Assembly (NCBI GenBank): GCA_947595585.1
Contig: CANQET010000001.1
Coordinates: 62,001-126,000, forward strand
Source: an uncultured Clostridia bacterium
GTDB lineage: Bacteria; Bacillota; Clostridia; Christensenellales; Borkfalkiaceae
Length of the DNA: 64,000 nucleotides
Direction: 5' to 3'
Under the pieces are notes generated by a model. That model was not told the origin of the DNA. It did not search any database and saw nothing but the letters and a program-made list of their open reading frames with translations. This document shows positions 1-64,000 of this stretch, piece by piece. Both the position numbers and the translations under genes were made by a program. Each line of letters begins with the position of its first letter. Within the stretch, counting starts at the first letter, position 1.

Positions 1-534
1 CCGCGCGTACCCCCTCCGTGGGGCAATGTGCCCAGACACGGTGCATCTTATGCGATACCCCCTCCATTGGAGGGGGGTAGGGGGGTGGGCGGAAGACGAC
101 GGGGCGCATCAGTACGTCATTCCGCCCTGTGCGAGGCTTCTATTGTTTATCGAAGCACGGCACGAGCGCGTAGCGCGAAGTAGGCGTGAGCCGAGGAATC
201 TCGTTCTTTGAGATTTCTCACTACGTTCGAAATGACGTGCTCCATTCATGGGCCTTGTCGTGCTCCATTCTTTGCCCCCCATCCGTCACGGCTATGCCGT
301 GCCACCCTCCCCCCGATGGGGGTAGGGCTTTCGGACTTCGTAGTTGCCCCGTCGCCGCCCCACCCCCTTGATCCCCCTCCCACGGAGGGGGTAGAGCGAT
401 ACGTCATTCCGAGGCGTGAGCCGAGGAATCTCGTTCTTTGAGATTTCTCACTACGTTCGAAATGACGTAGACACCCCCTCCATTGGAGAACAGCCCCCCC
501 CTCCATTGGAGGGGGGTAGGGGGCGATAAAACGA
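1..534. repeat. Gene-free repeat block 1
   Basis: No credible gene is seen here. The block is a patchwork of short repeat families that recur in the first 17 kb. One is a C-rich/G-rich hairpin family (CCCCCTCCATTGGAGGGGG followed by TAGGGGGGTGGGC) at about 58-91 and 486-520. Its reverse-oriented relative (CACCCCCTTGATCCCCCTCC plus ACGGAGGGGGTAG) is at about 358-393. A third family is a palindromic element bounded by ACGTCATTCCG and AAATGACGT, with an inner GAGGAATCTC/GAGATTTCTC pair, at about 169-239 and 401-468. Confidence 0.8.
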
Positions 535-538
535 ATGG

Positions 539-1336
539 TCAGAGGGATTTGAAGGCGTCGGTCAGAATGAAGAGCTCCTTCTCGTAATTCATGCCGTACT
601 TCTTATCGGGCACCTCGGTCTGCGTACGCAGGATCGAGCGGTAACAAAATTCGATGCACAGCGTAAGGGCGTCCTTGAGGGGCATCCCCCCGCCGATGCA
701 GCCCGCAAAGGCCGAGGCGAACACGTCGCCCGCGCCATGGAAGGAGCCCTCCACCTTCCGAAGGGGGATCTTCTTATTTTCCCCGTCGTAGTAGTAGAGG
801 AAATAGCCTTCCGCCGTATCCGCCCCCGTAATGATGGGATGCGGGCAGATCTTTGCAAGCGCGGAGAGCGCCTTTTCGGGGTCCTTTTCGCCTGTGAGAA
901 GGAAGCTCTCGGTGTCGTTGGGAAGGATGTAATCCGCGAGGCCGCAGAGGGTACGCATTTGCGCGGCGAAGGCTTCGTCGAACCCCTTATAAAATTTGAA
1001 ATTATCGCCGAGGACGGGGTCGACGACGAAGATCCCGTCGGGCTTCAAGAAGCGCTGCTTCACCGATTTCACGAATTCGATCTGACTGCGGCTGCCGAGA
1101 TACCCGCTGCAGATGACGTCGTATTTGAGGGGAAGGGTCTCCCAATGGGCGCAGATCTTCTCCATTTCATCGTCGAGCGGGAGGAAGGTGTAGCCCGTAA
1201 ATCCGCCCGTGTGCGTGGAGAGGAGAGCAGTGGGGAGGATGTCGACCGTCGCGCCGCACGCAGAGAGCACGGGGAGGGCGACGGTGAGGGAACACTTCCC
1301 CGCACAGGAGATATCGTTGATGGCAAGGACACGCAT
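539..1336 (-). CDS. pdxY: Pyridoxamine kinase-like PfkB/ThiD-family kinase
   Basis: Predicted cytoplasmic kinase of 265 residues that phosphorylates pyridoxal or pyridoxamine in vitamin B6 salvage. The N-terminus (VLAINDISCAGKCSLT) and the closing GAGDVFASAF segment match the ATP-binding and catalytic Gly-Ala-Gly-Asp anion hole of the ribokinase/ThiD superfamily. Length fits PdxY-type enzymes. The frame extends further upstream, but ATG at 1336 is preferred because GAGGT lies about 8 nt before it and the promoter at 1361-1389 would exclude a start at 1429. It stands alone, flanked on both sides by repeat blocks. Family assignment is firm; the exact substrate (pyridoxal, pyridoxamine or hydroxymethylpyrimidine) is inferred. 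Confidence 0.85.
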   Translation of the reverse strand: MRVLAINDISCAGKCSLTVALPVLSACGATVDILPTALLSTHTGGFTGYTFLPLDDEMEKICAHWETLPLKYDVICSGYLGSRSQIEFVKSVKQRFLKPDGIFVVDPVLGDNFKFYKGFDEAFAAQMRTLCGLADYILPNDTESFLLTGEKDPEKALSALAKICPHPIITGADTAEGYFLYYYDGENKKIPLRKVEGSFHGAGDVFASAFAGCIGGGMPLKDALTLCIEFCYRSILRTQTEVPDKKYGMNYEKELFILTDAFKSL

Positions 1337-1360
1337 GGCTTTTACCTCGTTTTTGCTCAA

Positions 1361-1389
1361 ATTATACACGCTCTCGCCGCAGATTGCAA
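1361..1389 (-). promoter_or_regulatory. Sigma-A promoter of the pdxY-like gene
   Basis: On the minus strand TTGCAA (1389-1384) is followed after 17 bp by TATAAT (1366-1361). The start codon at 1336 is about 18 nt from the expected transcription start. Confidence 0.75.
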
Positions 1390-1436
1390 GCATTTTCACG
1401 CGCTTTCGCCGAAAGTCTCGAAGTTGCATTTGGCGT

Positions 1437-1790
1437 GAGTCGACGACGGTAGAAAGGGCGGACGAAGAGGCAAGACGCGACGACGGACGACGGGGCCAAT
1501 TATGCGCGACCCCCCCTCCATTGGAGGGGGGTAGGGGGGTGGGCAGGAGACGATGGGGCGTATCTCGAGCGAGCCCTTGGCTCCCCTTGCAGGGGAGCTG
1601 GCACGGCGTAGCCGTGACTGAGGGGTTTTGAAACCCTATCCCCCGCTGACGCGGGTACTTCCCCTATGAGGGGAAGCGAGGGGACGGACTTCGTACTTGC
1701 TTTTTTGCCGCCCCACCCCCTTGATCCCCCTCCCACGGAGGGGGTAGTGCTCGGGATAAACCCCGTAGGGGGTAGGGCTTTCGGACTGCG
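1437..1790. repeat. Gene-free repeat block 2
   Basis: No gene is seen. It contains the CCATTGG hairpin family at about 1507-1545. A second, roughly 120-bp family lies at 1571-1690, recognisable by GGCTCCCCTTGCAGGGGAGC, GGCGTAGCCGTGACTGAGGGG and CCCCTATGAGGGGAAGCGAGG. The reverse-oriented CACCCCCTTGATCCCCCTCC element is at 1713-1747. The block ends directly at the promoter of the TIR gene. Confidence 0.8.
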
Positions 1791-1798
1791 GAATTTTC

Positions 1799-1827
1799 TT
1801 GACAGCGGGGGCGGGATGCAGTATAAT
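1799..1827 (+). promoter_or_regulatory. Perfect consensus sigma-A promoter of the TIR gene
   Basis: TTGACA (1799-1804), a 17-bp spacer, then TATAAT (1822-1827). Transcription should start near 1834, so the in-frame ATG at 1816 lies inside the promoter and cannot be the start. This fixes the start codon at 1852. Confidence 0.85.
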
Positions 1828-1851
1828 GAAACAAGGAGTTTTCACAAGACG

Positions 1852-4638
1852 ATGGAAATGCAAGGCTACAAATGTAAGACATGCGGCGGACTTCTCGACG
1901 AAGCACGCTCTTCCGCGCGCGATGGGCTCGTCGTATGCCCCTATTGCGGAAACACGTGGACACTCCCCAAGAAGGGTACTTCTCCCGCCGCGCTCGAATT
2001 TCTTCGGATCGGCGAGCATGAGCTCGATATCTGCAAGTTCGGCGACGCCCTTTCCGCCTACAAAAAGGCCGCCGAGCTCGATCAAGAGGAGCCCGAGGCC
2101 TACTTCGGCATGGCACTCTCCGAGTGCAAAGTGCAATACTTGAAGGATGAAGCCGCAGACCCGCCTCGTCTGCAGCCCATTTGCCACGAGATCTCCGAGA
2201 AGCGCTTCACCGAAAATAAGAACTTCGAGCGCGCTTTGTCGCTTGCAAGCGGCGCCCAGAAGGCGGCGTATCAAAAGAAAGGGGAGGAGATCGACCGCAT
2301 CCGCAGCGAGTTTTTGCAGCTGAAGCGCGAGGGGCTGGACTTCGATTGTTTCCTCTGCGCCAAGGTCACTTCGGAAGACGGCGGCAACACGCAGGATAGC
2401 CACGAGGCCCTGCGCATCTACAATTATCTCAAAGAACGGGGGTATGCCCCCTTTTATTCGGAAGCCGTCGCGGGCGATCGCACGGGTTCGGACTACGAGG
2501 CCCTCATCCTCTACGCCCTCTATACTTCGGAGTGCATGCTCATCGTATGCAGCAACGAAGAGTACCTCGAGACGAAGTGGGTCAAAAATGAATATACCCG
2601 TTTTTCGGCGATGGTCGCAAACGAGGAAAAAGAGCGCGACGCCATCGCCTTTGTCTACCGCGGGAAGCCCATCGAGAAGCTCCCCGGGCGGAGCGGAAAG
2701 CTCGAGGGGATCGATCTTTCCAAGCCGGATGCCTATTCCCGCATCGGGGAGTACATCGCCTCCTTCCGCCCCATCACCTTCGCTTCCCCCGAGATCCGCC
2801 GCAAAGAATACAAGGGGACGCCATACATAAAACGGAAGACCGTCCGCCGCGGCGTCGAAAAACGTACGCTCATGACGGTCGCCGCGGGAGAGATCGCCGT
2901 CTCCAATCCGACGCAGCGGAACGTCGCAGGCGATATGATGCACCGCAAGGATTTCGTGAGTGCGGCAAAGTACCTCGACAACATGCTCAAAGTCAATCCG
3001 ACGGACGGCGAGGCCTTCTTCCTGCGCTTCCTCGCGGGGCTTTCGTGTGCCGACGGAGAGGAGTTTATCGACTACAGGTCCCCGGGTAATTTGGATTTTA
3101 CCGATTTTGAACGGGCGATCGCATATACACAGGATCCCGCCCGCCGCAAGTATTTTTACGACGTCCTCTTCAAGAACGTGCAGGCTTCGCATATGCTCCC
3201 TTGCTACAGGGAATACATCGAACTTCCCGAGAGCGGGGAGAAGGAGATCGCCGCACTCACCGAAGTCATGTACCGCTGTGCCCTCGATCGCGTGGATGCG
3301 GAGATGTTCGATGAAGTTCTCCGCGCGGTGACGGATACCGAGAAATACATCGCGATGAACCTCGAGTTCGCAGAGATCGCCGAAGCGAAGATGGGGGCGC
3401 AAAACGTCCTCAAGTATTATAAAAACGTGCTCGGCGTCGATGAAGGCAACCTTGCGGCGCGGTGGCATTGCTTTTGGATCGAGAGCGGGGCGAGCGCGGG
3501 GGCGCTCCTCGACCGTTTCGCGCGTGGCGGCGCCGCCGAATTCGAAGAGGCCCTCTTCTCCTATGGCTACAACGGCTACGCGAACGGGAAGCTCTTCGAT
3601 GCCTGTGTGATGTACGTCTCCTCGCGCACGGAGGAGGCCTGCTGCCTGTTCGATTTCGTGCTCACGATGATCCCGACTTCTTCCAATGCGGCCTATTTGG
3701 AGTATATTCGGCAGTTTATCGACGCGCTCTTTCTGGCCGACCGCGTAAACTTTGCCGTGCGCTACAACGAACTGCTCCTCGGCGCCGATCGTCTCGACGA
3801 CGGGGCTTACTTCAACCGCGTCCTTATCAAGCACGGCCTGCACAATCCTCTCGCGCTCTTGGAGCTCGCGGGCACCCTGCTCGAGGATGAAGACTACTTT
3901 TCGGCGATCAACAGCTTTGCCGAACGTCATCCCAAACAAAAGAATCTCTACCTCGATATCAACGACGCCATGAATGAACTTTCGGGCATCATTGTCGACG
4001 AAGAATGCCGAAAATACGCATATGGGGTACTGTTTTTGAAGAAAGAGGAGCTTCCGGGTTGCAAAGACGAGGTGCTGAAGTGCCTCGAAGACGAGGGGAA
4101 GCGGGCTTTCCTAGCGCTGTGCAAAGATCGCGGATGCTCGGACCCCGAACAGCTCTTCGAGCTCAAAGAGGATATTACGTCCGATCCCCTTCTTCTCCGT
4201 GCCGACCTCTTCGCGCGCAATTCCCAACGCAAGCTCGGAGAGATGACGGCGCATATTTTGCGCAAACAGGCGGCGGCCGCGGCGAAAAATATCGTCGAGG
4301 AGCACAAAGCGACCGTGCTCAGGCGCATCTATTGGGGCATCGGAGCGTTTGCCGCGATCGTCGCGCTCGCCACGTTTATCACGTGCATTATCTCTTTTTC
4401 AGGCGGGGCGCTCGGTAATTATTATGATCGGCTCTACAATTTCGATGACGGAGGCGTAGGCGCATTTTGCCTTCTTATGGTATTCTCCCTTGCTGTGCTT
4501 ATCGGTTATGGTGCGATGTTGTTTTTTAAGGAAGGGAGACCTGACCCGAAGGCCATGCGGGTGTTAGGCGCATTTTGGTGCATCTATACGGTCGCGGTGA
4601 TGATCCTGCATATCATCGGGATCTGTAAGTTCTTCTGA
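1852..4638 (+). CDS. Zinc-ribbon/TPR/TIR-domain membrane protein
   Basis: 928-residue multidomain protein. Residues 8-32 hold a zinc ribbon (C8, C11, C29, C32). Residues about 45-90 look like a tetratricopeptide pair. Residues about 163-300 form a TIR domain starting DFDCFLCAK, with the SxxMLIVCSNEEY strand and the W243-VKN-E247 arrangement that in NAD-cleaving TIR domains carries the catalytic glutamate. The long helical middle is TPR-like. The last 110 residues contain three membrane segments, so the TIR region is probably cytoplasmic and tethered. The start is set by the promoter; AAGGAG at 1833-1838 lies at the extreme 5' end of the mRNA, 13 nt from the ATG. There is no second gene next to it that would make an obvious defence operon. 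It could be an NADase, a signalling adaptor, or a host-directed protein; TIR identity is well supported, function is not. Confidence 0.8.
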   Translation: MEMQGYKCKTCGGLLDEARSSARDGLVVCPYCGNTWTLPKKGTSPAALEFLRIGEHELDICKFGDALSAYKKAAELDQEEPEAYFGMALSECKVQYLKDEAADPPRLQPICHEISEKRFTENKNFERALSLASGAQKAAYQKKGEEIDRIRSEFLQLKREGLDFDCFLCAKVTSEDGGNTQDSHEALRIYNYLKERGYAPFYSEAVAGDRTGSDYEALILYALYTSECMLIVCSNEEYLETKWVKNEYTRFSAMVANEEKERDAIAFVYRGKPIEKLPGRSGKLEGIDLSKPDAYSRIGEYIASFRPITFASPEIRRKEYKGTPYIKRKTVRRGVEKRTLMTVAAGEIAVSNPTQRNVAGDMMHRKDFVSAAKYLDNMLKVNPTDGEAFFLRFLAGLSCADGEEFIDYRSPGNLDFTDFERAIAYTQDPARRKYFYDVLFKNVQASHMLPCYREYIELPESGEKEIAALTEVMYRCALDRVDAEMFDEVLRAVTDTEKYIAMNLEFAEIAEAKMGAQNVLKYYKNVLGVDEGNLAARWHCFWIESGASAGALLDRFARGGAAEFEEALFSYGYNGYANGKLFDACVMYVSSRTEEACCLFDFVLTMIPTSSNAAYLEYIRQFIDALFLADRVNFAVRYNELLLGADRLDDGAYFNRVLIKHGLHNPLALLELAGTLLEDEDYFSAINSFAERHPKQKNLYLDINDAMNELSGIIVDEECRKYAYGVLFLKKEELPGCKDEVLKCLEDEGKRAFLALCKDRGCSDPEQLFELKEDITSDPLLLRADLFARNSQRKLGEMTAHILRKQAAAAAKNIVEEHKATVLRRIYWGIGAFAAIVALATFITCIISFSGGALGNYYDRLYNFDDGGVGAFCLLMVFSLAVLIGYGAMLFFKEGRPDPKAMRVLGAFWCIYTVAVMILHIIGICKFF

Positions 4639-4644
4639 TCTCTC

Positions 4645-5560
4645 CGTTTCAGCCGTCGCGGCCAATTATGCGCGACCCCCCCTCCATTGGAGAACAGACC
4701 ACCACCCCCTCCAATGGAGGGGGGTAGGGGGGTGGGCAGGAAACCGACGCGGCGTATTCAGAGCGACCCTTGGCTCCCCTTGTAGGGGAGCTGGCACGGC
4801 ATAGCCGTGACTGAGGGGTTTTGAAACCCTATCCCCCGCTGACGCGGTCCCCCTACAAGGGGAAGCAAGGGGACGGACTGCGTAGGGGCTTATCCGTACG
4901 TCATTCCGAGGGCGTAGCCGAGGAATCTCGTTCTAATTACGTCATGTTGAGCGTAGGCGTAGCCGAAGTCGAAACATCGCCGCAGTCTTAATTCTTATAT
5001 GAGTACCAATATAAGGCTAAGGCTAAGGCGATTCTTACTTCGCCTAACGGCTCGTGCCGCGCTTAGAGAATTAGAAGTGCGCGCGGGGCGGCACGTGCCC
5101 GCCCGCTTAAGGCGCGTTCGGGCACGGCTCAGAATGACGTATTTGGAATGCCTGTTTGTATACCATACCGAGATTTCTCACTAACGTTACTTCGCCTACG
5201 GCTCGTGCCGACCTTAGTAGAGCAAATAGAAGCTGCGGTCGGGGCGAAATGACGTGCGGGCGTATCCCGAGCGACCCTTGGCTCCCCTCGTAGGGGAGCT
5301 GGCACGGCATAGCCGTGACTGAGGGGTTTTGGAAACCCTATCCCCCGCTGACGCGGGTACTTCCCCTAAGAGGGGAAGCGAGGGGGCGGACTTCGTATTT
5401 GCTTTTCTTCCGCCCCACCCCCTTGATCCCCCTCCCACGGAGGGGGTAGCGTTTTGTTCTCCAATTACGGAGGGGCTCTGTCCTCGCATAGAGGGGGTGG
5501 TATCGGTTCTTCGCGCGGCGATTTCCTTTCGCGGAGATAGGATATCGCATACGGTACCGC
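4645..5560. repeat. Gene-free repeat block 3
   Basis: About 900 bp without a credible gene. It holds copies of the CCATTGG hairpin (about 4675-4742), two copies of the 120-bp GGCTCCCC...GACTGAGGGG family (about 4766-4880 and 5270-5395), an ACGTCATTCCGAGG element (about 4899-4940), two copies of a family beginning ACTTCGCCTA(A)CGGCTCGTGCCG (about 5036-5138 and 5188-5253), and the reverse CACCCCCTTGATCCCCCTCC element (about 5413-5449). Confidence 0.8.
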
Positions 5561-5635
5561 GGAAACGCAAGAGATTTTCAGAAGTTGTGACAAGATGACG
5601 TTTGGCGGGGGAATGGGGAAGCGGGCGTAATTTAA

Positions 5636-5664
5636 TTCACAAAGTAAACAGAATGTGCTATAAT
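5636..5664 (+). promoter_or_regulatory. Sigma-A promoter of the Pr6Pr-like gene
   Basis: TTCACA (5636-5641), 17-bp spacer, TATAAT (5659-5664). Confidence 0.75.
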
Positions 5665-5696
5665 ATTTCCACCGAAACCAAACGGGGGTGAATGTT

Positions 5697-6419
5697 ATGC
5701 GCAAAAATCTTGTCGTGCAGTTGGTGTTCCGCGTCGTGCTGTGCTGCGTCTCCTTCCTTGCCTGTCTTCTGTCGCTCCGCGTCTTTTATGCGGGCAAAGG
5801 GGGAAATGCGATGAGTTGGGAGATCCTCAAGTACTACACCAATCTCTCCAATTACTGTGTGTTCGCCGTCTCGATCGCGGTGACCGTAGCGACCTTCCGC
5901 CGCGTGCTTCGCGGGGAGCGGGAGGGGTACAACACGGTGATGCGTACCTTCAAATTCATGACGGTGGTGATGATCCTTGTCACTTTCCTCGTCGTCATCT
6001 TTCTTTTGCAATCGCCACTGGAAGCGGACTACTGGCTCAATCTCGGGAACATGTCGTATCACTTCCTCGCGCCGCTTCTCTTCATCCTCGATTACCTGCT
6101 CTTCGATGAGAAGTGCACGATCTCGGTATTTGCGCCGCTCTACGGCTTCCTTCCGCCGCTCGTCTACGTTTGCTACATCATGCTCCTCGGGGCAGTCATC
6201 CCGAACTTCGAATATCCCTACTTCTTCCTCGACGCCGCGACCCTCGGCTACGGCGGCGTATGCCTGTGGGTCTTGGGGCTACTCGGCGTCTTCGCCGTAC
6301 TCGGATACCTGCTCTGGCTGTGGAACCGCATCGTAAAGGTAGACGGCAAGTGGAAGGTGGATCTGCACAATGTGATGTTCCCCCTGCGAAATCGGGAGGA
6401 ACCGCCGAAAAACGCTTGA
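5697..6419 (+). CDS. Pr6Pr-like polytopic membrane protein
   Basis: 240-residue integral membrane protein with about six hydrophobic helices. The motifs YYTNLSNYCVF near residue 46, LNLGNMSYHFLAPLLF in the middle and the YGFLPPLVYVCYIM helix resemble the Pr6Pr/FAR-17a-like family of small bacterial membrane proteins, whose function is not established. ATG at 5697 is chosen over GTG 5688 because GGGGGTG (5684-5690) is then a ribosome site 6 nt upstream. The gene stands alone behind its own promoter. Its 3' end doubles as the -35 region of the ileS promoter. Family match comes from remembered motifs only. Confidence 0.65.
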   Translation: MRKNLVVQLVFRVVLCCVSFLACLLSLRVFYAGKGGNAMSWEILKYYTNLSNYCVFAVSIAVTVATFRRVLRGEREGYNTVMRTFKFMTVVMILVTFLVVIFLLQSPLEADYWLNLGNMSYHFLAPLLFILDYLLFDEKCTISVFAPLYGFLPPLVYVCYIMLLGAVIPNFEYPYFFLDAATLGYGGVCLWVLGLLGVFAVLGYLLWLWNRIVKVDGKWKVDLHNVMFPLRNREEPPKNA

Positions 6420-6444
6420 TTTTTTGCGGGGGGCTTGGTATAAT
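6416..6444 (+). promoter_or_regulatory. Promoter of the ileS leader
   Basis: TTGATT (6416-6421) overlaps the stop codon of the previous gene. A 17-bp spacer leads to TATAAT (6439-6444). Confidence 0.7.
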
Positions 6445-6449
6445 AGAGA

Positions 6450-6684
6450 AAACTGCATGAAAGGCGTTTGAGGAAGGACACGTCCGCATCGGTTTGCCGT
6501 GTACAGAGAATCCCCGTTTTGCTGAGAGGGGAGAGCGGTGCGGTGGGGGTATCACCTTTCGAGCTTGCGGGGGGAACCATAGTAACTCCGCACGGCGTCG
6601 CGGACCGTGATCTCCGCGGCAAATGACGGTTTGTTTTGGTGGTCGATATGCCTTTGCGTATTCCAAAACGCGGAGGCTTTTTTG
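6450..6684 (+). promoter_or_regulatory. T-box leader (isoleucine) of ileS
   Basis: Structured leader of about 235 nt between promoter and ileS. The segment ATC-ACC-TTTCGAGC at 6551-6565 resembles the conserved 3' side of the T-box specifier loop and would present an AUC isoleucine codon (6551-6553). Downstream, TTTTGG (6634-6639) can pair with CCAAAA (6663-6668) and TATGC with GCGTA, leaving TGGT (6640-6643) in a bulge able to pair with the ACCA end of uncharged tRNA-Ile. This antiterminator excludes the terminator at 6650-6683. The bulge is TGGTCGA rather than the usual TGGTACC, so it is a divergent member. A T-box before an aminoacyl-tRNA synthetase gene is a well-known Firmicute arrangement. 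Confidence 0.72.
6650..6683 (+). terminator. Attenuator terminator in the ileS leader
   Basis: GCCTTTGCGT pairs with ACGCGGAGGC (10 bp with G-U pairs) around an 8-nt loop, followed by TTTTTT. It is mutually exclusive with the proposed T-box antiterminator. Confidence 0.75.
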
Positions 6685-6711
6685 TTACGGATACGATCGG
6701 AGGAGCAAAAT

Positions 6712-9700
6712 ATGTATAAAAAAGTAGATACGTCCCTCGACTTTGTGGCACGTGAGCAGGAGATCGTGAAGTTCTGGAAGGAGAACAAGATCTTCGAGAA
6801 GTCCATCCAAAAGAACGAAGGAGGGGAGGAGTTTTCCTTCTTCGACGGCCCTCCCACGGCCAACGGCAAGCCCCACATCGGGCATGTCCTCACCCGCGTC
6901 ATGAAGGACCTCATCCCCCGTTATCACACGATGAAGGGCAGGCACGTCCTTCGCAAAGCAGGCTGGGATACCCACGGGCTGCCCGTCGAGCTCGAGGTGG
7001 AAAAGAGCCTCGGCATGGACGGCAAGCAGGATATCGAAAAATACGGCATCGAGCCCTTCATCAAGAAATGCAAGGAATCGGTCTGGAAATACCAGAGCGA
7101 GTGGGAGAAGATGTCGGATGCCGTAGGCTATTGGGTGGATATGGAGCACCCCTATGTGACGTATCACGACGACTACATCGAATCGGTGTGGTGGGCGCTC
7201 AAGGAGATCCACAAGAAGGGGCTTTTGTATAAGGGCCATAAGATCGTCCCCTACTGCCCCCGCTGCGGCACGGCGCTCTCTTCCCACGAGGTGGCACAGG
7301 GCTATAAGGACGTGAAAGAGGCCTCCGTCATCGCCCGTTTTGCGGTAATGGGGTCGGAAAACACCTATATTTTGGCGTGGACGACGACGCCTTGGACCTT
7401 GCCTTCCAACGTCGCCCTCTGCATGAATCCCGAGGAGGATTACATCGAACTTGCGGCCGAGGACGGCACGCATTACATCCTCGCCGAGGCGCTTGCGGGC
7501 AAGTTCTTCGAAAATTACGAGGTCGTCTCCCGCCGCAAGGGGAAGGAGTATGAGGGCATGGCGTATGCCCCCCTCTTCCCGTGGGCGCAGGGGAGCTTCA
7601 AAGAGAAGGCGTATTACGTCGTCTGCGACGGCTATGTCACCCTCACCGAGGGGACGGGCGTCGTCCATATCGCGCCCGCATTCGGCGAAGACGACTACAA
7701 GGTCGGAAAGCGCTATCATCTGCCCGTCGTGCAGCTCGTCAACGAGCGGGGCTGCTTCGACGAGCGCTGCCCCGAGCTTTGCGGTCTCTTTGCCAAAAAG
7801 GCCGACCCTGTCATCATTGAAATGCTCAAAACGCGGGGACTGCTCTTCAAAAAGCTCATGTTCGAACACAGCTATCCGCATTGCTGGCGGTGCGATACGC
7901 CTCTCCTCTATTATGCGCGTTCGAGCTGGTTCGTCGAGGTCACGAAGGTCAAAGAGGAGCTCATCGCCGCCAACCGTTCGGTGAATTGGATCCCCGAGAC
8001 GATCAAAGAGGGGAGGATGGGGAATTTCCTCGAGAACGTGATCGATTGGGGGCTTTCCCGCGACAGATATTGGGGTACGCCCCTGCCCGTCTGGGTGTGC
8101 GAGGACTGCGGGAATTTCGAGGTCATCGGCTCCAAAGAGGAGCTCATCGCCCGCTGCGGCGCCCCCGCGGGGATCGAACTGCATCGGCCCTATCTCGACG
8201 GCCTCACCTGCAAATGCTCCAAGTGCGGCGGCACCTGCAAGCGTACGCCCGAGGTCATCGACTGTTGGTTCGATTCGGGCTCCATGCCCTTTGCGCAGTA
8301 CCACTATCCCTTCGAGAACAAGGATCTCTTCGAAGAGACCTTCCCCGCCGACTTCATCTCCGAGGCCGTCGATCAGACGCGCGGCTGGTTCTATGTCCTC
8401 CTCGTCATTTCGACCATCCTCTTCGGCCGGGCGCCCTTCAAAAATTGCATCGTCCTCGGGCACGTCAACGATAAAGACGGCGTGAAGATGTCGAAGCACA
8501 AGGGCAACGTCGTCGATCCGTGGACGGTGCTCTCCAAACAGGGGGCGGACGCCGTGCGTTGGTATTTCTACACCAACAGCGCCCCGTGGATCCCTTCCCG
8601 CTTCGGGGAGGAGGCCGTCTCCGAGACCCAACGCAAGTTCCAAGGTACGGTGTGGAACACCTACGCCTTCTTCACCCTCTATGCCGAGATCGCGGGGTAC
8701 GACCCCTCCAAACACGATCTGAAGGCGTGTAAGCTCTCCCTCATGGACCGCTGGGTGCTCTCCAAACTCAACACCCTCGTGAAGGAGACCGACCGCATGC
8801 TCGGGGAGTACGCGATCACCGAGAGCGCCCGCGGGATCCAGGATTTCGTCGATGAGCTCTCGAATTGGTACGTCCGCCGCGGCCGCGACCGCTATTGGGG
8901 GGCGACCTCCGAAGACAGCGAAGCCGCCTTCACGACGCTCTACACCGTGCTCGTGACGCTCTCCAAGCTCCTCGCGCCCTATATGCCCTTCATGGCCGAG
9001 ATGATGTATCAAAATCTCGTGCCCGCCTTCTTCCCCGAGGCGCCCCGCTCGGTGCATCTTACGGGCTTCCCCGTCTGCGATGAAGGGATGGAGGACACCG
9101 CCCTCGAGGCAGGCATGGAAGATGTGCTGCACGTCGTCGAACTCGGCAGAAGCGCAAGGAGCGCCAACAACCTCAAGAACCGCCAACCCCTCTCGGAGAT
9201 GCTCATCGCCTCCGACCGCACGCTCGGGATCACGGGTGAGCTCGAGCGGGTCACCCTCGAGGAACTCAACGTGCACAAGCTTCGCCTCACGCACGGCGAC
9301 GGCGAACTCATCACCTACACGCTCAAGCCGCAGCTCCGCACGCTCGGGCCCAAATACGGCAAGAAACTCAGAGCGATCGGCGAATTTCTCGCGACCTGTG
9401 ATGCGAAAACCGTCGTCGAGACCGTAAAACGGGGGGAGGCGTACGTCGTCGATCTCGATGGCGAGGTCGCCCTCACGGAGGAGGATCTGCAGATCTTTAC
9501 GGCGTCCGCGGCGGGCTACGCGACGGCACAGGGCTACGGCATCACGGTCGCCCTCGAGACGGCGCTCACCGAAGAACTGCTCGAAGAAGGCACCGCCCGC
9601 GAACTCGCCGCCCGCATCCAGAGCATGCGGAAGGAGGAGGGCTTCGAGCTCACCGACCGCATCAACGTCTTCTACTTTGCGGAAGACGGACGCGCGAAGC

Positions 9701-9849
9701 GGGTGCTCGGGCAAGGGCTCCGCGGCGAGGCGCTCTCGCAGGATGTCCGCTCTGCGCAGGGAAGCTTCACCGCCTGCGAAAACGGGGAGGGCATGAAGCC
9801 CTTCGAGATCAACGGCGAAACGGTCTATCTTCGCATCGAACGGCTCTGA
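6712..9849 (+). CDS. ileS: Isoleucyl-tRNA synthetase
   Basis: 1045-residue class Ia aminoacyl-tRNA synthetase that charges tRNA-Ile with isoleucine in the cytoplasm. The ATP-binding HIGH motif is at residues 55-58 (ANGKPHIGH), the KMSKH signature at 592-596, and AGWDTHGLPVE follows the first motif. The insert with the editing (CP1) domain lies between them. There are Cys-pair zinc-ribbon-like sites (CPRCG; CKCSKCGG). Length and the AGWDTHGLPVE signature resemble the longer IleS2-type enzymes rather than the E. coli type. The ATG at 6712 follows GGAGG by about 9 nt and lies after the attenuator, ruling out upstream in-frame starts. Confidence 0.95.
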   Translation: MYKKVDTSLDFVAREQEIVKFWKENKIFEKSIQKNEGGEEFSFFDGPPTANGKPHIGHVLTRVMKDLIPRYHTMKGRHVLRKAGWDTHGLPVELEVEKSLGMDGKQDIEKYGIEPFIKKCKESVWKYQSEWEKMSDAVGYWVDMEHPYVTYHDDYIESVWWALKEIHKKGLLYKGHKIVPYCPRCGTALSSHEVAQGYKDVKEASVIARFAVMGSENTYILAWTTTPWTLPSNVALCMNPEEDYIELAAEDGTHYILAEALAGKFFENYEVVSRRKGKEYEGMAYAPLFPWAQGSFKEKAYYVVCDGYVTLTEGTGVVHIAPAFGEDDYKVGKRYHLPVVQLVNERGCFDERCPELCGLFAKKADPVIIEMLKTRGLLFKKLMFEHSYPHCWRCDTPLLYYARSSWFVEVTKVKEELIAANRSVNWIPETIKEGRMGNFLENVIDWGLSRDRYWGTPLPVWVCEDCGNFEVIGSKEELIARCGAPAGIELHRPYLDGLTCKCSKCGGTCKRTPEVIDCWFDSGSMPFAQYHYPFENKDLFEETFPADFISEAVDQTRGWFYVLLVISTILFGRAPFKNCIVLGHVNDKDGVKMSKHKGNVVDPWTVLSKQGADAVRWYFYTNSAPWIPSRFGEEAVSETQRKFQGTVWNTYAFFTLYAEIAGYDPSKHDLKACKLSLMDRWVLSKLNTLVKETDRMLGEYAITESARGIQDFVDELSNWYVRRGRDRYWGATSEDSEAAFTTLYTVLVTLSKLLAPYMPFMAEMMYQNLVPAFFPEAPRSVHLTGFPVCDEGMEDTALEAGMEDVLHVVELGRSARSANNLKNRQPLSEMLIASDRTLGITGELERVTLEELNVHKLRLTHGDGELITYTLKPQLRTLGPKYGKKLRAIGEFLATCDAKTVVETVKRGEAYVVDLDGEVALTEEDLQIFTASAAGYATAQGYGITVALETALTEELLEEGTARELAARIQSMRKEEGFELTDRINVFYFAEDGRAKRVLGQGLRGEALSQDVRSAQGSFTACENGEGMKPFEINGETVYLRIERL

Positions 9850-9872
9850 AATGCATACATGAGTGCGAAAAA

Positions 9873-9904
9873 TAAAAAAAGCGACGGCTTCGGCCGTCGC
9901 TTTT
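9873..9904. terminator. Bidirectional terminator between ileS and HAD gene
   Basis: GCGACGGC (9881-9888), TTCG tetraloop, GCCGTCGC (9893-9900), with A-run on the left and TTTT on the right. It serves both convergent genes. Confidence 0.85.
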
Positions 9905-9909
9905 GCGGT

Positions 9910-10611
9910 TCAGATGCGCGCGAGATAGGCTTCGAGCGCGGCAAAATCTCCGTGGGGAACATCGAGCGGGAGGGACTTCGTATTGATGAGATAGTCGGTG
10001 ACGAGGAACACCGGAAACCCTGCGTTTCGCGCGGCGCCGTCTTCCTCGGCGTCGTTGCCCACCATGAGGCAGCGGGCGGGATCCAAGCCGCAATTTTGTG
10101 CGATCTCGCGGTAGTAGGCGGGGTTGGGCTTACAGTAGCGGGAGTTTTCGTAGGACGTGATATAGGAGAACAGCGAAGCATCTACGCCCGCCCATTGCAG
10201 CCTTGTCTCCTGCGCGATGCGGGGGAAGATGGGGTTGGAGGCGAGGATGAGCCGTTTCCCCGCCGCATGCAGGCGGCGTATGAGCGCGCCCGCCTTGGGC
10301 TGAACGCCGCAGACTTCCCGCGCTTCATGGAATTCCTTGCGATAAAATTCTTCAAAGAGGGGAATATCTTGTTCGACGGGGCGGGCAAAGCGTCTTGAAA
10401 AGTCCTCCCAGAAGACCGTTTCGTTGGACTTCGTGCCGTCGTTTTTCACCATCGCCGCCGTACCCGCCCAAACCGCACGGACGAGCGCCTCCTTTTGGTA
10501 GCCGTAGGGGGCGGCCTTTGCCGCGAGCCGCCCGAAATATGCGGCGACGAATTTCTCCTGGTCCATGGGGAGCAGGGTGCCGTCGAGATCGAATAAAACC
10601 GTATCGGTCAT
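9910..10611 (-). CDS. HAD-family hydrolase
   Basis: 233-residue haloacid-dehalogenase-like phosphatase. Motif I is FDLDGTLL (residues about 7-14, nucleophile D and acid/base D). Motif II lies in ILASNP. The lysine and motif III regions are seen as YCKPNP and VGNDAEEDGAARNAG. The helical cap lies between motif I and II, as in phosphoglycolate phosphatase-like subfamilies. ATG at 10611 has GAGGAAAG 6-7 nt upstream. It is convergent with ileS and has its own promoter. The substrate cannot be deduced. Confidence 0.85.
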   Translation of the reverse strand: MTDTVLFDLDGTLLPMDQEKFVAAYFGRLAAKAAPYGYQKEALVRAVWAGTAAMVKNDGTKSNETVFWEDFSRRFARPVEQDIPLFEEFYRKEFHEAREVCGVQPKAGALIRRLHAAGKRLILASNPIFPRIAQETRLQWAGVDASLFSYITSYENSRYCKPNPAYYREIAQNCGLDPARCLMVGNDAEEDGAARNAGFPVFLVTDYLINTKSLPLDVPHGDFAALEAYLARI

Positions 10612-10646
10612 CGTCTTTCCTCGTTGTAAGGTAAAAATGTTATCTT

Positions 10647-10676
10647 ATTCTACCACATCCCGCCCCGAAAAGTCAA
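10647..10676 (-). promoter_or_regulatory. Promoter of the HAD gene
   Basis: Minus strand TTGACT (10676-10671), 18-bp spacer, TAGAAT (10652-10647). Confidence 0.7.
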
Positions 10677-10769
10677 ACAAAACGCACATTTTCCGTGGAT
10701 ACGGCGCGCATGCGGTGCTTTTTTGCTACAAAACATTGAAATCCGTGGTGCAAACGTGCGCGTAACCAT

Positions 10770-10775
10770 TATAAT
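10770..10775 (+). promoter_or_regulatory. -10 element of the Na/Pi cotransporter gene
   Basis: TATAAT at 10770-10775. No good -35 is visible; TGGTGC at 18 bp is the nearest candidate. Confidence 0.5.
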
Positions 10776-10807
10776 GGGGGTGAAATCGAAAACCCAAAGG
10801 GGATCGT

Positions 10808-12514
10808 ATGGACGCATGGGATATCATTAAGATCATCACGCAGATCTTGGGCGGCATGGGGGCCTTCCTGCTCGGCATGAAGCTCCTCTCCGACAACATG
10901 ACCCGCCTTGCTCACGGACGGCTGAAGTCCATGCTCAACAAGACGGCGAAGAGCAGATTTGCGGGCGTGGGCATCGGTACGGGCATGACGATCCTCGGGC
11001 AGAGCTCGGCCTTTACGACGGTCATGGTCGTCGGTCTCGTCAACGCGGGGATCATGTCCCTGTTTCAGGCGACGGCGATCATCATGGGCGCCAACATCGG
11101 GACGACGCTCAACGCATGGGTCATCGCGCTCGCGGGCTCGGAGATCAACGCGCTCTTTCTGGCGCTCACCGCCGTCGGCGTGTTCATCACGATGTTCTCC
11201 AAGAGCGAAAAGGGGAAGGCGATCGGCAACGTCATCGCCGCGTTCGGGCTCATCTTCGTCGGGCTGAAGCTGATGTCGAGCGCGCTTACCTTCGAACCAT
11301 TGCCCGACGGCACGCCCTCCCCCGAATTTCTCGCCGTCGAAAAGATCCTCTCGGCCGTAAAGAACCCCTTCCTGCTCCTTCTCATCGGAATTTTGATCAC
11401 GGCCATCGTACAATCCTCTACGGCGGTCAACGCGATCATCATCACCATGGCCTCCCTCGGCGTCGTCATCGGCGGAGGGGGCAATGCGCCGCTTTACATC
11501 ATCATCGGGTCGAATATCGGCACCTGCGTCACCGCACTCATCTCCTCTCTCGGGACGGGCACCAACGCCAAGCGGGCGGCGCTCATCCACTTCATGTTCA
11601 ACTTCTTCGGCGCGATCATCTTTATGATCATCCTCGTCTTTTGGACGAGCTTCCAAGAGACCGTGCTCGCGGGCGTGTTCCCTTCGCACATCACCGTCTT
11701 CGGGAAAGAAGGGCTGGGGCCTACGTTGCAGATCGCCTTCTTCCACACCCTCTTCAACGTGATCTGCGCCCTGCTGTTCCTTCCCTTCATCAAGGGGTTC
11801 GTGTGGCTTGCGGAGCACATCATCCCCTCCAAGAAGGAGGAGAAGAAGGAGCGCGACGCCGAGATCATCTTCGGGCATCTCGATGAACGCCTCATGCGCT
11901 CTCCCTCGGTCGCGCTCGGGTATATCTATCAGCAGTCGGGGAAGATGTTCTCCTATGCCATGGATACCCTCGATATCGCCTTCCGCGCCTTCCTGAAGAA
12001 GGACGAGGGGGCGGCGGAAGAGGTCTTGGCGCACAATACCGAGCTCGCCGAGGCGAACAAGCTCGCCGTCTCCTACCTCGTGAAGATCTCCACGGCCTCG
12101 CTCATCACCGAGGATGAGGATACCGTCTCCAAGATGCACTATGTCCTGAACGATATCATGAGGATCGGCGAACTCGCGGATAACGTCACCAAATACACCT
12201 ATCATTATGTAGAGGACGAGCTCATCTTCTCCGAGGAATTCCTCGAAATGATCGGGGGCATGTATGAAAAGATCAAGAAGCTCTACGTGCTCGCCCTCGC
12301 GACGTATCTCTACAAAGACGCGGAGCGCCTCGCCGAATTGGACCGCCTCGAGGATGAGATCGATACCGACCGCCGTGCCCTCGTCGATCGCCACATCGCC
12401 CGCCTCAACGAAGGCAAGTGCCAGCCGCAGAACTCGGGGGTGTTCATCAACCTCGTCGGAAACCTCGAGCGCGCCGCCGACCACATCACCTATATCGCCC
12501 ATTCGGTGGAGTAA
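10808..12514 (+). CDS. Na/Pi cotransporter family protein with PhoU-like tail
   Basis: 568-residue membrane transporter. The first about 330 residues carry the duplicated Na/Pi cotransporter core with the repeated Gln-Ser-Ser motifs (ILGQSSAFTTVM near residue 58; TAIVQSSTAVNAI near 200) and the GANIGTTLNAW and GSNIGTCVTA segments. These bind sodium and phosphate in the NptA/SLC34 family. The C-terminal about 200 residues are charged and helical, as in PhoU-like domains fused to such transporters. AAAGGGG precedes ATG 10808. The GH51 gene follows after 64 bp with no terminator, so they may be cotranscribed. Confidence 0.88.
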   Translation: MDAWDIIKIITQILGGMGAFLLGMKLLSDNMTRLAHGRLKSMLNKTAKSRFAGVGIGTGMTILGQSSAFTTVMVVGLVNAGIMSLFQATAIIMGANIGTTLNAWVIALAGSEINALFLALTAVGVFITMFSKSEKGKAIGNVIAAFGLIFVGLKLMSSALTFEPLPDGTPSPEFLAVEKILSAVKNPFLLLLIGILITAIVQSSTAVNAIIITMASLGVVIGGGGNAPLYIIIGSNIGTCVTALISSLGTGTNAKRAALIHFMFNFFGAIIFMIILVFWTSFQETVLAGVFPSHITVFGKEGLGPTLQIAFFHTLFNVICALLFLPFIKGFVWLAEHIIPSKKEEKKERDAEIIFGHLDERLMRSPSVALGYIYQQSGKMFSYAMDTLDIAFRAFLKKDEGAAEEVLAHNTELAEANKLAVSYLVKISTASLITEDEDTVSKMHYVLNDIMRIGELADNVTKYTYHYVEDELIFSEEFLEMIGGMYEKIKKLYVLALATYLYKDAERLAELDRLEDEIDTDRRALVDRHIARLNEGKCQPQNSGVFINLVGNLERAADHITYIAHSVE

Positions 12515-12578
12515 ACGCTCTGCCTAATCTCTTTCGATATTCCAATCACGATCCGCAATTTTGCGACGGAGGTCAACC

Positions 12579-14525
12579 ATGAAGATCACGATCACGCAAC
12601 AAGGCAAAGTTCCCGTAAAAGAGGGGGGCGTAGGTCTGTTTTTCGAAGATATCAACTACGCGCTCGACGGCGGCTTGCATGCCGAAATGCTCGAGAACCG
12701 CAACTTCGAGGCCAAGAACGTCCGCATCCTTCAAGGCCGCTATCTCGTCGAACACGACGGCGGCTACGCTTGGTCGCCCTATCCCGAGGGGGCGGACGTC
12801 GCCCTCAAAGTCAAGACGGATCGGCCGCTCGTCGCCGAAAATCCCCATTACATGCGCATCGTGGTGGGGGCGGCGGGCGTCGGCATGAAAAATAAGGCCT
12901 ACGACGGCATCTACCTCACGCAGGGGACCGTGTATAAGATCTCCTTCTACGTGCGCTCGTTCGACTACAAAAACCACGCCGCCGTGGGCATTTATCAAGG
13001 GGGGTCCCCCGTCTTCGAGAAGAAGGTGAAGATCAAGGCAGACGGCAAATGGCACCGCTACGCCGTCCGCTTCAAGGCAAAGGCGAATGTCGATCGCGCC
13101 GCGTTCGTCTTCCGCCTCTTGAAGGAGGGCATGGTGCACGCCGATTGCTTCTCCATGCTCCCCGCCGATGCCATCCTCGGCGTCTTCCGCCGCGACCTCG
13201 TCGGGCTCATGAGCGACCTCAAACCGGGCTTTCTGCGCTTTCCCGGGGGGTGCGTCGTCGAAGGCAACACCCTCGAGAACCGCTACCGCTGGAAGGATTC
13301 GGTGGGCGCTCCCGAGCACAGACGCCATAATTGGAACAGATGGGCCGTCCACGGGACGGAGGAGGGCAAGTTCGGCGAATTTTCGCACTACGGCCAGACG
13401 CTCGGCGTAGGATTTTACGAATACTTCCGCCTCTGCGAATACCTCGGATGCAAGCCGCTGCCCGTGCTCTCGGTCGGCATCGCCTGCCAATTTATGTCGA
13501 AGGAGTTCGTCCCGCTCGAAGATCCCGAGCTCGAGGGATACATCCAGGACGCCCTCGACCTCATCGAATTTGCGAACGGCGGCAAGGAGACCGAGTGGGG
13601 CGGGCTGCGTGCCGAACTCGGGCACCCGGAGCCCTTCGGCCTCGAATATCTCGCGCTTGGCAATGAACAGTGGGAAGAACCCGCAAAAGAGGGGGAGGCC
13701 CCCACTTCCAATCAATTCTTCGCCCGCTTCGACCTCTTCGCAAAGCGCATCCGTGAGCGCTACCCCGAGATCAAACTCATCGCGACCGCAGGCCCCGATG
13801 TGGGGACGAAGACCCATTCCGCGGCGTGGGCGTGGATCCGCAGCCGTCTTCAGGAGGATCCCGACTTCGTCTATTGCACCGATGAGCACTTCTACAACAC
13901 CCCGCAGTGGTTCTATGAACATGTGCACACCTACGACGATTATCCGCGGCAGGGGCTCGTGTATGCGGGGGAATATGCCGCACACACGCCTTCCGAGAAG
14001 AAGGGGGATGCGCTCGAGGCCAACTGCTGGGAGAGTGCGCTCGCCGAGGCGGCCTTCCTCACGGGCTGTGAGCGCAATGCCGACGTCGTCGTGATGAAGT
14101 CCTATGCCCCGCTCTTCGGGCGGCTCGGGAATACGATGTGGAGCCCCGATCTCATCCGCTTCGACGGCCGCCGTGCCTATGTGACCGCCAACTACTACGT
14201 GCAAAAGCTCTTCAGCCTGTGTACGGGGAGCATCTCTTTCCCGACGGAGACGGATACCGCGGATACCTATGCCTCGGCGACCGAGCGCGACGGGCTGACG
14301 TTCGTCAAGGTCGTCAATGCGGGCACGGAGCCCGTCGAGGCCGAAGTGGAGGCGGATTTTGCGTTCGGCGAACTCGCCCAAATTTTGCAGATGGAGGGGG
14401 ACCTTAGTGATTATAACGCCCCGGGGCTCCCCGAAAAGCTCGTGCCGCACGCCGTTGCGCCGACGGGAGGGAAGGGGGCGGTGGTCCCTCCTCATTCCTT
14501 CAACGTCTTGATTTTTAGGAAGTAA
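12579..14525 (+). CDS. GH51 alpha-L-arabinofuranosidase
   Basis: 648-residue glycoside hydrolase expected to release terminal arabinofuranose from plant arabinoxylan or arabinan fragments. The start GLFFEDINYALDGGLHAEMLENR is typical of the family. The acid/base glutamate is E363 in ALGNEQWEE, and the probable nucleophile is E465 in VYAGEYAAH. A beta-sandwich domain closes the protein. There is no signal peptide, so the enzyme is intracellular and acts on imported oligosaccharides. GGAGGT (12568-12573) selects ATG 12579 over the one at 12561. No sugar transporter lies nearby. Confidence 0.9.
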   Translation: MKITITQQGKVPVKEGGVGLFFEDINYALDGGLHAEMLENRNFEAKNVRILQGRYLVEHDGGYAWSPYPEGADVALKVKTDRPLVAENPHYMRIVVGAAGVGMKNKAYDGIYLTQGTVYKISFYVRSFDYKNHAAVGIYQGGSPVFEKKVKIKADGKWHRYAVRFKAKANVDRAAFVFRLLKEGMVHADCFSMLPADAILGVFRRDLVGLMSDLKPGFLRFPGGCVVEGNTLENRYRWKDSVGAPEHRRHNWNRWAVHGTEEGKFGEFSHYGQTLGVGFYEYFRLCEYLGCKPLPVLSVGIACQFMSKEFVPLEDPELEGYIQDALDLIEFANGGKETEWGGLRAELGHPEPFGLEYLALGNEQWEEPAKEGEAPTSNQFFARFDLFAKRIRERYPEIKLIATAGPDVGTKTHSAAWAWIRSRLQEDPDFVYCTDEHFYNTPQWFYEHVHTYDDYPRQGLVYAGEYAAHTPSEKKGDALEANCWESALAEAAFLTGCERNADVVVMKSYAPLFGRLGNTMWSPDLIRFDGRRAYVTANYYVQKLFSLCTGSISFPTETDTADTYASATERDGLTFVKVVNAGTEPVEAEVEADFAFGELAQILQMEGDLSDYNAPGLPEKLVPHAVAPTGGKGAVVPPHSFNVLIFRK

Positions 14526-15410
14526 CTTGCGAACTGCGGATAAGCGGCGCAATACTACTCGCTTCGTACTTACGAACTGCGGATAAGCGGCGCAATACTG
14601 CGTCATGCTACGTTTTACTACTTCGCCCTTGGGGGCTCGTGCCGCGCTTAGAGAATTAGAAGTGCGCGCGGGGTGGTCGTGTACGTTCAAGTGCACTCCC
14701 TGCGAAAAGCCTCGCTATTGCTTGTCTTGCTTGCTTCTCCGCAGTTTAACGGTTACCGTTTTCGGGGTAATCGGCAGGGCCGTTCCCAAGCGACCTCATA
14801 CCGAGCATAGCGAGTGTATCTTTAAGATCCGCTCACTTCGCTACGCTTCGTTCGGGATGAGGGCGGGGTACCTATATCGTTTATTCCGCGCGCTCCCTCA
14901 GTTGGAGAACAGAGCACCACCCCTTCCATCGGAGGGGGTAGGGGGGTGGGCAGGAGACGGCGGAGCCTATCCCTTGCGCCCCTTGGCTCCCCTCGTAGGG
15001 GAGCTGTCGCGGCACAGCCGCGACTGAGGGGTTTTTGAAACCCTATCCCCTGCTGACGCAGGTACTTCCCCTAAAAGGGGAAGCAAGGGGTCGGACTGCG
15101 TAGGGGAACATCAATACGTCATTCCGAGGCATAGCCGAGGAATCTCGACTTTGAGATTTCTCTACTTGGTAACTTCGCCTACGGCTCGTGCCGACCTTAG
15201 TAGAACAAATAGAAGCTGCGGTCGGGGCGAAATGACGTGCTCCATTCAATGCCTCTTTGCCGCCCACCCCCTTGGTCCCCCTCCCACGGAGGGGGCAGGT
15301 TGGTCTGTCCCACTCCCACGGAGGGGGTAGGTTGGTCGGTCCCCCTCCGAGGGGGGTATGCGGATCGTACCCCCTCCATTGGAGGGGGGGTAGGGGGGTG
15401 GGCAGGCGCA
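14526..15410. repeat. Gene-free repeat block 4
   Basis: About 900 bp without a credible gene. It opens with a direct repeat: GAACTGCGGATAAGCGGCGC with flanks at 14527-14556 and again at 14571-14599. Further elements are: a CTCGTGCCGCGCTTAGAG element (about 14619-14680); a GACCTCATACCGAGCATAGC...TTCGGGATGAGG element (about 14790-14864); CCATTGG-type hairpin copies (about 14890-14952 and 15369-15406); the 120-bp GGCTCCCC family (about 14980-15095); an ACGTCATTCCGAGG element (about 15117-15170); an ACTTCGCCTACGGCTCGTGC element (about 15169-15240); and CACCCCCTTGGTCCCCCTCC (about 15259-15293). Confidence 0.8.
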
Positions 15411-15412
15411 AA

Positions 15413-15444
15413 CCAAAAGGCCCCGCAGGGATCCTGCGGGGCCT
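15413..15444 (-). terminator. Terminator of the LRR lipoprotein gene
   Basis: A perfect 12-bp stem (15418-15429 with 15433-15444) and 3-nt loop. In the minus direction it is followed by TTTT. Confidence 0.8.
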
Positions 15445-15458
15445 CGGCATTTCTTCCT

Positions 15459-16472
15459 TCAATTTTTCTGCTCGGTGCCGTCCTTTGCGATGCTTCCGTC
15501 CGTACACGTCACCGAATATTCTGCCCAAGGCGCCCAATCGGGTGCCTTTTCGATCTCCTTCCACGCCTCGATCGTCCCGAGATATTCGATCTCGCTTAGC
15601 TCGATGCATTCCCCGAACGCGCTCTCGCCGATCTTCTTTACGCCGCCCCCGATCGTCACGTGCGCAAGCATGCCGCAGCCATAGAACGTGCCGCTTGCGA
15701 TCTCCGTAAGGCCGCCGAGCGCGACGCGGGTGAGCCCGCTGCAGTGTTCAAACGCATATGCCCCGAGCGAAGTCAAGTGTGCGGGGAGCGCGATCTCATG
15801 GAGCCCGACGCATCCCGCAAACGCGCTCTCGCCGACCTTGCCCACATTCTCGCCGATCTCGACATCCTTCAGCGCGGCGCAGCCGTAAAACGCATAGGCA
15901 GGGATCGTCTCCACGGCTTTGCTGAACGAAACGCTTGTGAGCATAGGGCAGCTATCGAAGACGGGCGCCTGCCGCGATCCTGCGAAAGTGCAGTTTTTCG
16001 CACCCCATGTTACATTTTCGAGCGAATCGCACCCCGAAAACGCCCACGTTCCGATCGACGTGATGCTCCCCGGAATGCGCACATGGGTGAGGGTATCGCA
16101 TCCCGAAAAGGCCTCTAATGCGATCTCGGTCACCGAGGCGCCTTGGTAATACGAGGGCAGGATGAGCTCCTGTGCGGTCGCTTCGCCCATGCCCTTCACC
16201 GCATAACCCGCCCCGACGGGCGCATATTCGAGCCCCTGCGTATAGTCCTTCACAAAGCCGCACGCGGTGCATACATTTTCCCCGTTGAAGTTGTGCGCCT
16301 CTTCATCGAAGCGCTCGCCGCAGTCGGTGCAGACCAGCCAGTGGGACGTATCGTCCGCTGCGTACTGCGTCGCGGTGGCGGCGGTGTGGGTGTGCCCGTC
16401 TCCGCAGGCGGAAAGCCCGAGGCAGAGGCCCAAAAGCGCGGCCGCGGGCAAGATCTTCCAAACGTTCTTCAT
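15459..16472 (-). CDS. BspA-type leucine-rich-repeat lipoprotein
   Basis: 337-residue exported lipoprotein. Residues 1-23 form a signal peptide ending in the lipobox LSAC (C23). A short His/Thr-rich stretch and two CxxC pairs (VCTDCG and VCTACG) follow, a pattern often seen in clostridial surface proteins. Residues about 105-310 are BspA/TpLRR-type repeats built on the motif IGxxAFxxCxxLxxVxIP. Such repeats usually mediate adhesion or ligand binding on the cell surface. GGAGGAG precedes ATG 16472. It is a single-gene unit with its own promoter and terminator between two repeat blocks. Confidence 0.82.
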   Translation of the reverse strand: MKNVWKILPAAALLGLCLGLSACGDGHTHTAATATQYAADDTSHWLVCTDCGERFDEEAHNFNGENVCTACGFVKDYTQGLEYAPVGAGYAVKGMGEATAQELILPSYYQGASVTEIALEAFSGCDTLTHVRIPGSITSIGTWAFSGCDSLENVTWGAKNCTFAGSRQAPVFDSCPMLTSVSFSKAVETIPAYAFYGCAALKDVEIGENVGKVGESAFAGCVGLHEIALPAHLTSLGAYAFEHCSGLTRVALGGLTEIASGTFYGCGMLAHVTIGGGVKKIGESAFGECIELSEIEYLGTIEAWKEIEKAPDWAPWAEYSVTCTDGSIAKDGTEQKN

Positions 16473-16510
16473 GTTTCTCCTCCCGCATTGTTACGGCAAT
16501 GCTCGGTTTG

Positions 16511-16539
16511 AGTATACTACTTTCCCGCGCGGAAATCAA
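16511..16539 (-). promoter_or_regulatory. Promoter of the LRR lipoprotein gene
   Basis: Minus strand TTGATT (16539-16534), 17-bp spacer, TATACT (16516-16511). Confidence 0.75.
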
Positions 16540-16574
16540 GCGCGGAAGCATATTTTTCCGAACTTCATTTTCGG

Positions 16575-16980
16575 TACGTCATTAGCGCGTAGCGCGAAGT
16601 AGGCGTGAGCCGAGGAATCTCGACTTTGAGATTTCTCACTACGTTCGAAATGACGTGGATACCCCCTCCATTGGAGGGGGTAGGGGGGTGGGCAGAAGAC
16701 GACGGGGCGCATCATGAGCGACCTCATACCGAGGGCGTAGCCCGAGTGTATCTTTAAGATCCGCTCACTCCGCTACGCTTCGTTCGGGATGAGGGTCGGA
16801 CTTCGTATTTGCTTTTCCGCCGCCCCACCCCCTTGGTCCCCCTCCCACGGAGGGGGTACGCGGACTTCGTACTTGCTCCGCGCGATACCCCTGCCACGGC
16901 CATTCCCGAGCGATACCCCCTCCATCGGAGGGGGACCAAGGGGGTGGGTGGAAAGAAAATGCGGTTCTCTTCTGCGAAAT
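16575..16980. repeat. Gene-free repeat block 5
   Basis: No gene. It contains the GAGGAATCTCGACTTTGAGA palindromic element ending AAATGACGT (about 16580-16656), CCATTGG-type hairpin copies (about 16660-16695, variant 16914-16952), the GACCTCATACCGAGGGCGTA...TTCGGGATGAGG element (about 16720-16796) and CACCCCCTTGGTCCCCCTCC (about 16825-16858). This is the last block; these families are not seen after 17 kb. Confidence 0.8.
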
Positions 16981-17003
16981 TTTCATAGGGCGGGGCGTTT
17001 TAC

Positions 17004-17032
17004 TTTACAAACGCGCGCAAAACCATTATAAT
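17004..17032 (+). promoter_or_regulatory. Promoter giving a leaderless methyltransferase mRNA
   Basis: TTTACA (17004-17009), 17-bp spacer, TATAAT (17027-17032). Only 6 nt separate the -10 from the ATG at 17039, so the transcript should begin at the start codon. Confidence 0.75.
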
Positions 17033-17038
17033 AGATGC

Positions 17039-17899
17039 ATGATGCGTTTGGCGGACGGATGGAAAGATTTTGCCGTGCTCGCGACGGGCGACGGCTACAA
17101 ACTCGAGCGGTGGGGAGAGGTCGTGCTGCTTCGCCCCGATCCGCAGGTCATCTGGCGTGCGCAGAGAGATCTCTTTTCCGATCCCGCCATCCATGCCGTC
17201 TACCGCCGCAGCGAGCGCGGGGGCGGGGCTTGGGAGATCAAAAAGCCCATGCCCGAGAGCTGGAACATTTCCTACCGCGATCTTCGCTTCCGCGTAAAGC
17301 CCATGGGCTTCAAGCATACGGGGCTCTTCCCCGAGCAGGCGGTCAACTGGGAGCGCATGTGTACCCTCGTGAAGGGGACCTCCCGTCCTGTGAAGATCCT
17401 CAACCTCTTCGCCTACACGGGCGGTGCGACGGTCGCACTCGCCAAGGCGGGGGCAGAAGTCGTCCATGTCGACGCCGCAAAGGGCATGGTCGAGCGGGCG
17501 GGCGAGAACGCACGTCTTTCGGGCATAACGAGCGGCATCCGCTACATCGTCGACGACTGCAAGAAGTTCGTCCTCCGCGAACTCCGCCGCGGCAACCGCT
17601 ACGACGGCATCGTGATGGACCCTCCCTCCTACGGCAGGGGGCCGAGCGGCGAGATGTGGAAGCTCGAGGCCGAGCTCTATCCCTTCGTCGAGCTCTGTGC
17701 GGGTCTGCTTTCGGAGGACGCGCTCTTCTTTCTCATCAACAGCTATACGACGGGTCTGCAGCCCACCGTCCTCGAAAATATCCTCACCCTTGCCCTGAAG
17801 GGCAGAAGGGGGAAGATCGAGGCGTACGAAGTGGGGCTCCCGACGGAGGAAGGCATCGCGCTGCCGTGCGGCGCGGGAGGAATGTATATCCATGCTTGA
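17039..17899 (+). CDS. RlmI/RlmK-like class I SAM methyltransferase
   Basis: 286-residue S-adenosylmethionine-dependent methyltransferase, probably acting on 23S rRNA. The SAM-binding motif I is NLFAYTGGATVALAKAGA, followed by the acidic VHVDAAKGM strand. The catalytic/substrate motif is MDPPSYGRG. The N-terminal part lacks a clear full PUA domain found in E. coli RlmI. No Shine-Dalgarno is present before the tandem ATG-ATG at 17039, and the promoter lies directly upstream, implying leaderless translation. Its 3' end overlaps the next gene by 8 nt, so the two RNA-modification genes form an operon. Target base is not deducible. Confidence 0.82.
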   Translation: MMRLADGWKDFAVLATGDGYKLERWGEVVLLRPDPQVIWRAQRDLFSDPAIHAVYRRSERGGGAWEIKKPMPESWNISYRDLRFRVKPMGFKHTGLFPEQAVNWERMCTLVKGTSRPVKILNLFAYTGGATVALAKAGAEVVHVDAAKGMVERAGENARLSGITSGIRYIVDDCKKFVLRELRRGNRYDGIVMDPPSYGRGPSGEMWKLEAELYPFVELCAGLLSEDALFFLINSYTTGLQPTVLENILTLALKGRRGKIEAYEVGLPTEEGIALPCGAGGMYIHA

Positions 17900-18596
17900 A
17901 GGCTACGAACCCACCATTCTCTATGAAGACAACCACTTGCTCGTCGTCCTCAAGGAGCAAAATCTCGCCTCTTGTCCCGATGAAAGCGGCGATGAAAACC
18001 TGCTCGATCTCCTCAAGGCGTATCTTCGGGAGAAGTACAATAAGCCCGGGAACGTCTATTTGGGGCTGGTGCACAGGCTCGACCGCCCTACGGGGGGCGT
18101 GATGGTCTTCGCCAAGACGAGCAAGGCGGCCGCAAGGCTTACCGCCCAGATGAAGACGGGGGATTTCGAGAAGCGCTATCTCGCCGTCCTCGTCGGCGCT
18201 CCCCACGAAAAGCAGGCGCGGCTCACGAATTGGCTCAAGAAGAACACCGTCAACAACACCGTCTACCTCTCTACGCAGGGCACCGACGGCGCCAAGCTCG
18301 CCGTACTCGATTATCGTATTGCAGAGGAGAGGGGGGGGCTTGCGCTCGCCGAGATCGAACTGCACACGGGCAGGAGCCACCAGATCCGCGTCCAGATGGC
18401 GGGGATCGCGCATCCCGTCTTCGGCGATATGCGCTACGGCGGGGAGAAGGCGCAGAAGGGAAAACTTGCCCTCTTCGCCTATTCGCTCTCCTTTTCCCAT
18501 CCCGTCACGAAGGAGCGCATGCGCTTCATGGCCGAACCCCCGCAGGAGGGGCCTTGGAAGCTGTTCGACGTCTCTTCCCTCGTCCGTCCGCTCTGA
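17892..18596 (+). CDS. RluA-family pseudouridine synthase
   Basis: 234-residue pseudouridine synthase expected to isomerise uridines in rRNA or tRNA. The catalytic motif VHRLDRPTGGVMVFAK (Asp in HRLDR) lies near residue 60, and the family signature LHTGRSHQIRVQMAGIAHPV lies near residue 155. It lacks an N-terminal S4 domain. Translation is probably coupled to the upstream methyltransferase, as ATG 17892 lies inside that gene and GGAGGAA sits about 11 nt before it. Confidence 0.9.
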   Translation: MLEGYEPTILYEDNHLLVVLKEQNLASCPDESGDENLLDLLKAYLREKYNKPGNVYLGLVHRLDRPTGGVMVFAKTSKAAARLTAQMKTGDFEKRYLAVLVGAPHEKQARLTNWLKKNTVNNTVYLSTQGTDGAKLAVLDYRIAEERGGLALAEIELHTGRSHQIRVQMAGIAHPVFGDMRYGGEKAQKGKLALFAYSLSFSHPVTKERMRFMAEPPQEGPWKLFDVSSLVRPL

Positions 18597-18674
18597 AGGG
18601 CGCGTATCGCGTGGAAAAATCCGACCGAAAATGCCGCGGAAATTATATTTTCTCGCAAAAACGCGCGTTACCGC

Positions 18675-18703
18675 TTGACGCGCGCGAAAAATAAGTGTAA
18701 AAT
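18675..18703 (+). promoter_or_regulatory. Promoter of the large exported protein gene
   Basis: TTGACG (18675-18680), 17-bp spacer, TAAAAT (18698-18703). A GC hairpin (CGCGCGT/ACGCGCG) surrounds the -35. Confidence 0.7.
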
Positions 18704-18759
18704 AGTAAAAGATATTTTGGAAATAAATCGGGCCTTTCCGCCCGACCGGAGCAATGCAC

Positions 18760-21315
18760 ATGAGTAGACTCAAACCCCGTTGGATCGCGATCCTCTCTTT
18801 GGCAGCGATTTTCCTTCTCTCGCTGGTACTGGCGCTCGGCTTCATGCCGTCTGCGCGGATCGGCGCTGAGGCGTTGACGTATGCGCCCTCTGCGATCTTC
18901 TCCGCAGGGACCGACGGCGATGTCGCCGCGAGCACGGCGCAGGAGGGGGAGACCTCCTATGTCGAATTCACCTTCCGCAGCGGCGGCAAGGTGTATTATC
19001 GCCGCGATCTCGCCCTCAAGTGGTTCGAGGCGGATGAGGATGCCGTAAGCACCCGTGCCAATCCCGCACAGGCGAGATATTTCGGGATGACGCTGCGCTT
19101 CCCCGCATTCACAAACGCCCTCAAAAAGCTGACCATCTCCTTCGAGAGCGCCGAGGAGAACATCTCCAAAGACGGCAAGGCGACCAACGCCCTCGTCTTC
19201 GAATACAACGAAGGTGCCTTCTCCGTCGTCCTGCACAATGCCGCGTACGACGAAAAAGAGAACCCCACCCCCGAAGTTGCGGCCTATTCGATCCCCGCCG
19301 CTTCGTCGACCGTCCCGCTCGGGCTCTTCATCAGCGAAGAGAAGCCCGCAGAGGGGGGAGCGACCGAGGCCTGTGAGATCGGCGAGTTCGCCCTCTACCT
19401 CACCGTAGGGGCGGCGGAAGCAGACGAAGGGACGGATGCGGCGGAAGCGGCCGAGCCCGTCTATCTCGGCTGCCTCACCAACATCGGCGGTTACTTTATG
19501 GAATACCGCTCCTCCGCGGCGACCACGCCCCAGACGCCCATGACTTTCGAGGCGACCTTCGCGGAAGATGCGGATTCGACCTATGAACAGAAACTGCAGG
19601 TGCTCGAGCTCAACGGGCAGGAGCTTGCAGTCGGCGACGACGGCCGCGTCGAAGATACCGCGGTGCCCGCCCTCGTCCTCAGCGAAGGCGTCTATTCCTT
19701 CCGTCTCGGCCAGCGCTTCAGCCTCACCTATGAGGCCATCGATGTGCTCGATGATTCCGTCAACGTCAACCGCAGCTACTACATGCTCAAGACGGGGGAA
19801 GACGGCAAATACATCAAGCCGAGCGAAACTTCCTCCAAGGATTATTCCTCCCTCACGACTTCCACCTTCTTCATGCCTCCGGACGATAAGGGCGAAGAGA
19901 AGGGGTACGTCTCCATCCGCTTCCGTCTCGAGGACGGCACCCATTCCGATTACTACGTCTATCTCACGTGGTATGCCGCGAACGACGACGTCGTCGCGAC
20001 GCTCGGCAACGACGACTACACCGCGCAGTACGTCTGCTCCAAGTGCGGAACGGCCTACACCGAGGAAGAGTATACGGCGGCACAGGGGCAAGAGGATTGG
20101 ACCTGCCCGCACGTGACGGGGCACAACAACGATACGGATACCGATACGCTCTGCGGCGCCAAGCTCGAAGACCTCAAACTGCAGGATTCCAACGCGTTCG
20201 ATTATCTCGTCGTCGACCTCGAGGCCAAGGATCCCGCCTACCTTGGAAGAGCCGCCGATGAAGATGCGAAGACGAACACCGTCTCCGAGAGCGCGGAAGC
20301 TGCCGCGGCGGCCTATCAGGAAGAGCTCGATAAGGCGGCCGAGAACGTGAGCGCGGGCGACGGCGCCTACCTCTATCTTCCGTCGCTGCGCGGGCTCATC
20401 GCGAGCGACAGCGCGGACTATCGCAACCTCCGCTTCTCCGTCTATTATTATAAGCCCGGTACGGCGTCGGGCGGCAGCGCTTCGAGCGCGACCTCCCTTC
20501 GCTACAACAACCTCCGCATCGAAGTCGATGAAGTGGGCGAGTACCGTATGCGCATTCTTGCGGTGGATGCCGCAGGCAATGCGATGAAGTATTACGATGC
20601 CGACGGCGAGCTCGTCGATCTCTCTTCCTCCAACATCTGGGACATCGAAGAGATCCCCGAATTCACCTTTACCGTGGACTACGAGGGGCCTTCCATCGAG
20701 GATGCGGGCAGACAGACGCAGGGCTTCCGCGACCGTACGTATAACATCTCGAGCTTCAAGATCATCGCGCTCACGGGCTATAAGACCGACTACGAGCTCT
20801 ACCGCTTCGACGAGAGTAAGCTCGGCGGCAGAGAGATGCCCACCTACGATGCGATCATCGAGATGCTTTCGGGCTCCGAGGGCGAACTCGAGCAATGGAT
20901 GCTCGATTGCCTCGTGAAGATCGATCCCTACAACGATAAAGTGACCGAAGACGACGAGGAATGGGAGCGTACCGATAACGCCTACCACTGGGATCCCGAT
21001 AGCGGCCTCACCTTCTGCCCGCAGGAGCGTGCGATCTACTTCGTCAAGGTCAACGTCACCGATTCCTACCTCGTCGGCGTCTCGCAATCGTCCTATATGG
21101 CGATCGAAGTCGTCAACTCCATCGATACCGTTCCGCGCAGATCCCGTTGGCTGCAGGATAACCTGTTCGCCATCATCTGCTTCTCCGTCGCCGCCGTGCT
21201 CGCGGTCGCCGTCGTCGTGCTCTTCGTCGTCAATCCTTCGGATAAGACGGTCGAGGAAGTCGATCTCGATACGCTCAAGGGCAAGAAGAACGGCAAGGAA
21301 AAGAAAGACGAATAA
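18760..21315 (+). CDS. Large exported membrane-anchored protein, unknown function
   Basis: 851 residues. A signal/anchor helix occupies about residues 8-30 and a second helix lies near the C-terminus (LFAIICFSVAAVLAVAVVVLF), followed by a short Lys-rich cytoplasmic tail. The roughly 770-residue region between is acidic, rich in Tyr, Glu and Asp, and should lie outside the cell. It contains a zinc-ribbon-like Cys cluster (VCSKCG, then WTCPH and LCGAK) near residues 425-470. No catalytic motif was recognised. ATG 18760 is favoured over 18754 because GGAG (18748-18751) is 8 nt away. A strong terminator follows. It may be a surface or envelope-stress protein; that is a guess from topology. Confidence 0.7.
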   Translation: MSRLKPRWIAILSLAAIFLLSLVLALGFMPSARIGAEALTYAPSAIFSAGTDGDVAASTAQEGETSYVEFTFRSGGKVYYRRDLALKWFEADEDAVSTRANPAQARYFGMTLRFPAFTNALKKLTISFESAEENISKDGKATNALVFEYNEGAFSVVLHNAAYDEKENPTPEVAAYSIPAASSTVPLGLFISEEKPAEGGATEACEIGEFALYLTVGAAEADEGTDAAEAAEPVYLGCLTNIGGYFMEYRSSAATTPQTPMTFEATFAEDADSTYEQKLQVLELNGQELAVGDDGRVEDTAVPALVLSEGVYSFRLGQRFSLTYEAIDVLDDSVNVNRSYYMLKTGEDGKYIKPSETSSKDYSSLTTSTFFMPPDDKGEEKGYVSIRFRLEDGTHSDYYVYLTWYAANDDVVATLGNDDYTAQYVCSKCGTAYTEEEYTAAQGQEDWTCPHVTGHNNDTDTDTLCGAKLEDLKLQDSNAFDYLVVDLEAKDPAYLGRAADEDAKTNTVSESAEAAAAAYQEELDKAAENVSAGDGAYLYLPSLRGLIASDSADYRNLRFSVYYYKPGTASGGSASSATSLRYNNLRIEVDEVGEYRMRILAVDAAGNAMKYYDADGELVDLSSSNIWDIEEIPEFTFTVDYEGPSIEDAGRQTQGFRDRTYNISSFKIIALTGYKTDYELYRFDESKLGGREMPTYDAIIEMLSGSEGELEQWMLDCLVKIDPYNDKVTEDDEEWERTDNAYHWDPDSGLTFCPQERAIYFVKVNVTDSYLVGVSQSSYMAIEVVNSIDTVPRRSRWLQDNLFAIICFSVAAVLAVAVVVLFVVNPSDKTVEEVDLDTLKGKKNGKEKKDE

Positions 21316-21397
21316 CCCCGCTTTTCTAAAGGAATGATACCATATTTCCTAAAGACGGCCATCCTCTTTGAAAGGAAATATCTCGCTGAATGAACAC

Positions 21398-21432
21398 AGG
21401 CGGTCGGACAAACCATTGTCCGACCGCCTTTT
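21398..21432 (+). terminator. Terminator after the large exported protein gene
   Basis: A perfect 14-bp stem (21398-21411 with 21416-21429), ACCA loop and T-run. Upstream at 21337-21374 lies a weaker inverted repeat ATATTTCCT/AGGAAATAT. The rest of 21316-21604 shows no gene. Confidence 0.85.
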
Positions 21433-21604
21433 CTACTGCTTTGAACCTGCGAACTGCTTATGTGCGAACTGCGTAGAAGCTGCACATAGACGCCGACGGG
21501 CATAGAGGGAGGTAGACGGAAAACGAAGAACGGGGTGCTTAAAACAAGAGAACGGGGTGCATAAAGCGCGGCGGGGCGCACATGCTAAGCGCGGAGGTAA
21601 CAGA

Positions 21605-21841
21605 ATGGTCATTGCAAATCTCATTGCCTACGTGCTCGTGCTCACGGGCGCACTGAATTGGGGTCTTTTCGGGATCTTCAACTTCAATCTCGTTTCGGCG
21701 ATCTTCCAGGGTCCCCGTGCAATCGGTGCCGTCATCATCTATTCGCTCATTGCGCTCGCTGCGATCTGGCTCATCATCTCGCCGATCGTCACGAATGGTG
21801 CCCTCAAACTGCGTGGGGACCGCGTCATCCGCGAAAACTGA
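21605..21841 (+). CDS. DUF378-family small membrane protein
   Basis: 78-residue protein with two membrane helices. The segment LTGALNWGLFGIFNFNLVSAIF is the hallmark of DUF378 proteins, which are small integral membrane proteins of unknown role. GGAGGT lies 6-7 nt before ATG 21605. It is monocistronic, ended by its own terminator. Confidence 0.85.
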   Translation: MVIANLIAYVLVLTGALNWGLFGIFNFNLVSAIFQGPRAIGAVIIYSLIALAAIWLIISPIVTNGALKLRGDRVIREN

Positions 21842-21854
21842 ACGGAAAAAGGAG

Positions 21855-21892
21855 TGCGGAGGGGCATAAACTACTGCCCTTCCGCATTTTTT
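21855..21892 (+). terminator. Terminator of the DUF378 gene
   Basis: TGCGGAGGGGCA pairs with TGCCCTTCCGCA around an 8-nt loop, followed by TTTTTT (21887-21892). The feoA start codon is only 6 nt further on. Confidence 0.85.
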
Positions 21893-21897
21893 ATGGT

Positions 21898-22122
21898 ATG
21901 AATATCTGCGACCTCAAGCGGGGCGATCGCGCCGTCGTCCTCAAGGTGGACCTTGCGCCGCAAGTGCGGGCACGGCTTATGACGTTTCGCATCTGCACGG
22001 GGGAGCGCATTCTCGTCTACAAGGTCTCGCCCTTCAAGAAGACGTACGTCGTCGGCGCCGGGGGGACGCGGATCGCGCTCGGGCGGGAGATCGCGGAAGG
22101 GGTACGCGTTTGGAAGACATGA
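21898..22122 (+). CDS. feoA: FeoA-like ferrous iron transport accessory protein
   Basis: 74-residue SH3-like FeoA protein that in this family interacts with FeoB at the inner face of the membrane. The pattern LKRGDRAVVLKVD, LAPQVRARLMTFRICTGE and a closing IALGREIAEGVRV fits the family along its whole length. ATG 21898 begins 6 nt after the U-tract of the preceding terminator and has no Shine-Dalgarno and no clear promoter, which is odd. It may use readthrough, a weak promoter within the hairpin, or leaderless translation. Its TGA overlaps the feoB ATG (ATGA). Confidence 0.78.
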   Translation: MNICDLKRGDRAVVLKVDLAPQVRARLMTFRICTGERILVYKVSPFKKTYVVGAGGTRIALGREIAEGVRVWKT

Positions 22123-24023
22123 TCCTGTTCGTGGGGACGCCCAATGCGGGCAAGACCACCCTCTTCAACCGCATGACGCACGCGGGGGCGCACGTCGGAA
22201 ATTGGCATGGCGTCACGGTGGACGCCCTCGAAAAACGCGTACCTGTGTGCGGAAATTTTGTCATCTTCGTCGATCTTCCCGGGCTCTATGCAAACGCGGG
22301 GGAAAACGAAGAGGCCTTTTCGCACCGCTACATCCTCTCCCATCCCGCAAGCCTCGTCTTCGTTTCGGAATACGCCGCACTCCCGCGTACGATGCCCCTC
22401 ATCCGCAAATACGCGCAGGGCAGGCGGTGTATGCTCGTCCTCACGAAGAAGAAGCCCTTTTTGCGCGCGGGGGGCATGCTCGACGCCGCGGCGCTCTCCG
22501 CCCGCCTCGGATTTCCCGTATACGACAGCGCCGTTCGCGGTCTCAAGGAGCGGATGGGGGAGCTCGGTGCGTCCTCTCCCGTAGGCGTCCCGAATTGCAC
22601 GCTCTCGGGTATCTTCCGCCCGCCGCGGGAGGAGCTTCCCCGCCTCGACCGCCTTCTCCTTCGCGACGCCTTCGCTCTGCCCTTTTTTGCGCTCTGCATC
22701 CTCTTTGCCTTTCTCATGACGTTCGCGAAGAACTTCCCCGGGGACCTTATGAAGCGGGGGATCGAGCACTGCCTTTCGCTTCTCGACGGCTGTGCCGCCC
22801 GCATTTCTTCCCCTGTTTTGCAGAGCTTCGTGCGGGGCGGGATCCTGAAAAGCGTGGGGGGTGTGGTGTGTTTTTTGCCACAGATCACCCTGCTGCACCT
22901 CTTTTTGCTCCTACTCGAAGAGAGCGGGCTGATGTCTCGTTTGGCCGTGCTTTGCGACGGCTTTTTCTCCCGCTTCGGGCTCTCGGGGCGGGCGGTCTTC
23001 GCGCTCCTCATGGGCTTCGGGTGTACGGCCGCCGCCATCACCGCGACGCGTGCCCTCGACCGCGTCTCCCGCAAGAAGGTGATCCTATGCCTTCCCTATC
23101 TCTCCTGCAGCGCCAAACTGCCCGTGTACCTCGCGATCGCGGCCTCCTTCTTCGAAGATCCCTTCCCCGCCGTCCTCCTGCTCTATGCCATGGGGATCGG
23201 GATCGCCTTCCTTGTCGCCCTCGCCGTACGCGGGGAGCGCACGCCTCTTCTCATGGAGCTCGCCCCGCTGCAGCTTCCGCGCTTCTTTTTTGTCGCAAAA
23301 TCCTTGCTCTTTCAGGTCAAACAGTTTATAATAAAGGTAGGGACGACGATCTTCGCCTTTCTGCTCCTTTCATGGCTGCTCGCTTCCTTTGATACGGGGT
23401 TTACGCTCTGCCCCGTCGAACAGAGCATGCTCGCACGGCTTTGCGGGGGGATGAAGTTCCTCTTCGCACCCGTGGGGATGGCCGATTGGCGGATCGCCTA
23501 TGCCGCACTCTCGGGCCTTATCGCCAAGGAAAACGTGGCGGGGGCGCTCTCGATGCTCCTCGGCGGCTTCCCCTATGGGGGGAAGAGCGCCTGTGCGTTT
23601 GCCGTATTTATCTTGACCTGCTCTCCCTGCATCTCTGCGATCGCATCCGCAGCGCGGGAGATCGGGTGGGGACGGGCGGCCCTTTGCGCCGCTCTGCAGA
23701 CGGCTTCGGCGCTACTTTTCAGTTACCTCGTCTACTTCGCCCTCACGGGCGGCATCGCACTGTTGCTTCTTCTCGCCGCCATAATTTCTGCATTCTCAAT
23801 CTCGGGGATCTCTCTTGAAAGAATACATCGTAGAAAAAAACTGCACCCTCAAGGAATTCACCGACGCCACCGATCCGCAGGCGTCGCGCTGCCTTCGTGC
23901 CCTCCTCAAGGCGAGGGAAGTCCGCGTCAACGGCGAAAAAGTGGGGGAGGATCTTCCCCTGAAGGCGGGGGACCGCGTCGCCTATTTCCTCACCCGCGCA
24001 CAGGCCGAAAAGGCGGCCTATGA
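22119..24023 (+). CDS. feoB: FeoB-like ferrous iron transporter with degenerate G4 motif
   Basis: 634-residue GTPase-permease for Fe2+. The N-terminal G domain shows G1 GTPNAGKTT (usual form GNPNVGKST), G2 NWHGVTV and G3 DLPG. The G4 position reads LTKKK instead of the Asn-x-x-Asp that reads guanine. Two gate-type membrane regions follow (GLSGRAVFALLMGFGCTAAAI and the later GLIAKENVAGALSMLLG/TCSPCISAIAS). ATG 22119 overlaps the feoA stop; TTG 22110 is an alternative. The last about 70 residues, after ISGISLER, are Arg/Ser/Pro/Gly-rich and are read out of frame through the start of the next gene. This suggests that the original stop was lost or that a frameshift lies near 23,800. Confidence 0.8.
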   Translation: MILFVGTPNAGKTTLFNRMTHAGAHVGNWHGVTVDALEKRVPVCGNFVIFVDLPGLYANAGENEEAFSHRYILSHPASLVFVSEYAALPRTMPLIRKYAQGRRCMLVLTKKKPFLRAGGMLDAAALSARLGFPVYDSAVRGLKERMGELGASSPVGVPNCTLSGIFRPPREELPRLDRLLLRDAFALPFFALCILFAFLMTFAKNFPGDLMKRGIEHCLSLLDGCAARISSPVLQSFVRGGILKSVGGVVCFLPQITLLHLFLLLLEESGLMSRLAVLCDGFFSRFGLSGRAVFALLMGFGCTAAAITATRALDRVSRKKVILCLPYLSCSAKLPVYLAIAASFFEDPFPAVLLLYAMGIGIAFLVALAVRGERTPLLMELAPLQLPRFFFVAKSLLFQVKQFIIKVGTTIFAFLLLSWLLASFDTGFTLCPVEQSMLARLCGGMKFLFAPVGMADWRIAYAALSGLIAKENVAGALSMLLGGFPYGGKSACAFAVFILTCSPCISAIASAAREIGWGRAALCAALQTASALLFSYLVYFALTGGIALLLLLAAIISAFSISGISLERIHRRKKLHPQGIHRRHRSAGVALPSCPPQGEGSPRQRRKSGGGSSPEGGGPRRLFPHPRTGRKGGL

Positions 24024-24624
24024 GATCGTGTATCAAGACGAAAACCTCATCGTCGTCGATAAGGAGAGCGGTGTGCAGACCGAAGCGATCCTCTCCGCTC
24101 TCAAAGCGGCGGGGATGGGGGATGTGCGCGCATTGCACCGCCTCGACCGCAACACCGAGGGGCTTCTCGCCTTTGCCTTGGGGGAGACGGCCGAGCTCGA
24201 ACTGCTTGCCTGTTTTCGGGCGCGGCGCGTCGAGAAGATCTACCTTGCACGCGTCTTCGGCGCCATGCCCAAGGCGCATGAAACATGCGTCGCCTATTTA
24301 GAAAAGGACGCGGCGGGGGCGCGCGTACGCGTCAACATGCAAAAGAGGGGGGAGCGCATCGAGACCGAATACGAAGTGCTCGAGACGGGGGAGACGACGC
24401 TGCTTCGCATCCGCCTGCACACGGGCAAGACCCACCAGATCCGTGCGCATCTCGCCTTTCTCGGGCACCCCGTCGTCGGGGATATGAAATACGGCGACGC
24501 GGCCAAAAACCGCGCTCTGCACCGCACGCGGCAGTGCCTCATCGCCAAGGAGCTTCTCTTCGATCCCGAAGGAAGCCTCGCCTATCTGAAGGGCAAGCGG
24601 TTCGTCTCCCGAAAAAATCTTTGA
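23815..24624 (+). CDS. RluA-family pseudouridine synthase with S4 domain
   Basis: 269-residue RNA pseudouridine synthase. Residues about 10-65 form an S4 RNA-binding domain (ASRCLRALLKAREVRVNGEKV). The catalytic HRLDRNTEGLLAFA follows near residue 105, and the LHTGKTHQIRAHLAFLGHPVVGD signature near 200. The start is a TTG at 23815 with GGGGA 7 nt upstream; a later start would remove the S4 domain. It overlaps the feoB frame by 209 nt, far more than the 4-nt overlaps typical elsewhere in this window. It appears cotranscribed with feoAB. Confidence 0.85.
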   Translation: MKEYIVEKNCTLKEFTDATDPQASRCLRALLKAREVRVNGEKVGEDLPLKAGDRVAYFLTRAQAEKAAYEIVYQDENLIVVDKESGVQTEAILSALKAAGMGDVRALHRLDRNTEGLLAFALGETAELELLACFRARRVEKIYLARVFGAMPKAHETCVAYLEKDAAGARVRVNMQKRGERIETEYEVLETGETTLLRIRLHTGKTHQIRAHLAFLGHPVVGDMKYGDAAKNRALHRTRQCLIAKELLFDPEGSLAYLKGKRFVSRKNL

Positions 24625-24633
24625 GAAATTTGC

Positions 24634-24656
24634 AAAAACGCTTGACGGCGTTTTTT
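24634..24656 (+). terminator. Terminator whose loop is the next gene's -35
   Basis: AAAAACGC (24634-24641) pairs with GCGTTTTT (24648-24655), giving an 8-bp stem and T-run. The 6-nt loop is exactly TTGACG, the -35 hexamer of the arsR promoter. Confidence 0.7.
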
Positions 24657-24670
24657 CTTTGTGGTAATAT
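24642..24670 (+). promoter_or_regulatory. Promoter of the arsR-metal ATPase operon
   Basis: TTGACG (24642-24647), 17-bp spacer, TAATAT (24665-24670). Confidence 0.8.
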
Positions 24671-24691
24671 ATGAACAAGTATTCATATATT
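24666..24691. promoter_or_regulatory. Palindromic ArsR/SmtB-type operator
   Basis: A perfect inverted repeat AATATATGAA-N6-TTCATATATT overlaps the -10 element and the transcription start. It resembles the ATGAA/TTCAT half sites of CadC/SmtB/CzrA operators and is well placed for autorepression by the ArsR protein encoded next. Confidence 0.85.
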
Positions 24692-24706
24692 GATACGGAG
24701 GGACCT

Positions 24707-25057
24707 ATGCAAATTTGCGATCATGCGGCAGAGCATACGGCGACTTGCGACCTTGCGAAGCGCAACCTGCCTGCGCCTTCGGAGATCGAGGCGCTCGCGG
24801 GGGTATTCAAGAGCATTTCCGAGCCGGCGCGGCTGAAGATCCTGTTCGCGCTCCGGCAGGGAGAGCTGTGCGTATTGCACATCGTCGAAGCGGTAGGGGG
24901 GACGCAGAGCGCCGTGAGCCACCAGCTCCGCATCCTCAAGGCGGCGGGCATCGTGAAGGCGAGAAGGGAGGGGCAGAATATCCTCTATTCGCTCTCGGAC
25001 GCCCACGTCGTCGCCGTGCTCGAGCTCGCCTGTACCCATTTGAACTGTAAATTTTAA
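24707..25057 (+). CDS. ArsR/SmtB-family metal-sensing repressor
   Basis: 116-residue winged-helix repressor. The N-terminal part has Cys and His residues (MQICDHAAEHTATCDL) that could form a metal site like that of CadC. The recognition helix region reads GTQSAVSHQLRILKAAGIVKARREGQNILYSL, a clear ArsR signature. A second possible site is the C-terminal His/Cys pair (CTHLNC). GGAGGG about 5 nt upstream selects ATG 24707; an in-frame ATG at 24671 lies inside the operator. It is 9 nt upstream of the metal ATPase. Derepression by Cd, Zn or Pb is inferred. Confidence 0.88.
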   Translation: MQICDHAAEHTATCDLAKRNLPAPSEIEALAGVFKSISEPARLKILFALRQGELCVLHIVEAVGGTQSAVSHQLRILKAAGIVKARREGQNILYSLSDAHVVAVLELACTHLNCKF

Positions 25058-25066
25058 GGAGACATC

Positions 25067-27160
25067 ATGCAAAAGACTATTCGCATCCGTAACCTCGATT
25101 GCGCCGCCTGCGCCGCGGAGCTTTCCGAAGAACTCTGCGGCCTCGAGGGCATCGAAGCGGCAGAGGTGGATTTTATCAACCAACGCGTCGCGCTCACCTA
25201 TCGAGACGACGCCGCCCTCGCCCGTGCGATCGACTGCATCACGCACTTCGAGGAAGTGGAGCTTGCCGAGGAAGAGACCCCAAAAAAGGAGCGGCACATC
25301 AAAGAGATCCTCTCGATCGCCGTCTCCGCGCTCTTCTTTCTTCCCGCCCTCATCCTCTCATTTTTCTTCCGAAATGCAGACATGGGGTGGAAATATTGGC
25401 TCTGGGTGAGCTTTTTCCTCGTATCCTTCGCCGCGGCGGGGTGGTCGGTCGTCGTCACCGTCGTGATGAACTTCCCCCGCGTCTTCAAGGGAGGATTTCA
25501 TCTCCACGTTCTGCTCGATGAAAATCTGCTCATGACGGTCGCCGCGGCGGGTGCGCTCGCCATCGGCGAATACATGGAGGCCGCGGCCGTCATGCTGCTC
25601 TACGAGATCGGCGAGCTGCTCCAGACGATCGCCGTCGGTTCCTCGCGCGGGGCCATCGCGAAGCTGCTCGAGATGAAGAGCAAGACGGCCATCCTGCTCG
25701 GCGAGGAAGGGCAGAAAGAAGTGGACGCCGAGACCTTAAAGCCGGGGGATGTGGTACTTCTTCGCAAGGGTGACCTCGTCCCCGCCGACTGCGTGCTCCT
25801 CTCCGAGATGACCGTACTCGACGTAAAATCGCTCACGGGAGAGGCGGCGCCCAAGGAAGCTATGGCGGGCTGTGAGCTCCTCGCGGGCAGCGTCAACATG
25901 GGAGAGGCGGTGAAGGCACGCGTCCTCCGCCCCGCGACCGAGAGCGCCGTCGCCAAGATCCTCGATATGGTGGAGAATTCCTCGGCGAAGAAGGCCAAAC
26001 CCGAGAAGTTCATCACCAAATTCGCCCGTATCTACACGCCCATCGTCGTGCTCCTCGCCGTCCTCATCGCCGTCGTCCCGCCGCTCTTCCAAGAGTTCAA
26101 CTTCACGACATGGCTGGTGCCCGCGATCGAATTTCTCGTGATCTCCTGCCCGTGTGCGCTCATTATCTCGGTCCCCCTCACCTATTTTGCGGGAGTGGGC
26201 ACGCTCGCGCGGCATGGGATCTTGACGAAGGGCGCCGTCTGCCTCGATACGCTCGCGAAGGCCAAAGTTGCCGTCTTCGATAAGACGGGCACCCTCACCG
26301 AAGGGAAATTTTCCATCCTGCGGACCCACGGCGATGCCCGTGCCCTGCAGCTCGCCGCGGCCGTAGAGCGCCACTCTTCTCACCCCCTCGCCGAGGCCTT
26401 TGCGGGCGTCGCAAGCGCCCTCGTCGCAGAGGATGTTTGCGAGCGTTCGGGCATGGGGCTTTCGGCGACGGTCGAAGGAAAGCGCGTCCTCGTCGGCAAT
26501 CTCCGCCTCATGCAAGCGGACGGGGTGGAGGTGCCTGCGATCGATACCGTTTCCTCTCTCATCTACGTCGCAGAGGGGGGTACCTATGTGGGTGCCGCCG
26601 AGATCGAGGACGCCGTCCGTAGCGATGCGAAGGGGACGCTCGAAGATCTGAAGCGCTACGGCATCGGCTACCGCGCCGTGCTCACGGGGGACACCGAGGC
26701 ACGGGCGAAGGACGTTTTGCAGGGACTGCCCCTCGAGGAGATCACGGCAAACCTGCTTCCCGCAGAGAAGGCAGAGCACGCCGAAGCGCTGAAAACGCGG
26801 GGGACCCTCCTCTATGTGGGCGACGGCATCAACGATACTCCCGTGATGGCGGCGGCGGACGTCTCCGTCGCAATGGGAGGCTTGGGCAGCGATGCGGCGA
26901 TCGAAGCGAGCGACCTCGTCCTCGCCAGCGACAGCCTTTCCGCCCTGCCCAAGGCCTATAAGGGGGCAAAAAAGACGCGGCGGATCGTCACGGAAAACAT
27001 CGTCTTTTCGCTCGCGGTGAAGCTCGCCCTCATGGCCGTCTCCGTCGTCGCAACGGCGACCGCGCTCTTCGAACTCCCCATCTGGGCGGCCGTCTTCGGC
27101 GACGTCGGCGTCATGCTCCTCGCCGTCCTCAACGCCCTCCGCATGCGAAGAAAATTGTGA
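25067..27160 (+). CDS. P1B-type Cd/Zn/Pb-translocating ATPase
   Basis: 697-residue heavy-metal efflux ATPase, CadA/ZntA-like. The N-terminal HMA domain has the metal-binding LDCAAC motif (residues 9-14). The actuator loop carries SLTGEAAP. The CPC metal site is C361-P362-C363 in the sixth membrane helix. The phosphorylated aspartate is D405 in DKTGT, the nucleotide-domain HP is in HSSHPLAEA, and GDGINDTPVM closes the P domain. The Asp in the last helices (FGDVGVMLLAVLNALR) fits the divalent-metal P1B-2 subgroup rather than copper pumps. Regulated by the adjoining ArsR repressor. Confidence 0.93.
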   Translation: MQKTIRIRNLDCAACAAELSEELCGLEGIEAAEVDFINQRVALTYRDDAALARAIDCITHFEEVELAEEETPKKERHIKEILSIAVSALFFLPALILSFFFRNADMGWKYWLWVSFFLVSFAAAGWSVVVTVVMNFPRVFKGGFHLHVLLDENLLMTVAAAGALAIGEYMEAAAVMLLYEIGELLQTIAVGSSRGAIAKLLEMKSKTAILLGEEGQKEVDAETLKPGDVVLLRKGDLVPADCVLLSEMTVLDVKSLTGEAAPKEAMAGCELLAGSVNMGEAVKARVLRPATESAVAKILDMVENSSAKKAKPEKFITKFARIYTPIVVLLAVLIAVVPPLFQEFNFTTWLVPAIEFLVISCPCALIISVPLTYFAGVGTLARHGILTKGAVCLDTLAKAKVAVFDKTGTLTEGKFSILRTHGDARALQLAAAVERHSSHPLAEAFAGVASALVAEDVCERSGMGLSATVEGKRVLVGNLRLMQADGVEVPAIDTVSSLIYVAEGGTYVGAAEIEDAVRSDAKGTLEDLKRYGIGYRAVLTGDTEARAKDVLQGLPLEEITANLLPAEKAEHAEALKTRGTLLYVGDGINDTPVMAAADVSVAMGGLGSDAAIEASDLVLASDSLSALPKAYKGAKKTRRIVTENIVFSLAVKLALMAVSVVATATALFELPIWAAVFGDVGVMLLAVLNALRMRRKL

Positions 27161-27205
27161 GGAAAGCGGCTCTCGGATTTTCTGAAAAAAATTGTTTTAT
27201 CCCTC

Positions 27206-27235
27206 TTGACATTTCGGGGAGGGAGGGGGTATAAT
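27206..27235 (+). promoter_or_regulatory. Promoter of the YbjN-like gene
   Basis: TTGACA (27206-27211), 18-bp G-rich spacer, TATAAT (27230-27235). Confidence 0.82.
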
Positions 27236-27266
27236 AGAGCTACAAATTTCACGGAGGGGAACTTTT

Positions 27267-27683
27267 ATGAATCTCAAAAAGGTACAAAAATCGCTCGAGA
27301 AGCTCTTCAAGGACATGAACCTCGGCTTTACGTATGAGGATGACGGCAAGCGCCTCAAGGCGACCAACGACATCACGATCGAGGGCTACGACGACGACAT
27401 CACCGCCATCCTCGAGTACTATCCGAGCGGCATCTGCAGCTTCACGTTCATCTTCGATAAGCTCGAGGCGACGGAGGAAGCGCTCGAACTTCTCAACGAT
27501 TTCAACCGCGGCGTCTATGGGCTTAAGGCCTTCATCAACGACAACGATTATCTCGAAGTTGCGATCGAAGGCGAGAACATCGGCGAAGGGGACGTTGCGC
27601 AGTTTGCGGAGACCGTCATCAACGATCTCCTCGATAAGGACGTCGAGGAATATCTTCTTCCGCTCACCGAACTCACGGAGTAA
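27267..27683 (+). CDS. YbjN-like small cytoplasmic protein
   Basis: 138-residue acidic protein with an alternating helix/strand layout. Segments such as KSLEKLFKDMNLGFTYEDDG, ICSFTFIFDKL and LNDFNRGVYGLKAFINDNDYLEV resemble the YbjN/type III secretion chaperone-like fold. No catalytic residues are recognisable. GGAGGGG lies 8 nt before ATG 27267. It has a strong promoter and its own terminator, so it is probably a well-expressed single gene. Function unknown. Confidence 0.65.
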   Translation: MNLKKVQKSLEKLFKDMNLGFTYEDDGKRLKATNDITIEGYDDDITAILEYYPSGICSFTFIFDKLEATEEALELLNDFNRGVYGLKAFINDNDYLEVAIEGENIGEGDVAQFAETVINDLLDKDVEEYLLPLTELTE

Positions 27684-27706
27684 CGGGAAGTCACGAAAAA
27701 GTCTAC

Positions 27707-27735
27707 AAAGCCGCTTGCAATGCAGGCGGCTTTTG
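27707..27735 (+). terminator. Terminator carrying the ade -35 in its loop
   Basis: AAAGCCGC (27707-27714) pairs with GCGGCTTT (27726-27733), followed by TTG. The loop starts with TTGCAA, the -35 of the ade promoter. Confidence 0.7.
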
Positions 27736-27744
27736 TGGTATAAT
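27715..27744 (+). promoter_or_regulatory. Promoter giving a leaderless ade mRNA
   Basis: TTGCAA (27715-27720), 18-bp spacer, TATAAT (27739-27744). The ATG at 27751 is 6 nt after the -10. Confidence 0.75.
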
Positions 27745-27750
27745 CGAGGC

Positions 27751-29475
27751 ATGAAACATCTCATCGATTGCGCCATGCAGCGCGAGGAAGCAGATCTTCT
27801 CATCAAAAACGTCTCCGTGTTCAATGTATTTACCGGGGAACTCGAGGCGGGGGATATCGCCGTCGCCCAAGGGAGGGTGGTCGGCATCGGGAAGGGGTAC
27901 CGTGCGAAGGTCGAATACGACGGCCGCGGGAGGATCGCGCTCCCCGCTTTCATGGACGCCCACATCCACATCGAGAGCTCGATGCTCTCCCCCGAGGCAT
28001 GGGCCGCCCTTGCCGTTCCGCACGGCACGACGGCGGTCGTCGCAGATCCGCATGAGATCGTCAACGTCGCAGGCATCGCGGGTGCGGAGTACATCGGGGA
28101 GGCCTTCTCCCGCCTCACTTGCAACGGAAAGCGGCCGCTCGACGTCTATCTGCAGCTGCCCTCGTGTGTGCCCGCGACGCCCTTTGAGACGAGCGGCGCC
28201 GTTATCGATGCACGGGAGACCGCCCATGAGATCGCACGGGAGGGGTTCTTCGGATTGGGCGAGATGATGAACTTCCCCGCCGTCATCGGGGGAGACGAGA
28301 GCGTTCTCGGGAAGATCCAAGCCGCGCTGGCGGAGCATAAGCCCGTCGACGGGCACGCCCCCGCGCTTACGGGCAAGGAGCTCTGCGCCTACCGCTGTGC
28401 GGGCATCCTCACCGATCACGAGAGCCTCACCCCCGCGGAGTGCCGTGAGAAGATCGCACGGGGGATGTATGTACAGATCCGCTGCGGCTCTTCCGCCAAC
28501 AACATTGCGGACGCCAAGGATGCGATCGACGATTTCAACTTCCGCCGCTTCGTGCTGTGTTCGGACGACAAGAACGCCGCCGACCTCTTCCGAAGAGGCC
28601 ATATCGACGACGCCCTGCGCCGCCTCGTCGCAGCGGGGCTTGCGCCGAAGTACGCCATAGCGCTTGCGACGATCAACATCGCCGAGTGCTACCGCCTTTC
28701 CGATCGCGGGGCGATCGCACCCCGCTATTTTGCGGATATCGTGCTCGTCGATACCCTGATAAACTACCACGTGTCGGCGGTTTTCAAGGAAGGCGTGCTC
28801 GTTGCGGAGGACGGAAAGGCGAACTTCGATATCGCTTCCCGCTACAGGAGCGCGGCCGTCGCTTCGACGGTGAAAATTCGCCCTGTCACCCCCCAAAGTT
28901 TCCGCATTTTGGGACATGGGGGAAGATTCCGTGCGATGGAAGTGCAGCCGCACGGGCTGTATACCAAGGAGACGTTCGTCCCCGCCCCCATGGGAGAGCT
29001 CCATGTTGCGGGGAGCGATCTCAACAAGCTCGCCGTCATCGAACGGCATTTTGCGACGGGCAACATCGGGCTCGGGCTCGTGAAGGGATACGGCTTGCAC
29101 GGGGGTGCGATCGGCATCTCCGTCGCCCACGACAGCCACAACCTCGTCGTCCTCGGCGACGACGACGCCGCAATGGCACGCGTCACCGCCCTCCTTGCCG
29201 AGGCGGGCGGCGGCATGGCGCTCGTAACAAAGGATGAAGAAGACGTGTTCGTGCTCGATATCGCGGGGCTCATGAGCTCTCAAGACGCCGAAGTTGTGAT
29301 CGCACGCACGGGCGAGATCGCCGAAAAGGCCCGCAAAATGGGCGTAAAGGATTGCTACGAGCCCTTCATGACGCTCGTATTCCTCTCGCTCGCCGTTATC
29401 CCCGAACTCAAATTGCTCGATCGGGGGCTCTTCGATCTCGGGAAGTGGTCGTTTGTGCCGTTGGAGGAAGTATGA
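27751..29475 (+). CDS. ade: Adenine deaminase
   Basis: 574-residue amidohydrolase that converts adenine to hypoxanthine in purine salvage, close to the usual length of about 575-580. Metal ligands are in MDAHIHIESSML, and GHAPAL plus the C-terminal DSHNLVVLGDDDAAM segment are typical of Ade. ATG 27751 is only 6 nt after the -10, and GAGG (27746-27749) is too close to act as a ribosome site, so translation is probably leaderless. It overlaps rdgB by 4 nt (ATGA), forming a purine salvage/house-cleaning operon. Confidence 0.93.
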   Translation: MKHLIDCAMQREEADLLIKNVSVFNVFTGELEAGDIAVAQGRVVGIGKGYRAKVEYDGRGRIALPAFMDAHIHIESSMLSPEAWAALAVPHGTTAVVADPHEIVNVAGIAGAEYIGEAFSRLTCNGKRPLDVYLQLPSCVPATPFETSGAVIDARETAHEIAREGFFGLGEMMNFPAVIGGDESVLGKIQAALAEHKPVDGHAPALTGKELCAYRCAGILTDHESLTPAECREKIARGMYVQIRCGSSANNIADAKDAIDDFNFRRFVLCSDDKNAADLFRRGHIDDALRRLVAAGLAPKYAIALATINIAECYRLSDRGAIAPRYFADIVLVDTLINYHVSAVFKEGVLVAEDGKANFDIASRYRSAAVASTVKIRPVTPQSFRILGHGGRFRAMEVQPHGLYTKETFVPAPMGELHVAGSDLNKLAVIERHFATGNIGLGLVKGYGLHGGAIGISVAHDSHNLVVLGDDDAAMARVTALLAEAGGGMALVTKDEEDVFVLDIAGLMSSQDAEVVIARTGEIAEKARKMGVKDCYEPFMTLVFLSLAVIPELKLLDRGLFDLGKWSFVPLEEV

Positions 29476-30047
29476 AACTTGTCGCCGCGACGGGAAATCA
29501 GAACAAACTGCGGGAGATCCGCCACATCCTGCCCGATGTTTCGGTCATCACCGAGGGAGAGGCGGGGTTTTTCGGCGAAGTGGAGGAGACGGGCAAGACC
29601 TTCCTCGAAAACGCTCTTCTGAAGGCACGGGCCGTCTGCCGTGCAACGGGGCTTGCCGCCATCGCCGACGACAGCGGTCTGTGCGTGGATGCGCTCAACG
29701 GGGCGCCCGGGGTCTATAGCGCCCGCTACGCGACCAAATTCGCCCCGCGGGGTTGGAAAGGGGGCAACAACGCCTTTCTGCTCAAGGAGCTCGAGGGGGT
29801 AGAGGATCGCCGTGCACACTTTGCATGTGCGGTCGCCGTCGTCTTCCCCGATGGGCGAGAAGTCGTGGCGACGGGCGAGAGCTACGGCCGTATCCTCACC
29901 GCGCCGCGGGGGGAGTGCGGCTTCGGCTACGACCCGCTCTTCTTCTCCGACGACCTGCAAAAGACGTTTGCCGAGGCTGAGGAGGAAGAGAAGAACGCCG
30001 TATCGCATCGGGGGCGGGCGCTCAAGGCGCTCGTGGAAAAGCTATGA
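29472..30047 (+). CDS. rdgB: XTP/dITP diphosphatase (RdgB/HAM1)
   Basis: 191-residue pyrophosphatase that removes non-canonical purine triphosphates (XTP, dITP). The N-terminal TGNQNKLREI substrate motif, ADDSGLCVDAL catalytic segment, FGYDPLFF and the closing SHRGRALK match the family throughout. GAGGAAG precedes ATG 29472, which overlaps the ade stop. Pairing with adenine deaminase makes metabolic sense, since deamination yields hypoxanthine and hence inosine nucleotides. Confidence 0.94.
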   Translation: MKLVAATGNQNKLREIRHILPDVSVITEGEAGFFGEVEETGKTFLENALLKARAVCRATGLAAIADDSGLCVDALNGAPGVYSARYATKFAPRGWKGGNNAFLLKELEGVEDRRAHFACAVAVVFPDGREVVATGESYGRILTAPRGECGFGYDPLFFSDDLQKTFAEAEEEEKNAVSHRGRALKALVEKL

Positions 30048-30508
30048 AGACCTTCGTCATCCTCTCGGATACGCACGGGCGGAGGGGTGCGATCGAGAAA
30101 ATTTTTCCGCTCTTCGGCGAGAACGACTTCATCGTCCACCTCGGCGACGGGGCGGCGGATATGCGCCAAACGGCGGGGGCCTACCCAAATAAAACGTATG
30201 TGATGCGCGGAAATTGCGACCTTGCGGGCGGCCTCGAGGAGACAATTTTGCAGGCCGAAGGGTGTGCCGTCTTCTGCTGCCACGGGCACCGCTACGGCGT
30301 GAAGACGGGGCTTTCCCGCCTCGCCGCACGCGCAAAGGAGCTTGGCTGCAATATCGCCCTCTACGGCCATACGCACAGGGCCGCCATCGAGGAGAAAGAC
30401 GGGGTGCTCTGCATCAACCCGGGCGCCCTCGGCAGTTACTCCGATGCGAGCTATGCCTACCTCGTGATCTGCGATAAGAAGCCCACCGCCACCATCGTAA
30501 ACATTTAG
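30044..30508 (+). CDS. YfcE/MJ0936-type metallophosphoesterase
   Basis: 154-residue calcineurin-like phosphoesterase with all metal-binding blocks: SDTHG near residue 8, HLGDG, MRGNCD, CCHGH and YGHTH. The family hydrolyses phosphodiesters. It is the third gene of the ade-rdgB operon, with another 4-nt ATGA overlap. This rdgB-phosphoesterase pairing is common in Firmicutes. Followed by a terminator. Confidence 0.9.
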   Translation: MKTFVILSDTHGRRGAIEKIFPLFGENDFIVHLGDGAADMRQTAGAYPNKTYVMRGNCDLAGGLEETILQAEGCAVFCCHGHRYGVKTGLSRLAARAKELGCNIALYGHTHRAAIEEKDGVLCINPGALGSYSDASYAYLVICDKKPTATIVNI

Positions 30509-30555
30509 TTTTTCGTGGAAAACCGCAAAAATCTCACCCCATGTATCAAAAATCT

Positions 30556-30588
30556 GCGCCGAGCTTTCGTTTTCGGCGCTTCTTTTTC
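30556..30588 (+). terminator. Terminator of the ade-rdgB operon
   Basis: GCGCCGA (30556-30562) pairs with TCGGCGC (30573-30579), followed by TTCTTTTT. Confidence 0.7.
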
Positions 30589-30637
30589 GGGAAAAGGACT
30601 TCTCCGCGGAAGGCTTCGGGCGAGGGGAAAACCCTTC

Positions 30638-30667
30638 GAAAAAGAAAAAAGCGGCGCTGTCCGCCGC
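30638..30667 (-). terminator. Orphan minus-strand terminator
   Basis: GCGGCG-N5-CGCCGC (30651-30667). Read leftwards on the minus strand it is followed by a T-rich run (plus-strand AAAGAAAAAA, 30641-30650). No minus-strand gene to its right is apparent. Confidence 0.55.
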
Positions 30668-30677
30668 AAAGAGATGT

Positions 30678-30700
30678 ACATGGAATAACCTATTCTATGT
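30678..30700. promoter_or_regulatory. Palindrome upstream of the prepilin-like pseudogene
   Basis: ACATGGAATA-N3-TATTCTATGT, a 10-bp inverted repeat with one mismatch. It sits about 70 bp before the prepilin-like start and could be a regulator site. No convincing promoter was found with it. Confidence 0.45.
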
Positions 30701-30767
30701 GCGCGCATTCGCTCCAAAGCGGAAATTCTTTCTCGATCGGGAGGGGGGATATGTAACTTTTCCGAAA

Positions 30768-31407
30768 ATGCAGAAGCAGGCGGGGCACCACGCTCATCGA
30801 AGTCCTGCTCGTCGTTGCGATCGTCACGACGCTCCTCGTCATCGCCGTGCCCAACGTCATCACCGAATCGCAGCGTCTCAAGATGATCGAACTCGACAAC
30901 GCCGCCCGTGCGGTGGGCGTCGCCGTGCAGAGCAAGCTCTACGGCCTCAAAAATGCGGCGACGGTTTCGGAGGGCTCCTACTATAGTTTTCTCAACGACG
31001 GCGTCGCGGCGGAGACGGATATCCATTTGACCTCCCAACAGGACGACGATGCGGCGGAGGCCGTAAAATACATCACAAATTTCGAAGAGACGAAAGATAA
31101 GCGCGGAGCGCTCGGGAAGCAGTTCTTCTTCTCGGGGTTTCTCACGGATACCGAGCTCCTCGAACAGGGCTACATCGTCCTCTTCTACAAGCCTGCGACG
31201 GGCGACGTCGTGGAAGTCTTCTACAGCGAGAATCCGATCGCGCTGCGGGGGGAGGGCCGCGATGCGGGGCTCATCGATTTTTTGGAGCAGAACGCCATTT
31301 CGCAGGAATATCTCGAGCTCAATAAGATCGGGCATTATTTCGGGTACGGCGTAGAGGAGCCCGTGCGGCTCAACGGCATGCCGCTTTTCACCTGCAACTG
31401 GGTGTGA
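30768..31407 (+). pseudogene. Prepilin-like surface protein, N-terminal fragment
   Basis: ATG 30768 begins MQKQAG. After a one-base shift the frame continues TTLIEVLLVVAIVTTLLVI, together a textbook type IV prepilin cleavage/methylation signal and hydrophobic helix. The shift corresponds to one extra G in the GGGG run at 30782-30785. The corrected frame then runs about 200 residues (NVITESQRLKMIELDNAARA) and stops at TGA 31405-31407. Deleting one G of GGG near 31401-31403 would fuse it in frame to the next fragment. GGGAGGGGGG lies upstream, but about 20 nt from the ATG. Confidence 0.7.
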
Positions 31408-31429
31408 CGACGAGCTCCGCCTCGAGATC

Positions 31430-31786
31430 ATGATGCTCACGAAGCCCGCCGAGGAGCTCCTCGATGTACCCCTCGGCCTCGAACTCTACCTCGAATTCCC
31501 CGCGCTCGAGGGCTCGGATAAGAGCACGGAGGAGATGATGATCTATGCGGAGGGCATCTTCGGTTCGCCATATAAAACGACGTTTGTGGCAGATGCCGAG
31601 AACACAACTTGCCCCAAGGGCACGATTCAAACCGACTCTCCGCTGACATTGAGGGAGGTCCAAAACCACGGCAACGTTTTGAACTTTGCGCTTGACGGCA
31701 GGGTGACGGACAGCGTCTCGGACTACGAGGGCGATTACAGCGACAACCAATATGTAAATCGCACGGTAAAGAAGTTCCTGTATTAG
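31430..31786 (+). pseudogene. Middle fragment of the same surface-protein gene
   Basis: 118-residue frame (MMLTKPAEELLDVPLG...) without a ribosome site. Upstream codons in the same frame are open back past the stop of the N-terminal fragment (GCDDELRLEI). It ends at TAG 31784-31786. The frame stays open after this TAG straight into the large third fragment. No known domain was recognised. The simplest reading is one gene interrupted by an amber codon. Confidence 0.6.
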
Positions 31787-31978
31787 CAAAACTATCCCAA
31801 TCTCGTCTCTGTTGTAGAGAAGGGGACGAAACTTCCGAATGAAAATTGGCTCTATCCGCGCGAAAACATCGGCAATTGGTTAGACGCTACGCAAAATTCC
31901 TTCATCACCGTCTGGTATCGCAGGCACGCTACGGCGGCAGGTGGCCCCAATCCCGGAGATGATACCATCTCATCTCAA

Positions 31979-34669
31979 TTGAACCAAATGCTTGTGAATT
32001 ATGCCACCGGTAGTATCGAAAAGACGCCGACCAATTTCGTGGCGGTGGACGAACGCATCACGCTGCGGGCCGAGCTCTTCGCCTTGGAGACGGACGAGAG
32101 CGGCACCGTCGTCACCCAAACCGACTCCGTAAACGGCGCCTCGCTGCGCAAACGTGCCGAGGAGGGGCCTTCCGTCACGTTGCGCTCCCACCGCATCGAT
32201 CCCTACTACTATCTCTTGAGCGAAGACAACGAGGCCATCTCGCTCTCCTCCATTCGCGACCGCTCCAATCTCCACTACGTCTTCGACGGCGCGGAAAATA
32301 CGGTAAACACGGCCAAGCTCGCGGGAGACATCACGGGCGACGTTTTCTACAACAAACTCATCAACGTGCGGAAGAAGCTTTGTGAAGAGGGTTACATCGG
32401 GTACGGAAGGTGCAGCGGAGACGTTGATAAGTCGGACGAGGGCGATCCGTGGGAGACATCTAACGACAGCCGGTGGAGCGATAAGACGAAGTATCCGGAC
32501 TATGACAAATGGGGGACGAAGGACGGCGACCCCATCTGGGATATCTATCAGATCAACGAAGTTACGGGCGTAAACGCGATGGACCTCTGCAAGCCGTTTA
32601 CGATCGACGGGACGAAGCCCGACGGCGGCTCCTATAAGATCCAAAGCATCACGTTTTTGGGAAAGCAAGGTGGGAATTCCTTCGCCAGTCCCGCAGGGCT
32701 CTTTGAATTTGCAAGGGGCTGCTACTTCAAAAATCTCGACATCGTCAACCCCCGTATTTGGCGAGCAAGATTCGACGCCTCGTGCCTCACTTCTTCCGAC
32801 GGCGGCAAGACGATCACGGGGATCGACGTCAGTACGAAAGCAGGCATCTACGATTCGGCCTTCCACGGCGGCCCGGGCGGCGGGCTCGTCGCCTTTGCCG
32901 TGAACTGCGAGTTTACGAACGTCCGCGTGTATCTTCAAGACGACACAGATAAGCCGAAGGATGAAGAGGGTTCGATCCACGTGCTCCCCAACAGCAATCT
33001 CTCGACGTGCCACGTCGACGGCTCCATCCTCGGCGGCATCGTAGGCGTGGCGATCGGCGATCCCAATGCGAATACCGAAAAGAATGCGACGTTGGGGGAG
33101 GCCATTCAAAATACGACGTTTACAAACTGCGCCGCCTCCATCTTCCTCATCAACGCCTCTTACGACCCCGCCGCGCGCGTCGTCTATGCGGGCGGCCTCG
33201 TCGGCATGGCGATGGGAGACGTCACCATTCAAAACAGCTATGCGGCGAGCATGCTCTCGGGCTACTATGCGGGCGGGCTCGTCGGCGCGACGGTCTCCGA
33301 TGCTACTTGGAAGTTTACGGGCGGCACCTATCTCGGCGTCCCCTTCACGGGAAGCGGCCGCGTTGCTACAGCGCCGAAGATCCAAAACAGCTTTTCGGCG
33401 GGCCTCATCGAGCGGCAGGTGCGCGTCGGCGCGGGCCTCATCGCCGACTTGCAGGGCACAGCGCCCCAAGTTTCGGGCTGCTATTCGGCCTCCCGGTGGG
33501 AGGCCATCTCGCCCATCGCCTACGGCACGTTCAAGGGCGACAGGCAAAACTACTACGTCTATCAGACGCGCTTCGCCGTCCCCGTGACCTCCAACGTGGA
33601 GGCGTGGTTCGCGGCCGAAGGCGACGTACTCTCGCTGCAGAGCGGCGATCACGGCATCGCATGCACGGGCGGGGACCTCGCCGAAAAACTGAAGAATGCC
33701 GGTTGGACCGCGGCGCCCACCCTCGAAAAGACCCATCAGTGGTCGCCGGGCAATGGACATGAAAGATATCGGGAAAGCAGCAATGAATACCCCGGATGGC
33801 CGAATGCCTGGAACGGACACGGAAAGCCGGAGCCGTATCCCTTCCCCATGCCCGAGGGAAATGCCGAGTTCTGGGGCGATTGGATCAGAAACGGCACCTA
33901 TGTGAAAGAGACCACGGGCACGGGCGCTATCCCTAAGTTTTCGGTCAAGAAGTTCATGGATTACTTCTGCACCTACTATCAATCCTCCGATGGCGGCAAT
34001 CTCCGCAACGACGTCACGCAGATCGCTTCGAGAGACGACTATGCCAACATTGCCATACGTAGGTATGGCAGTTTGAGTCGAGATTATGCCGGAAGCTGTG
34101 AACTTCGGCGGCGGCGCTTCCAAATCCAAGGGAATAATGTCACTCTTACGACGAATACGACAGTGGACCAACATGAGGATAGGGACTGGGTCTTAAGCTC
34201 GGACGGAACAGGCCTCGACGCGCTCGAGTATTGGTGGGCGGAGGGCGCAAACCCCAATGGTTCGCTTGCTGCTACAAATTGGGGGAATCCGGAGACACAA
34301 AAGCGCGGGTACAATGTCGGCGGCTCGCGCAAAGTACCGGGAGACGTCGTAGGCGTGACGAATGCTTCGGGTAACAATGGAAACTTCGTCTTTACCGCGC
34401 CGAAGTTCTACGACCCGGATTTCAACCCCATCAAGGACTACACGTTTGCACTCGAGGAGGGGAAGATCGTCTTGCGGCATACGAAAGACGGAAAGAATGT
34501 AGACGATCTCCTGTTTGCGGGCGTCTCCTACGGGCACCTCAGCGTGACTGCGCTGAAATTTCAAAGGGCAGATGCGGCCATCTCGATCGAGATCGCCGTC
34601 TTCTTCGGCGCGAAGGAGCTCTGGCGCGGCGACGCCGGTGTGAAGCCGCTCAACGGTCTATCCGAATAG
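31979..34669 (+). CDS. GLUG-repeat surface protein, C-terminal part of a broken gene
   Basis: The open frame continues from 31787 through TTG 31979 to 34669; no Shine-Dalgarno supports a start at 31979. Up to 896 residues, rich in Asn, Gly, Thr and Tyr. The middle carries GLUG-type motifs (YAGGLVGMAMGDVTIQNSYA and YYAGGLVGATVSDA), found in surface adhesins of gut bacteria. No membrane anchor is seen at the C-terminus, so surface display would rely on the prepilin helix encoded 1.2 kb upstream. Base composition and codon use in parts of 33,750-34,350 look less GC-biased than neighbours. Probably non-functional if the upstream interruptions are real. Confidence 0.6.
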   Translation: MNQMLVNYATGSIEKTPTNFVAVDERITLRAELFALETDESGTVVTQTDSVNGASLRKRAEEGPSVTLRSHRIDPYYYLLSEDNEAISLSSIRDRSNLHYVFDGAENTVNTAKLAGDITGDVFYNKLINVRKKLCEEGYIGYGRCSGDVDKSDEGDPWETSNDSRWSDKTKYPDYDKWGTKDGDPIWDIYQINEVTGVNAMDLCKPFTIDGTKPDGGSYKIQSITFLGKQGGNSFASPAGLFEFARGCYFKNLDIVNPRIWRARFDASCLTSSDGGKTITGIDVSTKAGIYDSAFHGGPGGGLVAFAVNCEFTNVRVYLQDDTDKPKDEEGSIHVLPNSNLSTCHVDGSILGGIVGVAIGDPNANTEKNATLGEAIQNTTFTNCAASIFLINASYDPAARVVYAGGLVGMAMGDVTIQNSYAASMLSGYYAGGLVGATVSDATWKFTGGTYLGVPFTGSGRVATAPKIQNSFSAGLIERQVRVGAGLIADLQGTAPQVSGCYSASRWEAISPIAYGTFKGDRQNYYVYQTRFAVPVTSNVEAWFAAEGDVLSLQSGDHGIACTGGDLAEKLKNAGWTAAPTLEKTHQWSPGNGHERYRESSNEYPGWPNAWNGHGKPEPYPFPMPEGNAEFWGDWIRNGTYVKETTGTGAIPKFSVKKFMDYFCTYYQSSDGGNLRNDVTQIASRDDYANIAIRRYGSLSRDYAGSCELRRRRFQIQGNNVTLTTNTTVDQHEDRDWVLSSDGTGLDALEYWWAEGANPNGSLAATNWGNPETQKRGYNVGGSRKVPGDVVGVTNASGNNGNFVFTAPKFYDPDFNPIKDYTFALEEGKIVLRHTKDGKNVDDLLFAGVSYGHLSVTALKFQRADAAISIEIAVFFGAKELWRGDAGVKPLNGLSE

Positions 34670-34693
34670 CATTGTTCTTCTTCTTTTGAGAAA

Positions 34694-34727
34694 CGAAAGG
34701 GCAGCGGAGTTTTCCGCTGCCCTTTCG
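34694..34727. terminator. Bidirectional terminator
   Basis: A perfect 15-bp stem (34694-34708 with 34713-34727) and GTTT loop lie between the convergent surface-protein and flippase-like genes. Confidence 0.8.
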
Positions 34728-34742
34728 CTGTAGTGTGAAGTT

Positions 34743-36131
34743 TTACTCTGTCTGCGGGGGATCGGGCGGGGCTTCGGAAGGAGCTTCCGAAGCTGCCGCA
34801 GAGGGCGGATCGGGCGGGGCCTGTGGGAATTCTTCCACCTCTTCGCGGGCACGTTCTGCGGCGGCCTCCATGCGCTTTTTGTCGGCACGGCGGTTGCGAT
34901 AGGCGCCGCGGATGATCTCGAAGATATTGATTCCGATGCCCGAGAGGATGTAGAGATAATAGGTGAAGAACCGCCACACGAGGATGATCCAACCGATGAC
35001 GACGCTCACCTCGGGATTGGTTTGGAGCACCGAGGAGAAGATGAGCGAGGAGGTCGTCTCGATGGCGCCGCTCGTCCCCGGGGTGGGGATGAGGGAGGCC
35101 GAGTAGTAGGAGATCATGCTCAAGCAGAGGATCTTCAGGAGCAGATCGCCCGTGGGTGCGACGTCCGCGAGGGCGACGACGACGAAATAGGGGATACAGA
35201 AGCTGATGAACATCCCCACAAGGCAGATGAGGAAGAGGGGGATGATGAGCCACCAGCGGCGGAAGATCGCACGGAGGGAGCTGCGGTATTCCTCGATCTC
35301 ATAGACGTATTTGCGCATCGTCGGGTACTTGTGCTTGACGATCTTCATCTTGTTGAGAAGGGAGATCAGCCCGACGGCGAATTTCTTCCCCGCGCGGGGG
35401 AAGAGGGAGGCGAACACGATGGCGATGGGGATGAGCATGTTGGCCGCCATCGAGACCCATGCGATGATGAGAAGCGTCGTATTGATGGCGGAATTCCCCT
35501 GCAGAAGATAGGGCGCAAGGATGAAGAAGGCGGCGGCGAGGATGCCGAGCGCAAAGGTGTTGACGATGAACTTCACGAGGGGCACCGCCGTCGCAACGCC
35601 CGCGGGAATATCCTTTTTGTGCAGATAGTGGATCTGGAAGGGTTGTCCGCCCGTGCCGAGCGGGGTGATGCCGTCGTAATATTTGCCGAGGAACATCACT
35701 TTGATCGCGTTGGGGTACCGCCATTTGCCCGTAGAGATCTTGAGAAGATAGGCGTATTTCGTGCTCTCGAAGAGGATATAGAGGAGGACGACGCCGAGCA
35801 AGGCGATGAAATACCTCCAGTTGATGCCGCGGATGAGCGAAGGGAAGCTCTTCGTACTCTCGGGGGTGAGGTAATTGGAGATTCCGAAGAGTAAAAAGAT
35901 AGAGAAGCCGATGAGCGCCAAGAGGAGGATGGTCTTGATCCACCACATGCGGTGCTTCGACTTATTTTCCGATGCCGAGCGCGCTTCGATCTCCTTCGCC
36001 AGCTTTTCGATCTCCTGCTGTTTGCGGGTCTCGTACTGTGCGGCGAACTCTGCGCGCTGTGCCTCACGATTCGATTGTGCGGAGTCCTTTTTCTTTGGCT
36101 CCGCCTTGGGATCGCGCTTCATATCTTTCAC
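34743..36131 (-). CDS. Flippase-like/LPG-synthase-type membrane protein (UPF0104)
   Basis: 462-residue integral membrane protein with about eight helices. The core resembles the flippase-like domain of lysylphosphatidylglycerol synthases and YbhN: YDGITPLGTGGQPFQIHYL, a conserved proline/glycine loop, and LIPTPGTSGAIET near the end. The N-terminal about 65 residues are charged and coiled-coil-like; the C-terminus is a Pro/Glu/Ala-rich tail. There is no catalytic aminoacyl-transferase domain. The GTG at 36131 lies only about 8 nt after the -10. ATG 36122 is an equally possible start (weak GGTG before it). Role in lipid or glycolipid transport is inferred from family. Confidence 0.75.
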   Translation of the reverse strand: MKDMKRDPKAEPKKKDSAQSNREAQRAEFAAQYETRKQQEIEKLAKEIEARSASENKSKHRMWWIKTILLLALIGFSIFLLFGISNYLTPESTKSFPSLIRGINWRYFIALLGVVLLYILFESTKYAYLLKISTGKWRYPNAIKVMFLGKYYDGITPLGTGGQPFQIHYLHKKDIPAGVATAVPLVKFIVNTFALGILAAAFFILAPYLLQGNSAINTTLLIIAWVSMAANMLIPIAIVFASLFPRAGKKFAVGLISLLNKMKIVKHKYPTMRKYVYEIEEYRSSLRAIFRRWWLIIPLFLICLVGMFISFCIPYFVVVALADVAPTGDLLLKILCLSMISYYSASLIPTPGTSGAIETTSSLIFSSVLQTNPEVSVVIGWIILVWRFFTYYLYILSGIGINIFEIIRGAYRNRRADKKRMEAAAERAREEVEEFPQAPPDPPSAAASEAPSEAPPDPPQTE

Positions 36132-36139
36132 CGTCTCTT

Positions 36140-36168
36140 ATCATACCACATTTTTCCGCGGAATGCAA
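36140..36168 (-). promoter_or_regulatory. Promoter of the flippase-like gene
   Basis: Minus strand TTGCAT (36168-36163), 17-bp spacer, TATGAT (36145-36140). Confidence 0.7.
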
Positions 36169-36181
36169 CAAATTCACGGAA

Positions 36182-37132
36182 TTAACCCGTATCGTGCTCA
36201 TTTTTTTGGGGCGGCGGGTCTGCTTGGGGTTTTCCCCCGGTTTGCTGCGCGGAGGCGGGTGCGGACGCTTTGGTGCGAAAGGCATCGTAGCTCCTGCGTG
36301 CGATCGCCGCGAACAGGATGATCGCATAGCCGATCAGGCTGAGAAGGGAGGGCACCTGCTCGAGGAAGAAGTAGCCGAGCACGGCCGCGAAGAGCACCTG
36401 CGCGTAGTCGTATACGGCGATCTCCTTGGCGGGGGCGAAGCGATAGGCCGCCGTAATGCAGAACTGTCCGCCCGCCGCGGCAAGCCCCGAGAGCAGCAGG
36501 AAAATGACCTGTAATGCAGACATGGGGGTGAAAAACAGCACAAAGAAGGGGAGAGCGACGAGCGTAGAGAAGGCGGAAAAGAAGAAGACGGTGATGTTGC
36601 CGCGCTCCCCCTTTTGGCCAAGGACGCGCACGCAGGAATAGGCAAATCCCGCGCACGCCCCGCCGAGCACGCCCGAGGCCGCGGGCAGAACTTTCATCGA
36701 AAAACTCGGATCGACGACGCACACCGCCCCCGCAAACGCGATGAGTACGAAGACGATCTCGGGGATCGTCGGCTTCTCACGGAGCAAAAACGCCGAAAAG
36801 AGGATGGCGAAGAAGGGGGAGAGCTTGTTGAGGATGGAGGCATCGGAGATGCTTCCGATGTGGTCGATGGCGTAAAAATTGAGCACCACTCCCAAAAAAC
36901 CGACGGCGGAGCGGAGAAAGAGCCAAAGCAAAGTCTTCCTGCTCTTGATGCGAAACTTCTTGCGGTCGAAGAGCAGGAGGAAAAAGACGATGACCGTCGC
37001 CACGAGATTGCGGAAGAAGACCTTCTGCATGACGGGAAGCTCGCCCGCGGCGTTCACAAAGAGATTCATGAGCGCGAAACAGAGCGCGGCGCCGAGAATG
37101 AGGAGGACCCCGATAGACCGTTTGGCTTTCAT
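36182..37132 (-). CDS. EamA/DMT-superfamily transporter
   Basis: 316-residue membrane protein with ten helices arranged as two EamA repeats (ALCFALMNLFVNAAGELPVMQKVFFRNL in the first; GVLGGACAGFAYSCVRVLGQKG starting the second). The family exports or imports metabolites, substrate unknown. The C-terminal tail is hydrophilic. ATG 37132 is chosen because the TATAAT lies just 11 nt before it; GGGGAG overlaps the presumed mRNA 5' end. Confidence 0.85.
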   Translation of the reverse strand: MKAKRSIGVLLILGAALCFALMNLFVNAAGELPVMQKVFFRNLVATVIVFFLLLFDRKKFRIKSRKTLLWLFLRSAVGFLGVVLNFYAIDHIGSISDASILNKLSPFFAILFSAFLLREKPTIPEIVFVLIAFAGAVCVVDPSFSMKVLPAASGVLGGACAGFAYSCVRVLGQKGERGNITVFFFSAFSTLVALPFFVLFFTPMSALQVIFLLLSGLAAAGGQFCITAAYRFAPAKEIAVYDYAQVLFAAVLGYFFLEQVPSLLSLIGYAIILFAAIARRSYDAFRTKASAPASAQQTGGKPQADPPPQKNEHDTG

Positions 37133-37142
37133 ATCTCCCCAT

Positions 37143-37171
37143 ATTATATGTGGAGCGCACAAAAAAGTCAA
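37143..37171 (-). promoter_or_regulatory. Promoter of the EamA gene
   Basis: Minus strand TTGACT (37171-37166), 17-bp spacer, TATAAT (37148-37143). It lies in the 61-bp gap after spoIIE. Confidence 0.8.
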
Positions 37172-37193
37172 ACGTTTTGGCCGCGGCCTCTTA

Positions 37194-39458
37194 TTACGCG
37201 CTCTTTGCGAGTTTTACGGTGAGGACCGTCATATCGTCTTCGGCCCGTCCGCGGTAGCGGCGGAGGGCATCGCGCAGGATCTCTTCGGCGAGGGACTGCG
37301 GGTTGAGCGGATGAAGTTTGGAGAGATACGCGCACAGCTCGGCCGAGGAGCCAAACGCGGTCGAGATGCCGTCGCTCATGAAGATGAGGAAGTCGTCTTC
37401 CTTCATCTCGATCCGAAGGCAGGCGGGGCGGATGGCCTCGAGCACGCCGATGGGCAGGGAGCCCCCCTCGAGCACCTGCAGCGTCTCCCCCGAGAGCACG
37501 AACCCGGGCGGGGAGCCGATCTTCACGACGTCGGCGACGCCCGAATCGAGGTCGAAGGCGGCGAGGTCCAAGCAGGCGAAGCGCTCCTCCGAGGAGAAGG
37601 CGAGGAGATCGTTTACGGTGGAGAGCACGGTATCCGAGGGCATCCGCGCCTTATAAAAACTTTCGAGGAGGGTGAGGGTGCGGTCGGAGATCTTCCGCGC
37701 TTCCTCGCCGCTGCCCATGCCGTCGGAGAGAGCGACGATGAACCGCCGCTCGTCGATCTTCAAAATGGAGTGGGTATCCCCGCTCGCAAGCTCTCCCTCC
37801 TTGGGGCGGGAAGCGATGCCGAAGGCCGCATCGAAGTCGGGGCGGCGCTTGAGCACGAAGCAAGCGCGGTCCTCGGTGAGGGGAAGCTTTTCGGAGAGTG
37901 CAAGGGGGATGTTGAGCGCCTCGCCCGCGATCTTTGCGATCTTCTCGCCGCTCGCCTTGTTTTCGAGCGTGGCCGTCGCGGTGAAGTGCTCCCCCTCGCC
38001 GTAGAGAAAGATCTCCGAGCTCAAGATCCCCGCCTTGGCGAAGGCCTCCGCGAGCAGATGTTCCTCCTCGGAGAAGGTGAGCTCGGCGCTCTGTTCGAGG
38101 GCGATGTTCCGTAAGATCTCGCTTACGCCGTGCGCCTGCCGTGCGAGGAGCATCCGACCCTGCCGCGCCGTCTCGAGCTCGAGGGTCATGCGGTGATGAT
38201 CGGCAAGGTGCTTATTGAGGGCGAAGAGCAGCCCAGCGGTGTTCACGCAGCCGTGGTTGAGTTCGGTGGGGACGTCGATGAGATCCACTCTCCCCTTGGC
38301 CTTGCCCACGGCGATGAGCTTCTCCATCTGTTCTCCCATTCCCTCGGCCTCACACAGCTTTCTGCGGTGGCAGCCCGTACAGAGACTGCTCTGCAGCTGC
38401 TTGCGCAGTTTCTCGGGGCCGCCGTCTTCGGGACGGGCCGTATCGAAGGAATTCTCGATCTCGCGGAAGAGCGAGGAGACCTCATAGAGCTGTTCCCCGA
38501 CGGCACGGCGGTTGCGGTTGACGGCGATGCGCGGCAGGGTGCTCTCGCGGTAGAAGAGGAGGCCTCTGCGCGCACGGGCGAGGAGGCGTTCGGGAAGACA
38601 GATGACGACGATCGTCGGCAAAAGGCAGGAGAGCAGGGTAAATAAAATGGGGAGGGCCCCCTGCGAATATAATCCCTCGAAGAACATCGCCCCCGCGAAG
38701 AGGGCAAAGAGGGAGAGCGCCGCGGGGATCCTCCCGTAGGGGGCAAGAAGGAGGGCCACGGTGGAGAATACGGCGTACTCCGCGAGGGGGACGGCGGAGA
38801 GCCGCATCACGCAGAGAGGCACCGAGAGGACGACGGCGATGGGGACGCATACGGCGCTGCGGAAGAGTACGGCAAAGAGAAGAAGGGCAAAGAGGGAGAG
38901 GGCGAAGAAGGCTTCGCTCCCGAGCGCCGCATAGAGCCCCATGCCCGTAAACAGCCATATGCAGGCGATCTCCGTGAGTTCTCCCGCCGTGAGACGGGCA
39001 CGGAATGCGCGGAAGAGAAGGGCTGCAAGCCCGCCTTCGAAGAGCATGCAGAGCATGACGAAGCCGCCCGCGAGGACGACCTTTTGTAGCAGCACCGAGA
39101 GCGGAAAATCGTACCCCATGTGCGGAAAAAGGAAGAAAAAGGGCACCTGTGCGCAGGCGGCGTACACCGCCCGTTCATAGCCCGCCTTGCGCCCGAGTTT
39201 GCGGTAGATGCTCCACACGATCGCACACATCCCCCCCTGGATCGCGGCGGAGAGGGAGGCCTGCCACGAGAGGGCGGCCGCCGAGGCGATCAGGTATGCC
39301 CCGCCGAGCACGAGGGGATCGCCGCCTGCCACGAGGGCGGCGTAGAAGAGGGGGAAGGCGAGGGGCTCCCGCTGCGGCAGGGCAAAATTCATGAGCACCA
39401 TCGCCGCGGCGACGGCCGCGTATTGCAAGAGGGTGGGATATGCGATCTTTCTTTTCAT
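37194..39458 (-). CDS. spoIIE: Stage II sporulation protein E (serine phosphatase)
   Basis: 754-residue sporulation phosphatase that in Bacillus localises to the polar septum and dephosphorylates the anti-anti-sigma factor SpoIIAA to switch on sigma-F. The first about 300 residues form roughly ten membrane helices. A cytoplasmic regulatory region with a CTGCHRRKLC cluster follows. The last about 200 residues are a PP2C phosphatase with metal-binding aspartates in VALSDGMGSGEEA and FLIFMSDGIS. Length is somewhat shorter than the Bacillus protein (about 830). AAGGAG precedes ATG 39458. A -10 element and a Spo0A-box-like sequence lie upstream. Confidence 0.92.
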   Translation of the reverse strand: MKRKIAYPTLLQYAAVAAAMVLMNFALPQREPLAFPLFYAALVAGGDPLVLGGAYLIASAAALSWQASLSAAIQGGMCAIVWSIYRKLGRKAGYERAVYAACAQVPFFFLFPHMGYDFPLSVLLQKVVLAGGFVMLCMLFEGGLAALLFRAFRARLTAGELTEIACIWLFTGMGLYAALGSEAFFALSLFALLLFAVLFRSAVCVPIAVVLSVPLCVMRLSAVPLAEYAVFSTVALLLAPYGRIPAALSLFALFAGAMFFEGLYSQGALPILFTLLSCLLPTIVVICLPERLLARARRGLLFYRESTLPRIAVNRNRRAVGEQLYEVSSLFREIENSFDTARPEDGGPEKLRKQLQSSLCTGCHRRKLCEAEGMGEQMEKLIAVGKAKGRVDLIDVPTELNHGCVNTAGLLFALNKHLADHHRMTLELETARQGRMLLARQAHGVSEILRNIALEQSAELTFSEEEHLLAEAFAKAGILSSEIFLYGEGEHFTATATLENKASGEKIAKIAGEALNIPLALSEKLPLTEDRACFVLKRRPDFDAAFGIASRPKEGELASGDTHSILKIDERRFIVALSDGMGSGEEARKISDRTLTLLESFYKARMPSDTVLSTVNDLLAFSSEERFACLDLAAFDLDSGVADVVKIGSPPGFVLSGETLQVLEGGSLPIGVLEAIRPACLRIEMKEDDFLIFMSDGISTAFGSSAELCAYLSKLHPLNPQSLAEEILRDALRRYRGRAEDDMTVLTVKLAKSA

Positions 39459-39478
39459 GGAAGCGCTCCTTGCACACC

Positions 39479-39484
39479 ATTATA
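39479..39484 (-). promoter_or_regulatory. -10 element of spoIIE
   Basis: TATAAT on the minus strand (39484-39479), about 20 nt before the start codon. No canonical -35 at 16-18 bp, which fits an activator-dependent promoter. Confidence 0.55.
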
Positions 39485-39524
39485 GAGAAAGATCTTTGGA
39501 GGGAGGGCGGAGGATACGTCTTAC

Positions 39525-39533
39525 TTTGTCGAA
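39525..39533 (+). promoter_or_regulatory. Candidate Spo0A box upstream of spoIIE
   Basis: TTTGTCGAA, containing the full TGTCGAA 0A-box core, lies about 40 bp beyond the spoIIE -10 element. In B. subtilis spoIIE is transcribed by sigma-A RNA polymerase activated by Spo0A. Confidence 0.55.
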
Positions 39534-39558
39534 AAAAAGAAAAAGCGGAGGGTCCGCT
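39532..39558 (-). terminator. Second of two tandem minus-strand terminators
   Basis: AGCGGA-GGG-TCCGCT (39544-39558) followed on the minus strand by TTTTCTTTTTTT. It insulates spoIIE from the small transcript upstream. Confidence 0.7.
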
Positions 39559-39565
39559 GCGCGCA

Positions 39566-39594
39566 AGAAAAACCCCGTGCAAAACTGCACGGGG
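39566..39594 (-). terminator. Terminator of the small minus-strand transcript
   Basis: CCCCGTGCA (39573-39581) and TGCACGGGG (39586-39594) form a perfect 9-bp stem. The minus strand continues TTTTTCTT. Confidence 0.85.
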
Positions 39595-39701
39595 CCATCT
39601 GCATCATTCAGTTGTAGAGGGGGTCTGTAGCCTGTTTGCTTCAAGTTTGGGTATATGCCCTGTACGGGGATGAAGCTCAGCCGCACGTTACGGAAGCGAG
39701 G

Positions 39702-39734
39702 TTACTTTTTCGCCCCTTGTGCAAAATGGTACAT
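39702..39734 (-). CDS. Micro-ORF 2 (10 codons, MYHFAQGAKK)
   Basis: ATG 39734 with AAGGAGG (39749-39743) at 8-nt spacing; ends TAA 39704-39702. Same reading frame as micro-ORF 1, separated by 5 codons after its TAG. The peptide is basic at the C-terminus. Unknown function; could be a leader peptide, a signal peptide precursor, or decay of a longer gene. Confidence 0.4.
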   Translation of the reverse strand: MYHFAQGAKK

Positions 39735-39749
39735 CGGTGTGTCCTCCTT

Positions 39750-39782
39750 CTACTTGATCTTCAAGTTCCGGAAATCTTTCAT
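39750..39782 (-). CDS. Micro-ORF 1 (10 codons, MKDFRNLKIK)
   Basis: ATG 39782 with GGAGG (39795-39791) at 8-nt spacing; ends TAG 39752-39750. The ribosome site sits in the loop of a perfect 7-bp hairpin whose 3' arm contains the start codon, so its translation may be structure-controlled. Like micro-ORF 2 it ends in KxK/KK. Confidence 0.4.
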   Translation of the reverse strand: MKDFRNLKIK

Positions 39783-39944
39783 ATCGCGTACCTCCGATAT
39801 GATGCTTTGCGGTGCTCACATTGACGTTTCGAAGAACTTTTCCGTCCGTTTCGTCTTTGGCCTCAAAGGCTTATCTGTCCATTGGAGTATCCCGCCCTGT
39901 TTGAAAATAACTCTTTTTGTGAGCTATTTTCTATTTCTGGCTTC

Positions 39945-39972
39945 ATTATAGCATAAAATTCGGCGTTGTCAA
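39945..39972 (-). promoter_or_regulatory. Promoter of the small minus-strand transcript
   Basis: Minus strand TTGACA (39972-39967), 16-bp spacer, TATAAT (39950-39945); both hexamers are perfect consensus. Confidence 0.85.
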
Positions 39973-39976
39973 GAGG

Positions 39977-40018
39977 TTTCGGAAAAATTTTCGGAAAAAT
40001 TTTCGGATTTTTTCCGAA
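39977..40018. repeat. A/T-rich 12-bp tandem repeat between divergent promoters
   Basis: TTTCGGAAAAAT occurs twice in tandem (39977-40000), then TTTCGGA and the inverted arm TTTTTTCCGAA. It can form a hairpin and sits between the small transcript and the phosphatase promoter. Confidence 0.7.
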
Positions 40019-40042
40019 CGCCCCCGTTTTGCGCTTCCCCTG

Positions 40043-40071
40043 TTGCGAAAGAAGGGGATCCGTGCTATAAT
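40043..40071 (+). promoter_or_regulatory. Promoter of the phosphatase gene
   Basis: TTGCGA (40043-40048), 17-bp spacer, TATAAT (40066-40071). Confidence 0.75.
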
Positions 40072-40088
40072 GGGGAAGAGGTGATACT

Positions 40089-40772
40089 ATGACATATCTT
40101 CTTTCCGATCCGCACGGGGAATACGATCTCTTCTGCCGCCTCATGGACAAGGTGAAGTTTTCGGGGAGCGATCGGCTCATCTGCTGCGGAGACATGGTCG
40201 ATAAGGGCAAGCATTCGATCCGCCTTGCCAAGCTCTTGTTTTCGCTTGGGAACGCCGTGCTTCTTTCGGGCAACCACGAATACGAATTCCTCAAGTTTTA
40301 TTGGGCGCTCATGCGCAATACCGATGATTACGACGCTGTCCTCACGCGTCTTATGGGATACTTCCCCGACGACGGCGCCTTGCTCGATTGGGATACGGTC
40401 GACCGCTTCGAAGCTCTGCCCTATTATTACGAGGAGGAGCATTTCCTCTGCGTCCATGCGGGAGCCCCCCTCGACGGCGAAGGGCGGATCCTCCCCCTCA
40501 AAGACGCCGAACCGGGGCAGCTCGTCTACGACCGTAACTTCAAAGATCCCGAACTCGTCCCGAATACAAAAAAGTGCGTCTTCTTCGGGCATACGCCGAC
40601 GGTCAACCTCGGCCTTGCGCCGTGCATCCACCCCTATCTTCGCACGGGGGCGCGGGGCGATCATATTTCCGATTACTACAAAGTCCATCTCGATACGGGT
40701 ACCTATCTCACGGGCGTTTTGGGATGCTTCCGCCTTGAAGACTGCGAGATGTTCCACGTCGTCGCCGAATAA
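40089..40772 (+). CDS. ApaH/PrpE-type metallophosphatase
   Basis: 227-residue Ser/Thr-phosphatase/diadenosine-tetraphosphatase-like metalloenzyme. Metal and catalytic motifs are in order: SDPHGEYDLF, CCGDMVDKGK, LSGNHEYEF, CVHAGAP and FGHTPTVN. Such enzymes hydrolyse phosphoproteins or Ap4A; in Bacillus the relative PrpE acts in germination, which is suggestive next to the ger operon but not proof. GAGGTG precedes ATG 40089. It is convergent with gerC, the two stop codons being 1 nt apart. Confidence 0.85.
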   Translation: MTYLLSDPHGEYDLFCRLMDKVKFSGSDRLICCGDMVDKGKHSIRLAKLLFSLGNAVLLSGNHEYEFLKFYWALMRNTDDYDAVLTRLMGYFPDDGALLDWDTVDRFEALPYYYEEEHFLCVHAGAPLDGEGRILPLKDAEPGQLVYDRNFKDPELVPNTKKCVFFGHTPTVNLGLAPCIHPYLRTGARGDHISDYYKVHLDTGTYLTGVLGCFRLEDCEMFHVVAE

Positions 40773-40773
40773 G

Positions 40774-41946
40774 TTATTTCATCGAATTCAGCGCGATCTT
40801 GGGCGAAAGCTGCAGGGCGGGGAGCAGCGCATCTTTCCACTTCGCATATTCCTTCAGAGAGCGGCGGAAGAGGTCGCGGCGGAGCATGAAGAGATCGCAC
40901 CCCGCCTCTTTTGCCGTCGTGAAGAGCTTCTCCACGTGCTCTATGAGAAGATCGTGTGCGCTCTGCAGGATCTCGGGGCTCACGCTGTCGGAGGCGATAT
41001 CCGTGATGGCCGCACTCACGCCGCGGCAGCAGAGTCGTAGGGTGAGCGAGAGGGAGAGCTCTGCGGTGGGGACCTCTTTCATCTTGAGGGAGACGCCGCC
41101 CTTATTCCGCACGACGGTGAGCGTGACGGGCTTCTCCCCGTCCATGGCGTTGAGCGTCCCCGAGAACACCTTCCCGCGCAAGAGGCTGAAGGCAAAGGTC
41201 TCTTCACGAGTGAGGAGGGCGACCATCCTCCCCTTCTTGAAGAGGGCGGTCTCTTCGGCGATGTATACCTTCTGGTTTTCTTCGGGGACCGCGGCATGGC
41301 CGTCGCCCGCGCTCTGCCCGCCCTCCTGCGTATTCATGCGGATGTAGGGAAGAAAGCCGCTCTCCGAGACGCCGTAGTAGCCGATCGTGAAGTCCTTCAG
41401 GGTGGAGACGGCGACCATGCCCGATTTTTGCGCCGCATCCGAGAAGAGCTTGGTGATGGCGAGCGAGGAGGCGTCGTCGATGGCGCTCGGCGAGGAGATG
41501 AGCGCGCCCGCCTTCCCAGCACACACGGCAAGCATACAGGAATCGGGCATGTAGTCGTTGCGGAGGAAGTAGTTGAGATGGGAGATGATGTCCTCCTCCC
41601 GTGCCGCCTCTTCCCCGATGACGATGAGATCGCAGAAGACGAGCTTGGGCACCCAGCCCGTCTTGGCGAAGATGAGGGAGATGCAATCGGATACGGTCTC
41701 GCCCTCCGCCTCGATCTCCACCGAGGAAGTGCCGCCCGTCGTGCGGTCGCTGCCCTTGGGTACGGCGATCTGTGCCGTCACCGAGAAGCCGCGCTCCGTC
41801 TTATCTATGCCCGCGGCGAGGATGATGGCCGTCTTTTGGATATCCACGAGCCCGAAGTCGTTGGAAAAGAAGGCGAAGACGACGATCGCGGCGAGGATGA
41901 GATAGAGTTTCATGGGGAGCGTATGCAGAAATTTACGAAGTTTCAC
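40774..41946 (-). CDS. gerC: Ger(x)C-family germination protein lacking a lipobox
   Basis: 390-residue C subunit of a GerA-type germinant receptor. Family features include ILAAGIDKTERGFSVTAQIAVP near the N-terminus, VFCDLIVIGEEAA, and the C-terminal EHVEKLFTTAKEAGCDLFMLRRDLFRR segment. Most GerC proteins are lipoproteins with a Cys at about residue 20; here MKLYLILAAIVVFAFFSNDFG has no Cys, so it would be held by an uncleaved helix. GTG 41946 has GGGAGG 8 nt upstream, whereas ATG 41913 has none. It overlaps gerB by 14 nt, as last gene of the operon. Confidence 0.88.
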   Translation of the reverse strand: MKLRKFLHTLPMKLYLILAAIVVFAFFSNDFGLVDIQKTAIILAAGIDKTERGFSVTAQIAVPKGSDRTTGGTSSVEIEAEGETVSDCISLIFAKTGWVPKLVFCDLIVIGEEAAREEDIISHLNYFLRNDYMPDSCMLAVCAGKAGALISSPSAIDDASSLAITKLFSDAAQKSGMVAVSTLKDFTIGYYGVSESGFLPYIRMNTQEGGQSAGDGHAAVPEENQKVYIAEETALFKKGRMVALLTREETFAFSLLRGKVFSGTLNAMDGEKPVTLTVVRNKGGVSLKMKEVPTAELSLSLTLRLCCRGVSAAITDIASDSVSPEILQSAHDLLIEHVEKLFTTAKEAGCDLFMLRRDLFRRSLKEYAKWKDALLPALQLSPKIALNSMK

Positions 41947-43006
41947 GGCGGCGCCTCCCGAAGATCAACAGAAGAATGGGGATGAGGACGGAAAAGAGGG
42001 GGAAGAGCCAGAAGAGCGTTCCCCCCACCGCCTTGAGGACCTCGGTGAAATGATAATCGAGGAGCACCGAGAGGACGAGAAGGACGGCCGAGACGGCCAC
42101 GGAGAAGATCGCGGGAAGATAGCGCCCCCTGCCGTAGACCTGAAGCAGGCACTCTACACCCGTCTGCAAAGGCAGCGCGCAGTAGAAGGTCATCACGAGG
42201 GAGAGCAGGAAGATGAAGAGGTAGTCGATGCGCCCGAGCGTGGAGATCCCCGCAAAAAATTTGGACGTCGCGGTGAAGGCGAAGAGCTGGTTTGTCGCCG
42301 TCTCCTGAAAGATCCCGTAGAAGATCGCAGTAAAAAGAATGACTACAGCCCCGCCCGTAAGGTAGCACAGCGCACCTTTCAGGGCGAGGTGTTTTTTGTA
42401 TTCGAAGGTCCCGAGGAAGGGGAGGAGGAGGGCGGCGTCGCTGAACCAGCCGAAGCCGTCGCGGAAGGCCGTAAAAATGCCCGAGGCCCCCGAGGAAAAG
42501 GCGGGGGAGAGGGCGAAAAGATCGGCGCTCCCCGCCGAGAGGATGAAGATTCCCGCCATCCCCGCGATCGCGATGGGCGCCAGAAGATCGCATACCTGTC
42601 CGCTCGCCGAAAGGGGCTTTGCGGCGATGAACGCCGCGAACAGGAAGAAGGGCGAAAAGGAGACGAGGGAGGGCAGGGTATCGTAAAACACGCTCTGCAC
42701 GAGCAGTTTTTGCTCGAGAAGGGGCAGGAGCGCCGCAAAGAAGAGGAAGAGGGCGTAGAGGGTGAGGAGGATCTTCGCCGCGATCTTCCCGAAGGAGCGC
42801 TGCATGAGGCCGAAAAAGCTCTGCCCCCGTCTTGCAAGCAGAAGCACCAAGAAGACGGCGCCCGTCTGCAAAAGATAGTGCATGGCGAGGGGGAAGAGGA
42901 GATCGTTCGCGGCCGATTCGGCGAGCCGTGCGGGCAGAAGGACGATCTTCCCTACGGGTGCGACGCAGGCGAGGAAGAAGAGCACCTGCCTTGTGGATAT
43001 CTTCAT
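41933..43006 (-). CDS. gerB: GerAB/ArcD/ProY-type germination protein
   Basis: 357-residue B subunit of the germinant receptor with about ten membrane helices of the amino acid/polyamine permease fold, which binds germinant in characterised receptors. Typical features are MKISTRQVLFFLACVAPVGK at the start and LGRIDYLFIFLLSLVMTFYCAL in the eighth-helix region. AAGGAGG precedes ATG 43006, and the start overlaps the gerA stop by 4 nt. Confidence 0.92.
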   Translation of the reverse strand: MKISTRQVLFFLACVAPVGKIVLLPARLAESAANDLLFPLAMHYLLQTGAVFLVLLLARRGQSFFGLMQRSFGKIAAKILLTLYALFLFFAALLPLLEQKLLVQSVFYDTLPSLVSFSPFFLFAAFIAAKPLSASGQVCDLLAPIAIAGMAGIFILSAGSADLFALSPAFSSGASGIFTAFRDGFGWFSDAALLLPFLGTFEYKKHLALKGALCYLTGGAVVILFTAIFYGIFQETATNQLFAFTATSKFFAGISTLGRIDYLFIFLLSLVMTFYCALPLQTGVECLLQVYGRGRYLPAIFSVAVSAVLLVLSVLLDYHFTEVLKAVGGTLFWLFPLFSVLIPILLLIFGRRRRETS

Positions 43007-44436
43007 TTCATCCTCCTTTTGTTGGGACTTTTGAGGACCTGGGGTCGGATTTTCAGCGATCGAAGGTTGAATTTCACCAAACTGTCCTTGAGCTCCCGCC
43101 CCGAGAGCGGGGCAAACGGGGCGACGAGCGGCACCCCGAAGTTTACCGTCGTCACGAGATAGACGAGCACAAACGCCGTGGCGAGGATGATGCCGTAGGG
43201 CCCGATGCTCCCCGCGATGAGGAGCATGGCGAGCCGAAGCACGCTCGTCTGCTCGATGAGGTTGGGTACGGCGTAGAGCCCGATGCCCGAGAAAGCGATG
43301 ATGATGATCGCGGGCGTCGAGACGAATCCCGCAGAGACGGCCGTCTCCCCGAGCACGAGCGCCCCCACGACGGAGAGCGCCATCCCGACGTACCGCGGCA
43401 TGCGGATGGAGGCCTCGTTGAGCACTTCGAGCACGAAGAGCACGAGCAGCATCTCGAGGGAGGGGGAGAAGGGGATATCGCGGATGCTCCCCGCGATCGT
43501 AAGCAGCAGTTTTACGGGGAACAGCTGCAGTTTGTAGAGCTGGGCGGAGACGTAGAAGGCGGGGAGATAGATGGCCGCGATGAGCGCAAGAAGCCGCAAA
43601 ATGCGCGTAAACGTCGCACGGTAAGGGGGTACGAAGTAATCCTCGCTCGATTGGAAGTCCTCGATGAGCATGTAGGGGAGCGTGAGCGCGATGGGGGAGC
43701 CGTCTACGAGCAGCCCGAGCCTTCCCTCTGCGATCTTCGCGGCAAAGATATCGGGCTTTTCCGTCGTGCCCACCTGCTTTACGAGCGAATAGGGGCGGGT
43801 GACGAGAAAATGGGTGAGATACGAGCTATCCGGGATGATGTCGATATCGATCTCCATGAGGCGTTTTTTGACCTCATGTATCGTTTTTGCGGGCGTCGTG
43901 CCCTCCAGCCAGCAGAGCGCGACGCACGTTTTGGAGCGCCGCCCGATCTCGAGCATCTCGATGCGCAGATCCGCCGTCTTGAAGCGCTTCCTCACGAGCG
44001 AGGTGTTGGTCTTCACGTCCTCGATGAAGCCCTCGCGGGGGCCCTTTACGGCCACATCCGTCGAAGGCTCCGCGACGGCACGCGTCACCACCTTTTTGGT
44101 GCCGACGACGATGCCTTCATCCATGCCCTCGAAGAGCAGCACGGGGTTGCCCGAGAGCACCTCCGCGGCGAGTTTATCGAGGGAGGTCCCCCGCCTTATT
44201 TCGGGCGAGGTGAGTTTTTTGGCGACCTCCGCGGCGACGGGCGGGCCGTCGTAGGAGAGGAGCGCACGGATGACCTGCTCCCCGAGCGCTTCCTTATCGG
44301 TGATGGGGTCGGCGAAGACGCACACGAATTTCAGCCCCCGCCGCGCGGAAAAGCCGAATGTCAGAATATCCTCCGCGGGCAGGAGCCTTTTGAGGGCTTC
44401 CTTTGTCGCATGCAAATCGCCCGTGATCGTTTTCAT
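43003..44436 (-). CDS. gerA: GerA-family spore germination protein
   Basis: 477-residue A subunit of the germinant receptor in the spore inner membrane. The N-terminal soluble domain reads GLKFVCVFADPITDKEALGE and is followed by the family core VLLFEGMDEGIVVGTKK. Membrane helices follow, with EDFQSSEDYFVPPYRATFTRILRL before the first and SIRMPRYVGMALSVVGALVLGETAV later. ATG 44436 lacks a Shine-Dalgarno but lies 5 nt after a sigma-G-like -10. Longer in-frame starts up to 44580 would add an Arg-rich, non-family segment. First gene of gerA-gerB-gerC. Confidence 0.92.
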   Translation of the reverse strand: MKTITGDLHATKEALKRLLPAEDILTFGFSARRGLKFVCVFADPITDKEALGEQVIRALLSYDGPPVAAEVAKKLTSPEIRRGTSLDKLAAEVLSGNPVLLFEGMDEGIVVGTKKVVTRAVAEPSTDVAVKGPREGFIEDVKTNTSLVRKRFKTADLRIEMLEIGRRSKTCVALCWLEGTTPAKTIHEVKKRLMEIDIDIIPDSSYLTHFLVTRPYSLVKQVGTTEKPDIFAAKIAEGRLGLLVDGSPIALTLPYMLIEDFQSSEDYFVPPYRATFTRILRLLALIAAIYLPAFYVSAQLYKLQLFPVKLLLTIAGSIRDIPFSPSLEMLLVLFVLEVLNEASIRMPRYVGMALSVVGALVLGETAVSAGFVSTPAIIIIAFSGIGLYAVPNLIEQTSVLRLAMLLIAGSIGPYGIILATAFVLVYLVTTVNFGVPLVAPFAPLSGRELKDSLVKFNLRSLKIRPQVLKSPNKRRMK

Positions 44437-44441
44437 GCAAA

Positions 44442-44471
44442 GAGTATGCCGCGCCGCCCCGACTTCTATGC
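44442..44471 (-). promoter_or_regulatory. Sigma-G-like forespore promoter of gerABC
   Basis: Minus strand GCATA (44471-44467), 18-bp spacer, CATACTC (44448-44442). This matches the Bacillus sigma-G pattern gHATR-N17/18-CATnnTA except for the last base, and ger operons are classic sigma-G targets. Transcription would start at the gerA ATG. Confidence 0.55.
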
Positions 44472-44684
44472 GACAGCCCGTGTTTTTCCGCAGCGCCGCA
44501 CGGCGCAAGAATATACCGTTTCGCCGCCGCCCATGCGCCCCGAACTCCTCCGAGCTTCCATAACGTGAGATTATGCTCATTTGGAGTGCTCTCCGCGCCG
44601 TTTGGCATGCTTTGTGTTTCTTCCTCGCTTTTTTTGTGAATTATGTACGAAATTGGTGCGAATTTTTGCCAAGTATAATTTTTT

Positions 44685-44712
44685 CTTATAGCAGGTATTT
44701 GTATAAAGAATG
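44685..44712 (+). promoter_or_regulatory. Conserved upstream box, copy 1
   Basis: A 28-bp element starting CTTATAG and containing the imperfect inverted repeat TTATAG-N9-GTATAA. It matches the box at 54281-54308 at 22 of 28 positions and ends exactly 40 bp before the -35. The rest of 44437-44684 shows no gene; a spare TATAAT lies at 44674-44679. Confidence 0.6.
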
Positions 44713-44752
44713 AAAGAAGGGTGCATAAATCTATATTTCGCGCGTGTTTCAT

Positions 44753-44782
44753 TTGACAGAAATCGCGCCTGCGTTGTATAAT
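44753..44782 (+). promoter_or_regulatory. Promoter of the giant LRR lipoprotein gene
   Basis: TTGACA (44753-44758), 18-bp spacer ending GCGTTG, TATAAT (44777-44782). Confidence 0.85.
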
Positions 44783-44813
44783 AATTGCAGACCAAAATAA
44801 AAGGAGTCAAAAT

Positions 44814-47800
44814 ATGAAGCGCAGAATTTTGATGATCGTATGTCTGATCTTCGCTTTCATGGGTGTAATGGCGTTTGTCGCCGGATGCACCGACGAGAAT
44901 GAAACTCCTGCCGCCGAGTCGGGCGAATATTATTACGACGCCGACGGGACGGAGTATCTTCTCACACTTGCAAAGGGCAATAAGTACACCCTCGTGATGG
45001 GCGACGACACATCGTCGGGCAGCTACGTCCTCGAGGGCGAGGCTTTGACCTTAAATCCTTCGGAGGGGGATCCCATGCTCGCAAGCTATGCGGGCACGTC
45101 GATCTCGTTGCCCTATGGCGACGCGACCTACAAATTCCTCAAGAAGGTCAACTTCACCGTGAAGTTCGAGACGGACGGCGGAACCAAGCTCCCCGATGTC
45201 TCCGTACTCAACGGGAAGACGATCGAGGCGCCTGCCGATCCCGCGAAGGACGGTAGTGCTTTCATCGGTTGGTATACCGATGTCTCCCACCGCACGGAGT
45301 TCTACTTCAGCCAGCCCATTACGGCCGATACGACGCTCTATGCCTATTTCGTCGCCAAGCTCGATCCCGAGTACACGGTAAAATTCGACCTCAACTACGA
45401 AGGCGCCGAGGAAGCGGATGCCCCCGCACCTCAGGAGACGGCGGGCCGCAAGCTCTACCGTCTGCCCGAGCCTGTGCGTGAGGACGGCGTGAAGTTCGTC
45501 GGTTGGTACGTGAGCCAGTTCGCTTCGGCAAGCAAGCTCACCTATGAATATACCGATCAGGTCCTCGCCGAGAACACGACGCTCTATGCCGTCTGGGATG
45601 AGAACGGCGCTCCCGTCGTCTCGCTCTCCGAGAGCGGCGTTGCGATCCGTGCAAGCGGCGCGAACAACAACTTCACGATCTCTATCACCGCCCCCGATGC
45701 CGAGGAGCCCGCGACGGGCCGTCAGTCCGGCAACGGGACCTATGCCTACGATTTCGCGGGCGGCGCAGGCGGCGAATACAAAGTGGAAGTCACCCTGAAC
45801 GGCAGAACGACGACGCGCTACTATAATAATAAAGCACTCGCGCGCGTATCTGTCTTCACCGTCGAAGAATCCACGCTGCTCTTCAACAGCGTCGAAAACG
45901 CAGAGCACTACTACCTTACCGTTGTCTGCGGTACGGAAGGCCACGTGCACAATGAGATCGATCTGAACACCGAGACGAGCTGGTCGTTCGCGGCTTGCGA
46001 TATGCGTGCGGGCGGCATCCTCTTCACCGTCAAGGCGACGGCGGAAGGGTACATCTCCTCCACGTCCGAGACGTTTACCTTCACGCGGACGCTCGATGCC
46101 GTCGAGAACGTCGCATACGACGCCGAGACGGGCAACATCACTTGGGACGCCGTCGAAAAGGCGACGGGGTACATCGTCAAGGTGACGAAGGGGGGCGAGG
46201 AGCTCTTCAACGAGAACATCGGCAACGCGCTCACCTTTGATTTCAAATCCTACGGCACCGGCGAATACACCGTGTCCGTGCAGCCTGTCGCCCGCGGTTG
46301 GATCCTTCCCGAAGCGAGCGAGTTTACCTGCACGAAGTCCCGCCTCGCGACCCCTTCGAACCTGCGCTTCAGCGGCACGGGCATCGTTTGGGATCCCGTC
46401 GAGGGCAACAAGGGCTACGAGATCGATTTCGACGGCCGTATCTATGATGCCGTCGGCACCTCGTTCGACTTCGCCGACCTCGTAGAAGGCAAGACCGAAT
46501 TCAAACTCTCCGTCCGCGCAAAGGGCACCGACGAAGCGACGAGCTCGCTCTGGTCGGATCCGCTCAGCGTCACCAATCAGATGGGTGAAGTGCGCTACGA
46601 CGGCGGAAAAGTCACATGGGACCCTGTCATCGGCGTCGAGACCTACCGCGTCGTGCTCAACGACGGCGAGCCCATCGAAGTCACCGACGGCAAGAACTCT
46701 TGCGCGATCACCTTCGATAAGAAGGGGACGAACACCATCGGCGTCATGGCCGTCTACAAGAACGGCTCGACTTCCGAACTCAAGACGACGGAGGTCGAAG
46801 TCTACGAACTCGTCTTCGAATCCGAGGGCGGCGATACGCTCGCCTCGCTGTTCGTCGCGGACGGCGATCCCATCAGTCTGCCCACGTGGATCAAGAAATA
46901 TGGCTACAAGTTCGGCGGTTGGTATACGGCGCCCAACGGCGGCGACGGCGAAGGCCTTCCCTATGAGGATAGATACTTCGACGGCAACTCCGATCGCTCG
47001 ATCTACGCCGCTTGGATCCCCAACGATATCACCGTCACCTTCAACCTCGGCAGATACGGCGATGCGGAGAGCTTCAAAGCGACCTCCGTCGTCGTCAAGT
47101 TCGGCGAGTCCTTCGAGCTCCCCGTGCCCGGTTGCTTGGATGCGACGCGCGTCTTCGAAGCATGGCGCCTCGATTCGGATGTCGGTATCCAGATCACGGA
47201 CTTCAAGGGGCAGAGCACACAGCCCTTCCTCTCCGATGCCGACGTCACGGTCTACGCCTCCTATCAGATGCTCTTCGCCTTTGAAGAGGTCGAAAACGGT
47301 TACCGCGTCAACAAGGGCCCCGCGATCGGCTACATCTCCGAAGTGACGATCCCCGCCTATGTCTCGATCGACAATGGCGAAAGAAAGCCCGTCGTCGACC
47401 TCGGCGATTTCTCCAACTGCACGACGCTTGTGCGCCTCTCCATCCCCGATACGGTGACGAACATCAACTTCGGCCTTACGGGCATATGCTTCACGGGTTG
47501 CACCAAGCTCCAATGGTGCGAAGTCTATGAAGTGGAAGAGAATACCGAAGAGAAGGTGTTCTCCTCGGCCAACGGCGTGCTCCTGCGCAAGAACAGCGCA
47601 ACGGGCGAGCTCGAGCTCCGCTATGTCCCCTATGGCATGACGGGCGTGCTCGATGTTCCCGACGGCGTCACCGCCATCGTCGAAGGTGCGTATTACGTGA
47701 GGTCCACCTACTCCAGCGGCGGCGACACCAGCGGCGGCATCACGCAGGTGAACATCCCCTCGAGCGTTACGAGGATCGCGCGCGGCGCCTTCTCCTTCAG

Positions 47801-50800
47801 CTCTTCGCTCCGTGAGATCTACTTCGAACCCGATGGCGATAAGGACGTTCAGCCGCTCACCATCGACCCGATGATGGTCTCCAACAACTACAAATACGAA
47901 CTCTACTACGAGCAGGGCACCTACATCTCCAACGGTTCTTACCTCTCGAAGATCACCCTGCCCAAGCGCATTGAGACGACCTTCACCGCCGAGACGCTCA
48001 TGTTGTTCCGCAGCCTTGCGGAGATCGAGATCGAAGAGGGCGGCAAGCTCAGCGTACAAAACGGGCTCGTCATCCGCGACAACGGCGCAGAGGGCAAGGA
48101 AGTCGTCTTTGCGGCCCCGCGCGGCGAAGGCGTGAAAGACGTCACCATTCCTTCGGGCGTCTTCAAGATCGGCGAGAAGGCCTTCTTCTACAACACCACG
48201 GTGCGCAACATCGTCATCCCCGAATGGGTCACGGAGATCGGCGCACGCGCGTTCGAAGGCTGCTATCTTGCCGACACCCTCAAGTTCGGGGGTACCGAAA
48301 CCAGCAATCCGCTTAAGATCGGCGAGAATGCCTTCTACCTCTTCTACTACCGCAGGTCGAAGCCCGAATCCGGTTCTTCCTCCTCGTCGGAGATTATGTC
48401 CTCGAACAATAAGGTGACCGAGCTTATCCTGCCCGCCAACCTCTATTCCATGGGCAATCGCAGCTTCGGCTCGATGTTGAAGTTGAAGGAAGTCACGGTC
48501 AACGCCGCCCTCGATAAAGTGGAATACGGCGAAGGCGCTTTCAACAACAATGTGGATAACGCCTATGTCGAGACGGTCAACCTCGGCGCGAAGTGCCCGA
48601 TGTTCGATGTCCCCGGCGTCTTCGGCAGATCCGTGAAGAAGGTCGTTGTCGACGAGGCCAACCCGAACTATTCGACGGACGATCAGGGCGTGCTCTTTGC
48701 AAAGGATAAAGAGAGCGGCAAGCGTTCCATCGCCTTCTTCCCGACGGCGTTTGAGGGCGACTACACGCTTCCCGAAGACGTCACCGAGATCCCCGCAAGC
48801 TGCTTCACCAGCCGCAACAGTCTCACGGGCATCACGCTCCACAGCAAGGTCTCGAAGATCGGCGACCAGGCATTCTATGATTGTAAGTTGCTCGCAAAAG
48901 TCACCTTCCTTCCGACGCCCGAGGGGCAGGACCCCGTAGAGCTCACGATCGGAGCAAGCGCCTTCTTCCGGTGCGTTCAGCTCAAAGAACTCTCGTTGCC
49001 CGAACGCGTGAAGACGCTCGGCGCCTCGGTATTCAAGGGTTGCTCGGCGCTCACCGAACTCGTGCTTCCCGCCTCCCTCGAGAAGATCGAGGCGACGACG
49101 ACGGGCTCCCCGATCGGCGCGATCGACGTCTTCGACGGCTGCGATTCTCTTTCCAAACTCACCGTGGCAGAGGGCAGCAAGAACTTTACAACGGTCGGCG
49201 GCGTGCTCTACCAACTCAAAGCCGTCTATAAAGATGGCTCCAGCAAAGAGAGCGAAAAGCCCGAATTCGACTATGTGCCTTATACCCTGCTCTACTGCCC
49301 TGTGGGCGTCAGCGGCACGGTCACCGTTCCCGGGTCCGTCCACGTCGTCGAAAAGTATGCCTTCAACTACTCCGATAAGGTCGAGAAGATCGTCTTCGAG
49401 AAGACCAAGGAATATCGCGCTCCCGGTGAGCCGACCGAGGAAGCGCCCGATCCCGCAGACGTCACCATCCCCGCAGAGATCGAGATCCTCGAGAATGCCT
49501 TCTACCACTGCGGCGGCTTGACCGAAGTCACCTTCGGGCAGGGCCTCAAGACGATGCGCACGAATATGTTCTACTCGTGCCTGAAGCTCGCGACCGTGAC
49601 GATCTCCAACACCGTCACGACCATCCAGCCCGATACGTTCTACGTCGGTAGCTCCTCCGGCGCTCTTGCGCACATCCTCTTTGAGGACGGCGGCAACGAT
49701 CCGCTCCGCATCGAGGACGGCACTCAGACGACCGCTGGCAGCGGCCCCGTCGATACCTACTACCACGGCGCCTTCGGCAACCTCGATAAGCTCGAAGAGA
49801 TCGAGTTCCCGAGCCGCCTTGCCTACCTCGGCAACAACGCCTTCCGTATGGATTCGCCCGGTCACAGCGTAGGCAAGAGCTCGCACCTCGCCTCCGTCAA
49901 GTTCAAGGCTCTGAAGGAAGGCATGACCCTCGAGATCGGCACGTATGTGTTCTACGGCGCACCGATCAGCGAGCTCGTCCTTCCCGAAGGGCTTAAGAAG
50001 GTCGGAAATTACGCCTTCTATTCGATCTCGGCGCGGGACAATGCGGGTTCGGTCACCCTTCCTTCTACGCTCGAAGAGATCGGCGACAACGCATTCTACT
50101 ATATACACTTCGCGGATGAACTCGTCATCCCCGCATCGGTCAGGACCATCGGCAAAGAGGCCTTCGCCCAGAACGCAACGCGTGCCACGGCGACGACGAA
50201 GATCACCTTTGCCGACAACAGCCAACTCGAATCCATCGGCAACTCCGCCTTCTCGAACTTCGTGAACGTCACGAGCTTCCAATTCAGTAAGAACGCCAAC
50301 GCGCAGGGCGAAGTCGCCGCGGCGGCAGAGACGGAGAATCGTGCGCTCTTCACTTTGGGCGCGAGCGTGTTCTCGGGTATGAAGAAGCTGCAATCCATCG
50401 AGCTTCCCGCTAACCTGACGAGCATTGCCGACAGCGCCTTCAGCGGGCTCACGGGCCTCACCTCCATCACGTGGGAGAGCCCCGAGAACAGTGCGATCAC
50501 CTCCATCGGCGCCTCTGCGTTCTCGAGGACGGGCATCAGCAAGTTCGCCTTCCCGAAGAACCCCGATAGTCCGATCAGCCTCGGCGCGAACCTCTTCATG
50601 TTCTGCGGCAAGCTGACGACCGTCTCGCTCTCGGCTTCCATCAACGATATCAACAACGTCTTCACGGGCTGCAGCGCCCTGCAGACCATCGAGATCGCCG
50701 AGGATAACACCTACCTCTCGAGCAAGCCGCCCATCATCTACAATGCGGCAGGCAATGTCGTCAAGTACGTGTGCGGCGCCTACAACAAGGATGAGGGTAT

Positions 50801-53800
50801 CTTCCAGATCCCCGAAGGCGGTACCGAGATCGGCGGCGGCGCATTCAACGGGCAGACCGAGATCGTCGAGATCCGCATCCCCGCCTCCGTCCAGAAGATC
50901 GGCGACAACGCCTTCGCAAACTGCGTCAGCCTCAAGAAGGTCGTCTTCGCGAACGGCAGCGTGCTCACCGAGATCGGAAAAACGGCGTTTCTGAACTGCG
51001 TTTCCCTCGAATCCATCAACCTCGAGGTCTGCGACCGTCTCGAAAAGCTCGGCGAAGGTTCGAGCACCGCCACGGCAGGTGGCGTGTTTTCGGGCTGCAA
51101 GAACCTCAAATCGCTGAAGTTCGGCGCAGGGATCACGACGCTCGGCGCCTACCAATTCGATTATCGCTGCTTCGTCGAAGAAGTCGATCTCTCGGCGTGC
51201 CTCAAGCTTCAGGAACTGCAGAATTCTCTTTTCCAAGATAATGTCTCGATCACGTCTGTGAAGCTCCCGTCTTCGCTCACCTACGTCGGTAGCTACACCT
51301 TCGATGGCTGCACCAACCTCTCGCGCGTCAACTCCGACGAAGAGGGGACGGTCGACCTCTCGGGGCTCGTCAACCTGCAGTACATGTATGGCTCGAAGCC
51401 CGGCTCGAGCTTCAAGCCCGAGACCTCGTCGGGAAGCTGCTACACCTTCCAGGATTGCACGTCGATCAAGAAGGCTATCCTGCCTCCCAACCTCGACCTG
51501 CTCGGCGGCTCCGCATTCAAGAACTGCACGAACCTCACCGAAGTGGTGGGCCTCGAAAACGTGCTCAACCTCGCGGGCAGCTCGATCTTCCAGAATACCG
51601 GGCTCACCTCGGTCACGATCGGCGAACGCACCAAGTCGCTTGGCACCTCGCTCTTCCAGGGCTGCGAGCGGCTCTCCTCGCTCACCTTCGAGAACCCCGA
51701 GAACTTCACCTCGCTGCCCGGTAGCCTCGTCAGGGATTGCCCGAGGATCACATCCTTCAACCTCGCGCAGTTCACCAAGGTCACCACGCTCAACACCTAT
51801 ATGCTCTCGGGTACGGGCATCACGAAGGCAGATCTCTCCTCCTTCAAGACGATCAAGTCGCTCCCGAACTACATGTTCCTGAACTGCACGCGTCTCACCG
51901 AAGTGATCCTGCCGACGACGGAAGACGGCGCCGCGCTCAACTACCTCGGCACCTACACCTTCCAGGGCTGCACGCGGCTCTCCAAGATCAACTCCGAGGA
52001 AGAGGGGACCTTCGATCTCTCCGGGATCAACCTCAGCTGCATCGGCACCTCTGCGACGTCGGCTTCCGACACGGCCAAAGCCTATACCTTCGATGGCTGT
52101 CAGGCCGTCAAGAAGGTCATCCTGCCCGAGAAGTGCACCAAGCTCGCAGGCTGGGTATTCAACAACTGTACGAGCCTTGCCGAGATCAACCTCGAGAAGG
52201 TCACGCAGATCGGCACCTACGCGTTCTCGAACACTGCCTTCACGTCGCTTGTCATCCCCAAGACGGTCACGAGCTGGGCAGAAGGTGCGTTCAAGGGCTG
52301 CGAGAAGCTCACCCGCGTACAGCTCGCTTCGGGCTTCACCTCCCTCGGGTCCAAGTGGATCTTCGCGGAGTGCCCCAAGCTCGCGGAAGTCATCGTCCCG
52401 ACGACGGTCACCCACCTCGGTACCTACACCTTCCAGAACGACGAGAAGCTCACGCGGATCGTCACGAGCGATAAGACGGGCACAGAGCTCGAGATCGAGA
52501 TCATGATGGTTCCCTTCGGCACCTTCGATCTCAGCAAGGCGACCAAGCTCACGCGGCTCTCCTCGGGCGCTTCGCAAAACGTCACGAGCGCGACTTCCTA
52601 CGATTCCTATGTCTTCGCAGGATGCCTCGGGCTCAGGCAGTTCAAAGCGGCTTCGACGTTCGCACAGATCTCCGGCTACGCCTTCGACGGCTGCTCCAAC
52701 CTCACGCGCTTCAACTCCGACGAAGAGGGGATGGCCGACCTTTCGAACATCACCAACATCGGGCGGTACGCCTTCCGCGGCACGGGAATCACCTCCGTCA
52801 CCCTCGGCAGCAAGCTCACGACGAATGTGTTCTATGCACCTTTCCAGGATTGCGAGAACCTCACCTCGATGACGCTCGAAGGCACCAATGCCAATGTGAA
52901 GGTCGAAAACGGCATGCTCATCAACGCCAAGACGAATGCCGTCATCATGGCGATCCCCAACCTTACGATCACCTCCGACGACGGTACGCTGAAGTTTACC
53001 GACGAGCTGGCACTCTCGAGCTACGCCTTCCAGGGTTCCCTCCACGGCGTCAACACGCTCGACCTCTCGGCGCTCACGATCACCTCGATCCCGACCTACG
53101 CCTTTGCGGATACGGGCTTCAAGAAGATCGTGCTTCCCGCGACGGTCACCTCGATCGGCAACTATGCCTTCCAGAACTCCGCGCTTACCGAGTTCACCGT
53201 CCCGAATACGGTCACTTCGATCGGCAATGGTGTATTCTACAACTGCAAGCAGCTCGAGACCGTCATCTTTGAGGACGGCGCACCCGAGGGCGCGGAAGAG
53301 ACGCTCGTCACGATCGGCGCAGGCGGCAGCAGCGCACCCAAGAACGACGGCAGCAGCGAGACCCGCGGCGTCTTCGAGGATAGCGGTGTGCAGAAGGTCG
53401 TCTTCCACCGCGTCGCCAAACTTCCCGTCCGCGGCTTTGCCAACGCGAAGTCCCTCACGACCATTGAGTTCGGCGATGAGATGACGGAGATCGGCGGCTA
53501 CTACACCTTCTATGGGTGCGATAGCTACACCTCGATCGAGATCCCCGCGACCGTCACGACGATCGGCGCCTATGCGTTCGCGTACTCCTGCTTCACGGAG
53601 GTCACGATCCCCGGCTCGGTCACCTCGATGAGCTCCAACACGTTTGCGAATAGCAAGGTCGTCTCCGTGACCTTCGAAGACGGCGATCCCGAAGCGACGC
53701 TTCCCACGACGATGTACAACACCTTCCGCGAATGTGCGGATCTCAAGAACGTCGACCTCGGCAACCGCTTCACGGTGCTCGCCTACGACTTCTTCACCGG

Positions 53801-54131
53801 CTGCACCTCGCTCGAGAAGCTCGTCATCCCCGAAGGCGTCACCCAGATCAACGGCATCTGCTTGGGCTGCACCTCGCTCACCTCGATTAGCCTTCCCGAG
53901 AGCCTCACGACGATCGGCGATACGCGCAACAACTTCGAGAACACGCCGCTTCTCAAGAACATCGAGATTCCCGCAGGCGTGAGCACCATCAACGCGAAGG
54001 CGTTCGTCGGCATGACGAAGGAGCAGACGGTCACCTTCAAGAGCACCCGTTTCGGCCTCGTGCAGGCGATGAACAGCGCGCTCTTTATCGCGAACTCCGA
54101 TGCGAACTTTGTGTTCGAACCCCTCGAATAA
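44814..54131 (+). CDS. Giant BspA-type leucine-rich-repeat lipoprotein
   Basis: 3105 residues. The signal peptide ends in the lipobox VAGC (C25), so the protein should be lipid-anchored outside the cell. After a small strand-rich domain come two InlB/Listeria-Bacteroides beta-grasp repeats (YTVKF...FVGWY...TTLYA) at about residues 120-265, several fibronectin III-like domains, and a further InlB-like repeat (YKFGGWYTAPNGG) near 700-735. From about residue 830 to the end it is a very long array of BspA/TpLRR repeats (IPxxVTxIGxxAFxxCxxLxxV). A larger unit around the motif NSDEEGTxDLS recurs near 51,300, 51,990, 52,530 and 52,710. AAGGAG precedes ATG 44814. Such proteins act in adhesion or ligand binding; the size is exceptional. 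It shares a promoter box with the MoxR/VWA operon downstream. Confidence 0.88.
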   Translation: MKRRILMIVCLIFAFMGVMAFVAGCTDENETPAAESGEYYYDADGTEYLLTLAKGNKYTLVMGDDTSSGSYVLEGEALTLNPSEGDPMLASYAGTSISLPYGDATYKFLKKVNFTVKFETDGGTKLPDVSVLNGKTIEAPADPAKDGSAFIGWYTDVSHRTEFYFSQPITADTTLYAYFVAKLDPEYTVKFDLNYEGAEEADAPAPQETAGRKLYRLPEPVREDGVKFVGWYVSQFASASKLTYEYTDQVLAENTTLYAVWDENGAPVVSLSESGVAIRASGANNNFTISITAPDAEEPATGRQSGNGTYAYDFAGGAGGEYKVEVTLNGRTTTRYYNNKALARVSVFTVEESTLLFNSVENAEHYYLTVVCGTEGHVHNEIDLNTETSWSFAACDMRAGGILFTVKATAEGYISSTSETFTFTRTLDAVENVAYDAETGNITWDAVEKATGYIVKVTKGGEELFNENIGNALTFDFKSYGTGEYTVSVQPVARGWILPEASEFTCTKSRLATPSNLRFSGTGIVWDPVEGNKGYEIDFDGRIYDAVGTSFDFADLVEGKTEFKLSVRAKGTDEATSSLWSDPLSVTNQMGEVRYDGGKVTWDPVIGVETYRVVLNDGEPIEVTDGKNSCAITFDKKGTNTIGVMAVYKNGSTSELKTTEVEVYELVFESEGGDTLASLFVADGDPISLPTWIKKYGYKFGGWYTAPNGGDGEGLPYEDRYFDGNSDRSIYAAWIPNDITVTFNLGRYGDAESFKATSVVVKFGESFELPVPGCLDATRVFEAWRLDSDVGIQITDFKGQSTQPFLSDADVTVYASYQMLFAFEEVENGYRVNKGPAIGYISEVTIPAYVSIDNGERKPVVDLGDFSNCTTLVRLSIPDTVTNINFGLTGICFTGCTKLQWCEVYEVEENTEEKVFSSANGVLLRKNSATGELELRYVPYGMTGVLDVPDGVTAIVEGAYYVRSTYSSGGDTSGGITQVNIPSSVTRIARGAFSFSSSLREIYFEPDGDKDVQPLTIDPMMVSNNYKYELYYEQGTYISNGSYLSKITLPKRIETTFTAETLMLFRSLAEIEIEEGGKLSVQNGLVIRDNGAEGKEVVFAAPRGEGVKDVTIPSGVFKIGEKAFFYNTTVRNIVIPEWVTEIGARAFEGCYLADTLKFGGTETSNPLKIGENAFYLFYYRRSKPESGSSSSSEIMSSNNKVTELILPANLYSMGNRSFGSMLKLKEVTVNAALDKVEYGEGAFNNNVDNAYVETVNLGAKCPMFDVPGVFGRSVKKVVVDEANPNYSTDDQGVLFAKDKESGKRSIAFFPTAFEGDYTLPEDVTEIPASCFTSRNSLTGITLHSKVSKIGDQAFYDCKLLAKVTFLPTPEGQDPVELTIGASAFFRCVQLKELSLPERVKTLGASVFKGCSALTELVLPASLEKIEATTTGSPIGAIDVFDGCDSLSKLTVAEGSKNFTTVGGVLYQLKAVYKDGSSKESEKPEFDYVPYTLLYCPVGVSGTVTVPGSVHVVEKYAFNYSDKVEKIVFEKTKEYRAPGEPTEEAPDPADVTIPAEIEILENAFYHCGGLTEVTFGQGLKTMRTNMFYSCLKLATVTISNTVTTIQPDTFYVGSSSGALAHILFEDGGNDPLRIEDGTQTTAGSGPVDTYYHGAFGNLDKLEEIEFPSRLAYLGNNAFRMDSPGHSVGKSSHLASVKFKALKEGMTLEIGTYVFYGAPISELVLPEGLKKVGNYAFYSISARDNAGSVTLPSTLEEIGDNAFYYIHFADELVIPASVRTIGKEAFAQNATRATATTKITFADNSQLESIGNSAFSNFVNVTSFQFSKNANAQGEVAAAAETENRALFTLGASVFSGMKKLQSIELPANLTSIADSAFSGLTGLTSITWESPENSAITSIGASAFSRTGISKFAFPKNPDSPISLGANLFMFCGKLTTVSLSASINDINNVFTGCSALQTIEIAEDNTYLSSKPPIIYNAAGNVVKYVCGAYNKDEGIFQIPEGGTEIGGGAFNGQTEIVEIRIPASVQKIGDNAFANCVSLKKVVFANGSVLTEIGKTAFLNCVSLESINLEVCDRLEKLGEGSSTATAGGVFSGCKNLKSLKFGAGITTLGAYQFDYRCFVEEVDLSACLKLQELQNSLFQDNVSITSVKLPSSLTYVGSYTFDGCTNLSRVNSDEEGTVDLSGLVNLQYMYGSKPGSSFKPETSSGSCYTFQDCTSIKKAILPPNLDLLGGSAFKNCTNLTEVVGLENVLNLAGSSIFQNTGLTSVTIGERTKSLGTSLFQGCERLSSLTFENPENFTSLPGSLVRDCPRITSFNLAQFTKVTTLNTYMLSGTGITKADLSSFKTIKSLPNYMFLNCTRLTEVILPTTEDGAALNYLGTYTFQGCTRLSKINSEEEGTFDLSGINLSCIGTSATSASDTAKAYTFDGCQAVKKVILPEKCTKLAGWVFNNCTSLAEINLEKVTQIGTYAFSNTAFTSLVIPKTVTSWAEGAFKGCEKLTRVQLASGFTSLGSKWIFAECPKLAEVIVPTTVTHLGTYTFQNDEKLTRIVTSDKTGTELEIEIMMVPFGTFDLSKATKLTRLSSGASQNVTSATSYDSYVFAGCLGLRQFKAASTFAQISGYAFDGCSNLTRFNSDEEGMADLSNITNIGRYAFRGTGITSVTLGSKLTTNVFYAPFQDCENLTSMTLEGTNANVKVENGMLINAKTNAVIMAIPNLTITSDDGTLKFTDELALSSYAFQGSLHGVNTLDLSALTITSIPTYAFADTGFKKIVLPATVTSIGNYAFQNSALTEFTVPNTVTSIGNGVFYNCKQLETVIFEDGAPEGAEETLVTIGAGGSSAPKNDGSSETRGVFEDSGVQKVVFHRVAKLPVRGFANAKSLTTIEFGDEMTEIGGYYTFYGCDSYTSIEIPATVTTIGAYAFAYSCFTEVTIPGSVTSMSSNTFANSKVVSVTFEDGDPEATLPTTMYNTFRECADLKNVDLGNRFTVLAYDFFTGCTSLEKLVIPEGVTQINGICLGCTSLTSISLPESLTTIGDTRNNFENTPLLKNIEIPAGVSTINAKAFVGMTKEQTVTFKSTRFGLVQAMNSALFIANSDANFVFEPLE

Positions 54132-54163
54132 GGCAAAATAGGCCGATTCGGCGCAGCAAAAGT

Positions 54164-54193
54164 CCTCCGCGGCAGCAAACCCTGCCGCGGAGG
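54164..54193. terminator. Perfect 12-bp hairpin after the giant gene
   Basis: CCTCCGCGGCAG (54164-54175) pairs with CTGCCGCGGAGG (54182-54193). No T-run follows, so it may protect the 3' end or terminate weakly. No gene is seen in 54132-54419. Confidence 0.55.
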
Positions 54194-54280
54194 CAAATTC
54201 GTAAAACAAACTGAAATTATGCCGCGTTTCCCGCAAAATCGGGGAAACTATATGCGAAAACCATGTATATATAACTTCTG

Positions 54281-54308
54281 CTTATAGGGGGTATATCTAT
54301 AAACTATG
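54281..54308 (+). promoter_or_regulatory. Conserved upstream box, copy 2
   Basis: A 28-bp element starting CTTATAG with the perfect inverted repeat TTATAG-N9-CTATAA. It ends exactly 40 bp before the -35, as does copy 1 at 44685-44712. Confidence 0.6.
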
Positions 54309-54348
54309 GAAAATACGCAGATTCCTTGGGTTTTTCGCCGCGTTTCAA

Positions 54349-54378
54349 TTGACAGATTTTCGCTTTACGTTGTATAAT
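54349..54378 (+). promoter_or_regulatory. Promoter of the MoxR/VWA operon
   Basis: TTGACA (54349-54354), 18-bp spacer ending ACGTTG, TATAAT (54373-54378). The core resembles the promoter at 44753-44782, including the CGTTG before the -10. Confidence 0.85.
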
Positions 54379-54419
54379 TGTATCAGAACCGTAGAATTCA
54401 GGAAAAAGGAGGAATTGCT

Positions 54420-55586
54420 ATGGAACAGAATCTTTTCAAAAAGTATCACGATAAGCTCTTCCGCGAAAGCGTCTTGAAAGCCTGCCTGTGCGGGCTGATC
54501 ATCGGCGGCGGCGTGCTTGCCGTAACGGCGCTTCTTTCGTGGCTCTTCGGCTTCAAAGCGGGGCTGTTTTTGGCGCTCGGGCTCGGCGTAGCCTCGGGCG
54601 TTGCATCCGGATTCCTCTTCTACCGTTTTAAGTTCCGCCCGACGACGCGTGCGATCGCAAAGCGCGTGGATGAGCTCGGCCTCGAAGAGCGTCTTCTCAC
54701 CATGATCGAGCTCGAGAACGACGATAGCTACATGGCCCGTCTTCAGCGCGAAGACGCCCAGAAGGCGATGTCCCGTCTCGATCCGATGCTCCTCAAAGTC
54801 GCCGTCTCCGTATCGCTCATCGTGGCGGTCGCGGCGGTCGGCGTGTGCGGCGTGGGCATGACGACGGTCGGCTCGCTCTACTATGCGGATGCCATCCCGA
54901 GCGGCGTCGAACTTCTCTCCAAAGAGGAAGTCGTATTGCACACCTTCGAGTGCACGTACTCGGTCTATAAGGAGTATGCCAATGAGAAAGAAGTGAGGGG
55001 GTACATCGTCGAATACAACGGCGGAGATTACAGCCTCATCCTCGACGGCACGGATTCCATCAGCTACACCATCGATGAAGGCGGCTCCTCGCCCGCGATC
55101 TATGCGGTCCCTGCGGCGGGTTACGTCTTCACAGGTTGGACGGACGGCGGCAAGAGCCCTTACCGTATCGATGAAAACATCTCCCAGCCCATCGTGGCCT
55201 CGGCTATGTTCGAGCCCGTGCAGGATACGCTCGGCGGCGATTATGTCATCGATGAGCTCCCGAAGGGGAACGACGACAATGACGACAGCTTCCCGCCGCC
55301 TCCCGATTCTCCGCCTACGGATCCTACACCGCCTTTGCCCAACGATAAGAATTATTCGCACGATTCGGCCGATCAGCAGATCACCAACGGCAATACCTAC
55401 TACGGCGATGAACTCGGGAATGCACAGCAGAACACTTCGGACCGCTTCGATCAGGACGGCAATATTCCCGACAACATGAAGGATCTCGTAGGGGATTATT
55501 ACGACGGCATCGATAAGGGCAACAACGGCTCCGGCAGCGGCTCGGGCTCGGGCGGCTCGGATGCGGGATCTTCCGGCGGGAACTGA
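54420..55586 (+). CDS. Membrane protein with extracytoplasmic disordered tail, first gene of the MoxR/VWA operon
   Basis: 388 residues. Two adjacent helices (about 22-65) are followed by a charged cytoplasmic segment (RPTTRAIAKRVDELGLEERLLTMIELEND) and a third helix (about 120-145). The segment before the third helix resembles the N-terminal part of DUF4175-like proteins found beside MoxR/DUF58 genes; this is a weak likeness. The outer part includes an InlB-like motif (GYVFTGWTDGG) and a long Asp/Pro/Gly/Ser-rich disordered tail. AAGGAGG precedes ATG 54420. The moxR gene follows after 175 nt with hairpins between. Function unknown. Confidence 0.7.
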   Translation: MEQNLFKKYHDKLFRESVLKACLCGLIIGGGVLAVTALLSWLFGFKAGLFLALGLGVASGVASGFLFYRFKFRPTTRAIAKRVDELGLEERLLTMIELENDDSYMARLQREDAQKAMSRLDPMLLKVAVSVSLIVAVAAVGVCGVGMTTVGSLYYADAIPSGVELLSKEEVVLHTFECTYSVYKEYANEKEVRGYIVEYNGGDYSLILDGTDSISYTIDEGGSSPAIYAVPAAGYVFTGWTDGGKSPYRIDENISQPIVASAMFEPVQDTLGGDYVIDELPKGNDDNDDSFPPPPDSPPTDPTPPLPNDKNYSHDSADQQITNGNTYYGDELGNAQQNTSDRFDQDGNIPDNMKDLVGDYYDGIDKGNNGSGSGSGSGGSDAGSSGGN

Positions 55587-55641
55587 CGCAAACTTCACTT
55601 CGGCGTCTTCCGATAGGGAAAACTTCGAAACTCACATGGCA

Positions 55642-55694
55642 CCGCGGCGCTGAAGGCTTTCGTCTTCGGCCCCGCGGCGTTAGCGTGTAACGCC
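55642..55694 (+). promoter_or_regulatory. Two consecutive hairpins in the moxR leader
   Basis: A 14-bp stem with one mismatch (55642-55655 with 55664-55677) is followed at once by GGCGTTA-N5-TAACGCC (55676-55694) and then CCTGTAAATATTTTT. It could be an attenuator or an RNA-processing site between the first and second operon genes. Confidence 0.5.
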
Positions 55695-55761
55695 CCTGTA
55701 AATATTTTTCGCACATGGGGTGCAAAAATCGGCAATTCGGAAAAAAATTAAGGATAGAACC

Positions 55762-56760
55762 ATGGTAACAGAAAACGACATCAAGCAGTTCAGTCAGCAG
55801 TGCAACGACATCTTCGAGCAGATCGCTCGCGATGTGATCGGGCAGGAGCCCGTCGTGCAAGGCACCGTGATCGCGATGATCGCGGGCGGCAACGTCCTCT
55901 TGGAAGGCGTCCCCGGCGTCGGCAAGACGAGACTTGTGCGCACCTTGGGCAGAGTGTTCGATCTGCCCTTCTCGCGTATCCAGTTTACGCCCGACCTCAT
56001 GCCCGCGGACGTGACGGGTACCAACATCATCGTCAAAGACGAGGCAGGCAACTCGAAGTTCTCCTTCCAGCCCGGTCCCGTGTTCGCGAACATCGTCCTC
56101 GCCGATGAGATCAACCGTGCGACGCCCAAGACGCAGTCCGCGCTCCTCGAGGCGATGCAGGAGCATACCGTCACCGTCATGGGTGTCTCGAGAAAGCTCT
56201 CCGAGCCGTTCTTCGTCCTCGCGACGCAGAACCCCATCGAGCAGGACGGCACCTATCCGCTTCCCGAAGCGCAGATGGACCGCTTCATGTTCAAGCTGCT
56301 CGTGCCCAATCCCTCGCTCGATGAGCTCATGCAGATCGTCTCCATGACACAGAAGACGATGGAGGAAGTTGCGGACAAGGTCTGCACGGGCGAACAGCTC
56401 CTCAGGATGCGTGCGACAGCCAATCAGATCCCCGTCGCCGAGGAAGTGCTCAAGTATGCGATGATCCTCACTTCCGCCACCCATCCCGACAGCGAATGCG
56501 CCACGGAGACTTCCAAGAAGTATGTGCGCGTCGGTGCTTCCCCCCGTGCGGGGCAGGCGCTCATCTCGGCCGCCAAGGTCATGGCGCTCATCAAGGGGAG
56601 ATTCAACGTCGCCTACTCGGATCTCGCCGAACTCGCATATCCCGTGCTCCGTCACCGCATCAAGCTCAACTTCGAGGCGGTCGCAGAGCGTATCTCCGCA
56701 GATGAGATCATCCGCATGATCCTCGGAGAAGTCGATAAAAAATACAAGAAACAACTCTAA
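55762..56760 (+). CDS. MoxR-family AAA+ ATPase
   Basis: 332-residue MoxR ATPase. Walker A is LLEGVPGVGKTRLV, Walker B is IVLADEINRATPKTQSALLEAMQE, sensor 1 lies in FVLATQNPIEQDGTYPLPEAQ, and the C-terminal lid contains VRVGASPRAGQALI. MoxR proteins act as chaperones that assemble or activate VWA-domain complexes, and the next three genes encode exactly such partners. ATG 55762 is chosen with AAGGA about 8 nt upstream. It is separated from the DUF58 gene by 15 nt. Confidence 0.93.
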   Translation: MVTENDIKQFSQQCNDIFEQIARDVIGQEPVVQGTVIAMIAGGNVLLEGVPGVGKTRLVRTLGRVFDLPFSRIQFTPDLMPADVTGTNIIVKDEAGNSKFSFQPGPVFANIVLADEINRATPKTQSALLEAMQEHTVTVMGVSRKLSEPFFVLATQNPIEQDGTYPLPEAQMDRFMFKLLVPNPSLDELMQIVSMTQKTMEEVADKVCTGEQLLRMRATANQIPVAEEVLKYAMILTSATHPDSECATETSKKYVRVGASPRAGQALISAAKVMALIKGRFNVAYSDLAELAYPVLRHRIKLNFEAVAERISADEIIRMILGEVDKKYKKQL

Positions 56761-56775
56761 GTTTTCAGGGCAGCG

Positions 56776-57672
56776 ATGAAGATCACTTGCTTAAACGACG
56801 CCTTCTTCAGCCGTCTCGAGACGCTTTCGCTCAACCTCCGCTCCAACCTTGCGGGGTACTTCGGGGGAAAGCATCTCGTGAAGACGTATGGTCAGACCGT
56901 CGAATTCGCGGACTTCAGAGAATACCAGCTCGGCGACGACATCCGCCGCATCGACTGGAACCTCTTCAGCCGCTTCGAAAAATATTTCCTCCGCCTCTTC
57001 ACCGATGAACGGCAGATGCAGGTGCAGGTCTTTCTGGATTGCTCGGGGTCGATGGGCAAAGAGAACCCCGGGAAGGCATCTTATTGCGTCGCGGCGGCCG
57101 CTGCGATCGGCTTTTTGGCCGTACAGAGCATGGATAAGCTCTCCTTCCAGTTCATGCGGGGGAACGTCTCGGAGAACCCCTTCGGCACCATCGTGGGGAA
57201 GAATTCCTTCTTCCGTGCGGTGGGCGGCCTGCAGGAGCTCACTTTCGACGGCGACACGGATATCGAAGCCTGCGTGACGCAGGTCTCGGATACGGGAGAT
57301 CACAACGGCATTTCCGTCATCATATCCGACTTTTTCACCGAAAATTGGAAGAAGGCGGTGGATTATCTCGCCTACAAAAAGCGGCAGGTGCTGCTCTTGC
57401 AGGTCTTGACGCCCGATGAGATCGAGCCCGTCTACGATGGACGGGTCCATATGCTCGATTCCGAAGCGGTCGATGCTTCCGACCCTAAAAACATGAAGCT
57501 CACCATCTCGCGCGGTATGCAGAAGGCATATGCGGAGACGCTCGCGGAGTACATGAGCGATATCCGTACGTTCTGCGCAAAGCGCGAGGCGGGGTATATT
57601 TCCGTATCCACGGAGCATCCCATCGAACAGGTCCTGTTCGGGGAGTTGCTCAAGACAGGTGTCATGTCATGA
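56776..57672 (+). CDS. DUF58-domain protein
   Basis: 298-residue cytoplasmic protein with the DUF58 signature FADFREYQLGDDIRRIDWNLFSRF (residues about 44-67) and a VWA-like continuation with the MIDAS-type motif FLDCSGSMGK. DUF58 proteins are almost always encoded beside moxR and VWA genes and are thought to be MoxR partners. The Shine-Dalgarno is weak (CAGGG). The TGA overlaps the next ATG. Confidence 0.9.
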   Translation: MKITCLNDAFFSRLETLSLNLRSNLAGYFGGKHLVKTYGQTVEFADFREYQLGDDIRRIDWNLFSRFEKYFLRLFTDERQMQVQVFLDCSGSMGKENPGKASYCVAAAAAIGFLAVQSMDKLSFQFMRGNVSENPFGTIVGKNSFFRAVGGLQELTFDGDTDIEACVTQVSDTGDHNGISVIISDFFTENWKKAVDYLAYKKRQVLLLQVLTPDEIEPVYDGRVHMLDSEAVDASDPKNMKLTISRGMQKAYAETLAEYMSDIRTFCAKREAGYISVSTEHPIEQVLFGELLKTGVMS

Positions 57673-59669
57673 TGAAGCTACTGCTCCCGCTCGGACTGTT
57701 GGGGCTGCTCGGCGTCCTTGCGCTCATCATCATCTATATCATCAAGCCGAACTACCAGACGAAGCACGTCTCCTCGACCTTCGTGTGGCAGCTCAGCTTG
57801 AAGAAACGGCGGCGGATCCCGATCTCGAAGATCAGGAATCTGTTGGTCTTCCTATGCCAGATCCTGATCCTCACGGGGATCGGTCTCACCCTTGCGCAGC
57901 CCGTCATCTACCACGAGAACGAATCGGATAAGACGGATATCATCGTCATCCTCGATTCCTCCGCGAGCATGCGCGCGCGCGATGAAGACGGGAAGACCCG
58001 CTTCGAACGTGCCATTGCGGCGGCGAAGAGCCGTTGCGATTCTGTCACGGGAGCAGGGGGGTATGCCACGCTCATCTTTGCCGATGAATCTCCCCGCGTC
58101 CTCGCATCGCGGATCTCTTTGCGGGACCGCTCGATCCTCAATGCGGAATTCGAGAAACTTCAGGATGCGGCGGAAGAGGAAGATTACTACCAAGGCGATG
58201 TCTACGACGAGCAGACTCTCGCCTATATGTGTTCCTACGGCACCTCGAATATCGACGCGGCGATCGAACTCGCCAAGGACGTCCTCTCCGTCAACCCCAA
58301 TGCGACGATCAGCCTCTACACGGATACGACGTACGCGGCACCCGGGTCGGTGGAGATCGTGAACGTCGCCAAGGCGGGGGAGTGGAACGCCGCCATCCTC
58401 GATGCAGAGGCGACGATCGTCGAAGGCTACTGCGAACTCACGGTCGACGTCGCCTGCTACGGCAGAGACGAGCTCTCTTTGGACCTCGAGATCACCGTAG
58501 AGAACCCCAACACCTATGATGCGAGCGAGATCGCTCCGCCGATCACCATCCACACGCAGGTCGCCTGCTCCCGCGATGAGCCCAAGCGCCTCGTCTTCTG
58601 CAGGGCGAAGGGGACGGACAGCACGGTGGAATATATCCAGCTGGGCGCGGGGGAGCAGTTCTACAGCTATTCCTCCATCCACATCCAAGTCGATGCGGGC
58701 GAGGAAGACAGCTACACGAGCGACGACAACTTCGATCTCTACGGCGGACACAAGGAAGTCATCCGCGTGCAGTATGCTTCGCTTCTGCCCAACGCCTTCG
58801 TCAACACCGCGCTCGATACCTTGCGGCGGCGGCTCGCCGATCGTTGGGATATCCAGATCACCGAAGTCCAGCTCGGGAAATCTCCCGCCATGGATGGGTT
58901 CGATCTCTATATCTTCGAGCATTACGAACTGAATGCTTTCCCGACGGACGGCGCCGTGATCGTGCTCGACCCCGTGGATCTTCCCGCCTCCTCGGGGCTC
59001 AGAGTCCTCGGGAGAGCGACGAGCACGAACGGGGATATCTACCTCGAAAGCAGCATCTCCAGCCCCGTCACCAACGCGATGAAGATCGGCGAGATCACGA
59101 TACAGGCATTCCGTCAGCTGCAGTATAACTCGGATTACGAAATGCTCATGGAAGCCACGCCGCAGCACTATCCCATGTTGCTCGTGCGCAACGACGGGCC
59201 CGATAAAGTCGCGGTGGTCTCCTTCAGCGTACACTACTCGAACATCGCCATTCTTCCCGAGTGGATGTTCCTTTGGGCCAACCTCATGAATTACTTCTTC
59301 CCCTCGACGGTGGAGGGGACCTCCTTCGAAGTCAACGAGGCGATTCCCGTCAACGCCCGTGGGGACAAGGTCGTATATTCGGGGCAGGATGAACCGCTCA
59401 CGAAGTTCCCGACCTCCGTCATCCCGCGGCTCCCCGGGACCTATACCTTCGAACTCGATACGTATTACGGCCAGAAGACGAAGACGAGCGTCTATGTGAA
59501 GACGCCCGCCGCCGAAAGCAACCTCTTCAACGTGGAATACGAGCTCAACGATCCCTATGGAAATTGGGAATTTGCCGATAGCTACGACGACCTCCTCATC
59601 TGGTTTGCCGCGGCGCTCGTCGCCTTCCTGTTCCTCGAATACTGGCTGCAGGGCCGTCAGGCGAAGTGA
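57669..59669 (+). CDS. BatA-like VWA membrane protein
   Basis: 666 residues. The N-terminus (LLLPLGLLGLLGVLALIIIYIIKP, then a second helix near 60-80) matches the BatA N-terminal membrane domain. A VWA domain follows with intact MIDAS DSSAS (VILDSSASMRARDED) and TSNIDAAIELAKDVL. A long beta-rich extracytoplasmic region ends in a C-terminal helix (LIWFAAALVAFLFLEYWLQ). Metal-dependent protein binding outside or at the membrane is expected. ATG 57669 overlaps the DUF58 stop (ATGATG, alternative 57672). Confidence 0.85.
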   Translation: MMKLLLPLGLLGLLGVLALIIIYIIKPNYQTKHVSSTFVWQLSLKKRRRIPISKIRNLLVFLCQILILTGIGLTLAQPVIYHENESDKTDIIVILDSSASMRARDEDGKTRFERAIAAAKSRCDSVTGAGGYATLIFADESPRVLASRISLRDRSILNAEFEKLQDAAEEEDYYQGDVYDEQTLAYMCSYGTSNIDAAIELAKDVLSVNPNATISLYTDTTYAAPGSVEIVNVAKAGEWNAAILDAEATIVEGYCELTVDVACYGRDELSLDLEITVENPNTYDASEIAPPITIHTQVACSRDEPKRLVFCRAKGTDSTVEYIQLGAGEQFYSYSSIHIQVDAGEEDSYTSDDNFDLYGGHKEVIRVQYASLLPNAFVNTALDTLRRRLADRWDIQITEVQLGKSPAMDGFDLYIFEHYELNAFPTDGAVIVLDPVDLPASSGLRVLGRATSTNGDIYLESSISSPVTNAMKIGEITIQAFRQLQYNSDYEMLMEATPQHYPMLLVRNDGPDKVAVVSFSVHYSNIAILPEWMFLWANLMNYFFPSTVEGTSFEVNEAIPVNARGDKVVYSGQDEPLTKFPTSVIPRLPGTYTFELDTYYGQKTKTSVYVKTPAAESNLFNVEYELNDPYGNWEFADSYDDLLIWFAAALVAFLFLEYWLQGRQAK

Positions 59670-59677
59670 GGTGAGCG

Positions 59678-62506
59678 ATGCATAATTTCGGTATAATCTT
59701 TCTACATCCTTGGCTGTTGCTGCTCATCATCCCCGCGATCGCGCTCACGCTCATCCCGTATTTCCTTCTGAACAAGCGCTACCGCAGAACGCGCAACCGC
59801 ATCATCTCGATGGTGCTGCACAGCATCGTCATGGTGCTCGTCATCTTCGTGCTTGCGGGCATCACCTTCACCTATCAGGTCAACAACCTCGAGAACGAAG
59901 TGATCGTGCTCGTCGACGTCTCGGATACACAGGAAGACGTCGCCGAGCGCCGCGACGAATTCGTGGAGCGCGTGCTCTCGGAAGGCGGCTACGATGGGTT
60001 CAAGATGGGCGTCGTGCTCTTTGGCTTCACGCAGAAAGAGGCCGTGGGGCTCTCCTTTGAGACGGAGCTCCTCTACGATCGATATCAAGAGGCCCTCGCG
60101 GGCGTCTTGCCCGATACTACGGCGACGGATATCGCCGCGGCGCTCGAATATACGGCAAGCCTCTTCAACTATCCCGCATCGGCCAAGATCGTGCTCGTGA
60201 CCGACGGTGCGGAGACCGATGAGAATGCGCTCGATGCTGTCCGCAGCGTCACGGCGCGGGGGATCCGTATCGATACCGTCTACCTCGCGGGCGGACTTAT
60301 GGGGGACAGCGTGCGGGTCACGAACATCATCTTCCCCGAGACCCACATCGATATCAACCAAGAAGCCACGCTCATGGTGCAGGTCGAATCCTTGGCCGCA
60401 AGCAGCGGCAGCTCCTGCGACGTCGTCTTCTCGGACAACGGTGAGGAGATCGCACGGCAGCAGCTCGCGATCACGGGGGGCATCCAGCTCGTTCCCTTCA
60501 CCCATACCTTCACCGAGGGCGGTCTGCACGAGATCACGGCGACGATCGACAGCCGCGGCGACCTCATCCCCCAGAACAACTCCTACCGCGCATGTCTCCA
60601 CGTGGAGAGCTTCACGAAGATCGCCATCCTCGAGAGCGCAACGGGCGCCTCGCAGCCCATCAGCGAGCTCCTCGCCTCGGAGGAGACGGTGGAATACGAC
60701 GTAAAGCAGTTTTTGATCAACGAAGACAGCGCCCCGCACACCGTCGACGATCTGCGTGCCTACGATCAGATCATTCTGAACAATATCGCCCCTTCGGATA
60801 TGCCCGAAGGGTTCGATGAAGCGCTCTATTCCTATGTCTATGACTACGGCGGCGGCGTCTTCACCGCGGGCGGCGACGACGCCGCGGGCAGCCCCCACGG
60901 CTACAACCGTGCCGAGATGGCGGGCGATACCGTCTACGACGATATCCTTCCCGTCGAAGTCATCAACTACACCCCGCCGCTCGGCGTCATGATCATCGTC
61001 GACGTCTCGGGCTCGATGTCTTCGGTCCAGCCCGATGGAAAGAGCAAGCTCGCATGGGCGAAAGAGGGGGCCGCGCAGTGCCTCGATATCCTCACCGAAC
61101 GCGATTTCGTCGGCCTCATGACGCTCGGCAGCACCTACGGCTTCGTCCTTCCGCTCACCCGCCGTACGCAAGAGGATGCCATCCGCGATGCCATCCGCAA
61201 TATCGACGGCAACGGCGGCACCGAATTTGCGCCCGCGGTCGAACGTGCGGGATTTGCCCTCAACAGCGAGGACCGCGTCGATAAGCGGCACATCATCATC
61301 GTGACCGACGGCGAACCCGCCGACGACGATGCCTTCCTCGAATGCGTCGATACCTATACGCAGTCGGGGATCACCTTCTCGCTGCTCGTCATCGGCCCCG
61401 AAAACCAGCTGTGCACGGATTTCAAGGCACACGGCGGGCACGTCTATGTTGCCAATTCGGCCTTCGAATGCGTCTCGCAGATGACGGAGGACCTCCAGGC
61501 CAAGGCCGTCGAGGAATCGAAAACAGAGGAATTCCATCCCCTCATCGCGGATACGCTCTCTCCCGTCGTCGCAGGCGTGAATTACGGCGGCGTGGAAGGC
61601 ATGAGCGACCGTGCCATGCAGGCGACCCTCGGCGGGTTCTACGGCACCAAGATCAAATCGGACGCCAAGGTCATCCTTCAGGGCGAATACGATGTCCCCA
61701 TCTACGCACAGTGGAAGTTCGGCAAGGGCTCCGTCGGCAGTTTCCTCTGCGATATCGGAGGAAAGTGGTCGGGCGGGTTCCTCGCGGACGCGGACGGGCG
61801 GCGCTTGCTGCTCAATGCGATCGCCAACCTCATGCCGCTCGAGAACATCCGCGTGCAGAACATCGATTACAAATTCCAAGAGGAAAACTATATCAACGAA
61901 CTCAGTGTTTCCCCCCGCAAAGCGCTCGAAAGCGGGGAGAAGCTGCGGGGGCAGATCGTATATACCGACCCCGAGACGAAGGAAGAGGTCTCGGTGCCCC
62001 TCGACGGAAGCAAAAACCGCGCAGATTGCTACATCAAACTGCCGCTCGACAGCACTTCGGGCTATTCCCGCTGCGACTTCGTCGTGACCCTCCCCGGGCT
62101 CTATCATATCCTGATCGAGCGCGTCGATGCAGGAGGGAACGTCGTAGAGAACAGCACGCTCGAATTCTACAAAGTCTTCTCCTATTCCAAGGAATACGGC
62201 GAAGCGACGGTGGAGGGCGTAGAAGTGCAGGATCCCCAAGTATTCCTCTCCACGCTCGCGCTAAGGGGCGGCGGGAACACCGTGAGCATCGAAGAGCCGT
62301 GGAACGTGTTCCTCGACTTTGTTACGGATCTCGACCGCACGTTCGATCCCCGCTGGATCCTCTTGATCGTGGCGATGGTGCTCTTCCTGCTCGATATCAT
62401 TGTAAGAAAATTCAAATTCAAATGGATCCACGAGATCGTGCGCGAACGCAAAGAGCAAAAGGAAAAGGCGGGCGCGAACGGCCGTGGAGGTAAGCAAGGA
62501 GGATGA
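59678..62506 (+). CDS. Double-VWA membrane protein with GATase1-like domain
   Basis: 942 residues. Two N-terminal membrane helices are followed by a first VWA domain (VLVDVSDTQED; the third MIDAS Ser is replaced by Thr) at about 85-205. A beta-sandwich follows, then a class-I glutamine-amidotransferase-like region (YDQIILNNIAPSDMP...GGGVFTAGGDDAAG) at about 320-410 without an obvious catalytic Cys. A second VWA with canonical DVSGSMSS and GTEFAPAVERAG lies at about 440-610. A further beta-rich region and a C-terminal helix (WILLIVAMVLFLLDIIV) complete it. Domain order resembles large VWA/GATase1 proteins associated with MoxR. It starts 8 nt after the previous gene. Confidence 0.85.
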   Translation: MHNFGIIFLHPWLLLLIIPAIALTLIPYFLLNKRYRRTRNRIISMVLHSIVMVLVIFVLAGITFTYQVNNLENEVIVLVDVSDTQEDVAERRDEFVERVLSEGGYDGFKMGVVLFGFTQKEAVGLSFETELLYDRYQEALAGVLPDTTATDIAAALEYTASLFNYPASAKIVLVTDGAETDENALDAVRSVTARGIRIDTVYLAGGLMGDSVRVTNIIFPETHIDINQEATLMVQVESLAASSGSSCDVVFSDNGEEIARQQLAITGGIQLVPFTHTFTEGGLHEITATIDSRGDLIPQNNSYRACLHVESFTKIAILESATGASQPISELLASEETVEYDVKQFLINEDSAPHTVDDLRAYDQIILNNIAPSDMPEGFDEALYSYVYDYGGGVFTAGGDDAAGSPHGYNRAEMAGDTVYDDILPVEVINYTPPLGVMIIVDVSGSMSSVQPDGKSKLAWAKEGAAQCLDILTERDFVGLMTLGSTYGFVLPLTRRTQEDAIRDAIRNIDGNGGTEFAPAVERAGFALNSEDRVDKRHIIIVTDGEPADDDAFLECVDTYTQSGITFSLLVIGPENQLCTDFKAHGGHVYVANSAFECVSQMTEDLQAKAVEESKTEEFHPLIADTLSPVVAGVNYGGVEGMSDRAMQATLGGFYGTKIKSDAKVILQGEYDVPIYAQWKFGKGSVGSFLCDIGGKWSGGFLADADGRRLLLNAIANLMPLENIRVQNIDYKFQEENYINELSVSPRKALESGEKLRGQIVYTDPETKEEVSVPLDGSKNRADCYIKLPLDSTSGYSRCDFVVTLPGLYHILIERVDAGGNVVENSTLEFYKVFSYSKEYGEATVEGVEVQDPQVFLSTLALRGGGNTVSIEEPWNVFLDFVTDLDRTFDPRWILLIVAMVLFLLDIIVRKFKFKWIHEIVRERKEQKEKAGANGRGGKQGG

Positions 62507-62508
62507 TC

Positions 62509-64000
62509 ATGAAAAAATTTAAGATCGTGATCGCCGTACTTCTCTCCTCATTGCTGTTGCTTCTCTCCGTAGGTTGCGGCGGAAAACTCGAGACCCCCGT
62601 CGGATTTTATCTCGACGAAAACGATACGCTCGTCTGGAGCGATGTGAAGGATGCAAGGAGCTACAACGTCGAGGTCACAAAGCTCGGGGATACGGGAAAC
62701 GAGTGGGTCGATACCTACCCTGTGCACCGCTCCAATTATTCGCTCGCAAGCCTCGAAAAGGGGGAGTATTTCATCCGCATCCAGGCGATCGGCGGCAGGA
62801 AGAATTCCCTGCAGTCGGCGTGGTCGGAACCCCAACCCTATCAAAAAGAGGAGAGCTACGGGATCTTGTACCGCCTCATCGACGGCGGCGACGCCTATGA
62901 GGCATACCGCATCGGCGGCATCGCGGAGAACGGGGAAGTGAAGATCGGCCCCATCTTCGGATCGGTCTTTGCGGGCAAAGATATGCGCAGGCCCGTCACG
63001 AGTATCGCAGACAGGGCGCTCCGCGGCGGACGTGAGATCACGAGCGTCTATGTGGACGACAGCGTCCGTACCATCGGCAGCGAGGCGTTTGCCAACTGCG
63101 TCAAGCTCACCAAAGTCCGCCTTCCCGAAACGGGCATCGAATCGCTCGGGACCTCGGCCTTCCACAACTGCAGCTCCCTCACCACGATCGAGAACCTCGA
63201 AAAGGCCAAGATCACGACGATCGGCATGCTCACCTTCGGCTATTGTGCCGCGCTGCCCTCGGTAAATCTGCCCGAGAGCATCACGATGATCGACGAATCC
63301 GCCTTCTACCGCTGTGCGGCGATGAAGGAATTCAAACTTCCCCCCGAAGTGCGGGTCATCGGTCCCTCGGCGTTCTCTTCGATGGACGCTCTCACCAAAG
63401 TCGAATTCAACAGTAAGCTGACCCAGATCGGCGCCGCTGCGTTTTCGAGCGATACCGCGCTCACCACAGTGGAATTTGCGCCCCTCGAGGGATCGCTCAC
63501 GATCGGGGGAAACGCGTTTGCGGCGTGCGGCCTCACGTCCGTCACCGTTCCCGACGGGACGACGCGGCTCGACGCAGGCGCCTTCATGAACTGCACCGCC
63601 TTGGAGGAAGTCGATATCCCCGATAGCGTGACGTATATCGGCACCCAGTGCTTCGACGGCTGCAAATTCATGACGACGCAGAACGACCCCAAGGGGCTGT
63701 GCTATGCAGATCGCTGGCTCGTCGGCATCACGGAAGAGATGAAGCCCACGCTCACGGCGCTCTCCACGGGCGATTTCAAGGAGGGGACCTACGGCATCTC
63801 CGTCGCCGCTTTCAACTCCTGCTCCGAGCTCCTCACTGTGGACAGCATCCCCGAGGGGTGCATCTACATCAACGACTACGCCTTCTCGAACTGCCCGCTT
63901 CTCACGAAGTTCATCGCCGCGGCGGACAGCGTGCAGTACCTCGGGAATTTCGCCTTGGCCTCCTGCCCGACCCTCAGCAATGTGCGCTTCGGCGACGGGC
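62509..64000 (+). CDS. BspA-type LRR lipoprotein, 3' end outside the window
   Basis: At least 497 residues, open to the window edge. The signal peptide ends in lipobox SVGC (C23). One fibronectin III-like domain follows (TPVGFYLDENDTLVWSDVKD...), similar to those in the giant LRR protein. Then come BspA/TpLRR repeats (VRTIGSEAFANCVKLTKVRLP and many more) interrupted by a KDMRRPVTSIADRALRGG-like linker. AAGGAGG (62496-62502) is 6 nt before ATG 62509; ATG 62503 overlaps the upstream stop but has no spacing. Its place as last visible gene of the MoxR/VWA operon ties LRR surface proteins to that machinery. Confidence 0.85.
   Translation, partial: MKKFKIVIAVLLSSLLLLLSVGCGGKLETPVGFYLDENDTLVWSDVKDARSYNVEVTKLGDTGNEWVDTYPVHRSNYSLASLEKGEYFIRIQAIGGRKNSLQSAWSEPQPYQKEESYGILYRLIDGGDAYEAYRIGGIAENGEVKIGPIFGSVFAGKDMRRPVTSIADRALRGGREITSVYVDDSVRTIGSEAFANCVKLTKVRLPETGIESLGTSAFHNCSSLTTIENLEKAKITTIGMLTFGYCAALPSVNLPESITMIDESAFYRCAAMKEFKLPPEVRVIGPSAFSSMDALTKVEFNSKLTQIGAAAFSSDTALTTVEFAPLEGSLTIGGNAFAACGLTSVTVPDGTTRLDAGAFMNCTALEEVDIPDSVTYIGTQCFDGCKFMTTQNDPKGLCYADRWLVGITEEMKPTLTALSTGDFKEGTYGISVAAFNSCSELLTVDSIPEGCIYINDYAFSNCPLLTKFIAAADSVQYLGNFALASCPTLSNVRFGDG

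Follow-up and report, generated by a model that had tools for sequence, protein, structure and literature searches.

Background

GlnR and TnrA of the Bacilli use a 17-bp inverted repeat, TGTNA-N7-TNACA, as their box, and one described site lies 58 bp upstream of the -35 hexamer (PMC6191146). For CRP in E. coli, class I operators are listed at -61.5, -71.5, -82.5 and -92.5 (PMC11894529). In Bacillus cereus, PlcR governs most extracellular virulence factors, and its palindrome, TATGnAnnnnTnCATA, is found upstream of many genes (PMC2464732). Boxes of the type ATAA, TTAT and TATT are given for CcpC, which requires both dyad regions for binding at citB (PMC8514465).

The open-access literature was searched for the palindrome treated here (TATAAGTA/TACTTATA; CTTATA/TATAAG together with a regulon), and for a BspA-like/glutamate dehydrogenase regulon with a palindrome in Clostridia; none of these gave a matching description among the matches listed, which for TATAAGTA/TACTTATA were the best 15 of 628. 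For BspA together with MoxR, nothing relevant was present among the best 10 of 14 matches. To our knowledge, the role of MoxR/DUF58/VWA operons and of giant BspA-type LRR proteins in such bacteria is poorly understood.

Here we analyse the putative control regions of a giant LRR gene and of the MoxR operon behind it in an uncultured Clostridia bacterium. Both lie in a window of 64,000 nucleotides (the whole stretch of DNA that was analysed). What is conserved is a 17-bp dyad, TATAA-N7-TTATR, repeated in tandem 22 bp further on. Like the GlnR/TnrA box, as given in the cited account, this is a 17-bp inverted repeat with an N7 centre, and nitrogen metabolism is represented among its targets. Unlike it, the half-sites are TATAA/TTATR (G to A and C to T), the units stand in tandem, and many of the targets are surface or secreted proteins. 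Neither the TGTNA-N7-TNACA box nor a MerR-type regulator was found here, the genome having no match to MerR_1 at E 0.1. Like the CRP class I operators listed above, the dyads take up discrete positions 5' of the core promoter that differ by about one turn. CRP half-sites are TGTGA-N6-TCACA, with an even centre; the centre of the dyad is odd, the units are in tandem and the cores are near consensus. As in the PlcR regulon, an AT-rich palindrome precedes many genes and extracellular proteins are among the targets, but the PlcR site, in the form cited, is 16 bp long and has another half-site. We know of no tandem phasing for PlcR. The ATAA and TTAT boxes cited for CcpC also recur in the dyad, but this genome has no LysR_substrate match and the targets differ.

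Results and discussion

The LRR/MoxR locus

The features of the locus are listed in Table 1. An open frame of 3038-3231 aa is found at the place of the giant LRR gene in all six relatives fetched over this locus (6/6). Beyond the window, the LRR protein that overlaps the last gene of the operon is followed, in the same direction, by a Flg_new-repeat protein and then by gdhA (L214:6640-8094). Counterparts of both genes behind the operon, judged by position, size and N-terminus, occur in the four relatives compared downstream (G076, G029, G024 and G045). Behind these, gdhA comes next in G076 (L286:8903-10443) but not in G029 or G024; the G045 contig ends there. Searched with its N-terminal 189 aa, the giant LRR protein has matches at 1e-8 in 68 of 103 genomes, 48 of which match at the start of the protein and the rest in the repeat region only. 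The genomes compared in this work belong to one genus and are hence not independent.

Table 1. Positions in the window of the putative control elements and of the genes of the LRR/MoxR locus
Feature	Position	Strand	Remarks
Dyad A1, TATAA-N7-TTATA	44674..44690	+	putative operator unit 1 of the LRR gene; 79 bp before -35
Dyad A2	44696..44712	+	weaker unit, 22 bp downstream of A1; EM motif
Core promoter A, TTGACA-N18-TATAAT	44753..44782	+	
Giant BspA-type LRR protein, 3105 aa	44814..54131	+	lipoprotein-like N-terminus (by eye)
GC-rich hairpin, LRR gene/operon intergenic	54164..54193	.	terminator-like on - strand only
Dyad B1, TATAA-N7-TTATA	54270..54286	+	putative operator unit 1 of the MoxR operon; 79 bp before -35
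Dyad B2	54292..54308	+	weaker unit, 22 bp downstream of B1; EM motif
Core promoter B, TTGACA-N18-TATAAT	54349..54378	+	
Operon gene 1: membrane protein (by eye), divergent InlB B-repeat domain	54420..55586	+	
MoxR-type AAA ATPase	55762..56760	+	domain scan from 55720
DUF58 protein	56776..57672	+	
BatA-like VWA protein	57669..59669	+	
VWA protein	59678..62506	+	GATase1-like match below cut-off
LRR protein, lipoprotein-like N-terminus	62503..64000	+	overlaps the last gene of the operon; extends beyond window

A GerA-type spore germination three-gene set (window 40774-44580) is divergent from the LRR gene. Three relatives (G039, G095 and G059) carry two to three copies of the LRR gene, some of which each have a copy of operon gene 1 behind them. 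A search of the whole window against Rfam at gathering thresholds gave no match.

Two boxes upstream of two promoters

The preliminary description of this DNA drew attention to two boxes (44685-44712 and 54281-54308). Direct alignment agrees with it that these are identical at 22 of 28 positions, that each ends 40 bp before the -35 hexamer (starting at 44753 in A and 54349 in B) and that both cores are TTGACA-N18-TATAAT with CGTTG immediately 5' of the -10. The 40 bp between box and -35 are identical at merely 18 of 40 positions.

A degenerate 23-mer fitting both boxes matches only A and B in the window when up to three mismatches are allowed, and gave no match in 100 shuffles. In the complete genome (1.69 Mb) it finds a single additional site with three mismatches (C2:108458), which also lies 5' of a consensus promoter and contains a dyad (8/10) starting 69 bp before the -35. 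As a control, 67 other consensus promoters were compared in the same register. Five of the 2,211 pairs reach 22/28: two contain dyads themselves and three are promoters of like loci. Chance likeness of the two boxes is rejected on the strength of the 23-mer scans, the shuffles and the excess of dyads in LRR promoters (see below).

It had been proposed that the box should recur before related genes. What recurs 5' of the LRR genes of the genus is the dyad element, whereas the box as originally drawn is present, at up to three mismatches, in only 5 of 101 genomes; outside this genome it occurs with one mismatch in G076 only.

A tandem of 17-bp dyads

We collected the upstream stretches of 62 LRR genes and of 58 copies of operon gene 1. 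The dyad and phase statistics concern 58 of the 62 LRR stretches, the four without a 6/6 -35 hexamer being left out, and a dyad was called strong if it has at least 9 of 10 matches to TATAA-N7-TTATR. There are 56 strong dyads, spread over 41 of the 58 promoters, compared with a mean of 3.6 (sd 2.0, maximum 11) in 300 rounds of dinucleotide shuffling of the same sequences; 17 promoters have no strong dyad. The EM motif obtained from the upstream stretches also consists of two units 22 bp apart. At A and B the first unit starts 11 bp upstream of the original box, which comprises the right half of the first dyad plus the second dyad, and at both places the second unit is the weaker.

Positions that do not enter the score mirror each other in the 50 dyads from tandem pairs: G is found at position 6 in 34 and C at position 12 in 35, while A is found at position 8 in 30 and T at position 10 in 34. 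Because these columns mirror each other, they argue for the dyad being a true palindrome, with TATAAG-N5-CTTATA as its probable best form. The inverted repeat TTATAG-N9-(C/G)TATAA noted previously is present but straddles two units. As the unit it is replaced by the register of the dyad, as given by the dyads of the LRR promoters, the EM motif and the mirrored columns.

A strong dyad was found in one of 21 other TTGACA promoters from loci that had not been fetched by motif; of 67 other promoters that form a mixed set with motif-fetched loci included, 11 have dyads. The single exact dyad occurs nine times in this genome (at six places, two inside genes) and the reversed control seven times. Since the single dyad is not enriched over this control, specificity rests on the tandem and on the promoter context. 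In a collection of 84,980 species genomes, exact tandem dyads were found in ten stretches. Three of these belong to two Clostridia MAGs, RGIG2219 and RGIG5591, obtained from the colon of goat and sheep, and the remaining seven are taken for chance.

Helical phase with the promoter

In the LRR promoters, dyad starts cluster near -37, -47, -59, -69 and -79 relative to the -35, so that the distance shifts in steps of about 10.6 bp. For helical repeats of 10.5-10.75 bp, R is about 0.80 and none of 20000 random placements was as good. Dyads A and B, like the dyad of the LRR gene in G076, start at -79; the operon dyad of G076 is about one turn further out, and that of G087 is one turn nearer the promoter. 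The preliminary description treated the 40-bp spacing as a signature. This does not hold, since the spacing changes in whole helical turns among relatives, and the identical spacing at A and B is one register among several. In both the LRR genes and the other targets described below, the positions of the putative operator 5' of the -35 differ by whole helical turns, as in class I regulation. The best reading of such whole-turn positions would be a regulator that acts together with RNA polymerase on a single DNA face.

A wider set of putative targets

A sequence-only model was built from 29 sites (25 LRR and four MoxR operon). It used 29 of 65 EM rows, mostly the best; four rows that outscore the lowest row used were omitted (G036, G099, G039_C31 and G048_C15). 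The model was scanned on this genome, on 14 relatives and, with stricter filters, on 44 relatives, 20 of which gave a match at 0.003. In this genome A and B are the best matches (E 2.5e-5, at G000:C1:106671-106715, and 9.1e-5). A third site precedes a subtilase with LRRs (Pfam; E 0.006) and weaker sites (E 0.17 to 1.25) precede two lipoprotein-like genes. In the relatives, sites equal in strength to those of LRR genes precede lipoproteins, subtilase-like proteins and gdhA, and two GltB-like and two TrpB-like genes (by eye) also lie behind such sites. The target proteins of relatives were named by eye from their N-termini, Pfam being used for the proteins of this genome only. In G029, closely similar small lipoprotein-like genes (L179 and L181) each have their own dyad at -70.

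We examined 58 sites rather than every match: 29 from the scan of 14 relatives, six from this genome (one of which came from the degenerate 23-mer and not from the model) and 23 from the scan of 44 relatives. Thirty combine a strong dyad with a promoter (score 10.5) no more than 115 bp away, eight have a promoter without a strong dyad and 20 have no promoter of this score within that distance. For the 30 complete cases R is 0.79, with a phase of 4.97 bp compared with 5.10 bp for the LRR promoters, and none of 20000 random placements was as good; the phase test covered 38 of the sites and was then repeated with all 58. This agreement in phase is the strongest single result of the analysis, because the model had been built without any of these promoters.

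The preliminary description proposed one dedicated regulator. The element shared by the giant LRR gene and the MoxR operon supports a putative common regulator for the two, but 'dedicated' is not supported, the element being found before lipoprotein, subtilase and gdhA genes as well.

Fifteen subtilase-type sites were checked further downstream and 12 have a TTGAC(A/G)-N17/18-TATAAT core. Relative to it, dyads start at -192 to -195 in eight (that of this genome included), at -202/-203 in three and at -214 in one. One of the remaining sites has no core and two have weaker cores, at -121 and -232. Of the 20 sites that lack a near promoter, this distant class accounts for 12, and eight are left unexplained. 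The distant class also moves in whole-turn steps, for which 10.25 bp fits best. At 10.6 bp it shows no clear phase agreement with the near class, the outcome depending on which helical repeat is assumed. Examples are L209, L196 and L204, together with nine more subtilase-type sites.

Strong dyads precede gdhA (444 or 446 aa) in nine of the 59 genomes scanned with the model, and all nine are in phase, between -37 and -70. The tandem before gdhA of G076 is weaker (8 and 7 of 10); it stands 5' of a core TTGCAA-N17-TATAAT, at -69, which is also the register of several of the nine. In the present genome gdhA occupies the corresponding place behind the cluster, but the 120-bp gap before it contains neither a promoter nor a recognisable tandem dyad (best 6 and 5 of 10), and for that reason this gene may now depend on promoter B. 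Between promoter B and this gdhA the only other promoter with at least 5+5 matches lies within the gene preceding gdhA, and promoter B may drive everything through gdhA.

Probable coupling of the MoxR operon to the LRR gene

The 58 upstream stretches of the operon fall into several groups. In 21, the open frame upstream ends 123-164 bp before the operon, and this gap contains a hairpin and no 5+5 promoter match. A further 13 also have no promoter, with other gap lengths, although one of these (G087) was mis-measured, its promoter lying upstream of a chance frame end. A promoter-like match is present within the gap in 16, and eight were not measurable. The short promoterless gap in 21 of 58 ties the LRR gene and the MoxR operon together, and in many relatives the two are probably co-transcribed. 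The gap is 288 bp in this genome and 324 bp in G076 and in both contains a hairpin of this kind together with a second operator-promoter, and the operon here probably has a separate copy of the control region. G082 and G087 also have a dyad before the operon promoter; no such tandem dyad was recognised at the operon promoters of other relatives among the 58 upstream stretches.

The 106-nt stretch containing the intergenic hairpin is well folded in this genome, with a z of -4.6. Such a hairpin is found in many relatives, with differing stem sequences and without a T-run on the coding strand, and is perhaps a processing or attenuation element.

Proposed mechanism and alternatives

We consider it probable that each box belongs to an operator recognised by a homodimeric regulator, which would act in class I style, most likely as an activator, on a surface/secretion regulon together with gdhA. 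Protein binding and activation are what we infer from the dyads, their symmetry, tandem period and phase and the genes behind them, all of which are read from the DNA. Each operator would consist of two 17-bp palindromes about two turns apart, where two dimers could bind on one face. It would stand upstream of a strong sigma-A-type promoter, in one of several whole-turn registers, and the regulator would most likely contact RNA polymerase from upstream. Activator-dependent promoters seldom have cores this close to consensus, and the regulator may therefore repress instead. At the subtilase genes, the operators lie some twelve turns further out and would need looping. The MoxR/DUF58/VWA operon would be expressed along with the giant LRR protein, in many relatives through apparent read-through and here from a second operator-promoter, the ends of these transcripts being predicted.

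The shared operator would imply a joint deployment of the MoxR/DUF58/VWA operon and the giant LRR protein, and may point to a connection with nitrogen or amino-acid status. More tentatively, there may be a global regulator outside the LysR, MerR and Lrp groups, so far undescribed, in a large genus of gut Clostridia. It would couple glutamate metabolism (gdhA, perhaps gltB) to LRR proteins, subtilases and MoxR/VWA proteins through tandem palindromes that shift by whole turns.

Genes of 60-420 aa in the 61 fetched loci were inspected by eye and no recurring regulator gene was found beside the sites; single LytTR-, ArsR-, MarR-, DeoR-, XRE- and WYL-like genes occur. Beyond gdhA, this genome encodes a HisKA_3 kinase and, about 4 kb out, a NarL-type response regulator (L214:10907-12780 for the pair), and the latter is kept across the genus. 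That this NarL/LuxR-type protein (L214:12136-12780) is the regulator, with the dyad as its operator, we regard as unlikely. NarL-type regulators have inverted heptamers as binding sites, which was counted in favour of this candidate together with its position and a match in 98 of 103 genomes, mostly as one high-identity copy. Such near-universal presence does not discriminate, however, and suits any core regulator equally. In addition, the 16 kb surrounding the gene contain no strong dyad, in G076 it is on a different contig from the LRR locus, and four relatives (G036, G049, G065 and G090) have dyads but no NarL orthologue, for which incomplete assemblies could account.

Intrinsic DNA shape is a distinctly improbable explanation. 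Phased AT-rich bends or UP-like contacts, acting with no dedicated protein, could also give helical phasing and AT richness, but the mirror-image G and C columns, the excess of dyads over dinucleotide shuffles of the same sequences and the sites 192-214 bp out all speak against it.

We give even less credence to promoter B being simply a duplicate of A, with a likeness due to descent and a box that plays no part in regulation. B and its promoter are indeed extra in this genome and in G076, as the longer gaps indicate. Duplication nevertheless leaves unexplained the same-phase dyads before unrelated genes and the higher identity of the boxes (22/28) than of the neighbouring stretch (18/40). It may be how B arose, though not the whole account.

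That one of the known regulators of nitrogen or carbon metabolism, GlnR/TnrA (MerR), CcpC (LysR) or Lrp (AsnC), owns the operator is mostly refuted and scarcely credible: despite the geometry shared with the cited GlnR/TnrA box, the resemblance of the cited CcpC boxes to the dyad half-sites and the suitability of gdhA as a target, this genome has no match to LysR_substrate (PF03466, E 0.01), MerR_1 (PF13411, E 0.1) or AsnC_trans_reg (PF01037, E 0.1), while each search gave a match in 12 of 14 control genomes, and only a gene in a missing part of the assembly could rescue this reading.

The many related promoters also provide a natural series of whole-turn spacings in which face-of-helix control is directly testable. 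In the operon promoters of G095, G049, G059 (C46) and G029, the -35 is TTGACG and is preceded by another shared motif, roughly TATACATGT and then TTATAA, which possibly points to a second regulator.
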